Shown here one piece after another: positions 1-37,405 of a DNA stretch of 37,405 bases. Every line of letters begins with the position of its first letter. Position 1 is the stretch's first letter. The DNA is from Dehalococcoidales bacterium (lineage in GTDB: Bacteria > Chloroflexota > Dehalococcoidia > Dehalococcoidales > Fen-1064). The position numbers and the translations under genes were made by a program. Under the pieces are notes generated by a model, which saw only the letters and a program-made list of their open reading frames with translations, had not been told where the DNA came from and searched no databases. The stretch spans positions 1,725,629-1,763,033 of the forward strand of contig CP070842.1 of the NCBI GenBank assembly GCA_020342155.1, given 5' to 3'.

Positions 1-105
1 CCCGCAGTTATCTGATAACCAGAGCGCTTTTCAATACTATCACAAGCCCATTTTAGCATCAACCGAACAGTATATCCAGCGATAGATATAATTAAAAACG
101 TCTGA

Positions 106-111
106 TATAAT
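106..111 (+). promoter_or_regulatory. Possible -10 box for tRNA-Thr
   Basis: A perfect TATAAT lies 28 nt upstream of the mature tRNA 5' end, which would place transcription start near 118. No convincing -35 box is present 16-18 nt upstream (the region around 83-88 is AT-rich). I see no gene in bases 1-138. Confidence 0.4.
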
Positions 112-138
112 CAGTGATGTCTACAGTGAAGGTATTAT

Positions 139-214
139 GCCAGCGTAGCTCAGTTGGTAGAGCAGCGCTTTCGTAAAGCGCGGGTCGGGGGTTCGAATCC
201 TCTCGCTGGCTCCA
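139..214 (+). tRNA. tRNA-Thr (anticodon CGT)
   Basis: A complete cloverleaf can be read directly. The acceptor stem GCCAGCG (139-145) pairs with CGCTGGC (204-210). The D-arm is GCTC/GAGC. The anticodon stem GCGCT/AGCGC encloses the loop TTCGTAA, giving anticodon CGT, which reads ACG (Thr). The T-arm has a TTCGAAT loop and two G-U wobble pairs. The discriminator is T211 and the CCA end is encoded (212-214). No integrase or tRNA-end duplication is visible nearby, so there is no evidence that it serves as an attachment site. Confidence 0.96.
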
Positions 215-260
215 GTTCGGGAAAGCATTCGCTTACACAAGAACAACTCCCCTGCTGCAG

Positions 261-1319
261 CTAGCCTAGGTGCCGGTAAAGGGCTTTGGAGACCAGTTTT
301 AGGGCAATCTCCGGCACTAACCTGTTAAAAGCGGTATAAGCCTGATACACGAAATTACTCTGACTCACCGAACCGACTCCCTGTCTGGCCGGGTAGTAAT
401 AATAAGGGAACACAGTTGCCTCGGTCCCCCAGTAACTCTTGAACCTTGCCAGCCCAAGGTTTTCCGGATTGCAGATCCCAAAGTCAAACTGCCGATAGCC
501 CTCAAGGCAGGCACGCTCCACAGCCTTCCAGGTGACAAGGTAATTCCCACGGTACTGAACATACTTTGGGTCAGAAGCATTAAATTTCAGAGTGGTGGTA
601 TCACCAAAGCAAAAGTACATGCTACCGGCGATAGCTTTATCACCCAGTTCAGCGAGAAGCAGGAAACCGTGACCGGGCACAACAACATGCCGATAGATTG
701 CCTGGAGAAATTCATATGGCCAGGGTAGCAGGCGCAACCTCTTCCGCGTGATTTCGGTCAGCCGGTGAAATCTCCTGAGGTCATCCTCACTTTCAGCCTC
801 ATGAACAACAATACCCGATTTTTCCGCCTTTTTCAGGTTCCGCCTTAGGTGGTAGCTCTCATGGTAAAGCTTGGCCCTCAATTTTTCCGGGTCGCCGTCA
901 AGATTGGCCACATGCCTCAAGTAGTAAGGATTTTCCACCAGCCCCAATTCCTCCGGTACCACCAGCCCCCCCCAGCCCCTAACCTCCCAGAAAGAGACGC
1001 CTCCATTGTCCACTTCTGCTTTCACCGCATCTATGAGCGGGAGCAGGCTTTCTCGCGAATCAGACAGTGGAAAGCAGTACTCACTACAAGGAAGACAAAC
1101 CAGCCTATTACCGGTTAATGCGCTTTGGATGCTAAATAAGGGAATCGCGGCCACTATCTCACGACGGTCATTCTCCATCACATGGTATATTGGCTCGCGC
1201 TGATACCGTTCCCTCAATACCTGCGCCCATGCCGAGTGGTGAAAGATAGTGCTTTCAGGATGTTTCTTTATGAAAGCATCCCACCGACTATCTTCTACGG
1301 GGTCTATGGTTGTCAGCAT
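261..1319 (-). CDS. FemAB-like GNAT-fold acyl/aminoacyltransferase
   Basis: This 352-residue protein has the layout of the FemAB/CelD-like GNAT family (GNAT_6 type). The N-terminal half begins with DPVEDSRWDAFIKKHPES and the F-H-H-S-A-W-A pattern. A basic helix, SYHLRRNLKKAEKSG, follows at about residues 155-170. The C-terminal half contains LAELGDKAIAGSMYF and FDFGICNPENLGLARFKSYWG, the usual end of the substrate-binding GNAT lobe. Relatives add amino acids to peptidoglycan precursors or acylate exopolysaccharides or lipids. The substrate here cannot be read. The protein has no signal peptide or membrane segment, so it is cytosolic. The start is an ATG preceded by GAGAGG, although the spacing is very short. 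It is transcribed away from the small MerR-like gene and is preceded by a five-unit 11-bp repeat promoter at 1416-1482, which links it to the polysaccharide operons. Confidence 0.82.
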   Translation of the reverse strand: MLTTIDPVEDSRWDAFIKKHPESTIFHHSAWAQVLRERYQREPIYHVMENDRREIVAAIPLFSIQSALTGNRLVCLPCSEYCFPLSDSRESLLPLIDAVKAEVDNGGVSFWEVRGWGGLVVPEELGLVENPYYLRHVANLDGDPEKLRAKLYHESYHLRRNLKKAEKSGIVVHEAESEDDLRRFHRLTEITRKRLRLLPWPYEFLQAIYRHVVVPGHGFLLLAELGDKAIAGSMYFCFGDTTTLKFNASDPKYVQYRGNYLVTWKAVERACLEGYRQFDFGICNPENLGLARFKSYWGTEATVFPYYYYPARQGVGSVSQSNFVYQAYTAFNRLVPEIALKLVSKALYRHLG

Positions 1320-1415
1320 CCTCTCATCTCAGCGTGACTTGCTGGCCTTAGAGCTGTCTTTATTAAAGCGCAAGCAGTGAACACCACACACAGTCTAGCA
1401 CTATGGTGTTTATTC

Positions 1416-1482
1416 AGGATAACACCGCTTGGTTTAAAGAAGGTTAGGATTTGGTTAGAGGTGAGTTTTAACAGAGTTGTAA
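1416..1482 (-). promoter_or_regulatory. Array A: 11-bp periodic direct-repeat promoter of the FemAB-like gene
   Basis: Read on the minus strand, five 7-mers occur in exact 11-nt steps: TTACAAC (1482-1476), TTAAAAC (1471-1465), CTCTAAC (1460-1454), TCCTAAC (1449-1443) and TTTAAAC (1438-1432). Exactly 10 nt later comes TATCCT (1421-1416), a 4/6 match to TATAAT. All units end in AC. No -35 box is needed if an OmpR/PhoB-class activator occupies the repeats. Predicted transcription start is near 1409, leaving a leader of about 90 nt before the ATG at 1319. The rest of 1320-1592 holds no credible gene. Confidence 0.72.
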
Positions 1483-1556
1483 TAATGGGAGAAAGAAATA
1501 TGTCCTGGACTATCGCCAGCACACAAGGGACCATGCATCAGTAGGTATGATACGAT

Positions 1557-1583
1557 GTCGCTGCCACATCCTGAGCAAGCGAC
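1557..1583 (-). terminator. Weak hairpin downstream of the MerR-like gene
   Basis: GTCGCT (1557-1562) and AGCGAC (1578-1583) form a 6-bp stem, extendable by two GC pairs around a bulge. It begins about 10 nt after the stop of the minus-strand gene at 1593. There is no T-run after it on the minus strand, so intrinsic termination is doubtful. Confidence 0.28.
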
Positions 1584-1592
1584 TCGATTAGT

Positions 1593-1820
1593 TTATAGCT
1601 CTTTCCCGTAGCTGCCTCTGTCTTCCATTGGAAGAAAGGCTGTAACGTCTTCCCTTCGGAAGCGTCGGTCCCCTCGGGGGCCAATCCGGTAACCCCGCAG
1701 GATTCCGAGATCGCTCCATCTTCTCACCGTATTAACGTGAATATTAAGAAATTGGGCTACCTCTCGTACTGTCAGTACAGAGTTGTATCGATGCTTGCTC
1801 GCCATCCCTTGTCTCTCCAT
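1593..1820 (-). CDS. Small MerR/BldC-like helix-turn-helix DNA-binding protein
   Basis: This 75-residue protein is almost entirely one winged-helix/HTH_17 (excisionase/MerR-type) domain. LTVREVAQFLNIHVNTVRRW is the helix-turn-helix, followed by the wing segment GILRGYRIGPRGDRRFRREDV. That layout matches BldC-type regulators and Xis proteins. BldC-like proteins bind head-to-tail on direct repeats, and excisionases bend DNA for recombination. With no integrase in view, a regulator is more likely. Starts are possible at 1820 or at the ATG at 1808. The latter has GGAG 9 nt upstream and a more usual N-terminal length. It is divergent from the polysaccharide operon at 2117 and may act on the 1821-2110 interval. 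Confidence 0.75.
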   Translation of the reverse strand: MERQGMASKHRYNSVLTVREVAQFLNIHVNTVRRWSDLGILRGYRIGPRGDRRFRREDVTAFLPMEDRGSYGKEL

Positions 1821-2053
1821 ACCTCTGACCTGCCGTCCCTCCTCAGGCTAAAGAGCTCCACCCAATCTAGTCCATTGTCGCACCAGCCTGTCATCTCCAC
1901 AAGCCACGAGGGACCAAGTATTATGAACCAAGTGATTACATATCATGAGATACTAAGACCAAAGTAATGGCCTGTTGATGTTCTTTCTACTTCACAGGTT
2001 AGATAGTATATCAACCATATTAAATAGTCGGCATATATACATAATGCCCTTGA

Positions 2054-2109
2054 TTCTAACCACTAGATTACGTTATTCTAACCATATTCCAACTTCGTAC
2101 TGCTATGAT
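2054..2109 (+). promoter_or_regulatory. Array B: 11-bp periodic direct-repeat promoter of the 2117-9600 operon
   Basis: Four 7-mers start at 2054, 2065, 2076 and 2087: TTCTAAC, AGATTAC, TTCTAAC and TTCCAAC. Exactly 10 nt (2094-2103) then separate them from TATGAT (2104-2109). The second unit is weak but keeps the terminal AC. Predicted transcription start is at 2116-2117, on or next to an in-frame GTG, so the mRNA is predicted to be leaderless. The remainder of 1821-2053 is AT-rich and shows no gene. Confidence 0.78.
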
Positions 2110-2116
2110 GCGAACT

Positions 2117-3436
2117 GTGAATACAGGGTATTATCTATCAAAATCAAGGGGAAGCAAAAACCTGCTTCTCAGGATTATTGCCATACTGTGCCGCTTTGGT
2201 ATTACCCATAAGAAATTTCAGCGCAGTCTTCAAAGATATGCCGCTGTCACTCGCAACGGCGGTTCTGTACCTACCTTTGCCATCACGGCGGTAGTTCTAA
2301 AAAGAAACCCCGAACTCATAAGGGAACTAAACAGGCAAGGCATAGAGTTTGCCGTCCATGGTTATATCCATACAGATTACAGGCCAATTCCCCTGGAAGA
2401 ACAGGTCAGACACTTCAAGAATGCAATAGACATATTCAACGGTTGTCAGGTCTCTTTCACCGGCTTTCGTGCTCCATTCCTACGTATCAACGGTAGGACA
2501 CCCAAAGTACTCGGTAGTCTTGGATTCCTGTATGATAGTAGCCATATCTTATGTTGGGACGTACTTGACAGCACACAATACCCAAAACAGGCATGGCATG
2601 AGTACAGTAGACTTCTCGACTTCTATATGCCCCTAAAAGCCGAAGAATACCTTACTCTACCGAAGTTCATAAATGGTTTTGTCGAAATCCCGGTGTCAAT
2701 TCCGGATGACGAGGCAATTATCGACCGTCTCGGCATCACCGATGAAAAGGAAATCAGCAAAATCTGGTTAGATATCCTGCAGAGAACTTACAACAGAGGT
2801 GAGCTATTCACCGTTCAACTACATCCGGAACGAATCTCATTCTGCGAGAATGCTTTGTCAGATATTCTGGAGCAGGCCAAGCGACTTAACCCCTCAGTGT
2901 GGGTAGCCACGCTGCGGGAAATTACCGAGTGGTGGCGTGAAAGAGAAAAGTTTACCCTTGAGATTGATTCACGGAGTGATAGAAAATACTACGTAAAAGC
3001 AGCCTGTTCTGAGAGAGCGACAATTCTATTAAAGAATTGCGAAGCAGATGCACCGTCTACTGAATGGGCAAATGGCTACAGAAGTATCATTGCCAGAGAT
3101 TTTACTCTGGAGAGTCCCGTACGCCCCGTTATTGGCGTGAGTTCAGACTCTTCACCAGCCGCTGTTAAATTTCTCAGGACTGAAGGATTTGTCGTTGAAC
3201 AAAGTGATCAGCCAGACCACTACGGACTATATCTCGACGACCTAACACGATTCGAGGAAGCTGACGAGAAACCGCTTTCGGAGAAAGTCGAGCAGTCAGA
3301 AGCCCCTTTGCTCAGGTACTGGAGATGGCCTGACCAGGCCAGAAGTGCTTTATCAATAACGGGTGATATAGACTCCATGACAATAGCCGACTTTGCGCTG
3401 AGAATTTTTGAAAACTGGCGGCAAAGCAGGAGATGA
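2117..3436 (+). CDS. Polysaccharide deacetylase-like protein (NodB fold, possibly permuted)
   Basis: The family is seen from the metal-binding motif HGYIH (H81 and H85, counting from 2117), the preceding NPELIRELNRQGIEFAVHG strand-helix unit, and FRAPFLR (motif 3). NodB enzymes remove N-acetyl or O-acetyl groups from glycans using a D-H-H metal site. The usual N-terminal TFDD motif is missing, and the protein goes straight to VPTFAITAVVL. A motif-1-like ALSITGDIDSMT lies instead near the C-terminus (TGDID at about 415-419). Two ATGs at 2105 and 2108 overlap the predicted -10 box TATGAT, so I place the start at GTG 2117, which gives 439 residues. It is the first gene of a seven-gene operon, and its stop overlaps the ribosome-binding region of the next gene. 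Confidence 0.78.
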   Translation: MNTGYYLSKSRGSKNLLLRIIAILCRFGITHKKFQRSLQRYAAVTRNGGSVPTFAITAVVLKRNPELIRELNRQGIEFAVHGYIHTDYRPIPLEEQVRHFKNAIDIFNGCQVSFTGFRAPFLRINGRTPKVLGSLGFLYDSSHILCWDVLDSTQYPKQAWHEYSRLLDFYMPLKAEEYLTLPKFINGFVEIPVSIPDDEAIIDRLGITDEKEISKIWLDILQRTYNRGELFTVQLHPERISFCENALSDILEQAKRLNPSVWVATLREITEWWREREKFTLEIDSRSDRKYYVKAACSERATILLKNCEADAPSTEWANGYRSIIARDFTLESPVRPVIGVSSDSSPAAVKFLRTEGFVVEQSDQPDHYGLYLDDLTRFEEADEKPLSEKVEQSEAPLLRYWRWPDQARSALSITGDIDSMTIADFALRIFENWRQSRR

Positions 3437-3445
3437 TATTTTCCA

Positions 3446-4102
3446 GTGTCGAAGAAAGTCCTAAGGAAGGTACGTTACTCGGTCCTCCTTCTCAATGCTG
3501 GTGGTCCAAAGGTCTTTTTTCGCCACCTTGGGCGTCAGATATACAGCAGGGAAACTTATTTTGGTCTACAGAAGGCCTTAGATTTCAACTGTGTGGAGGT
3601 TCCCAGCAGGTTAGAATACACGCTACGACCTGTTTCGCAAGACGACATCAAGGAAGTCTTGTCAGTGGTAAGAGAAGAAAGCAAAGAATCGGCCCATGAT
3701 CTTATACAACGTGCGTGGTTCTACGAATCTGGTTTCCACAATTGCTATGTTGCCAGGACTACTGACACTGACCAATTATGCCATATCCAATGGCTAGTTT
3801 CAGCAGAAGCAGACAAGGAGGCTATTCGGAACTTTGGAAGCAGATTACCGACGTTGAAAGATGATGAGATCCTGATAGAGAACATGTATACCTTCGAGAA
3901 GTACCGGGGGAACTACATAATGTCATCACTAACGACCAGACTATGTGAAATGGCGAGAAACAAGGGATTCAAACGGGCTTTAGCCTACGTGAGACCAGAT
4001 AACACGGCTTCACTAAAAGGCCTGGAGAGCATCGGTTTCAGCAAGTTCGAAGAGATATCTGAGTATAAAGTCCTATTTTCGACCCAAAGGCAACAGAAAT
4101 AG
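3446..4102 (+). CDS. GNAT-family N-acetyltransferase
   Basis: This protein is 218 residues long. After a basic N-terminal extension of about 55 residues, a GNAT fold runs from LEYTLRPVSQDDIKEVLSV to the C-terminus. The acetyl-CoA-binding region is represented by YTFEKYRGNYIMSSLTTRLCEMARNKGFKRALAYV, followed by the typical NTASLKGLESIGF helix-strand pair. GNAT enzymes transfer an acyl group from CoA to an amine, and in this operon an amino-sugar or amino-acid substituent is the plausible acceptor. The GTG start lies 9 nt after the deacetylase stop, with AGGAG about 12 nt upstream, consistent with translational coupling. The exact substrate cannot be read. Confidence 0.78.
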   Translation: MSKKVLRKVRYSVLLLNAGGPKVFFRHLGRQIYSRETYFGLQKALDFNCVEVPSRLEYTLRPVSQDDIKEVLSVVREESKESAHDLIQRAWFYESGFHNCYVARTTDTDQLCHIQWLVSAEADKEAIRNFGSRLPTLKDDEILIENMYTFEKYRGNYIMSSLTTRLCEMARNKGFKRALAYVRPDNTASLKGLESIGFSKFEEISEYKVLFSTQRQQK

Positions 4103-4136
4103 GGAATCAACCTTCCATAGAAGATAGGTGTACTGG

Positions 4137-5375
4137 ATGAAGAAGAGAGCCATCACTACTCAACCTGTGTCACATCAACAAGAACGAACTGCCCGTACCC
4201 ACCGAACCGAACAGGTTGGGGTAGTTATTCTTGGCGGTGATTTCCAGGCCCTGGGTGTCCTGAGAAGCCTGGCCAGGCATAATGTTCCTGTTTACCTGCT
4301 GGATAAGGGACTCTGCATAAGCAGATTCTCAAGGTATGTCCGAAGATTTGCGAAGTGCCCCGATGCCGGAGAGGAAGACCTCCTGCTAAAATTCCTGTTA
4401 GATTTAGCCCAAACAGAAGACCTCAGGGGATGGACAATATATCCTAATGACGATGAAACAGTCCGTTTTCTAGCCAGACATAAGGAGCAACTGGAGGAAT
4501 ACTACAGAATCACCACACCATCATGGGAAACGGTCCGCTTTGCCTGTGAGAAGAAGCTGACCTACGAGCTTGCGGAGAAGTGTGGTATTCCCACTCCTAA
4601 AACTCTCTATCCCCGGAGTGTCACCGAACTGGAACAACTCGAAATCGAGTTTCCGGTAATTATAAAGCCCTCGATAAAAGAGCCCTTCTACAGTAAAACT
4701 GGGAAGAAGGCAATCCGTATAGACAGCAAAAGAGAACTTATTAATGAATATACCAGGGTAGTCCAGTTAGCCGGTAGCGGAGAGATAATGGTTCAGGAAC
4801 TGATACCCGGAGGAACTGAGAATCTATTCTCTGTTGGGTCATTATACAAGAATGGCGAACTGCTGGCGGGAGTAGTAGCGTGGCGGCTCAGACAGCACCC
4901 GATGGATTTCGGTCATGCCACTACTTACGCCGAGACAGTGGAAATACCGGAGCTTGAAGAACTCGCCTCCAGAATCCTCGAAGCAATGAATTACTACGGA
5001 CTATCAGAGGTCGAGTTCATGCGAGACCCGAGGGATGGGCAGTACAAGCTGATTGAAATAAACCCCAGACCTTGGGGCTGGCATACTCTAGCACTCGGCG
5101 CCGGCGTGGACCTACCTTATCTACTGTACCGGGATATGCTGGGAGAAGAAGTGAAGCAGAATGGAACCAGCGTCAGGCAGGCCAAGTGGATCCGCCTTAT
5201 TACTGATACCCCTACGGTTGTCACAGCACTCCTCAAGGGTCAACTAAGGTTTGCTGATTACTTCAACTCCCTGAAGGGTAAGAAACAGTTCGCCGTATTC
5301 TCCATAACAGACCCCATGCCCTTTGTCGTGGAACTGTTCATGCTGCCCTACCTCTGGAAGAGGAGGGGCTTCTAG
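4137..5375 (+). CDS. ATP-grasp carboxylate-amine ligase-like protein
   Basis: The N-terminal Rossmann-like domain (VGVVILGGDFQALGVLRSLARHNVPVYLLD) is followed by an ATP-grasp domain. Visible parts are EKKLTYELAEKCGIPTPKT, FPVIIKPS (ATP-binding lysine), the hinge region MVQELIPGG, and the metal-binding stretch LSEVEFMRDPRDGQYKLIEINPRPWGWH. Family members activate a carboxylate with ATP and join it to an amine or thiol, and several act in cell-surface or peptide pathways. The C-terminal tail ends in a hydrophobic patch (PFVVELFMLPYLWKR) that could associate with the membrane. An upstream GTG at 4128 is possible, but AGGTG at 4126-4130 is well placed for ATG 4137. It is followed after 2 nt by the decarboxylase-like gene, so the two enzymes are probably made together. 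Confidence 0.82.
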   Translation: MKKRAITTQPVSHQQERTARTHRTEQVGVVILGGDFQALGVLRSLARHNVPVYLLDKGLCISRFSRYVRRFAKCPDAGEEDLLLKFLLDLAQTEDLRGWTIYPNDDETVRFLARHKEQLEEYYRITTPSWETVRFACEKKLTYELAEKCGIPTPKTLYPRSVTELEQLEIEFPVIIKPSIKEPFYSKTGKKAIRIDSKRELINEYTRVVQLAGSGEIMVQELIPGGTENLFSVGSLYKNGELLAGVVAWRLRQHPMDFGHATTYAETVEIPELEELASRILEAMNYYGLSEVEFMRDPRDGQYKLIEINPRPWGWHTLALGAGVDLPYLLYRDMLGEEVKQNGTSVRQAKWIRLITDTPTVVTALLKGQLRFADYFNSLKGKKQFAVFSITDPMPFVVELFMLPYLWKRRGF

Positions 5376-5377
5376 CT

Positions 5378-6181
5378 GTGAGATGGGAAATAGCTGCCAC
5401 CAGTCTGGCATTCGCGCTTGTTTTTCTACCCCTACTTGCCTGGAAGTGGCGCGTCCAGGTTAAGACAGCTATCGCCGGTGGGGTCATCATTGGAGCACTG
5501 ACCGGATTGATTGTCAGCCAGATAGGTTTCGCCACCGGACTCAATACCGCCGTTCTGATTGTCCTCGAACTACCCCTTATTCTGTTGATAACAGCCGCTG
5601 TCCTGCTCGCCAGGTTTTATCGAGACCCCGAAAGGTCTCCTACCGAAACCGGAAACGTAATCCTTTCTCCTGCCGATGGGACTGTTGTCTATGTAAATAA
5701 AGTAGAAAAGGGGTCGGCCCTGGTTTCGACCAAAGGTGAGAAAAGATTCAGACTGGACGAGATTACGGATACCAATTTACTTCCAGACACAGCCTATCTG
5801 ATTGGGATTGACATGAACATACTCAATGTTCATGTCAATCGAGCCCCCATTGCCGGGAAGACGCTCCTCCGCAAGCGTATTGCCGGACAATTCATGTCAC
5901 TACGCCGGCAGGAATCGGAGACCCTGAACGAAAGGGTCACCACGATTATTGGCAACGGGTCATTCAGCGTGGGTGTCGTTCAGATTGCATCACGCCTCGT
6001 CAGAAAGATTGTCTCGTACGTCAAGGAAGGCGACGACCTTGCGATAGGGCAAAGAATCGGGGCTATCGTATTTGGCTCCCAGGTTGATATCGCTATCCCA
6101 GAATTGGAGAACCTTAGCATAAGTGTTAAGATAGGTGACGAGCTCAAAGCGGGTATTTCTGTGGTAGCTCGATTCGGATAA
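5378..6181 (+). CDS. Phosphatidylserine decarboxylase-like pyruvoyl enzyme with membrane N-terminus
   Basis: This 267-residue protein carries the short-type PSD signatures: FYRDPERSP (80-88), SPADG with catalytic D100, NVHVNRAP with H152, and RIGAIVFGSQVD containing the G233-S234 pair. In this family, that bond is self-cleaved to form the pyruvoyl group. The D, H and S residues are all present, so the enzyme should mature. Hydrophobic stretches at about 5-22, 30-50 and 57-78 give two to three membrane segments. PSD normally converts phosphatidylserine to phosphatidylethanolamine, but the usual partner phosphatidylserine synthase is not adjacent. The position next to an ATP-grasp ligase suggests a different carboxylated substrate, which is inference. 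It starts at GTG 5378, with AGGAGGG about 10 nt upstream inside the preceding gene. Confidence 0.86.
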   Translation: MRWEIAATSLAFALVFLPLLAWKWRVQVKTAIAGGVIIGALTGLIVSQIGFATGLNTAVLIVLELPLILLITAAVLLARFYRDPERSPTETGNVILSPADGTVVYVNKVEKGSALVSTKGEKRFRLDEITDTNLLPDTAYLIGIDMNILNVHVNRAPIAGKTLLRKRIAGQFMSLRRQESETLNERVTTIIGNGSFSVGVVQIASRLVRKIVSYVKEGDDLAIGQRIGAIVFGSQVDIAIPELENLSISVKIGDELKAGISVVARFG

Positions 6182-6246
6182 GAGAAGAAGCCGGACACAG
6201 GGTATTTAAACAGACGAAAACAGAAAAGAGCAAGAAGAGGAAAAGC

Positions 6247-7335
6247 GTGGAAATAAAACGCTGTATTCGCTGCGTTATGCCAGAAAACTACCCCGGAATC
6301 ACTTTTGATGCCGAGGGAGTTTGCAACGTCTGCCGGTATTTCGATGCTAAATGGGGCTCGTTATTAGCCAGTGTTGAAGAGCAACAGCGCTCTGAAGCGA
6401 AACTACGAAAAATTTTCGAGGCAGCCAAGCGGAAGAACCGGCCATATGATGCCCTGATTGGTATCAGTGGCGGCAAGGACAGTTCCTACATGCTCTACCT
6501 CTGCCGCGAGGTCTATGATTTAAATGTTCTCACCTACACCGTGCATAATGGTTTCAGGACCGATGAGGTGAATGCACGCGTGGATAAGCTTGTGAAGGTT
6601 TTCAAAGTACCTCACATTGATTGCTACGAGCCGCTGGCACGCGAACTGGCGGGGGTTTGCATGCGCAAGACCGGTCACTTCTGCTCCATATGTGAACTGC
6701 TGATGTATAATACCACTCAGGTTATTGCCGCCGAGTATAATGTACCACTCATCATCATGGGCAGTTCGAGCCGAACCGAGGCACCTCCTCCCAAGCACCT
6801 CAATCCCTGGGACCCGTGGTATATTAACAACGTCTTGAAGGGTGAGCATTATCAGGAGAGGTTACGCTGCTCCTTCTTTGCCCGTAATTACGTCATCAAG
6901 GCCGGGTTAGCACAGCTCTTGGGCCGGCGCCGTCTGCTGCTCCTGCCTAACTACGTAATCTGGAACGAACACAAGATACATGAGCAATTTCAGAAAGAAC
7001 TTGGCTTCGACTTCGGCGAAGAGCATTCTGATTGCTGGGCCACCAGGATAGCCGGCTACCTTTACGCTAAGAAGTGCGGGGGCACCGCTCCGATGGTAAG
7101 CAAGTACAGCATGTTAATCCGTTCTGGTGAGATGAGCCGGGAGGAAGCAATAAGCAGGTTAGCCAGTCTTGATGTCAGTGAGCCACCGCCTGAGCTGGCC
7201 CGATTTCTTGAGGAATACAATATGACCCGTGAGGAGTTTGACGAAGCCAGCGAGAGAAGCACCGGGGACTATATGAAGGGCATGTCTAAACTTTTCAATA
7301 CACTACGCAAAAGGTTACGGGGTCAGGCAATATGA
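6247..7335 (+). CDS. N-acetyl sugar amidotransferase (WbpG/PseA-like)
   Basis: Diagnostic features are the N-terminal cysteine pairs CIRC (C6, C9) and CNVC (C26, C29), the PP-loop ATP pyrophosphatase motif SGGKDSS (74-80), and KTGHFCSIC. Length (362 residues) and order match the N-acetyl sugar amidotransferase family. WbpG uses ammonia from a HisH/HisF-like partner to turn the 2,3-diacetamido uronic acid ManNAc3NAcA into its acetamidino form, and PseA/LegG-like members act on nonulosonic acids. No HisH/HisF-like genes are in this window. WbpB, WbpD and WbpE homologues at 17406-20280 could supply a related sugar. The start is GTG with AGAGG a few bases upstream. The 65-nt gap before it holds no promoter I recognise. 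Confidence 0.88.
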   Translation: MEIKRCIRCVMPENYPGITFDAEGVCNVCRYFDAKWGSLLASVEEQQRSEAKLRKIFEAAKRKNRPYDALIGISGGKDSSYMLYLCREVYDLNVLTYTVHNGFRTDEVNARVDKLVKVFKVPHIDCYEPLARELAGVCMRKTGHFCSICELLMYNTTQVIAAEYNVPLIIMGSSSRTEAPPPKHLNPWDPWYINNVLKGEHYQERLRCSFFARNYVIKAGLAQLLGRRRLLLLPNYVIWNEHKIHEQFQKELGFDFGEEHSDCWATRIAGYLYAKKCGGTAPMVSKYSMLIRSGEMSREEAISRLASLDVSEPPPELARFLEEYNMTREEFDEASERSTGDYMKGMSKLFNTLRKRLRGQAI

Positions 7336-7345
7336 TGAGAAGTTG

Positions 7346-8146
7346 ATGACTAGACCGCTGAAAATAGTCATACTGACGACCAAGCTGCCGGAGGACATCT
7401 GGCTGATTAATAACATGGCGGATATCTGTAGTATTGAAGGTATTGTCCTTCCCTCCGGAAAACGATACAGAGAATATGGCCTTGCTTACGTATTGAAGAA
7501 AAGGATGCGACGGCTTGGCATCCTCACTTTAGCAAATCAGGCCCTTCTTATCCTGTACAGGAAAGTCGTAGAAAGCCGAAGGGACAAACAAGCCGCAAAG
7601 GAGATCTTCAGTGGTAAGCCCAGCCAATATATAGAGAACAGGGATATCGATATACTCGAGGTAGAAGATATCAACTCCGAAGAGGTGAGAGATTTCATCC
7701 TGTCAAAATCACCTCAACTGGTGGTAGTTAGTGGGGCTCCTCTCCTGAAGACACGAATTCTCAAAGCAGCCGAGGGAAGAATAATTAACCTGCACCCCGG
7801 GTTAGCACCGCAGTACCGTGGTAGATATGGCTCTTTCTGGCCGATATACAACAAGGAACCTGAACTGGTCGGAGTAACTGTTCATTTTATTGACAAAGGC
7901 ATTGATACCGGCGCAATATTGCTTCAGCAGCAGGTTGATTACGACCCCGGTGATACCCTAAAAATAATAACGTACAAACAACACGCAGTAGGTATGACCC
8001 TGCTGGTCAGGTGCCTTTCAGAGTATGATAAGCTGGCGTCGCAGGCCTATCATAAAACAGATTGCCCCAACAATAATTACCTTGCACCAGGGTTGACCCA
8101 CTATTTAAAAGTAAGAAGATGGCTAAGAAGGAAGAGCCATAAATGA
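7346..8146 (+). CDS. Formyltransferase-family protein (sugar N-formyltransferase-like)
   Basis: The catalytic core of the 10-formyltetrahydrofolate formyltransferase fold is visible. IINLHPGLAPQYRG supplies N148 and H150, and VTVHFIDKGIDTGAIL supplies D187 (counting from ATG 7346). The N-terminal part is not the usual methionyl-tRNA formyltransferase nucleotide-binding segment, and the C-terminal tRNA-binding domain is absent. At about 266 residues this is the size of stand-alone formyltransferases that act on amino sugars or small molecules. A TTG at 7343 directly precedes the ATG. ATG 7346 is preferred, with GAGAAG upstream. The 3' end overlaps the next start (ATGA), which indicates coupling. 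An N-formylated amino sugar is the best guess for the product. Confidence 0.8.
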   Translation: MTRPLKIVILTTKLPEDIWLINNMADICSIEGIVLPSGKRYREYGLAYVLKKRMRRLGILTLANQALLILYRKVVESRRDKQAAKEIFSGKPSQYIENRDIDILEVEDINSEEVRDFILSKSPQLVVVSGAPLLKTRILKAAEGRIINLHPGLAPQYRGRYGSFWPIYNKEPELVGVTVHFIDKGIDTGAILLQQQVDYDPGDTLKIITYKQHAVGMTLLVRCLSEYDKLASQAYHKTDCPNNNYLAPGLTHYLKVRRWLRRKSHK

Positions 8147-9600
8147 GATTCCAAAAAGTACTTCTGGTTAATCCAGCGCACCATGTTGAATGGCCAGGAT
8201 TAACGCCTCCTATCGGACCGGGATATTTAACAGAAACACTGAAGTGCAGTGGTATCGAATATGATGTTCTCGATATGAATCTGGGCTATGGTGTGAAACA
8301 ACTACGCCAGAAACTGAACCATTTTCAACCGGATTTGGTCGGTATGGGCATGATTACCAGGGATTACAGAAGATTTTACAGCACACTTGAGGAAATAAAA
8401 CAACATAACAGTAAGATAAAAATCGTAGCCGGCGGCCCGCATGTAACGATTTTTAAAGAGCAGGTACTACAGGAATGTCAAGCCATTGATTATGGCATTA
8501 CTCGTGAAGGTGAAAGAGCCCTTGTCGAATTATGTCAGGATGAAATTGCGGAGGAAAATGTAAAGGGACTCCTCTACCGCGAGAACGGCGACATTATTTA
8601 TGCCGGAGACAGAGAGTTCATCACTGACTTGGACGGAGTCCCCTGGCCCCGGTACGAGAAGTTTGAGTTGGGCAAATATTTTCATGAAATTAGCATACAC
8701 TCCAGTCGGGGCTGTCCATATCAATGTATCTTTTGTGCCCGACACTGCCTGACCCCCATATATCAGGCACGAAGCGCCGAAAATGTCGGCGCCGAACTGG
8801 AATACTGGTACCGAAAGGGCTACCGACAGTTTAACATCGAAGATGATAACTTCAACCTGATTCAGCAACGTGTATACGCAATATGTGACGAAATCGAACG
8901 GCGGCAACTCCGTGGCCTCGTACTGCGCTGCTCGAATGGGATCCGTGCTGACCGGATAGACAGGGATATGCTCGCTCGCATGCGTAAGGTCGGTTTTAAA
9001 TACCTCGCCTTCGGTGTAGACGCAGGAAATGACCGCATGCTGAAAGTCGTCAAAAAAAGCGAAACGATGGAAGACATCGAAAATGGAATTCGGAATGCCT
9101 GCGAGCTGGGGTATAGCATCAAGCTGTTTTTTATCATTGGCTGTCCAACTGAAACGCCTGAGGACGTGGAGGACATGGTAAGGTTAAGCCGGAAATACCC
9201 CATCCAGGAAGTGCATTTCAACAATGTTGTCCCCTATCCGGGAACGGAACTGTACGACTGGATTAAAGACAATGATTACTTTCTTAGACAACCCGATGAA
9301 TACCTAAACAACGCCTCATTCTGGGAAAAGGTCCCCATATTCGAGACACCCGAGATGCCTGAAGCAGAAAGAATCAGGCTAACCAAATATCTGCACGAAG
9401 TGCGTAAAGAAGTGCACCGAGAGGCCATGCGCCGAATACTACAAAGATTCGGGGTAATAGGCACACTGGCAAGCCACATTCTGGCAAACAGTTTTCTAGA
9501 ACAACTATATTACAAGAGCAGGTTCTGGAGAAAAATACTGGAAGGTTTCAGGTACAGGCTGTCCTCAGGTAAGCGTGCCCTCACGAAGACCGAAAACTAG
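8143..9600 (+). CDS. Radical SAM protein with B12-binding-like N-terminal domain
   Basis: This is a 485-residue protein. Residues 1-140 form a cobalamin-binding-like Rossmann domain (KVLLVNPAHHVEW, PPIGPGYLTETL, KIVAGGPHVTIF) that lacks the DxHxxG cobalt-ligand motif. The radical SAM domain follows, with SSRGCPYQCIFCARH (C191, C195, C198) binding the 4Fe-4S cluster and LAFGVDAGNDRML in the SAM barrel. Members perform methylations, ring contractions or other radical C-C chemistry on lipids, sugars and natural products. It is the last gene of the operon. A basic C-terminal tail (RFWRKILEGFRYRLSSGKRALTK) may contact membrane. Which carbon it modifies is unknown. Confidence 0.85.
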   Translation: MRFQKVLLVNPAHHVEWPGLTPPIGPGYLTETLKCSGIEYDVLDMNLGYGVKQLRQKLNHFQPDLVGMGMITRDYRRFYSTLEEIKQHNSKIKIVAGGPHVTIFKEQVLQECQAIDYGITREGERALVELCQDEIAEENVKGLLYRENGDIIYAGDREFITDLDGVPWPRYEKFELGKYFHEISIHSSRGCPYQCIFCARHCLTPIYQARSAENVGAELEYWYRKGYRQFNIEDDNFNLIQQRVYAICDEIERRQLRGLVLRCSNGIRADRIDRDMLARMRKVGFKYLAFGVDAGNDRMLKVVKKSETMEDIENGIRNACELGYSIKLFFIIGCPTETPEDVEDMVRLSRKYPIQEVHFNNVVPYPGTELYDWIKDNDYFLRQPDEYLNNASFWEKVPIFETPEMPEAERIRLTKYLHEVRKEVHREAMRRILQRFGVIGTLASHILANSFLEQLYYKSRFWRKILEGFRYRLSSGKRALTKTEN

Positions 9601-9787
9601 CCTCCATTAGGACTACTACTCCTGAACCATCAGAGTCATGACCCTCTATCCTATCCAGACAGCCAAAACTGTCCTCAAACTAGCTCAATCAGGTGCGTCA
9701 CTACATTCCCGTCCGTGAACATAACAATAGGGGGGTGGTCTCGATTCAGAGAGACGTAAGGCGAACGGTTTGGCTCTTCTAGAACGA

Positions 9788-11377
9788 CTACTTCACCGGG
9801 ATAGAGAAACTGAAAGTGCTGCCATCCCGAGCCTTGCTCCTGGCCCAGATATGACCGCCGTGAGCTTCCACAATAACCTTACAGATGTGCAATCCAAGAC
9901 CGGCACCCGAAGTAGCACGGGTCAGCCGATTGTTTACCCGATAAAACCGCTCGAATATCCGCTCAATTTCTGATTCCGGTATTCCTATCCCCGAATCAAA
10001 AATATCCACGATAAGACAGGGGTACTGCAATGGGGGTATCGCCTCCGGCCCTCCCTGCAATTCATGTTCTTCACGGGCCTGCCACACCACAGCTTCGATG
10101 TCCCCGCCCTGTGGTGAGTACTTGACAGCATTCATCAGCAGGTTTGTCAGCACCTGCTCAATCTTCTGCCGGTCGACGTTCACCTTGGGTAACGGCCCAG
10201 AAGGACGGAGTTTGATAACGTGCTCCGCAGTCTGGCTCTGTATTTCGAAGACGGTCGCCCGTAGCAATTCCGGCAACGAAGTGGGTTGCAAGAGGAGGTT
10301 CGGAGCAGCCATATCAAGCCTTGAGATGTCCCTGAGATTCTCCAGTAAACGTATTACTCTGTCGGTCGCCGTCTGAATTCCCTGGAGATACTGCTGACTT
10401 TGTTCCTCGGTGATGACCTCAGCTAGCTGCAGCAGAGTGGCAGTATACCCCTTTATTAGAGTGAGTGGAGAGAGCAGTTCATGTGATAGCACAGAAACGG
10501 CATCCGGTTCGGTCCGGTCCTGCCGCTTTTGAGTAGAGGAATCCTTCTGGGTATCAGAATCATAGATAACAGGGATACCGTGTTTATCCTTCTGCATCGG
10601 GGGAGCACTGCCTCCGGTGTTACTCCCAACGACGGCGAAAGGATAAAGTACCCCTTCATCATACTCCTCAGCCTTCCCTCCGCGCTCCTGCGTGGTCAGC
10701 TTTGCCCGGTCATGGTCACTATCTACCGACACGCTATTCTGCGCAGCCTGCACTCCCTCTGGTACCACTGACATCAGCTCGGTCAGGAGCGTCACCGAGG
10801 CAAAGGCCTGCTTCCCGGGCGAAAAAGCCTGCCCCGAGGCAAACATCATTACCCCTGCCAGACCTTCCTCCCGGCGATACCAAGGAACCAGCCACAGAGT
10901 CCTGATACCTTCGCTGTGAGCTACTGTCTGTATCGACTTGAACTGCTTGTTGCCGGGGAGATAAACCATAAGATACGGCTCAGCCTGTTCTATGGCCGTT
11001 GTTATCAGCTGCTCCTCCCGCTCCTTATTAACTAGGAAATCAAGAAATTCCTGGGAAAGATTTGCAACAGCTCCGGGGTAAAGTTGGTGCTGGACAGAAT
11101 CAAAGAGAAAAATAACGCAACTCTCAGCACCTGGAATTAAATGGCCCAGTATTGGGGCTGTTGGTACCGACTGCTCTGCGAGGTGACCGTCTACCGAATG
11201 AGTGCCGATTCTCCCGAGTACGGCCAGTTCGTCCTTACCCAGATGAGCCACCTCATCCAGCACAGCACGTTCGGGACGCTCAAGTCCGGCCTGGCTTTCC
11301 CCTGATATCGAAGCCTCCTCGACACCAGCCCCATCATGGACTTTAGGACCTTCGTTAGGAGGCGGTACCTGCCTCAT
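9788..11377 (-). CDS. Soluble GAF-containing sensor histidine kinase
   Basis: Counted from ATG 11377 it is 529 residues. A GAF-like region spans about 70-205 (FDSVQHQLYPGAV to FASVTLLTELMSVV), followed by a long low-complexity linker. The HisKA box SHELLSPLTLIKGY carries H299. HATPase_c boxes follow: NLLMNAVKYSPQGG (N-box), DIFDSGIGIPESEIERIFERFYR (G1/F) and GAGLGLHICKVIVEAHGG (G2). All catalytic boxes are intact. There is no signal peptide or membrane helix, so it senses a cytoplasmic ligand. ATG 11377 has GAGGAT 6 nt upstream and overlaps the response-regulator gene by 23 nt. An upstream in-frame start at 11425 is less likely. It is convergent with the radical SAM gene, and the 187-bp gap 9601-9787 shows no gene and no strong terminator. 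Confidence 0.9.
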   Translation of the reverse strand: MRQVPPPNEGPKVHDGAGVEEASISGESQAGLERPERAVLDEVAHLGKDELAVLGRIGTHSVDGHLAEQSVPTAPILGHLIPGAESCVIFLFDSVQHQLYPGAVANLSQEFLDFLVNKEREEQLITTAIEQAEPYLMVYLPGNKQFKSIQTVAHSEGIRTLWLVPWYRREEGLAGVMMFASGQAFSPGKQAFASVTLLTELMSVVPEGVQAAQNSVSVDSDHDRAKLTTQERGGKAEEYDEGVLYPFAVVGSNTGGSAPPMQKDKHGIPVIYDSDTQKDSSTQKRQDRTEPDAVSVLSHELLSPLTLIKGYTATLLQLAEVITEEQSQQYLQGIQTATDRVIRLLENLRDISRLDMAAPNLLLQPTSLPELLRATVFEIQSQTAEHVIKLRPSGPLPKVNVDRQKIEQVLTNLLMNAVKYSPQGGDIEAVVWQAREEHELQGGPEAIPPLQYPCLIVDIFDSGIGIPESEIERIFERFYRVNNRLTRATSGAGLGLHICKVIVEAHGGHIWARSKARDGSTFSFSIPVK

Positions 11378-12101
11378 CAATATCCTCGTTATCCTGAACT
11401 GTAGTCTGCCTGCCACGCGCCGCAAAACGGTAGCCCACGCCCCTCTCAGTCAGGATTAACTTCGGCTCGCACGGGTCTTCCTCTATTTTCTGGCGCAGAT
11501 ATCTAATATAAAGCTTAACAAAAGACTTGTCACCGACGTAGTTCGGCCCCCAAACTTTCTGCAGGAGCTGTTCGTGAGTGACTATCCACCCCCGATTCTT
11601 TACCAAGCACGACAGCAGTCTGAACTCCGTCGGTGATAGCTTCACCACTTCGCCCCTGACATAAACCTGGTGGCTCCTCCAGTCTATCTCCACCTCACCA
11701 TCCTGAAAGCTCTTCGACCCTTCCTCTTGTATTTCGATAGTACACCGCCGCAAGATAGCGCCGATTCGGGCCAACAGCTCGGAGAAGTCAAATGGCTTGG
11801 TCATGTAATCATCAGCACCAAGCTCAAACCCTCTCAGTAAATCAGATGTCTCCCCGTTCACGGTGACCATAATAACAGGTATGTCACTCATGTCCCTGAT
11901 GCGATGACATACCTCCCACCCGTCCATCCTGGGCATATTAGCGTCCAGGAGTACCAGGTTAGGACGGCTGCTAAAAACACGACGTAAACCGGCTTTGCCA
12001 TCCTCAGCTGTCATCACCGTGTACCCGGCATTTTGCAGCCACATCTGAGTCAGGCCCAAGAACTCGGTATCGTCGTCGACTACCAGTATCTTCTCTCTCA
12101 T
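11355..12101 (-). CDS. OmpR/PhoB-family response regulator
   Basis: This 248-residue protein has a receiver domain at 1-120 with acidic residues D9-D11, phosphoacceptor D53 (LVLLDANMPRMDG), the switch threonine in VIMVT and the conserved lysine in TKPF (about K102). A C-terminal winged helix (about 135-230) carries LSPTEFRLLSCLVKNRGWIVTHEQLL, VKLYIRYLRQKIEEDP and ILTERGVGYRF. This class activates transcription as head-to-tail dimers on 7-mers repeated every 11 bp. Four such arrays occur in this window, the best one in its own upstream region, so it is the first candidate to bind them. The kinase follows with overlap, and a sigma70-like promoter lies at 12210-12239. A short extra tail (RQTTVQDNEDIDEAGTAS) is not part of the fold. 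Confidence 0.93.
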   Translation of the reverse strand: MREKILVVDDDTEFLGLTQMWLQNAGYTVMTAEDGKAGLRRVFSSRPNLVLLDANMPRMDGWEVCHRIRDMSDIPVIMVTVNGETSDLLRGFELGADDYMTKPFDFSELLARIGAILRRCTIEIQEEGSKSFQDGEVEIDWRSHQVYVRGEVVKLSPTEFRLLSCLVKNRGWIVTHEQLLQKVWGPNYVGDKSFVKLYIRYLRQKIEEDPCEPKLILTERGVGYRFAARGRQTTVQDNEDIDEAGTAS

Positions 12102-12209
12102 CCCGCCCTTCTAATACCAGCACAAGGCTGGTCAGGACTTTACTCCGCTGTTTCCCCCCCATTTTTCCCCGACTACACCAACCAGCAGAGCCCGACCATA
12201 AATACGATT

Positions 12210-12239
12210 ATTAAAGAACAAGCTATATTAATCTGCCAA
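12210..12239 (-). promoter_or_regulatory. Sigma70-like promoter of the response regulator/kinase operon
   Basis: On the minus strand, TTGGCA (12239-12234, 5/6 to TTGACA) is followed after 18 nt by TTTAAT (12215-12210, 5/6 to TATAAT). Predicted start is near 12203, about 100 nt before the ATG at 12101. This gene pair has an ordinary promoter with a -35 box, unlike the repeat-driven promoters, so it may be constitutive. Confidence 0.5.
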
Positions 12240-12343
12240 ACGGCATATATTTTCATAATTACCAACCACACAAGACAATCTCACCCTTGTCATATTAAGG
12301 GTGGACTACCAGGTGGCGGTTGTGTTACTAAAACCTAACTATT

Positions 12344-12433
12344 GATAAGATAAGACTAGAAAAGATAGGAGAATCCACATTCAAGAATACAACGCAGAAC
12401 GTTGAATGTCAAGGTCACATATCTTATCTTTTC
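12344..12433. repeat. Nested inverted repeats between divergent promoters
   Basis: The outer arms are GAAAAGATA (12359-12367) with TATCTTTTC (12425-12433), and AAGATAAGA (12347-12355) with TCTTATCTT (12422-12430). An inner pair is ACATTCAA (12377-12384) with TTGAATGT (12402-12409), 17 nt apart. The right arm can pair with either of two left arms. It could be a looping operator, or a hairpin if transcribed. Confidence 0.5.
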
Positions 12434-12518
12434 CTAACATATCGTCACCATCAGCAAACCTGGCCCGCGAGAAAGGTATTCATATAGCAGTGCCAAAAAT
12501 ATAAAGCCGCAAACGGGA

Positions 12519-12574
12519 TTCTAACCTTTTTCTAACTCGCTTCTGACACTGTTCTAACTGTACTTTACTATGAT
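12519..12574 (+). promoter_or_regulatory. Array C: 11-bp periodic direct-repeat promoter of the multidomain regulator
   Basis: Four near-identical 7-mers start at 12519, 12530, 12541 and 12552: TTCTAAC, TTCTAAC, TTCTGAC and TTCTAAC. They are followed by exactly 10 nt (12559-12568) and TATGAT (12569-12574). A weaker fifth unit, CGCAAAC, sits in phase at 12508. Predicted start is near 12581, giving a leader of about 28 nt to GTG 12609. This is the clearest example of the architecture and sits beside the OmpR-type regulator gene. Confidence 0.82.
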
Positions 12575-12608
12575 GGCAATTGTAGATAATCAGTCATAAG
12601 CGTACAGA

Positions 12609-15176
12609 GTGAAAAGGGTGGCTGTAAGCGCAAGTCGAACATCAAGACAGAAGCGAAGAAGGGTCATGGTGGTTGACCATGACCCGGAGATCGTCCGAAT
12701 CCTGGAAGTAAACCTGTCCCACGCCAACCTCGAAGTCATTTCGGCGCGGAGCGGAGCGCAGGCTTTAACCAAGGCCAACAAAGAGCGCCCCGACATAATC
12801 CTTCTGGACGCTGTCCTGCCTGACCAGGAAAGCATGGACATCTGCCGCCGACTGAAAGAATCACCGCAGACTAGCCATATTCCGGTGATAATCATCGGGT
12901 CTGATGGCAAAGGTGAGAACGGGGGAATCGGCATCGGCAGGGCTGACCAGTACATCGCCAAACCCTTCGATCCTCATGAGGTTGTGAAGCTGGTCGAGGC
13001 CTGCTTCAGGCAAATAGAAAGAGACTCAAACACAAGCCCTCTAACCGGACTGCCTAACCAGATACAGGTGAACACCGAGATTACCAGGCTGCTAGAACGG
13101 AACAAGACTTTCACCGCCATTTATATTGATATAGACGACCTTAAGGCTTTTAATAAGGCCTATAGCTTCGACCAGGGCGACCGTGCGATTGAGCTTCTCG
13201 CCGACATAGTGCGTGAAGCGTTGAGGTTATTTGGCAATCCAGATGACCTGGCAGGGCATCTCGGTAGCGATAATTTCATCATTGTCACTTCGATCCAAAA
13301 GGCGAGGGTTCTCTGCCAGAGAATCATCGCTGATTTTGATAGCCGCATCAGAACCCTGTACAACCAGAGAGACCTGGAAAGGGGTTATATTGAGTACGAA
13401 GGCCGATTGGGCGAGATTGAGCAATACCCTATCATGACTATTTCGGCCGCAGCCATTACCAACGAGAGACGAATATTCTACCATCCCCTTCAGGTCAGTG
13501 AGGCTGCCACCGAACTACTGGATTATCTGAGACGTATCCCTGGGAGCAACTACTACCTTGACCGCCGCGAGGATGGTATCGAGACACAGCTGAGCCTGTA
13601 TCACAAGGGTATACCACACGCCTACCGTGAAGAGATGAGAATGCTGCAACGGGTGTTGAACTGGGTTACTTTCCACACTGAAGAACTGGAAACGCCCATC
13701 TCGGCGATACATGAGAGTCTAGAAGCAGTGGGAGTGGCCCCGATGGATGATACCGAGTCCCAGCAAAGGCACAGTCTGGACGTAATCCGAGAGAACGTCG
13801 AGCGTCTTAACGAAGTATTTCGGGAATTCTCCTACCTGACAAGTGGTGAGTGGATTACTGCGGATGCATTCATAGAGGAGGTAAACCTCAGGACTACCTT
13901 TGACTGGATTACGAGGCAGGTACAAAAGCTGGTCGACGAGCGGGGAATTGAGGTTGATATTAAAGGAGTCGATGATATCGGTCCATTGATAATAGATGGC
14001 GGGAGCCTCATTAAAGGCCTGTATTATCTACTCAGGAGCGAGATAAACTCCAGCGCACCCGGTGACCGGCTGCAGGTAAGTGTCACTGAGATGAATGACC
14101 CCTTCATCATCATAGAGGTCACTAACCCTAACCACCACATCCCCCACCGGGACCTGGCCGTACTCTTCCAGGGTCAGATGGACGGGATGGTCCAAAACAG
14201 GCTAGGCAATGACCTTTACCTATCGAAGACACTGGTACAGGGCCTCGGTGGAAAGTTCAGTATCAAGAGTGATAAAAAGGAAGGAACGACCTTCATGATT
14301 GTCATCCCCCGGAGGTGGCAAAGCTCGATAGAAAGGGTAAACGCCCTGCTCGCAGCTGCGGAAACGAGCAGGAAGGAAGCACGAGCCCAGCTCGAAGGCT
14401 TGCGCGACCTTCTGTCATCAACTGCGGCGCAAATGCCATCAGCCGTCGAGGAAAACCTGGAGAACCTCGGGTATAAAATCCAAGAACTCGTAGTACTCTG
14501 CAATCGCTCGCTGTTTTTCGCTGATGAACTCAGCAACCGACTTGACAGCGAACAGGACCGATTACTACAGCAAGAAGTTGAACAGCTTACCACACTGGAG
14601 GCAATGCAAATCTTCAGCCGAGAGATTGCGGCATCGGCACAGATGGGATACCTCTTTGACCCAGAGAGCGCCAGACGCGTGGCCAAGAATGTCTCACTAA
14701 TTGCCAACGAATTCAGATTGTCACGAAGTGAGCGACAGGCCCTACAATATGCCGCCCTGCTCAAAGACATGGGATTTGTATCGTGCCCCGAAGATATGAT
14801 GGAGCAGGCAGTAGCACCCACCCTCGAGGAAGCGATCAATCTGAGCAAGCGTTTCAACATCATGTGGAAGGTACTGTCACGACTCAATTTTCTCTCACCA
14901 GCGCTGGACATCATCTGGCATAGATGTGAGAGGTACGATGGTACCGGCCACCCCTTCGGTGTCAAAGGCGCCAATATCCCGCTGGGAGCCAGAATCTTGG
15001 TAGTCGCGGACACCTTTGACATCATGACAACAGGCCGGTCGTCTCAGGAAACAGTAGCACCTGAAATCGCCGTGCAGAAGCTTGTTGCTGAATCTGGGAA
15101 ACGCTTTGACCCTGACGTGGTGAATGCTTTTCTGCGGGCATGGAGAAAGAAAGAATTTCAAGTTGTCCCAACTTGA
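12609..15176 (+). CDS. Multidomain signalling hub: REC + degenerate GGDEF + degenerate kinase + HD-GYP-like
   Basis: This is an 855-residue soluble protein. REC at about 17-135 keeps its acidic pocket, acceptor D67 (IILLDAVLPD) and K118 (AKPF). A GGDEF-like domain (141-305) starts SPLTGLPNQIQ and has IYIDIDDLKAFN, but the signature is LGSDN (219-222 region), so cyclase activity is unlikely. A histidine-kinase-like section (340-570) reads EELETPISAI where kinases have HELRTPL, so the phosphoacceptor His is Glu358. Its ATP-lid glycines are reduced to GNDLYLSK. A coiled coil spans about 575-665. A C-terminal HD-GYP-like domain (665-845) has LLKDMG for LLHDIG and HRCERYDGTGHP for HHExxDGxGYP. The start is GTG 12609, needed to keep the first REC strand, although its RBS is poor. 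It lies 24 nt upstream of ugd and is probably cotranscribed with it. The most likely role is phosphorylation-controlled scaffold or nucleotide sensor. Confidence 0.82.
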   Translation: MKRVAVSASRTSRQKRRRVMVVDHDPEIVRILEVNLSHANLEVISARSGAQALTKANKERPDIILLDAVLPDQESMDICRRLKESPQTSHIPVIIIGSDGKGENGGIGIGRADQYIAKPFDPHEVVKLVEACFRQIERDSNTSPLTGLPNQIQVNTEITRLLERNKTFTAIYIDIDDLKAFNKAYSFDQGDRAIELLADIVREALRLFGNPDDLAGHLGSDNFIIVTSIQKARVLCQRIIADFDSRIRTLYNQRDLERGYIEYEGRLGEIEQYPIMTISAAAITNERRIFYHPLQVSEAATELLDYLRRIPGSNYYLDRREDGIETQLSLYHKGIPHAYREEMRMLQRVLNWVTFHTEELETPISAIHESLEAVGVAPMDDTESQQRHSLDVIRENVERLNEVFREFSYLTSGEWITADAFIEEVNLRTTFDWITRQVQKLVDERGIEVDIKGVDDIGPLIIDGGSLIKGLYYLLRSEINSSAPGDRLQVSVTEMNDPFIIIEVTNPNHHIPHRDLAVLFQGQMDGMVQNRLGNDLYLSKTLVQGLGGKFSIKSDKKEGTTFMIVIPRRWQSSIERVNALLAAAETSRKEARAQLEGLRDLLSSTAAQMPSAVEENLENLGYKIQELVVLCNRSLFFADELSNRLDSEQDRLLQQEVEQLTTLEAMQIFSREIAASAQMGYLFDPESARRVAKNVSLIANEFRLSRSERQALQYAALLKDMGFVSCPEDMMEQAVAPTLEEAINLSKRFNIMWKVLSRLNFLSPALDIIWHRCERYDGTGHPFGVKGANIPLGARILVVADTFDIMTTGRSSQETVAPEIAVQKLVAESGKRFDPDVVNAFLRAWRKKEFQVVPT

Positions 15177-15200
15177 ATCAAGGTAAAAAGAGAGGTCATC

Positions 15201-16541
15201 ATGAGCAACATAAGTGTTATTGGAGCCGGATATGTTGGTTTGGTTACAGCCACCTGTTTTGCCGACCTCGGACACAGGGTAAGACTAGTGGAAATCGACA
15301 AAGATAGGGTTACCTGCCTGAAACGTGGGATTCTGCCCATCGTCGAAGAGCAACTGCCCGAGTTGTGGCAGAGTAACTGGGAGGCAGGAAGGCTCAGCGT
15401 AACCAGTGATTACAAGCAGGGGTTGGCGGATTGCGAATTTGCCTTCATAACTGTGGGAACACCATCGGCCGGTAACGGCAAAGCTGAACTAAAATGGGTA
15501 CGCTCGGCTGCCAGGAGTATCGCCGAAGCCGCCAACGGTCCACTTATAATAGTCCTCAAGAGTACGGTTCCGGTGGGCACCGCTGATATCGTGACAAGAG
15601 TAATCGCCCGACATTGCCGAAACGGACACAATTTCCCGGTCGTATCAAATCCCGAATTCCTGCGAGAGGGCGTAGCGGTTTACGACTTCATGCATCCTGA
15701 CCGGGTTGTGGTGGGAGCATTTGACCAGCGTGCCGCCGATGCGGTGGCTGAACTCCACGAACCTCTGGACTCACCAATCATCAAGTGTGACAACAGAACC
15801 GCCGAGATATCCAAGTACGCCTCGAATGTCTTTCTCGCCACCAGACTCAGCTTCATTAACGAAATTGCCTTGCTCTGTGACGAGTATGGCATCGACGTAG
15901 TAGAAGTGGCAGAAATAGTGGGTATGGACCCCCGGTTTGGTACCGGCTATCTGAGCGCCGGTCTGGGCTGGGGAGGCAGCTGTCTACCCAAGGACGTCAA
16001 GGGGCTCATCCATATGGCAAAAAGCCGCAGGGTGTCTGTTCCACTATTACGAGCCGTACAGCAGATAAATCAGAACCAACCTCACCTAGCGATAGAGAAG
16101 CTCTGTAAGCAGGTCGGTTCTCTGGAAGGTAAGACCATCGGCATTCTCGGGCTATCTTTTAAGCCGAATTCCGATGATATACGGGAGGCACGCTCGCTGC
16201 TGGTTATCTCCATTCTTAAGGAGCATGGTTGCCAGATTAAGGCATACGACCCGCTGGCCATGAAGAATACAGCCAAACTCTTCCCCGATGTGACTTATTG
16301 TACCGATGCCTACGAAGTAGCCGCAAGCAGTGATGCCCTGATACTTGTCACCGAGTGGGACGAGTTCAAAGAGCTTAACATGAAAAAGATGGCCTCCTTG
16401 ATGAACTGCCCTGTCCTTATTGATGGACGCAACCTCTATGACGCAGAGGAAATGGCCAAAGCCGGGTTCACATACGATAGTATCGGTCATCATGCTACGG
16501 GGTTAAAGAAACTAGAAGGGGTGTTACTCGGTGGTGCCTAA
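15201..16541 (+). CDS. ugd: UDP-glucose 6-dehydrogenase
   Basis: This cytosolic enzyme oxidises UDP-glucose to UDP-glucuronate with two NAD+. Visible features are the NAD-binding GAGYVG (8-13), VLKSTVPVGT, SNPEFLREGVAVYDFMHPDRVVVG, SKYASNVFLATRLSFINE, the catalytic cysteine C261 in GWGGSCLPKD, and the C-terminal GLSFKPNSDDIREARS. The length of 446 is standard. The SNPEFLREG signature favours UDP-glucose over UDP-N-acetylglucosamine (WbpA-type) dehydrogenases. The ATG is preceded by AGAGAGG. It sits between the regulator and the exopolysaccharide operon and should feed the epimerase at 21590 with UDP-glucuronate for polymer building. Confidence 0.94.
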   Translation: MSNISVIGAGYVGLVTATCFADLGHRVRLVEIDKDRVTCLKRGILPIVEEQLPELWQSNWEAGRLSVTSDYKQGLADCEFAFITVGTPSAGNGKAELKWVRSAARSIAEAANGPLIIVLKSTVPVGTADIVTRVIARHCRNGHNFPVVSNPEFLREGVAVYDFMHPDRVVVGAFDQRAADAVAELHEPLDSPIIKCDNRTAEISKYASNVFLATRLSFINEIALLCDEYGIDVVEVAEIVGMDPRFGTGYLSAGLGWGGSCLPKDVKGLIHMAKSRRVSVPLLRAVQQINQNQPHLAIEKLCKQVGSLEGKTIGILGLSFKPNSDDIREARSLLVISILKEHGCQIKAYDPLAMKNTAKLFPDVTYCTDAYEVAASSDALILVTEWDEFKELNMKKMASLMNCPVLIDGRNLYDAEEMAKAGFTYDSIGHHATGLKKLEGVLLGGA

Positions 16542-16543
16542 GA

Positions 16544-16599
16544 TTCTAACCTGGTATTAACCTGTGTTACACCTATTATTAACTTACAGGCGTTAGGAT
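16544..16599 (+). promoter_or_regulatory. Array D: 11-bp periodic direct-repeat promoter of the exopolysaccharide operon
   Basis: Four 7-mers start at 16544, 16555, 16566 and 16577: TTCTAAC, TATTAAC, GTTACAC and TATTAAC. Exactly 10 nt (16584-16593) precede TAGGAT (16594-16599, 4/6 to TATAAT). The third unit is weak but keeps the final AC. Predicted transcription start falls on or beside the ATG at 16606, giving a leaderless mRNA, which agrees with the poor ribosome-binding site there. Confidence 0.72.
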
Positions 16600-16605
16600 T
16601 ATTAA

Positions 16606-17382
16606 ATGGCGATAGAAAAAGTAACGAAGATAATAAGTAGTGAGCAGAAGGTAGGGCAGGAACAAATTGCTACCACAATCCGAAGAAAACAGGTGGCTGC
16701 TCGTACCAGAAGCTCAGGCTTTAGGATGGGAATCCGAAATCTAAGCAAATACCAACTGTGGAAGGGTATCCTGGACCGCTTAGTCGCCCTGCTAGCGCTG
16801 GTCATCGTGTCTCCCCTTCTCATCCTTATTGCCGTTATTATCAGGCTCGATTCTCCAGGAAATCCCTTTTTCCACCAAGAGCGTGTCGGTAAGGATGGAC
16901 GTAGATTCTTCATCTACAAGTTTCGCACCATGCATCTTGACCATGATGATAGTGAGTATGAAGCTTTCCTGCGGAGATATGTGGGTGGACAAGTTAATGG
17001 TGACGGCCTGAAGGAACAGGCCAAAAAGAAAATCAGACGGCGGGGTCCTGACCTGCGCGTCACACGGTTTGGCACCTTATTACGTAAGACCAACCTGGAC
17101 GAAATCCCTCAACTCCTCAACATACTCAAGGGAGAAATGTCATTTGTCGGCCCTCGTCCTGACATTCCTTTTGCGGTAGCGATGTATAAGGACCATCACT
17201 GGGAGAGGTTTGCCATCACACCGGGCATAACCGGTCTGTGGCAGGTATCTAGACGGAAGAAGATACCATTCGAAGCAATGGTGCGTCTCGATATGGACTA
17301 TATAAAGAAGCAATCACTGTTTCTTGATATAAAAATTATACTATTAACTGTAAGAACTGTCCTCAAGGGAGAGGGTAGTTAG
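16606..17382 (+). CDS. Initiating undecaprenyl-phosphate sugar-1-phosphate transferase
   Basis: This membrane enzyme moves a sugar-1-phosphate from a UDP-sugar to undecaprenyl phosphate, the first step of repeat-unit assembly. It has a basic cytosolic lead of about 50 residues, one hydrophobic re-entrant or membrane segment (about 57-80, RLVALLALVIVSPLLILIAV), then the monoPGT catalytic domain. Visible motifs are FFHQERVGKDGRRFFIYKFRTM, LRKTNLDEIPQLLNILKGEMSFVGPRP and TPGITGLWQV. It lacks the four extra N-terminal helices of WbaP/WcaJ, so it is the short form. An insertion-like basic stretch (KEQAKKKIRRRGPD) precedes RVTRFG. It is the first gene of the operon behind array D, and the start codon coincides with the predicted transcript start. 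Confidence 0.92.
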   Translation: MAIEKVTKIISSEQKVGQEQIATTIRRKQVAARTRSSGFRMGIRNLSKYQLWKGILDRLVALLALVIVSPLLILIAVIIRLDSPGNPFFHQERVGKDGRRFFIYKFRTMHLDHDDSEYEAFLRRYVGGQVNGDGLKEQAKKKIRRRGPDLRVTRFGTLLRKTNLDEIPQLLNILKGEMSFVGPRPDIPFAVAMYKDHHWERFAITPGITGLWQVSRRKKIPFEAMVRLDMDYIKKQSLFLDIKIILLTVRTVLKGEGS

Positions 17383-17405
17383 CGGTAGTGGAAGGAGTAA
17401 AGGCA

Positions 17406-18461
17406 ATGGTTAATGTTGGTGTTATTGGCTGTGGTTACTGGGGCCCGAAGCACGTCAGGAATTTCCACGAGCTAGAGGAGGCTCAGCTGACCATGGTATG
17501 TGATCTGGACGAAGACAGGCTCGAAAGGGTGAAAACCCAATATCCTTATGTAGAGACAGCTCTCAACCCCAAGGACCTCCTCCGAGGCAATGTTGATGCA
17601 GTGGTAATAGCGACGCCAGTCGGTACGCACTATCAATTAGCCAAGAAGGCACTCCTACACGATAAACATGTCCTTATAGAGAAGCCGGTCAGCACAAGCA
17701 GTCGTGAGGTTCTGGACCTTATTGAATTGGCTGATAAGCGAAACCTGATAGTGATGGTAGGACACACCTACGAGTATCATCCCGCTGTGGACTTCCTAAG
17801 AGAACTGGTGCAGAGCGGGGAGTTGGGAGATATTTATAACATTGATGCCTCCAGACTCAATCTGGGCCTGTTCCGACCCGATGCCAACGTCCTCTGGGAC
17901 CTGGCTCCCCACGACATATGCATCGTACTTTCTCTGCTAGATGACGAGCCAATTGAGGTAAGTGCCCGGGGGTCACATCATATAGATCCCCACCTCTGCG
18001 ACGTGGCCTATATCGAATTACTATTCGCCAGTGGGACTATGTGCAACGTTCATGTGAGCTGGCTACACCCTCGCAAGATACGTGAGCTTACCATCGTCGG
18101 TAGTAAAAAGATGGCCGTCTACGACGATGTATCTGAGGCAGAAAAGATACACATCTATGACAAGGGGCTAGCCGTTGCTGCCAGCACAAACAATAATGGC
18201 TTCGCTACATGGCCGCCTAATTACCACTACGGCGATGTCGTTATTCCTTTCATTACCAATGCTGAGCCACTGAAACTGGAGTGTAGCCACTTCATCCAAA
18301 GTATAGTCGAAGGAATAAAGCCAAGGAGCGATGGCCTAGCCGGACTCAGGGTAACCAGCATTTTGGAAGCAGCCAACCGTTCCCTCTTAAATGGGGGCGA
18401 ACGAGAAAAGTTGACCCCAACCAGAACTATCGCAGAGGCTAGTAAAGCGACCATCAGCTGA
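17406..18461 (+). CDS. Gfo/Idh/MocA-family sugar dehydrogenase (WbpB/WlbA-like)
   Basis: The N-terminal Rossmann fold has VGVIGCGYWGPKHVRNF, VVIATPVGTHYQLAKKAL and the family signature EKPVS. The C-terminal alpha/beta domain includes GHTYEYHPAVDFLRELV and DLAPHDICIVLSLL. WbpB-type enzymes oxidise the 3-hydroxyl of UDP-GlcNAc-uronic acid to the 3-keto form. The next two genes encode an acetyltransferase and an aminotransferase in the WbpD/WbpE pattern, which supports that role. I choose ATG 17406 over GTG 17388 because AAGGAG ends 8 nt before the ATG and GCGYWG then sits at a normal distance from the N-terminus. Length is 351 residues. Confidence 0.87.
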   Translation: MVNVGVIGCGYWGPKHVRNFHELEEAQLTMVCDLDEDRLERVKTQYPYVETALNPKDLLRGNVDAVVIATPVGTHYQLAKKALLHDKHVLIEKPVSTSSREVLDLIELADKRNLIVMVGHTYEYHPAVDFLRELVQSGELGDIYNIDASRLNLGLFRPDANVLWDLAPHDICIVLSLLDDEPIEVSARGSHHIDPHLCDVAYIELLFASGTMCNVHVSWLHPRKIRELTIVGSKKMAVYDDVSEAEKIHIYDKGLAVAASTNNNGFATWPPNYHYGDVVIPFITNAEPLKLECSHFIQSIVEGIKPRSDGLAGLRVTSILEAANRSLLNGGEREKLTPTRTIAEASKATIS

Positions 18462-18474
18462 AAATGAGGCATTA

Positions 18475-19143
18475 ATGGGAGATAAAAATCGGTTCCCTAC
18501 AATACTACAGGAAAGCAGCAGTACAGTACGGCTGGGAGAAGGCGCTATCATCGATGACGGGGTAACCCTTGGTTATCCACCGGCCCGCGGCGAGAATCAC
18601 CTCCTAATTATCGGACCTGGGGCTCGCATTCGCTGCGGGACCATCATCTACAGTGGCAGCTGTATTGGACACAATCTGGAAACTGGTCACAATGTAGTTA
18701 TCAGGGAACAGAATATCATCGGAGACGAATTTCGTATTTGGGGTAACTCAGTTATTGACTATGGCTGCCGCATAGGGAACAACGTCAGAATCCATAACCA
18801 GGTCTACGTTTCCCAATTTACGTTCATCGAAGACGATGTCTTTCTGGCTCCCGGTGTTATGCTGGCCAACGACATACACCCCGGCTGCCCCGATGCGGTG
18901 GAATGCATGGAAGGCCCCCGTATTAAAAAGGGAGCCCAAATAGGTATCAATGTCTCCGTGCTACCCCGAGTAGTCATTGGTGAACATGCCGTTATCGGTG
19001 CCGGCAGTGTCGTTACCAAAGACATCCCAGCGGGGGTAGTCGCTTACGGCAATCCAGCCCAGGCTGTGTGCGGGGTAGGAGACCTCACCTGTACCACCGG
19101 CCGCCGGGATAAACCATACAGCCAATTCATAGGGAGAATATAG
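18475..19143 (+). CDS. Left-handed beta-helix (hexapeptide) acetyltransferase, WbpD-like
   Basis: This 222-residue protein is built from repeating hexapeptides (GPGARIRCGTIIYSGSCIGHNLETGHNVVIREQ and later GAQIGINVSVLPRVVIGEHAVIGAGSVVTKDIPAGVVAYGNPAQ), which fold as a left-handed beta-helix and form acetyl-CoA sites between trimer subunits. A likely catalytic histidine lies in ANDIHPGCPDA. In the WbpD role it would acetylate the 3-amino group of UDP-GlcNAc3N-uronate. The start is ATG with GAGG 6 nt upstream, 13 nt after the dehydrogenase stop. Alternative acceptors such as another amino sugar are possible. Confidence 0.88.
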   Translation: MGDKNRFPTILQESSSTVRLGEGAIIDDGVTLGYPPARGENHLLIIGPGARIRCGTIIYSGSCIGHNLETGHNVVIREQNIIGDEFRIWGNSVIDYGCRIGNNVRIHNQVYVSQFTFIEDDVFLAPGVMLANDIHPGCPDAVECMEGPRIKKGAQIGINVSVLPRVVIGEHAVIGAGSVVTKDIPAGVVAYGNPAQAVCGVGDLTCTTGRRDKPYSQFIGRI

Positions 19144-19155
19144 GGAGAACAGAAA

Positions 19156-20280
19156 ATGCGCAGACCTCTAGTGGATCTTAAGAAGCAGTACCAGGGTCTA
19201 AAAGAAGAGATACTGGCCGAGATAGGCCAGGCTCTGGATGGAATGCAACTGTTCCTGGGCAAGAATGTCCAGACATTTGAGGCAGATTTTGCTAATTACT
19301 GCGGTACCGAGTTTGCCATCGGCGTCGGTTCAGGCACGGATGCCCTACACCTGGCCCTTCGCGCCTGTGGGATTGGACCGGGAGATGAGGTAATTACTGT
19401 CTCCAACACCTTCTTCGCCACAGTCGAAGCCATAGCCATTGTCGGTGCCCGACCGGTATTTGTCGACATTGACCCCGATACCTACAACATCGACCCGTCT
19501 CAAATAGAAGGGGCAATAAATAGCAGAACCAAAGCCATCATCCCAGTGCACCTATATGGGCACCCGGCCGACATGGATCCTATCCTGGAGCTGGCTAAGT
19601 CCCACAAGATTAAGGTTATCGAAGATGCCTGTCAGTCTCACGGAGCCGAATACAAGGGACGCCGAACCGGTTCCCTGGGAGATGCTGGCTGCTTCAGTTT
19701 CTACTTCACGAAGAACCTGGGAGCTTATGGTGAGGCTGGCATAATTACAATATCCGACCCGGAGATTGCCAAGCAATGTCGGCTGCTGCGGGACCACGGA
19801 CAGGACCCCAAGTACTATCATTCACTATTTGGTTTCAACGCTCGCCTCGACGAGCTCCAGGCTGCGGTACTGAAGGTAAAACTCCCTCATCTGGACGAAT
19901 GGACAGAAAACAGACGGAGTATTGCCCAGGCCTTCGATGCAGGCCTGCCCGCATCAATAGTAAAACCACAGGAGATGCCATGGGGTAAGCACGTCTACCA
20001 TCTCTACGTGGTGAGGACGCCGTATCGTGACCAGCTGCGAGCTTGGCTGGAGACCAAAGGCATCGGCGCGGGTATGCACTACCCTATCCCTATCCATCTA
20101 CAAAAAGCCTGGCAGGATGCTGGCGGAGGTGACTGCTCTCTACCTATCACTGAGAAAATAACTGAAGAAATACTCTCGCTTCCAATGTACCCGGAACTGA
20201 GTAGCGAGGAAGTGAAATATATCTGTGACTGCGTTCAAGAATTCGCTGAAGCTGAACTGCATGCAGCGGTGGGAGATTAA
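19156..20280 (+). CDS. DegT/DnrJ/EryC1/StrS sugar aminotransferase (WbpE-like)
   Basis: This PLP enzyme transfers an amino group to a keto-sugar nucleotide. Family hallmarks are RRPLVDLKKQY at the N-terminus, GVGSGTDALHLALRA, EDACQSHGA (cofactor-binding Asp), and SFYFTKNLGAYGEAG with the PLP lysine K186. The long internal loop GQDPKYYHSLFGFNARLDELQAA matches sugar aminotransferases. With the flanking WbpB/WbpD-like genes, it should aminate the C3 of a UDP-GlcNAc-derived uronic acid. The ATG lies 12 nt after the acetyltransferase stop, with GGGAG upstream. It is full length at 374 residues. Confidence 0.91.
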   Translation: MRRPLVDLKKQYQGLKEEILAEIGQALDGMQLFLGKNVQTFEADFANYCGTEFAIGVGSGTDALHLALRACGIGPGDEVITVSNTFFATVEAIAIVGARPVFVDIDPDTYNIDPSQIEGAINSRTKAIIPVHLYGHPADMDPILELAKSHKIKVIEDACQSHGAEYKGRRTGSLGDAGCFSFYFTKNLGAYGEAGIITISDPEIAKQCRLLRDHGQDPKYYHSLFGFNARLDELQAAVLKVKLPHLDEWTENRRSIAQAFDAGLPASIVKPQEMPWGKHVYHLYVVRTPYRDQLRAWLETKGIGAGMHYPIPIHLQKAWQDAGGGDCSLPITEKITEEILSLPMYPELSSEEVKYICDCVQEFAEAELHAAVGD

Positions 20281-20336
20281 TTTGTCCCGACTGCTGCAAG
20301 CTGACAAGCAAATAATACATTTTGGGGGTGACTACA

Positions 20337-21593
20337 ATGGTGGTCGAAAACAATGGTAGCGGAATAAACTCAGGCGACAGTAAAAACAGGCCTGAGGCAA
20401 ATTCAGGCGCTACGAACAAAAAGCGCGCGTCAATACCAAGAATGGCGCCACTTCTGAGTCGGCGGTCCATCATCGCGCTGGTGGTCGGACTTGCTATCGG
20501 AATCTCGTTGGGACTGGGTTACTGGATTATCAGTCCATCGCTGAGTCCTGCGGACCCTATTACCCTGGCAGAGCAAGATAGCTCCACGCCACTAATATGG
20601 CCAGAGTTTAAAGGTCCGTACGAGAGTACTGTCCAAATCCAGATCGTCAATCCTGGCTCTGCCTACACGTACCTCGGAGATCTAATGAGGACAGCAGAGT
20701 ATTATTCCGCCAAGGCAAATAGTTTCCCATTCCTGGATTTCTTGGCACAAGAGCTTGACGAAAAAGCGCCTACCTATTCCCATAGCGCTGAAGAACTGGA
20801 CCTGATGGTATCGATAACAAACACTCAGAGTGACGAGGTCCCAGTAATAGAAATACAGGTGACCGCCACTACTGAGGAGGAAACGCTTTACCTCGCCGCC
20901 TTTATTCCGACGGTTTTCAGTGATTTCCTGACCTTGGAAGAAAACAACCTACGATTGCAGCAATACGAACTGCTCGTGGAAGATATCGAGGACATTCAGC
21001 AGGCCCTCCTTGAAGCCCAGGAAGATCTGGCCAGCTATTCACTAGAAAGTGCTACCAGTAGCATAAGCAGTGATCCAACGTACATTGCATTATCGGCTAA
21101 AGTAGCTGCCTTACAGACCGAACTTGGCCGCCAAGCAGAGCAAATGGCTATGCTGATTGCTATAGGTGACCAGAGTCAGGCCTATCTTGAGGCTGTTACA
21201 GCGGTCGAAATGGCCAGTTTCGCTCTAGCCGAAGCCAGGAGTGAGCTAGCTGTCCTAGAAGCACAGCATAATATCGACTACACGGAGCAAGATTTCGCAT
21301 ATCAGGTCGCTCAGGCAAAAGTCGATAATCTTAATATTGAGCTTGCTCGCTTAAGCACCAGAGCAACTACTCTCCTGACAGAAAGCACCGAAGAACCGAA
21401 TACACTAGACTACATCGCCGTGGGGACTCCGTCTTCACCGGTTCCGTCGATTCCAGACAGAATACGGGGACGGGATGCCATATTACTCGGCGGCATACTC
21501 GGTATATGCGGTGCCTGGGTCGTACTGAACTTTAAGTGGCTGGCCAAGGGAATGCCTTCCTCTGCTGTACGCAGGGAAGAGGAGACGGCATGA
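20337..21593 (+). CDS. Wzz-like polysaccharide co-polymerase / chain-length regulator
   Basis: The layout is that of a PCP protein: a polar N-terminus, a membrane segment at about 44-65 (IIALVVGLAIGISLGLGYWII), a large extracytoplasmic region with predicted coiled coils (LRLQQYELLVEDIEDIQQALLEAQ and SELAVLEAQHNIDYTEQ), the proline-rich PSSPVPSIPDR, and a second membrane segment (about 385-404). Sequence similarity to classical Wzz is low, so the call rests on topology and context. No BY-kinase domain is fused or adjacent. GGGGGTG lies 6 nt before ATG 20337, which is preferred over the upstream TTG and GTG. The stop overlaps the next start (ATGA). Confidence 0.75.
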   Translation: MVVENNGSGINSGDSKNRPEANSGATNKKRASIPRMAPLLSRRSIIALVVGLAIGISLGLGYWIISPSLSPADPITLAEQDSSTPLIWPEFKGPYESTVQIQIVNPGSAYTYLGDLMRTAEYYSAKANSFPFLDFLAQELDEKAPTYSHSAEELDLMVSITNTQSDEVPVIEIQVTATTEEETLYLAAFIPTVFSDFLTLEENNLRLQQYELLVEDIEDIQQALLEAQEDLASYSLESATSSISSDPTYIALSAKVAALQTELGRQAEQMAMLIAIGDQSQAYLEAVTAVEMASFALAEARSELAVLEAQHNIDYTEQDFAYQVAQAKVDNLNIELARLSTRATTLLTESTEEPNTLDYIAVGTPSSPVPSIPDRIRGRDAILLGGILGICGAWVVLNFKWLAKGMPSSAVRREEETA

Positions 21594-22567
21594 GCCAAAC
21601 AATATTGGTAACCGGTGCTGCTGGATTCATCGGCTCACACCTCGTCGAGCGCCTAATCAACCTCGGCCATCGAGTCGTGGGACTGGATAACTTCGACGAC
21701 TCCTACGAGCCGCATATTAAATGGAATAACGTCCAGCAGTTCGGTACCGATGAGCGCTTTATTCTAAGCCAAGGAGACATCAGGGACCGTGCCTTACTGC
21801 ACGACCTTTTCTCCAAGTATGCCTTCAACAGCGTAATTCATCTCGCCGCGAAGGCAGGAGTAAGGCCTTCGATTGACCAGCCTCAGTTATACGAAGAGGT
21901 CAATGTGCAAGGTACCATCAACCTCCTTGAAAAAAGCCATCTGGCTCCGGTACAGAGGTTCATATTTATCTCTTCCTCATCTGTATTCGGTGACAGTAGG
22001 CAGATACCATTCAAGGAGGACCAGCGAACTGGTACCCCGATGTCTCCTTACGCTGCTTCGAAAGCAGCCGCCGAATTATTCTGCCGTACCTATCACCACC
22101 TTTACGGGTTGCCTATAATGATATTACGCCCATTCACCGTTTATGGACCACGGCAGAGGCCAGGGATGGCCATTCATCTCTTTACCAGAAAAATAGACGT
22201 CGGAGAAGAGATTCACATCTTTGGTGACGGGTCATCAAAGAGGGACTATACCTACGTCGGTGACATCGTAAATGGCATATTGAACGCCCTGACCAATAAG
22301 GGATGCCAGTTTGACATTTTCAACCTGGGTAACTCACAGCCAGTGTCCCTAAATGACCTAGTACGCCTGATTGAGGAGTCTCTGGGGAAGAAAGCCATAA
22401 TCAAGCGGTTGCCAATGCAGCCAGGAGATGTGCCCATTACGGTTGCCGACATCTCCAAAGCCAAAACAATCCTCGGCTACCAACCAGAGACAACAATAGA
22501 GCAGGGCGTCCGGCAATTCATCAAATGGTATCGTACTGTACAACCAAGCAATAGCTACGTGCGTTAA
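21590..22567 (+). CDS. NAD-dependent sugar epimerase, UDP-glucuronate 4-epimerase-like
   Basis: This extended short-chain dehydrogenase has GAAGFIGSHLVERL (NAD binding), GLDNFDDSYEPHIKWNN (cofactor Asp and a segment typical of UDP-glucuronate epimerases), FISSSSVFG (catalytic Ser), YAASKAAAELF (Tyr and Lys) and RPFTVYGPRQRPGMA. It probably interconverts UDP-GlcA and UDP-GalA, using product from ugd upstream. UDP-glucose 4-epimerase activity is the alternative. The start is ATG 21590, which overlaps the preceding stop as ATGA and has GAGGAG upstream. A longer frame from 21536 is contradicted by this. It has 325 residues. Confidence 0.88.
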   Translation: MSQTILVTGAAGFIGSHLVERLINLGHRVVGLDNFDDSYEPHIKWNNVQQFGTDERFILSQGDIRDRALLHDLFSKYAFNSVIHLAAKAGVRPSIDQPQLYEEVNVQGTINLLEKSHLAPVQRFIFISSSSVFGDSRQIPFKEDQRTGTPMSPYAASKAAAELFCRTYHHLYGLPIMILRPFTVYGPRQRPGMAIHLFTRKIDVGEEIHIFGDGSSKRDYTYVGDIVNGILNALTNKGCQFDIFNLGNSQPVSLNDLVRLIEESLGKKAIIKRLPMQPGDVPITVADISKAKTILGYQPETTIEQGVRQFIKWYRTVQPSNSYVR

Positions 22568-22569
22568 TA

Positions 22570-23634
22570 ATGGGAATAAAAATAATGACACAGCCAGTTT
22601 GCATTATCACCGAGGATTTATCTCTACCACTGGATGAGGGAATAAAGAATTTCGCCCATTCCCTTCTCCAGGCCTGGCCTCCGGAGATCCCGGTACTCGG
22701 GCTCTCCGTGCATCCTCGGGGCACGACTAATGGCTCCAATGTGGTCTCGCTGGATTCTAATAGGCTCTTCTTGAGCTACAGGTTATGGGAAGAGCTTCGC
22801 TCATTCAAACCCGAAATCATCTGCTACGTGCCTTCAGCATCAGCTACGGTCTTCAGTTTTCTACGTAGCCAATTACTTAAGCTGTATCGACCTCGAGCCA
22901 GGGTGGTTATGGTTTCACTCCAACCCCGACGTTACGGCTGGCTCTCGCGACATCTTATCCGACTCCTCGCACCGGATGTGGTTTTTGTCCAGCATAAAGA
23001 AGTAGCAAAGCAGCTAATTTCTCTGGGGTGCCATGCTCAACTAATCCCCAGTGGTGTGGACCTTGAGAAGTTCACTCCAGTACCTCCGAATAGAAAGACA
23101 GAGTTGAGAACCGAGTACGGTCTGGAGCCTGAAACGTTCACTGTATTGCATGTGGGCCACATAAAGAGGGAACGGAATGTTCAGTCGCTCATCCATATTC
23201 GACAAGAGCTGGCTGCACAGGTCATCGTTGTGGGAAGCACGTTCCCTGGCCAGGATGAGGGTCTGCTGAGCGAACTGCGAGAGCAGGGTATCACGGTTTT
23301 CGACCAGTACTTGCCAGATATAGAGCATATATACCAGCTGGCTGACTGCTACGTGTTCCCCGTAATCTCTCACCAGGCATGTATCGGTGCTCCACTCTCT
23401 GTCCTGGAAGCTATGGCCTGCAACCTGCCGGTTGTAACGCTTCGTTACGGCGACCTGCCAACAACGTTTGAACAGGGCGATGGTTTCTTTTATGCCGAAG
23501 GGCCTGAGGAACTACCAAAAAGCGTCGCCCAAACTGTGTGGTTGAATGGCTGTGAAACTCGTGAAATGGTAACCCCATATTCATGGCGAAATATAGCTAG
23601 ACTTCTCTTAGGCCAGATTGAGCTGGATGGATAA
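22570..23634 (+). CDS. Glycosyltransferase family 4-like protein
   Basis: A GT-B protein of 354 residues. The C-terminal nucleotide-sugar domain reads LIPSGVDLEKFTPV, FTVLHVGHIKRERNVQ, and APLSVLEAMACNLPVVTLRYGDLP, the EX7E-type segment of retaining GT4 enzymes. The N-terminal acceptor domain is divergent (VCIITEDLSLPLDEGIKNFAHSLL). It begins 3 nt after the epimerase stop. ATG 22585 is an alternative start 15 nt downstream, and neither has a strong ribosome-binding site. It should add one sugar to the lipid-linked repeat unit on the cytoplasmic face. Donor and linkage cannot be read. Confidence 0.85.
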   Translation: MGIKIMTQPVCIITEDLSLPLDEGIKNFAHSLLQAWPPEIPVLGLSVHPRGTTNGSNVVSLDSNRLFLSYRLWEELRSFKPEIICYVPSASATVFSFLRSQLLKLYRPRARVVMVSLQPRRYGWLSRHLIRLLAPDVVFVQHKEVAKQLISLGCHAQLIPSGVDLEKFTPVPPNRKTELRTEYGLEPETFTVLHVGHIKRERNVQSLIHIRQELAAQVIVVGSTFPGQDEGLLSELREQGITVFDQYLPDIEHIYQLADCYVFPVISHQACIGAPLSVLEAMACNLPVVTLRYGDLPTTFEQGDGFFYAEGPEELPKSVAQTVWLNGCETREMVTPYSWRNIARLLLGQIELDG

Positions 23635-23640
23635 GAAAAC

Positions 23641-25440
23641 ATGGTAATGACAACCTCTATATCAAGACTAACAGCCTTAGCTGCCAAGATAGTCGATGGC
23701 CTCAGTCCAGAGACTACTGAAGGTCTCGATGTCCCAGCTTTACTGGCTTTCTGGGCACAAAACAAGTACCCTTTGCTTGCCTTGAACCATAATAACAGCG
23801 GGGGGAGACTCCAAGGCCTAGCCGAGTTTAAAGTAGCCCGGCAGAACCAGGAGGCAATTCTCTCTTCGCTCAGGGAAGAGTACGTTGTTGTCCGGGATCG
23901 ATGGGCTGAGGCGGGTATCTCCTGCATTCTTATCAAGTCTGCAGGTAACTTCCCGTCCTTCCCTTATACCAGTGACAACCTTGACGTGCTCGTCAAGGAA
24001 GACCAGGCAGGAGAAGCCGCTATTATCCTGAAGGACCTGGGCTATATAGAACTAAAGAATATCGAAGAGCCACACAAGTATCTCTTTCGAAAATTCCTCG
24101 GCGGGCGCTGTGTTTCCGCCATCCACCTGCATACCTGGATAGGCTGGAACGTACGCTTCCTGGATAATGAGCCTGTCTGGCAAAATGCACGCACTGCCCC
24201 GGACGATAATACTGTATGGGCTCCGTCACCGGAGGACGTGATTCTAATCACACTGGCTCACAGTTTCTACGAGAACAAGCAGTTCCGGCTAGCGGATATA
24301 GTCAAAGTCCGGGAATGCTGGCGCCGGGCTGAAATCGATTGGGCTTATATAGAAAGAGCCGCCTCACAGCGAGGCTGGCTTGATGGTCTTCACTTCTGTC
24401 TCCTGACCTGCATCCACATCGAAAAATCCCTCTGGGGAGAGACCAGTATTTCTGCGCAGACCCTGCATGGCTGGGAGACCTCGCTAAAGCACCATCCCAT
24501 GATATACCGCTACTACAAGAAAATCACACGACGCACTCCAGTCTCTCTGCCTTTTGCAGTCTCCTTCATTTTCAGCAAGTTTCTCTACTACGGTAAGATT
24601 CTCCGCGACCGGCGTATCGGATTGAGACAGAAATTCGCCGAGGTTATTAAAACACTAATCTGGGGAATCGGACTAAAGTTGCATATACGCCTACAGTCCG
24701 GGTTCCTGGTTTCGCTCAGTGGCCCTGACGGCTCAGGAAAGACAGAACACGCGCATACTTTAGCTACCGCCCTGTCGCTCTGCGGGCTCAGGACAAGGTA
24801 CTATTGGAGCCGTTGTGGCAACTCCTGGTTTATCCGGCTCCTCAGCGCCCGAGGGAGGACATTCCTTAGCAGTAAACAGGACACTGAACAGGAGACAATC
24901 GGGGCTCCCGGCCGGAAAGGTCGGCTACAGAACGGAATTGTTCGCTTCCTCTGGTCCTATCTGGTAAGTACAGACATGGTAATCACCTACTTTTTCCACG
25001 CGAAGTTAAAACTACTCCGGGGAAGGGCAGTCATCTGCGATAGGTACGTCTATGATGCCGCCGCTGAGATGGAGTCCGCCCTGCCTACCAGTGATAAGCT
25101 CAACCGGCTTGCGGTTAAGCTTATGCTATCACTAACACCCAGACCAGATGTGCCATATCTCCTCGACCTGCCAGAAGAAGCCTGCGCCCAGCGTAAGGAT
25201 GAGAATACTGATATAGAATACCTGCAACAGCAGCGAAGAGCCTATACAGCACTTGCAGGCCGCTACAACCTGCGATTAAAAAGAACGGACAGGGAATTCA
25301 GTGACACCACCGATGAAATCATCCGTGAAGTCCTGACTTCCTATTACGATACTCATAAGACAATTACAGGTAGTCTCCTCAGGAAGTTGTTTCCCGTTAA
25401 CTCCCATGAGTTATATCCTCAACGTGAAAGAGTGAAATGA
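23641..25440 (+). CDS. Fusion protein: nucleotidyltransferase-like domain + thymidylate kinase-like P-loop kinase
   Basis: This is a 599-residue protein. Residues about 60-345 resemble the uncharacterised nucleotidyltransferase family (NTase_5-like), with LIKSAGNFPSFPYTSDNLDVLVK holding the metal-binding acidic pair, and an all-helical second half (PSPEDVILITLAHSFYENKQFRLADIVKV). Residues about 352-590 form a thymidylate-kinase-like P-loop domain with LSGPDGSGKT (361-368), ICDRYVYDAA (DR motif) and PDVPYLLDLPEEA. In the known family, TMPK phosphorylates dTMP. In a polysaccharide operon a sugar or lipid-linked phosphate is a more fitting target, but this is inference. The last four bases overlap the next gene (ATGA). 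Both active sites look intact. Confidence 0.8.
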   Translation: MVMTTSISRLTALAAKIVDGLSPETTEGLDVPALLAFWAQNKYPLLALNHNNSGGRLQGLAEFKVARQNQEAILSSLREEYVVVRDRWAEAGISCILIKSAGNFPSFPYTSDNLDVLVKEDQAGEAAIILKDLGYIELKNIEEPHKYLFRKFLGGRCVSAIHLHTWIGWNVRFLDNEPVWQNARTAPDDNTVWAPSPEDVILITLAHSFYENKQFRLADIVKVRECWRRAEIDWAYIERAASQRGWLDGLHFCLLTCIHIEKSLWGETSISAQTLHGWETSLKHHPMIYRYYKKITRRTPVSLPFAVSFIFSKFLYYGKILRDRRIGLRQKFAEVIKTLIWGIGLKLHIRLQSGFLVSLSGPDGSGKTEHAHTLATALSLCGLRTRYYWSRCGNSWFIRLLSARGRTFLSSKQDTEQETIGAPGRKGRLQNGIVRFLWSYLVSTDMVITYFFHAKLKLLRGRAVICDRYVYDAAAEMESALPTSDKLNRLAVKLMLSLTPRPDVPYLLDLPEEACAQRKDENTDIEYLQQQRRAYTALAGRYNLRLKRTDREFSDTTDEIIREVLTSYYDTHKTITGSLLRKLFPVNSHELYPQRERVK

Positions 25441-26429
25441 AAGTTCTAGTACTGACAAATATGTACCCTGCAAAAAAGAGGACAGCTTTCGGTGTCTTTA
25501 TCGAAGAGCAGGTAGCGTCTCTCAGGAAAGAGGGCGTGGAGGTTGACGTGCTCTTCGTCAACGGAGCAAAAAGTAAACTGAACTATCTGTGGGGTATCTT
25601 CCGCCTCTGGGGACGCCTGCTGACTCACAGGTATGACCTTATTCACGCCCACTATGTCTTCTCTGGATTGATTGCACGAACTCAGTTTCTCCGCCCTGTT
25701 GTCCTGACACACCATGGGCCGGAGTTCTGGAATTGGCAATTCACTCCTTGTCGCATCATTACGCCGCTTGTAGACAAGGTTATCTTGGTCTCTCCGGAGA
25801 TGTATGACAGGCTGAAATTCGAGAAGGCACAGGTCATCCCGTGCGGTGTCGACTTCGACCTGTTTAAACCGATGCCCAAGGAACAGGCTAGAGAAGAACT
25901 GGGACTAGCTCAGGACAAGAAGCTAATCCTGTGGGTAGGCGATTTTACACGTCCAGAGAAAAGGTTTGATATCGTGCAGGAGGCAGTAGCCCTGGCTAAG
26001 GAAAAAGACCCGACCATCGACTTTCTCCTGGTGGCAGGTAAATCGCACCATGAGATACCAAAATATATAAACGCTGGTGATGTGCTGCTTCTCACGTCAG
26101 ACGCCGAGGGTTCACCTATGGTTATCAAGGAAGCCATGGCCTGCAATGTACCGGTTGTGTCTGTAGCGGTAGGCGATGTTGCTCAAGTTATCGGAGGCAC
26201 TGATGGTTGCTACCTCTGCACGCAGGACCCGGACGATGTTGCCGAGAAGCTTCACCTGGCTTTGAACCGTGGGGGACGGACCGATGGCCGGGAGCAGACC
26301 AGCCACCTCGAATTAAGTCAGATAGCCAGAAGGGTTATTTCTCAGTATCAAGAAGTGTTGAGTCAGAGAAGGCCACGGGTTTTGTCCTGGCTCCGACCCA
26401 GTCCTGAGGGCCAGCAGCATAGTGGCTAG
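25437..26429 (+). CDS. Glycosyltransferase family 4
   Basis: A compact 330-residue GT-B enzyme. The N-terminal domain shows VLVLTNMYPAKKRTAFGVFIEEQ and DLIHAHYVFSGLIA. The C-terminal domain shows VIPCGVDFDLFKP, LILWVGDFTRPEKRFD and SDAEGSPMVIKEAMACNVPVVSVAVGD, the EX7E region of retaining GT4 enzymes. It is shorter than the usual 370-400 residues because the linker regions are reduced, but all core motifs remain. Its start overlaps the preceding stop by four bases, which indicates translational coupling. It should act on the lipid-linked repeat unit. The sugar is unknown. Confidence 0.9.
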   Translation: MKVLVLTNMYPAKKRTAFGVFIEEQVASLRKEGVEVDVLFVNGAKSKLNYLWGIFRLWGRLLTHRYDLIHAHYVFSGLIARTQFLRPVVLTHHGPEFWNWQFTPCRIITPLVDKVILVSPEMYDRLKFEKAQVIPCGVDFDLFKPMPKEQAREELGLAQDKKLILWVGDFTRPEKRFDIVQEAVALAKEKDPTIDFLLVAGKSHHEIPKYINAGDVLLLTSDAEGSPMVIKEAMACNVPVVSVAVGDVAQVIGGTDGCYLCTQDPDDVAEKLHLALNRGGRTDGREQTSHLELSQIARRVISQYQEVLSQRRPRVLSWLRPSPEGQQHSG

Positions 26430-26448
26430 ATTGTAAAAATAAGCGGTT

Positions 26449-27696
26449 ATGAACAAGAAAATGACAGGTAAAACGAAAAGAGTCTGCATTGTACGTCATG
26501 CATACTATCCTGAGAAGCCTCCAACCAAGAGGGATGCGGAGACTCTGGTTGCCCACGGTTATGAAGTGGACGTCATCTGCCTGAGGGACCGTGGTGAAAA
26601 AAGCCGCGAGGTCCTCAATGGCGTAAACCTGTACCGCCTTCCGGTGGAACATCGCCGGACGGGCGCTCTAAGGTATGCATTTGAATACATTGCTTTCCCT
26701 ATCCTGGCATCCCTTAAGCTGACCTGGCTGTACTTGCGGAAAAGATACCAGGTGATTGAAGTGAATGCCATGCCAGAGTTTCTGGTTTTTAGTACGCTAC
26801 TCCCCAGACTTCTGGGTGCTATGGTGACCCTTAATCTCCTTGATCATTCACCCATAGTCGTCATGCAGAAATTCAAGGTAGGTAGAAACCACCTGTTAGT
26901 CAGGCTACTCAGGCTTTTAGAGAAGGTCAGCTTCCGCTATGTTCATCACATTATTTTACATTTTCAAATAAGTCAGCAGGGCCTAAAAGAATGGGGCATT
27001 CCTGCTTCCAAGGCAACCGTAGTTTTAAACGTGCCTGATGAGGAGATCTTCAACGCCGATGCACCCTTGCCAGTAGAGCGTGAGAATAACCACTTTCAGA
27101 TAATCACCCACGGCAGCCTGCTCGAACAATACGGAGTTCAAATCCTAATCCAGGCGGTACCACTGCTCATACCCCACATTCCAGAACTGAAAGTCGAGAT
27201 TGTTGGCGACGGGGAGTATCGCACCCATCTGGAGCAGCTAGTGAAAGACCTAGGGTTAGAGAAATATGTTCGCTTTACAGGATTTGTTCCCATGGAGAAG
27301 ATTCCGTATCACATCTACCAGGCAGATGTCGGAGTGATATCTATTCTTATCTCAATGGTACCTAATAAGCTATTTGAGTATATCGCCCTCAGCACTCCGG
27401 TTGTCTCTAGTGATTTCCCGGCAATACATGCCTGCTTTGACAATGATAAAGTAATGTACTTCGAAACCGGGAACGAAAAGGATTTGGCCCGCTGCATCCT
27501 AGAGCTTTATGGAGAGCCGACTAAAAGGACAACCCTGAGAACATCTGCACTGGCTGCTTATCAGCAGTACCGCTGGAAAACACAGCAATACAAATATCTG
27601 AAGGTTTTCGAGCAGTTAATGAATTATGAAGACAACCAGTCTGATGTAGTCGAGGAAGATAAGAAAATAAATAATAGGGGGAGGTACGTCAGATGA
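26449..27696 (+). CDS. Glycosyltransferase family 4
   Basis: A 415-residue GT-B protein. The N-terminal domain starts RVCIVRHAYYPEKPPTKRDAETLVAHGYEVDVICL. The C-terminal domain has VVLNVPDEEIFN, ITHGSLLEQYGVQILIQAV, VRFTGFVPMEKIPYHIYQADVGV and MVPNKLFEYIALSTPVVSSD. The family glutamate of the EX7E motif is partly replaced (NKLFEYIALSTPV), as is common in GT4 members that recognise amino sugars. A charged C-terminal tail (EDNQSDVVEEDKKINNRG) follows the fold. It overlaps the polymerase gene by four bases. Confidence 0.88.
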   Translation: MNKKMTGKTKRVCIVRHAYYPEKPPTKRDAETLVAHGYEVDVICLRDRGEKSREVLNGVNLYRLPVEHRRTGALRYAFEYIAFPILASLKLTWLYLRKRYQVIEVNAMPEFLVFSTLLPRLLGAMVTLNLLDHSPIVVMQKFKVGRNHLLVRLLRLLEKVSFRYVHHIILHFQISQQGLKEWGIPASKATVVLNVPDEEIFNADAPLPVERENNHFQIITHGSLLEQYGVQILIQAVPLLIPHIPELKVEIVGDGEYRTHLEQLVKDLGLEKYVRFTGFVPMEKIPYHIYQADVGVISILISMVPNKLFEYIALSTPVVSSDFPAIHACFDNDKVMYFETGNEKDLARCILELYGEPTKRTTLRTSALAAYQQYRWKTQQYKYLKVFEQLMNYEDNQSDVVEEDKKINNRGRYVR

Positions 27697-29132
27697 CTAC
27701 TATTGCCTACCCGATACGTTGGTATGAGAATCAAAGGCTGTACATCGGAGTCGCGGCTGTTGCTGCTCTGACATGGTTAGGAGCAACCTTGTTCGAATGG
27801 GCAGGGCCTCTCTCCTTTGTACTGGCTGCGCAGTTAGTACTCTTCGTTTTTCTCTTTCAGCGTCCTATCTTGGCCATAGGAGCCTTGATAGTTGGGCAGT
27901 TCACGGCCAACAGCTTCATGTTTGACTTACCAATAGGGGAACAGATAAGCGTTCGTTTCCTTTGGACAGTATTGGCTATCGTACTGCTGGTACCCATTGT
28001 CAGAAACCGAGGAGGCATAAAACTGGGCAGTGGAGCAAAGTGGGTTATCATCCCGGCCATCATCTTTTTTGTTATTGCTGCCACCTCTAACTTCGTAAAC
28101 ACAGATATTTCTAACACCCTGAAATACTTCCGACTGAACGCAACCGCGTTAGCCATCCTCATACTATTACCCGCAGTAGTCGAGAAAAAGCAAGACCTCA
28201 AGCTCCTCAGCATCGTAACCTTGGGTGTCGGCTCCATATCGGCTATAGTGGCCATTATGCAGCATTACAGCACGCGGTGGGGACTACCCGTCTACACGAT
28301 ATCCGACGGAATATACAGAAGTGGGCGGGCTGTAGGTCTGGCTGAGAGTCCGGTACACATAGCCTACGACTTGCCGTTAATCATACTTCCCACCCTGGGG
28401 GTGCTTTTACTCAAAGGCGTAAGCCCTAACGCGCGAAAGATACTAATGGTGCTGGTTCTCGCTATGGGATTAGGCCTATACTTTTCCTACACTCGTTCTG
28501 GTATTTACGCCTTGGCAGCCGGTGTCTTCATCATGGTCCTATTTTCGCAAATACGGTTCAAAAAGGAACTGGTGCTGATAACACTTGTCCTAACCGTTGG
28601 TTTTTTGTTATGGACTGATATTAACGCCACCCGGTATTCTCAGTGGTTTACCAACGACCAGAGTGGTGCCTCACGGCTGGTTCTCTGGCAATCAGGAGTG
28701 AATGTCGCCCTTGACAATCCCGCTCTAGGCATAGGCTACGACGAATTCTTAGGAATAGCCCCCGAGTATTTGGCAACTGTTAATCCCGCCTATGCGGAGA
28801 CAGAGGGGGCTGGGGGTGTTCTGGGAGTTCAGGAACCCCATAATGACTTTATCCGTGTCTGGCTTTCATTCGGCACTCCGGCACTACTGGCTTTACTGTG
28901 GTTGTTCTTTGGTATGTTCCGTAATTTTACAGTAGCATACCGCCAATCAAGTGACCTTTTTATCAAGGGGCTTAGCATTGGTTGTATCGGTGCCTTGGTA
29001 GCTTATGTGGTGAATGCCTCTATCCATAATGTGATGGACAGTGTGTTCTTTATGTGGATACTGGCCGGTCTATCTATAGCGCTCACCAAGTTCATCCCGG
29101 CTCAGCAGAATCAGATTGAAAGAGAGGGCTGA
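27693..29132 (+). CDS. Wzy-type polymerase / O-antigen ligase family membrane protein
   Basis: This 479-residue protein is mostly hydrophobic, with about 10-12 predicted membrane segments. The conserved extracytoplasmic loop of the O-antigen ligase/polymerase family (Wzy_C) runs from ATRYSQWFTNDQSGASRLVLWQSGVNVALDNPALGIGYDEF to VQEPHNDFIRVWLSFGTPALL, with the key histidine in PHND. In a Wzx/Wzy system this protein joins repeat units on the outer side of the membrane. Because the operon includes a flippase and a Wzz-like protein but no other polymerase, it is best called the polymerase rather than a ligase. It overlaps neighbours at both ends. Confidence 0.88.
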   Translation: MTTIAYPIRWYENQRLYIGVAAVAALTWLGATLFEWAGPLSFVLAAQLVLFVFLFQRPILAIGALIVGQFTANSFMFDLPIGEQISVRFLWTVLAIVLLVPIVRNRGGIKLGSGAKWVIIPAIIFFVIAATSNFVNTDISNTLKYFRLNATALAILILLPAVVEKKQDLKLLSIVTLGVGSISAIVAIMQHYSTRWGLPVYTISDGIYRSGRAVGLAESPVHIAYDLPLIILPTLGVLLLKGVSPNARKILMVLVLAMGLGLYFSYTRSGIYALAAGVFIMVLFSQIRFKKELVLITLVLTVGFLLWTDINATRYSQWFTNDQSGASRLVLWQSGVNVALDNPALGIGYDEFLGIAPEYLATVNPAYAETEGAGGVLGVQEPHNDFIRVWLSFGTPALLALLWLFFGMFRNFTVAYRQSSDLFIKGLSIGCIGALVAYVVNASIHNVMDSVFFMWILAGLSIALTKFIPAQQNQIEREG

Positions 29133-30334
29133 TGCAAGAGCGTAAGATCACCGTCATGTTTCTCGTGAACTACCTGGGAGTCGGTGGCGCTGAACAGCAA
29201 TTACTGGAACTGGTGAGAGGCATGAACAAAGCTCGGTTCCAACCTGTTGTGGCCTCCCTCTATTCGGGAGGCCCTCTGGAATCGGAGGTTAGGGAAGTGC
29301 CTGGTGTGGAACTCATTTCCCTTAACAGGAAAGGGAAATATGACTTCTCCGTTCTTTTTTCAATTCTTCAGCTCATGCGACAAAAGAAGGTGGACATCAT
29401 CCAGCCCTTCTTGACACCAGCCACCTTCTTCGGTATACTGCCTGCTTCGATAAACCGCATTCCAGTAAAAATAATAACCGAACGTTGTGGACTACGAAAG
29501 GACACTTCACCGGGCAACAGATTTTACCGGGCAGCCGAGGATTTTCTTACTCGCTTTGCCAGCCTAGTCGTTCCCAATAGTGAAGCCGGTAGATCATACC
29601 TGCTAGACCGTGGTATCGCCCCATCCCGCATTAAGGTGATTTACAATGGTGTCAACCTTAGCCGCCTGACCCCCGACCCGGCGAAAGTAGCGCAAATTAA
29701 AGAGGAAATGCAATTACCCCACAACGGGAAAGTAATAGGCATTGTAGCCAGGCTGCACCCGGCTAAGGGTCATGATACGTTCCTCAGAGCCGCCAAGATC
29801 ATCTCTGAGAGTATACCGCAAACTCGTTTTGCCGTTGTTGGGGATGGCCCGCTGCGGACTGACCTTGAGTACCTTACCCGTGAGCTGGGCGTGGCTTCTA
29901 AAGTAATTTTCTTTGGCGGTCAGCGGGATGTCGGTTCTTTCCTATCCACTTTTGATGTGGCCTGTCTATGCTCTACAGACCTGGAGGGATGCTCCAACTC
30001 TGTTCTGGAGGCAATGGCCCTGGGAAAACCTGTAGTGGCTACGGATGTGGGCGGTAACAGAGAGTTGGTGCAGCCAGATGCAACCGGGCTTCTGGTACCA
30101 CATGAAAACCCGGAGGCTCTGGTTGATGCCGTTCTTAAATGTTTCAACCGACCTGAGTGGGCTCAGACTATGGGCAGGCAAGCCCAGGAGATGGTATTTT
30201 CTCGATTCAGTCAGGAACGCATGGTGCAAGAATACGAATCTCTATATGAGGAAGCCCTGATGCGGAAAGGTCATAGGAAATCACCGGCAGCTCAGCAGGA
30301 AACAGTTACATCAGATACGTCCAGCCTGCACTAA
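29132..30334 (+). CDS. Glycosyltransferase family 4
   Basis: A 400-residue GT-B enzyme of canonical layout. The N-terminal domain has VMFLVNYLGVGGAEQQLLELVRGM (acceptor-side Gly-rich loop). The C-terminal domain has VIYNGVNLSRLTPD, KVIGIVARLHPAKGHDTFLRAA, FAVVGDGPLR, VIFFGGQRDVGSFLSTFDVACLCS and EGCSNSVLEAMALGKPVVATDVGGNREL, the retaining-enzyme EX7E motif. It starts at the last base of the polymerase stop (TGATG), a tight coupling. It is the most typical of the four GT4 proteins in this operon. Confidence 0.93.
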   Translation: MQERKITVMFLVNYLGVGGAEQQLLELVRGMNKARFQPVVASLYSGGPLESEVREVPGVELISLNRKGKYDFSVLFSILQLMRQKKVDIIQPFLTPATFFGILPASINRIPVKIITERCGLRKDTSPGNRFYRAAEDFLTRFASLVVPNSEAGRSYLLDRGIAPSRIKVIYNGVNLSRLTPDPAKVAQIKEEMQLPHNGKVIGIVARLHPAKGHDTFLRAAKIISESIPQTRFAVVGDGPLRTDLEYLTRELGVASKVIFFGGQRDVGSFLSTFDVACLCSTDLEGCSNSVLEAMALGKPVVATDVGGNRELVQPDATGLLVPHENPEALVDAVLKCFNRPEWAQTMGRQAQEMVFSRFSQERMVQEYESLYEEALMRKGHRKSPAAQQETVTSDTSSLH

Positions 30335-30396
30335 AACTGAGTCTTTCCCGAGACCAGAATGTGCAGCAGGAACTGTCAGAGCAGCGTGGAGAACTA

Positions 30397-31497
30397 ATGT
30401 TACAAAGATTATTAGCAATCAAACATCTGGGCTTGATGATCATGAAAGCACCGTTCAGGCCTGTGAAACGTCAGTTCTTCTACCTCAGGATTAAGAAATA
30501 CAAGAACGTAAAGAAGATTATACACACCATTACCCCCTGGCCCTCCCTTAGAAATGTCGGTGACCATGCCCAGGTAATGGCAATCACCGCGTGGCTCAGA
30601 GCAAGCTTCAAAGACCGCTTAATTCTGGAGTTCGACGCATCTGAGGTCTACAAGAATCTCGCTGCGATAAAGAAAATAGTGAACGAGGATGACCTAATTA
30701 TCTTACAGAGCGGGGGCAATCTTGGTAGTGGATATCTCTTCTCTGAGGGTGCCAGACGTCTGGTGATTGAGAACTTTCCCAACAATAAGATTGTTTCGCT
30801 ACCTCAAACTATCTCTTTCGGGACTGCACCGAAGGACCAAAACGAGCTCGAAATATCAAGAAGAATCTACAACAATCACAGAGACTTGACCGTCATTGCC
30901 CGGGATGAGCGTAGCTTTGAATTATCACAGGAATATTTCCCAAACTGCAAGAGTTTACTGTGTCCTGATTTCGTGTTGTACCTCGCAACCGATTTACAGA
31001 AGATAGAACGGCAGAAAGTGCTTCTTTGTCTGAGATACGATAAGAACTCTGCGCTGAGTACTGAAAGAAAGGATAATATCAGGAGCCAGGTACGCAAAAC
31101 AAACAAAGATTTCGATGAATACAACACGCTAATTAACAGAAATATTCCCAGAAGAAACCGTGAAAGAGAGTTCGATGAAACTCTCCGACTATTTCAGAAA
31201 CATGAGTTGGTCATTACAGATAGACTCCACGGTCTTATTTTTTCCATCGTGGCTAATACACCATGTATAGTATTGCGAACAATCGACCACAAATTATCAG
31301 CATCAGTGAAATGGTTCAGCAACCTGAGCCATGTGACTTATACTGAGGACCTCAATGAACTGCCAGACTTAATCAGCACAATGGCTGGAATGGAGGTCTC
31401 CGATAAAATTGACTGGAAAAAGCTGTATTTCAATGACCTGTGGCCGAACATCATGGCTAACGGAACAGGGAACTACACCCAGTTTGAAGAAGATTAG
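30397..31497 (+). CDS. Polysaccharide pyruvyl transferase family protein
   Basis: The PssT/CsaB-type fold is indicated by the N-terminal WPSLRNVGDHAQVMAITAWL (NxGD motif), LIILQSGGNLGSGY, IVSLPQTISFG, VIARDERSFELSQEYFP, and the C-terminal HELVITDRLHGLIFSIVANTPCIVLR, which binds the second substrate. Family members add a pyruvate ketal from phosphoenolpyruvate to a sugar, making it acidic. Some members of this family do other transfers, so the product is not certain. ATG 30397 has GGAG 7 nt upstream and is preferred over GTG 30361. Length from there is 366 residues. Confidence 0.84.
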   Translation: MLQRLLAIKHLGLMIMKAPFRPVKRQFFYLRIKKYKNVKKIIHTITPWPSLRNVGDHAQVMAITAWLRASFKDRLILEFDASEVYKNLAAIKKIVNEDDLIILQSGGNLGSGYLFSEGARRLVIENFPNNKIVSLPQTISFGTAPKDQNELEISRRIYNNHRDLTVIARDERSFELSQEYFPNCKSLLCPDFVLYLATDLQKIERQKVLLCLRYDKNSALSTERKDNIRSQVRKTNKDFDEYNTLINRNIPRRNREREFDETLRLFQKHELVITDRLHGLIFSIVANTPCIVLRTIDHKLSASVKWFSNLSHVTYTEDLNELPDLISTMAGMEVSDKIDWKKLYFNDLWPNIMANGTGNYTQFEED

Positions 31498-31510
31498 GTA
31501 AGGTCAAGGA

Positions 31511-33412
31511 TTGGCTACAGTCGCGGGAAAGCTCAGTAAGACATTCCACAAGTATGCCTATTACGCTAAGAAAACCCTCATGCCTAATGGACGGGATAGG
31601 CTACCAAATCGTGTGGGTAGTACCAGAGTATCATGGGAGAACGCATTCATTTCTCTCTGGGAACCCCTAATTGATAAATTCAGCAAGGGCCGAGCACTCG
31701 TTATAATAGACGGCCCCCAGGTAAGCAGCGCCGGCGTACACAGCGATGGTTACGAGGGCTTTGCCAGGACATTTCTGGGCGCGGCCTTCTACCTCCACCA
31801 GAAAATTGACGGCGTAATCAAACTCAGCAACGGTACCAGAGTTGACATTGCCGCCCTTTACAGAGAGGGCATAGTTAATGGAACGAACCCCAAACACAGG
31901 GAGTATTGGGGCAGGATAAAGTCTACACAAAGGCTGGTAGAGAATTCTTCGGTTGCTCTGGGGCTCCTCTTAACCCGTAAACACATCTGGGACACACTAT
32001 CCACGGAAGAGAAGCATTGTGTCGTGGCGTGGTTCAGAGAAAACGTGCCGGCGCAGTTCCCTATGAATAACTGGCAGTGGTTTAAGCTATTCCACTATCT
32101 TCTTCTAGAGGAAACAGGATACGAGATTGACATTGAGGACTGGCAACAGTCCCTCAATAATATTGAAAAAATGTACCAGGGATGTGGATGGTATTCCGAT
32201 GGCATGCCCAAAGACGAACGCCACTACGATTATTACGTTCCCTGGGCAATGCATTTTTACTCTCTTCTATTCTGCTATTTTGGCGGGGAAAACCACCAGG
32301 AGCTGAAACAGAAGTTCCTAGAAAGGTCAAAGCAATTTTTCGGAGATTACCAATACTTCTTAACTCCCGGTAATCATCCCCCATTATACGGAAGGTCTCA
32401 GTTATACAGATTTGCATCGCTGGCTCCATGGGGAGTTGCTCTGCTTCTTAACTGCTCCGTTGCTGACCTCGGCTGGGTTAAAGAATCGGCCATAGATGGA
32501 GTGAATTCGTTTCTGGAAAAAGGTGCCTTAAGAAAAGACGGGACACTCAGTATGGGCTACTATAGTGAGTTTCCACCGATGCTTGAAACATACTCGGGGC
32601 CGGCAAGTCCTTACTGGGCATTCAAAGGCTTTTCCTTCTTGCTGTTACCTGAAGATCATCCATTCTGGAGCGTGGACAGCAGCGATGCAAAACCAAAAGA
32701 GCTAATCCATCCGATTCCAGCAACCAAGATGGTCCTGCTACATTCGGGGAGTTCACAGGTGACTATACTAAATGCAGGCTCCTCACATGAGAGTCACCCG
32801 ATTAAATACAATAAATTCGCGTATTCCAACGTCTTTCTCCCGAACTACGACAAGAGAAACCCGGTTGACAATATGCTCCTGTTATGCTCAGAAAAGGACA
32901 TCTGGAATTGTCTGGGTCGCATCTCAGAGAGCTCATGCCACGATAATGTGTGCGAGTTGACATGGAAAGCGAGAGGTGCGACTGATGCGGAAATAAAGAC
33001 AACCCTTATCGGAAGACCGGACGGATATATTGCCATTCATCAACTTCAGAAAGGAGCCCCGATTCGATTCCAGGCAGGGGGTTTTCCGCTAGCCCAAGAC
33101 AGCAAGGAGCTACGCAGAGAAATAACGGAAGACACTGTTACACTTCAGGGAAAGCAGGGACAGGCAGGTATCAAACTTCTTCATGGCAAGGCAGAGCCAT
33201 ATATCTACGAGAGGGTAGATGTCAATCCGGCAGGAAGATTCTCATCTGTCCCCTGTTTCAAGGGCAGGTTCTACAATACTGGTGATATCGTTGTGTTCGC
33301 TATCTGGGGGAGAGAAGACGATAGAGTCATGGAGATTCCGTTAGTATCAATTGTAAACAAGAAGTGTATCATCACATGGCCGGAGGAGGAACACAAGATA
33401 GTCTTTGACTAA
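31511..33412 (+). CDS. DUF2264-like protein, probable (alpha/alpha)6 glycan-degrading enzyme
   Basis: A 633-residue cytosolic protein with no signal peptide. The first 350 residues are alpha-helical with family-like segments: SDGYEGFARTFLGAAFYL, REYWGRIKSTQRLVENSSVALGLLL, NNWQWFKLFHYLLLEETG and YSDGMPKDERHYDYYVPWAMHFY. The C-terminal part (about 400-630) is beta-rich. I recognise this as DUF2264. Some relatives have been linked to uronic-acid glycan cleavage, which I recall but cannot confirm here. An intracellular hydrolase in a synthesis operon is unusual. It may trim or recycle the polymer or its precursors. The start is TTG 31511, with AGGT about 6 nt upstream. Confidence 0.72.
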   Translation: MATVAGKLSKTFHKYAYYAKKTLMPNGRDRLPNRVGSTRVSWENAFISLWEPLIDKFSKGRALVIIDGPQVSSAGVHSDGYEGFARTFLGAAFYLHQKIDGVIKLSNGTRVDIAALYREGIVNGTNPKHREYWGRIKSTQRLVENSSVALGLLLTRKHIWDTLSTEEKHCVVAWFRENVPAQFPMNNWQWFKLFHYLLLEETGYEIDIEDWQQSLNNIEKMYQGCGWYSDGMPKDERHYDYYVPWAMHFYSLLFCYFGGENHQELKQKFLERSKQFFGDYQYFLTPGNHPPLYGRSQLYRFASLAPWGVALLLNCSVADLGWVKESAIDGVNSFLEKGALRKDGTLSMGYYSEFPPMLETYSGPASPYWAFKGFSFLLLPEDHPFWSVDSSDAKPKELIHPIPATKMVLLHSGSSQVTILNAGSSHESHPIKYNKFAYSNVFLPNYDKRNPVDNMLLLCSEKDIWNCLGRISESSCHDNVCELTWKARGATDAEIKTTLIGRPDGYIAIHQLQKGAPIRFQAGGFPLAQDSKELRREITEDTVTLQGKQGQAGIKLLHGKAEPYIYERVDVNPAGRFSSVPCFKGRFYNTGDIVVFAIWGREDDRVMEIPLVSIVNKKCIITWPEEEHKIVFD

Positions 33413-33469
33413 TCTTGATCTCGTGTTCATAGTGATGCTGACGTCAATACCGTCCCGGGAGAAAAGTAA

Positions 33470-35065
33470 TTGAGTCTCGAAGGAATAGAACCAGCAGAAA
33501 CGAATGGCTCTTTAACCAGGTCGGTAGTTCACGGAGCTGCTTGGCTTGGGATTTCCCAGGTATTCACCCAGGTCTTTCACCTGGTGAGTATGGTCTTCCT
33601 TGCCCGATTGTTATTGCCAGATGACTTTGGTATTACTGCCATGGCCGCCATTATCACATCACTGGTATCGGAGGTACTAAGCCTGGGCTTCAACCGGGCT
33701 ATTATCCAACGAAAGGAAGTCACCCCGAGTCACTTATCAACGGCCTTCTGGATTCAATGGTCGTTAGGGATTGTCTTCTGCCTCGTGACAGTGGCAGTGT
33801 CTCCGTTAGTCGCGAGCTTCTTCAATAACGAAATGGTTGGCCCCGTACTGGCAGTTGCGTCGATATCTTTTGTTATTGCTCCACTCGGCGCTGTTCATGG
33901 TGCCTTGCTGAGGAAAAAGCTTGATTTCCTGCGGTTCACAGTAGCTGATATTGGCGCAGCAATAACTTATCTGGCAGTTGCTGTACCTATGGCCTTTGCC
34001 GGATTTGGCGTTTGGAGCATTGTCGTCGGTGGACTGGCAAGCGCATCTTGCCAGGTAATTATTAGATGGATTATGTGTCGCTGGCGCCCCTCATTTACCT
34101 TCAGTCGCAGTAGTTTCAGGGATATGCGGAGTTTTGGATTCAGCGTTACCGGGATAAGTCTCATCCAGTATATAAACAGAAGGCTGGATTATCTCATTAT
34201 CGGCAGGTTCCTGTCGGCAGCCAACGTAGGTTTCTATAACCTAGGTCTGAGAACACTAAATTATCCCGTAGGAGGGCTTCGATTCATCATCAGCCGGGTA
34301 GGTTTACCAGCTTTTTCACAGGTTCAGGACGAGGATGTGCGACTGCGTCGCGGATTCCTGAAGAGTGTGCAGTGGGTTTCAATAATCGGATTACCAATAT
34401 TCACCGGCATGGCTATAGTTGCCCCCGAACTGATAAGGGTGGCTTTCGGTGAGCAATGGACGCCGGCTATCGTGCCTATGCAACTGCTTTGCGCAGCATC
34501 GGCTGCTTCACTGATGAGTGAAACGGTCCCGTCTCTAGTCTTTTCCAAAGGAAAGCCAGGGGCGTATCTGAAACTGGCGATAGCCCGGGTCATCTTTCTA
34601 GTTCCCGGACTTCTACTCGGAGCTCAATTTGGAATAGAAGGTGTTGCTATTAGCGTCGCTACTATTAGCGTGATTTTTACAGTAGCCCGACAGATACTGG
34701 CCAGTCGGCTTATTGGAATAGGTTTTAAGACCTATCTGGTCGTAATGCGTCACGCGGCAATCGGTTGTATTATCATGGCAATAGTCCTTCTTGCCTTTCG
34801 CTATGCAACAAGTCTGTTTGATTTCCCTGATATTCCTCTGTTGATTAGCTCTGTATTGCTGGGTGTTATCGTCTACTTCATAACTTTAAAACTAATCAGA
34901 ACGGATGCCCTAGATGAAATGACCGAACTTGCTCTGGAGATAATCAAACCACCGGTAAGGTCGGTTATGGCAAGGATTCCACTGCTGAGAAAAGGAGTCC
35001 CAGCCACGCCAAATACACCACATAAAAGAGTACAGAACGAAGAAGGAGGCTCAACCAATGCCTAG
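33470..35065 (+). CDS. Wzx-type oligosaccharide flippase (MOP superfamily)
   Basis: This 531-residue protein has about 12-14 membrane helices and the WzxC-like N-terminal pattern SVVHGAAWLGISQVFTQVFHLVSMVFLARLLLPDDFGITAMA, then NRAIIQRKEVTPSHLSTAFWIQWSLG and DYLIIGRFLSAANVGFYNLG. It carries lipid-linked repeat units from the inside to the outside of the membrane. A polar tail of about 50 residues ends the protein. TTG 33470 has GGGAG about 9 nt upstream. The 57-nt gap before it shows no promoter. Its 3' end overlaps the next gene by 8 nt. Confidence 0.92.
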   Translation: MSLEGIEPAETNGSLTRSVVHGAAWLGISQVFTQVFHLVSMVFLARLLLPDDFGITAMAAIITSLVSEVLSLGFNRAIIQRKEVTPSHLSTAFWIQWSLGIVFCLVTVAVSPLVASFFNNEMVGPVLAVASISFVIAPLGAVHGALLRKKLDFLRFTVADIGAAITYLAVAVPMAFAGFGVWSIVVGGLASASCQVIIRWIMCRWRPSFTFSRSSFRDMRSFGFSVTGISLIQYINRRLDYLIIGRFLSAANVGFYNLGLRTLNYPVGGLRFIISRVGLPAFSQVQDEDVRLRRGFLKSVQWVSIIGLPIFTGMAIVAPELIRVAFGEQWTPAIVPMQLLCAASAASLMSETVPSLVFSKGKPGAYLKLAIARVIFLVPGLLLGAQFGIEGVAISVATISVIFTVARQILASRLIGIGFKTYLVVMRHAAIGCIIMAIVLLAFRYATSLFDFPDIPLLISSVLLGVIVYFITLKLIRTDALDEMTELALEIIKPPVRSVMARIPLLRKGVPATPNTPHKRVQNEEGGSTNA

Positions 35066-36047
35066 AGTAAGCGTAGTGATTCCAACGTATAACTATGCAC
35101 ATTTCGTGGGAGAAGCAATCCAGAGCATCCTCGATCAATCGTTCCGCGATGTTGAAATCATTGTCATCGATGATGGCTCCACCGATAACACTGCTGAGGT
35201 GGTCTCAGCATTCCCCGTGAGATACTTCTACCAGGAAAATCAGGGATTAGCCGCAGCCCGTAACAGCGGAATCAGGCTAACACAAGGCGAATACATCAAT
35301 TTCCTTGATGCCGATGACCTCCTTACAGAAGACGCACTGGAAAAGAGTGTTGAGGTCCTAGACAGCCATCCCGAGGTAGGATTCAGCTATGGTCAAGCCC
35401 TCCTTTTTGATGATAAAAGGGGCTTCGACGGCTTAGTAAAATCCAGCTTCCTGAATAGCTCAACGATAGTTGATGGTAAAGAGCAAATCAAGGAACTGGC
35501 GCTATTCAGCAATCGGATTACCATATCTTCGGTCGTGGCGAGGCGGAGTTGTATTGAAGAGGCGGGAGGATTCAACGTAGAAATGAGACGCTTCCAGGAC
35601 CATCATTTCTGCATTCAAATGGCCAAGAAATTCCCGGTGGCCTATATAGCAGAGCCGCTGGTCAAATACAGGGTTCACCCGGAAGCCCTTCACAAGAACG
35701 TCGACCCTTACCTGGCAGAACGGGTCTTCCTGCTTATTGCAGAGGAAATCTTTAGTGACCCGGATACGGCCGATTATTTTCAGCCGTGGAAGGACCAGAT
35801 GTATTCCCACTACTACCAGAAAATAGCCAGCTATGCCTACGGTCAAGACATGAGGCTATCTCGTCGGTATATCAGGCGGGCGGTAAAGGTGCACCCCCGC
35901 ATGATGCTGACTGGTACGGGTATCTCGATGGCCTATCTGTATGCAAAAACCTTTCTACCCAACAGGCCAAGGATGTTATTACATATACTTAAGAGGCGGT
36001 TTTCTGCACCAAAGAGACTCATGGAAGGAAAATCATGCCCACAGTAA
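35058..36047 (+). CDS. Glycosyltransferase family 2 (first of a tandem pair)
   Basis: A 329-residue GT-A enzyme. It opens with VSVVIPTYNYAHFVGEAIQSIL, then VIDDGSTDNTAEVV (nucleotide-binding Asp pair), AARNSGIRLTQGEYINFLDADD (DXD motif) and FQDHHFCIQMAKKFPVAYIAEPLVKYRVH at the acceptor end. AAGGAGG is well placed before the ATG, which lies inside the flippase gene. The gene is a close paralogue of the next one, both in protein and in stretches of DNA around the DDGSTDNTAEVV codons, so it arose by tandem duplication. A short basic C-terminus follows, with a possible amphipathic helix. Confidence 0.93.
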   Translation: MPRVSVVIPTYNYAHFVGEAIQSILDQSFRDVEIIVIDDGSTDNTAEVVSAFPVRYFYQENQGLAAARNSGIRLTQGEYINFLDADDLLTEDALEKSVEVLDSHPEVGFSYGQALLFDDKRGFDGLVKSSFLNSSTIVDGKEQIKELALFSNRITISSVVARRSCIEEAGGFNVEMRRFQDHHFCIQMAKKFPVAYIAEPLVKYRVHPEALHKNVDPYLAERVFLLIAEEIFSDPDTADYFQPWKDQMYSHYYQKIASYAYGQDMRLSRRYIRRAVKVHPRMMLTGTGISMAYLYAKTFLPNRPRMLLHILKRRFSAPKRLMEGKSCPQ

Positions 36048-37009
36048 GCGTGGTCATTCCCACGTACAACCGGGCCCATCTGCTCCCTGAAACAATTCAG
36101 AGCGTCCTTAACCAGTCATTTCGTGATTTCGAAGTCCTGGTTGTCGATGACGGCTCCACCGACAACACCGCCGAGGTGGTCTCTACATTTCCCGTAAAAT
36201 ACTTTCATCAGACAAATCAAGGAGCCCCGACTGCGCGAAATAAAGGTATGGAGCTTACGCAGAGTAAATATATCGTCTTTTTGGATTCTGATGACGCCCT
36301 CCTCGAGAACATGCTCGAGAGGGAGGTGGAGATTCTGGATAGATATCCTGCGGCCGGCTTCATTTATGGGCAGGCCTATCTCACAAACACAGAAGGCACT
36401 ATTTTCGGACTCAGGAAACATCGTGGTAAACGCCCTGAAATTCGAGAAGGCTGGGAGGAACTCCGAGAACTCGTCTTCGGTTGCCGCATCCCTTCCCCTA
36501 CCGTCATGGTGCGCCGAAGCTGTCTTGAGGAAGTGGGGGGTTACGACCCTGATTTTCAATTCGGTTCTCAGGATTTTGAACTCTGGGTACGCCTGGCTAA
36601 GCACTACGCCGTAGCCTACATTCCGGCACCACTGGCAAAATACCGCGTTCATTACGATACAATCTCAGGACTCCGTCAGATTAACGAAATCGAAAAGAGC
36701 CAGAATCTAATACTCGAATCCGTCTTTGATGATGAGAAAGTGGGCCCTGTTTTTGCCTCTCAGCGAGCTAGTGCCTACGCCCACCTGTATTATCGTTTGG
36801 CCAGCCACACTTTCTCTAACCGCAGGGGAGCTAACACCGCCAGGAAATACCTTTTCAGAGCAATACGAACCCACCCCAGTGGTCTCTTCGGAAATCTGGG
36901 ACTATCCTGGATATATTTGCTTGCCAGGACCTGGATACCGACACCAATCTTACTCTTAGCCAGCCGCAGTAAACGTTTTTTTAAGATAACCCGACACCGC
37001 CTGTCATAA
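36035..37009 (+). CDS. Glycosyltransferase family 2 (second of a tandem pair)
   Basis: A 324-residue GT-A enzyme with VSVVIPTYNRAHLLPETIQSVL, VVDDGSTDNTAEVVS, ARNKGMELTQSKYIVFLDSDD and SQDFELWVRLAKHYAVAYIPAPLAKYRVH. It overlaps the previous gene by 13 nt, with GGAAGG in front of its ATG. The acceptor-side middle section (about 100-150) differs most from the upstream paralogue, which is where acceptor specificity would lie. It is the last gene of the operon. The 261-bp region after it has one weak hairpin (around 37051-37069) but no T-run. Confidence 0.93.
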   Translation: MPTVSVVIPTYNRAHLLPETIQSVLNQSFRDFEVLVVDDGSTDNTAEVVSTFPVKYFHQTNQGAPTARNKGMELTQSKYIVFLDSDDALLENMLEREVEILDRYPAAGFIYGQAYLTNTEGTIFGLRKHRGKRPEIREGWEELRELVFGCRIPSPTVMVRRSCLEEVGGYDPDFQFGSQDFELWVRLAKHYAVAYIPAPLAKYRVHYDTISGLRQINEIEKSQNLILESVFDDEKVGPVFASQRASAYAHLYYRLASHTFSNRRGANTARKYLFRAIRTHPSGLFGNLGLSWIYLLARTWIPTPILLLASRSKRFFKITRHRLS

Positions 37010-37117
37010 TTAAACCCAGGGTAACAGCCTAAACTCTTGATATTCTCACCACTACTTGGACCAGGTAGTCGTAAAGAATTAGGTTTATCCTTCTTGCGCC
37101 TCTCTTCTGGAGATGTT

Positions 37118-37161
37118 ATCTGATCGGAGTACACGTTCATTACAGGCACCACGGATCAGAT
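37118..37161. repeat. Perfect 8-bp inverted repeat upstream of the secreted-protein gene
   Basis: ATCTGATC (37118-37125) is mirrored by GATCAGAT (37154-37161) across 28 nt. It lies about 56 bp upstream of the predicted promoter -35 box and could be an operator, but it may also be chance. Confidence 0.3.
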
Positions 37162-37216
37162 CCCTACAGGCATACATTACAAAGATACTATGCCGTGTGC
37201 CATTACCAATAGGCTA

Positions 37217-37246
37217 TTGACCATCCACTCCTACTGACGCTACAAT
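37217..37246 (+). promoter_or_regulatory. Sigma70-like promoter of the secreted-protein gene
   Basis: TTGACC (37217-37222) and TACAAT (37241-37246) are 18 nt apart, each 5/6 to consensus. Predicted start is near 37253, about 18 nt before the ATG, with a very strong AGGAGGAGGAGG ribosome-binding site between. The rest of 37010-37216 holds no gene. Confidence 0.6.
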
Positions 37247-37270
37247 TCATTATGTATCAGGAGGAGGAGG

Positions 37271-37405
37271 ATGAGTTTGTTAATCCCCAAACGTGTATTA
37301 GCCCCCAAACGATTAATCATGGCGTTCGTGCTCAGCAGTCTACTGAGCCTCTTAGTATTCCCAGCCTTACCACAACAGAATGCTCTGGCTGCACCCGGTG
37401 ATGAG
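37271..37405 (+). CDS. Secreted protein, 5' part only (cut by window end)
   Basis: The visible 45 residues have a basic start (MSLLIPKRVLAPKRLI), a hydrophobic core (MAFVLSSLLSLLVFPAL) and a likely signal peptidase I site after NALA, with the mature protein beginning at APGDE. The strong ribosome-binding site and its own promoter suggest high expression. The function cannot be told from the fragment. It follows the exopolysaccharide operon on the same strand but appears separately transcribed. Confidence 0.72.
   Translation, partial: MSLLIPKRVLAPKRLIMAFVLSSLLSLLVFPALPQQNALAAPGDE

What the first reader, a model, noticed from the sequence alone, without database searches (positions are those of the whole stretch)
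12519..12574. A four-promoter regulon defined by 11-bp periodic TTCTAAC repeats and a fixed 10-nt gap to the -10
Four promoters in this window share the same unusual geometry: four 7-mers in exact 11-bp steps, then exactly 10 nt, then a -10-like hexamer (C: TATGAT 12569; B: TATGAT 2104; D: TAGGAT 16594; A: TATCCT 1421-1416, minus strand). My hand count over the 16 core units gives T13 T12 C10 T12 A13 A16 C16. The pattern matches how OmpR/PhoB-class regulators bind direct repeats in place of a -35 box (established for PhoB and PhoP), but TTCTAAC is not a box I can name. The regulator at 11355-12101 is the natural candidate. The targets (a FemAB-like gene, a sugar/lipid modification operon, a degenerate signalling hub plus ugd, and a Wzx/Wzy operon) make functional sense together.
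Basis: partly seen in the sequence, partly recalled or inferred. Interest (0 to 1): 0.93.

Follow-up and report, generated by a model that had tools for sequence, protein, structure and literature searches.

The report
Four-repeat switch for surface-sugar genes
In an uncultured bacterium, ten predicted promoters, four of them beside predicted surface-polysaccharide genes, carry the same row of four short repeats just upstream of the predicted polymerase site; across related genomes the repeats mostly go together with one regulator gene, whose protein likely binds them and switches the genes on.

Summary
In detail: four TTCTAAC-type arrays lie at the stated places, with exact 11-bp steps and a 10-nt gap to a -10, and the unit counts are right. 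It is not chance. The regulon is larger than reported: model R2 finds 11 sites in the 2.3-Mb genome (nine had trained it), none inside a gene, then a score gap; ten have the full geometry. Of 156 genomes in the order, the five with an orthologue (67% identity or more) are the five with most R2 hits (6-11 at E <= 0.05); two of them played no part in the model. In all five, an array lies 416-474 bp upstream of a regulator copy, facing away, before the same receiver-GGDEF-HD hub gene. Predicted targets include a polysaccharide deacetylase, sugar transferase, ugd, glycosyltransferases, a 68-aa protein and a small RNA. It works like PhoB (box in place of -35) but is not the Pho regulon. Against: G035 has five hits and no orthologue, and by another measure it has more arrays than orthologue-bearing G121. 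Binding, activation and signal are untested.

The parts
12519..12574 (+). array C: TTCTAAC TTCTAAC TTCTGAC TTCTAAC, 10 nt, TATGAT; predicted promoter of the hub gene (and likely ugd)
   Evidence: counterparts before the hub gene in G001, G002, G119, G121
2054..2109 (+). array B: TTCTAAC AGATTAC TTCTAAC TTCCAAC, 10 nt, TATGAT; predicted promoter of the polysaccharide-deacetylase operon
   Evidence: counterparts directly before the related gene in G002 and G121
16544..16599 (+). array D: TTCTAAC TATTAAC GTTACAC TATTAAC, 10 nt, TAGGAT; predicted promoter of the sugar-transferase/Wzx/Wzy operon
   Evidence: kept in G002; an array precedes the Bac_transf gene of G119
1416..1471 (-). array A: TTAAAAC CTCTAAC TCCTAAC TTTAAAC, 10 nt, TATCCT; predicted promoter of the FemAB-like gene
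11355..12101 (-). OmpR/PhoB-type response regulator (P0001), predicted reader of the arrays; recognition-helix region GDKSFVKLYIRYLRQKI
   Evidence: Pfam Response_reg and Trans_reg_C; co-occurrence and adjacency
9788..11425 (-). histidine kinase (HisKA + HATPase_c), probable partner; mechanical start, the true start may be later
   Evidence: no obvious membrane segment on reading the translation, not tested by a predictor
12609..15176 (+). hub protein: receiver, degenerate GGDEF, HATPase-like, degenerate HD_5; gene behind array C
   Evidence: divergent from a regulator orthologue in the five genomes
15201..16541 (+). UDP-glucose/GDP-mannose dehydrogenase (ugd)
   Evidence: the ugd of G121 has an array of its own just upstream
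2105..9600 (+). probable operon behind B: polysaccharide deacetylase, GNAT, ATP-grasp, PS-decarboxylase family, one without Pfam match, formyltransferase family, B12-binding radical SAM
16606..37009 (+). probable operon behind D: Bac_transf, GFO/IDH, hexapeptide transferase, DegT, one without Pfam match, epimerase, glycosyltransferases, nucleotidyltransferase, Wzy_C, pyruvyltransferase, DUF2264, Polysacc_synt (Wzx-like), GT2; the last gene (36035-37009) was not scanned
261..1319 (-). FemAB/GNAT-like protein, gene behind array A

Best explanation
Arrays of four TTCTAAC-type 7-mers in 11-bp steps, ending 10 nt upstream of a -10-like hexamer, stand at ten predicted promoters of this genome (an eleventh is irregular) and are likely bound head to tail by the response regulator at 11355-12101, which would stand in for a -35 element and recruit RNA polymerase. 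Shown by sequence: the arrays, their geometry, the lack of a -35 consensus, their positions outside genes, their conservation, and their co-occurrence and adjacency with this regulator. Inferred: a cytosolic histidine kinase (9788-11425) phosphorylates the regulator; phosphorylated copies line up on the four repeats, the proximal unit placing one copy next to the sigma subunit; this activates surface-polysaccharide genes (deacetylase, ugd, sugar transferase, Wzx/Wzy), surface proteins, a 68-aa protein, a predicted small RNA, and the divergent hub protein, whose receiver and degenerate GGDEF/HD domains suggest a feedback or second-messenger sensor rather than an enzyme.
For: (1) Offset found without using the -10 to score: a unit matrix from the four window sites finds 40 arrays outside the window in 395 kb of fetched loci; 27 of 40 have a -10-like hexamer at offset 10 and 32 of 40 at 10 or 11, against a mean of 2.15 of 40 (maximum 5) at 40 upstream control offsets. 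The loci had been fetched through step-11 patterns or models, the later ones including the -10, so this is not fully independent; the own-genome stretches (4 of 4) came from a two-unit pattern without -10. (2) No -35: best match to TTGACA at 16-18 nt is 0-3 of 6 in the 19 model sites. (3) 11 genome sites at E <= 0.0026, then a gap to 0.34 (nine had trained the model), none inside a gene, while 6.75% of the window is noncoding. (4) Co-occurrence: 5 of 156 genomes of the order have an orthologue at 67-100% identity (next 51%); the same five have 11, 8, 6, 10 and 6 hits at E <= 0.05, G035 has 5, the rest 2 or fewer. Fisher p = 1.4e-9; without the three genomes that supplied the model 8.6e-5, or 2.6e-4 if the cut is set at 5 so that G035 counts against. 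The cut was chosen after seeing the counts and the genomes are related, so these are guides. (5) Adjacency: an array starts 418, 419, 449, 416 and 474 bp upstream of a copy in the five genomes; 5 of 7 orthologue loci against 0 of 40 other Trans_reg_C places within 2 kb (p 1.4e-5). (6) All seven copies share GDKSFVKLY[I/V]RYLR[Q/R]KI; none of the other 29 regulators of these genomes that I read does (36 of 47 read). (7) Same kinds of target across two families: hub 5 of 5, deacetylase, sugar transferase, ugd.
Against: G035 (another family) has five R2 hits, one before the same TreT-type glycosyltransferase gene, yet no orthologue (best 39%); G050 has one very strong site (E = 3.6e-8) and best regulator 40%. 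The separation depends on the measure: several counted R2 hits are partial, and by the 56-column matrix at 20 or more in the fetched loci G121 has 3 places and G035 4 (G119 9); the hits at G121:C68 and G001:C16 show nothing there. Two further copies of the regulator (G001:C5, G002:C50) have no array beside them (best unit scores 4.2 and 4.9). 6 of 15 unit-only arrays in G119 and 2 of 7 in G121 have no -10 at 10 or 11 nt. One of the 11 own-genome sites (2037444) has irregular spacing and no -10 at 10 nt. Searches scored only part of the first-look candidates (36 per genome). There are no binding, transcript-start or expression data.
Confidence: 0.82

Rival explanations
1. The arrays are real promoter elements, but a different regulator (another OmpR-family paralogue) reads them; P0001 is only a neighbour.
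For: G035 and G050 carry arrays without a P0001 orthologue, and contig C50 of G035 has another OmpR-family regulator about 1.4 kb from its array. Boxes of this family resemble one another: TTGTAAC repeats lie just behind the regulator at 1555673.
Against: Orthologue-bearing genomes lead in R2 hits, and adjacency is 5 of 7 against 0 of 40. By reading the helix regions, none of the three regulators of G050 matches any of the seven of this genome.
Confidence: 0.12
2. The arrays are operators at which the regulator represses these promoters.
For: A protein over the -35 region can block polymerase; conservation alone does not give the sign.
Against: No -35 consensus exists for a repressor to cover (0-3 of 6 in 19 sites), and the position is that of known activator sites: in E. 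coli the pho box usually lies near the -10, substituting the -35 (PMC4971064, passage seen).
Confidence: 0.08
3. This is the phosphate-starvation (Pho) regulon of the organism.
For: Same kind of box: 11-nt direct-repeat units of 7 well conserved + 4 less conserved nt (PMC4415409, passage seen). Sugar-polymer genes with ugd recall the Pho-controlled teichuronic-acid operon of Bacillus (recalled).
Against: No PhoU match at E <= 0.001 in G000, G001, G002; in G119 and G121, which have PhoU, no R2 hit at E <= 0.05 lies on the PhoU contigs C55 and C78. P0001 scores 183.5 against the NCBIfam PhoB cut-off 296.2. The box differs from CTGTCAT and GTTCACC. pst genes were not searched.
Confidence: 0.02
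4. Chance or a low-complexity repeat.
For: None found.
Against: 0 arrays in 200 resampled windows and in 1.11 Mb of loci of other bacteria; only step 11 in the window; present before the same genes in another family.
Confidence: 0.005

Closest known systems
PhoB and the pho box (Escherichia coli and others)
   Same: OmpR/PhoB-type regulator; 11-nt direct-repeat units of 7 conserved + 4 loose nt; box near the -10 in place of the -35 (PMC4415409 and PMC4971064, passages seen).
   Different: Unit TTCTAAC, not CTGTCAT; four units rather than the two that define the pho box; polysaccharide targets; no PhoU match in the genus; below the PhoB cut-off.
Streptomyces PhoP direct-repeat units (GTTCACC)
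   Same: Direct-repeat units of the same kind; operators there vary in number and order of units (PMC4415409, passage seen).
   Different: Different unit and targets; four units are the usual number here.
PmrA and the pmra box
   Same: Two DNA-binding domains bind head to tail, with the -35 element at half-site 1 (PMC4660055, passages seen).
   Different: Two half-sites there; different regulator subgroup.
XrtA/PEP-CTERM exopolysaccharide loci
   Same: FemAB-like gene and polysaccharide deacetylase near sugar-transferase genes; TIGR03019 and TIGR03006 are hit.
   Different: Both far below the curated cut-offs (115.3 of 260.35; 37.6 of 276.2).

Membership tests
OmpR/PhoB-family response regulator (P0001) | receiver domain plus winged-helix Trans_reg_C above Pfam cut-offs | tested here: met
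   103.4 of 30.2 bits and 89.4 of 26.2 bits
OmpR/PhoB-family response regulator (P0001) | binds direct repeats in about 11-bp steps | not testable with these tools
   indirect only: arrays co-occur with and lie beside the gene
PhoB / Pho regulon | NCBIfam PhoB equivalog score | tested here: not met
   183.5 bits, cut-off 296.2
PhoB / Pho regulon | PhoU present and Pho genes among targets | tested here: not met
   no PhoU match in G000, G001, G002; no R2 hit on the PhoU contigs of G119 and G121 (the PhoU control rang in 13 of 14 genomes); pst genes not searched
PhoB / Pho regulon | 11-nt repeats close before the -10, no -35 | tested here: met
   (works like it; not membership)
KdpE | NCBIfam KdpE equivalog score | tested here: not met
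   177.1 of 325, although a source names some relatives KdpE
MtrA | NCBIfam MtrA equivalog score | tested here: not met
   215.8 of 300, the best equivalog hit
small RNA gene (1460852-, own genome) | promoter, conserved short stretch, terminator, no ORF | tested here: inconclusive
   array + TATGAT; 81% identical in G001; strong 3' hairpin, z -7.26; weak U-run, not called by the terminator scan; no Rfam match; transcript not testable

The most novel reading that the evidence does not exclude
A previously undescribed global surface-polymer switch of Dehalococcoidia: a regulator that uses four TTCTAAC repeats as its -35 substitute drives, in one regulon, an entire Wzx/Wzy polysaccharide factory, a pseudo-enzyme c-di-GMP-type hub facing its own gene, and a small RNA whose conserved single-stranded AGAUUCCUCCU would pair with Shine-Dalgarno sequences and so set translation to the new programme.
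Probability: 0.25. Interest if true: 0.75.

Novelty: new member of a known kind. Interest (0 to 1): 0.6.

Why it matters
It pairs a DNA box, a regulator and a set of targets in a lineage known here only from genomes, from sequence alone. The pair makes surface-polysaccharide control in Dehalococcoidia testable in vitro and in a laboratory host. The four-unit array is a clean case for asking how many regulator copies a promoter without -35 needs, and a shared helix with a shared box adds a data point to the OmpR-family recognition code.

Tried and rejected
Pho regulon: rejected. Named relatives of P0001: 80 loci kept, best 46% identity, mostly other phyla; no regulon comparison possible, used only as background DNA. 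The first nine-site alignment put site 1460852 out of register, so it was left out of model R2 and later served as a held-out hit (E = 1.5e-4). R1 hit 996232 (E 0.55) is not among the R2 hits and was dropped. TTGTAAC repeats (1556004, 1924405) look like a paralogous box and were not counted. R1 hits on G035:C38 and C66 gave no full array and were dropped. Rfam: only a c-di-GMP-II riboswitch and tRNAs in the six sources scanned, none at the arrays. Duplex energies of the small RNA with six start regions (-6.7 to -15.1 kcal/mol) single out no target. Literature: the listings, and of the bare string TTCTAAC (94 papers, 20 titles seen), show no description of this box or regulon in the titles and abstract beginnings; no wider claim of absence is made.

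Full report
WHAT WAS CLAIMED AND CHECKED. The four arrays are in the sequence exactly as described, and the hand-made count is right. A unit-only matrix finds four arrays in the window at step 11 and none at the other steps from 7 to 18; none in 200 resampled windows; none in 1.11 Mb of loci of other bacteria. No -35 consensus stands at 16-18 nt in any of 19 sites (0-3 of 6). In those 19 sites the first and the last unit are the most conserved (mean 1.45 and 1.57 bits per column), the second least (0.92); the 10-nt gap is nearly free (0.25) (the sites include orthologous pairs, so the bits are inflated).

THE GENOME. The window lies at 1725629-1763033 of one 2,295,886-base contig. A pattern of two units only already found arrays elsewhere. 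Model R1, built from the four window sites, gave seven further hits at E <= 0.83, the best at 2.5e-4 (150 of 240 candidates scored). Model R2, from 19 gapless sites of three same-genus genomes (nine own, five each from G001 and G002), gives 11 sites at E <= 0.0026 and then nothing until 0.34 (150 of 320 scored). Nine of the 11 had trained the model; 1460797 (E 1.5e-4) and 2037444 (0.0026) had not. They are A-D, and: 14981(-), before a glyoxalase-like gene; 186480(+), before a 774-aa DUF11 protein; 856064(+), before a TreT-type glycosyltransferase; 1460797(-), before a predicted small RNA; 1821352(+), before an HMGL-like gene; 2037444(-), irregular, with no clear gene behind it; 2152511(+), before a 68-aa protein. 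None lies inside an ORF of the lists; B and 1821352 overlap by 5 and 2 bases the first ATG that the mechanical caller picks. Ten of the 11 have a -10-like hexamer (4 or 5 of 6) at 10 nt; 2037444 does not.

RELATIVES. R1 finds the syntenic counterparts of B, C and D in G002 and further sites in G001. R2 over 156 genomes of the order (stricter filters, 36 candidates scored per genome; 28 of 156 have a hit at E <= 0.05) ranks, outside the genus, G119 (10 hits) and G121 (6), both of another family, then G035 (5); the rest have 2 or fewer, among them one very strong hit in G050 (3.6e-8). A 56-column matrix of the training sites scores 0 places at 20 or more in 0.96 Mb of loci of other bacteria, and 19 distinct places at 20 or more in the later-fetched loci of relatives and the re-scanned G035, G050 and G028 loci: G119 9, G035 4, G121 3, G002, G050 and G028 one each. 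So by that measure G035 is not below G121. Among 40 arrays picked by units alone, 27 have a -10 at offset 10 and 32 at 10 or 11; control mean 2.15 of 40. At 10 or 11: own 4 of 4, G001 5 of 5, G002 5 of 5, G119 9 of 15, G121 5 of 7, G035 3 of 3, G050 1 of 1. The hub promoters of G119 and G121 use 11 nt. These loci were fetched through step-11 searches, so the step control (40 at step 11; 0 or 1 at steps 8-10 and 12-14) is not independent; the window's is.

THE REGULATOR. The genome has seven Trans_reg_C places, one of them below the cut-off. Across the 156 genomes, orthologues of P0001 at 67-100% identity occur in five; the next has 51%. Those are the five genomes with most R2 hits. Fisher's test gives 1.4e-9 for 156 genomes; 8.6e-5 without the three that supplied the model; 2.6e-4 if G035 is counted against. 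The seven copies share the recognition-helix region; of 47 Trans_reg_C places in the five genomes I read 36, and none of the other 29 has it. In each of the five genomes an array starts 416-474 bp upstream of a copy and points towards the hub gene; within 2 kb of the 40 other places there is no R2 hit. Two extra copies (G001:C5, G002:C50) have no array.

TARGETS. Genes behind arrays: the hub (five of five genomes); the polysaccharide deacetylase (own, G002, G121; in G119 an array lies about 790 bp upstream); the sugar transferase (own, G002, G119); ugd (own, behind the hub; its own array in G121); GFO/IDH and, as second gene, a nucleotidyltransferase in G119; an epimerase in G121; the TreT-type glycosyltransferase (own, G001, G002, G035); the small YWVGR protein followed by a zinc-ribbon-like peptide (own, G001, G002); Ig-like-domain proteins (own DUF11, G002 SdrD_B); a T2SSE/PilT-like ATPase (G001). 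By eye on the alignment, the hub's receiver aspartate is kept in 4 of 5 sequences; its GGDEF reads GSDNF, GSDNF, GGDNF, GGDNF and NGNKF; its HD motif reads KD four times and DD once. By recalled rules of these families it is probably not an active cyclase or phosphodiesterase.

SMALL RNA. Behind the site at 1460852(-) there is no gene close by but a stretch of about 90 nt: a 5' hairpin, a single-stranded AGAUUCCUCCUUUCGACGA, and a long GC-rich hairpin (-39.9 kcal/mol, z -7.26). Array, -10, 5' hairpin and AGATTCCTCCT are kept in G001 (81% over 158 nt; alignment); of the other eight genomes searched, G002 included, none has such a match. G035 has an unrelated two-hairpin stretch with a T run directly behind its C20 array. 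Neither is known to be transcribed.

PLACE AND NAME. No name is given for the genome. Relatives of the hub and regulator with a source name are mostly called Dehalococcoidia, Dehalococcoidales or Chloroflexi bacterium, so Dehalococcoidia is the likely class (inference).

WHAT STAYS OPEN. The regulator of G035 and G050; the sign and the signal; whether all four units are occupied; whether the kinase is the partner. Mechanistically this is PhoB-like activation by tandem binding next to sigma (PMC4415409, PMC4660055, PMC4971064; passages seen). As a kind of system it is known; for this box, regulon and regulator I found no description in the searches named.

Noticed in passing
L031 7853-7703 (own genome 1460852-1460702, minus strand): Array followed by a predicted small RNA with a conserved single-stranded CCUCC stretch and a strong 3' hairpin; 81% identical in G001.
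   Followed up: partly
window 2104-2119; L195 16124-16109; L306 16707-16692: The deacetylase promoters of the own genome, G002 and G121 place an in-frame GTG, ATG and GTG eight nt after the -10, so the mRNA is predicted to be leaderless; D may be too in the own genome (ATG seven nt after the -10), but not in G002.
   Followed up: partly
own genome 1556004 (L017/L047) and 1924405 (L023/L048): Similar arrays of TTGTAAC units, one about 100 bp behind another OmpR-family regulator (1555673): perhaps a paralogous box with its own reader.
   Followed up: no
L202 16861 (-), L197 4871 (-), L035 511 (+): A protein of about 68 aa without Pfam match (..QKAFEQGLEQGYWVGR..), followed by a zinc-ribbon-like peptide (below Pfam cut-offs), sits behind an array in the three same-genus genomes.
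   Followed up: partly
L031 684-767 (+), own genome about 1453683: A c-di-GMP-II riboswitch (67.7 bits, gathering 53.5), so c-di-GMP signalling probably exists in this genome.
   Followed up: no
L205 1176-1256 (G035): Short two-hairpin stretch with a T run directly behind an array: a second, unrelated small-RNA candidate (z -6.5).
   Followed up: partly
L028 6037 (-) and L032 6353 (+): Two nearly identical arrays with similar flanks in the own genome before different genes (glyoxalase-like, HMGL-like): looks like a duplicated promoter segment.
   Followed up: no
L309 4544 (-) (G121): A weak array (matrix 15.6) precedes two tandem genes whose N-terminus (KGITG.ETAIILIAFV) resembles archaellin or type-IV-pilin-like proteins (recalled resemblance).
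   Followed up: no
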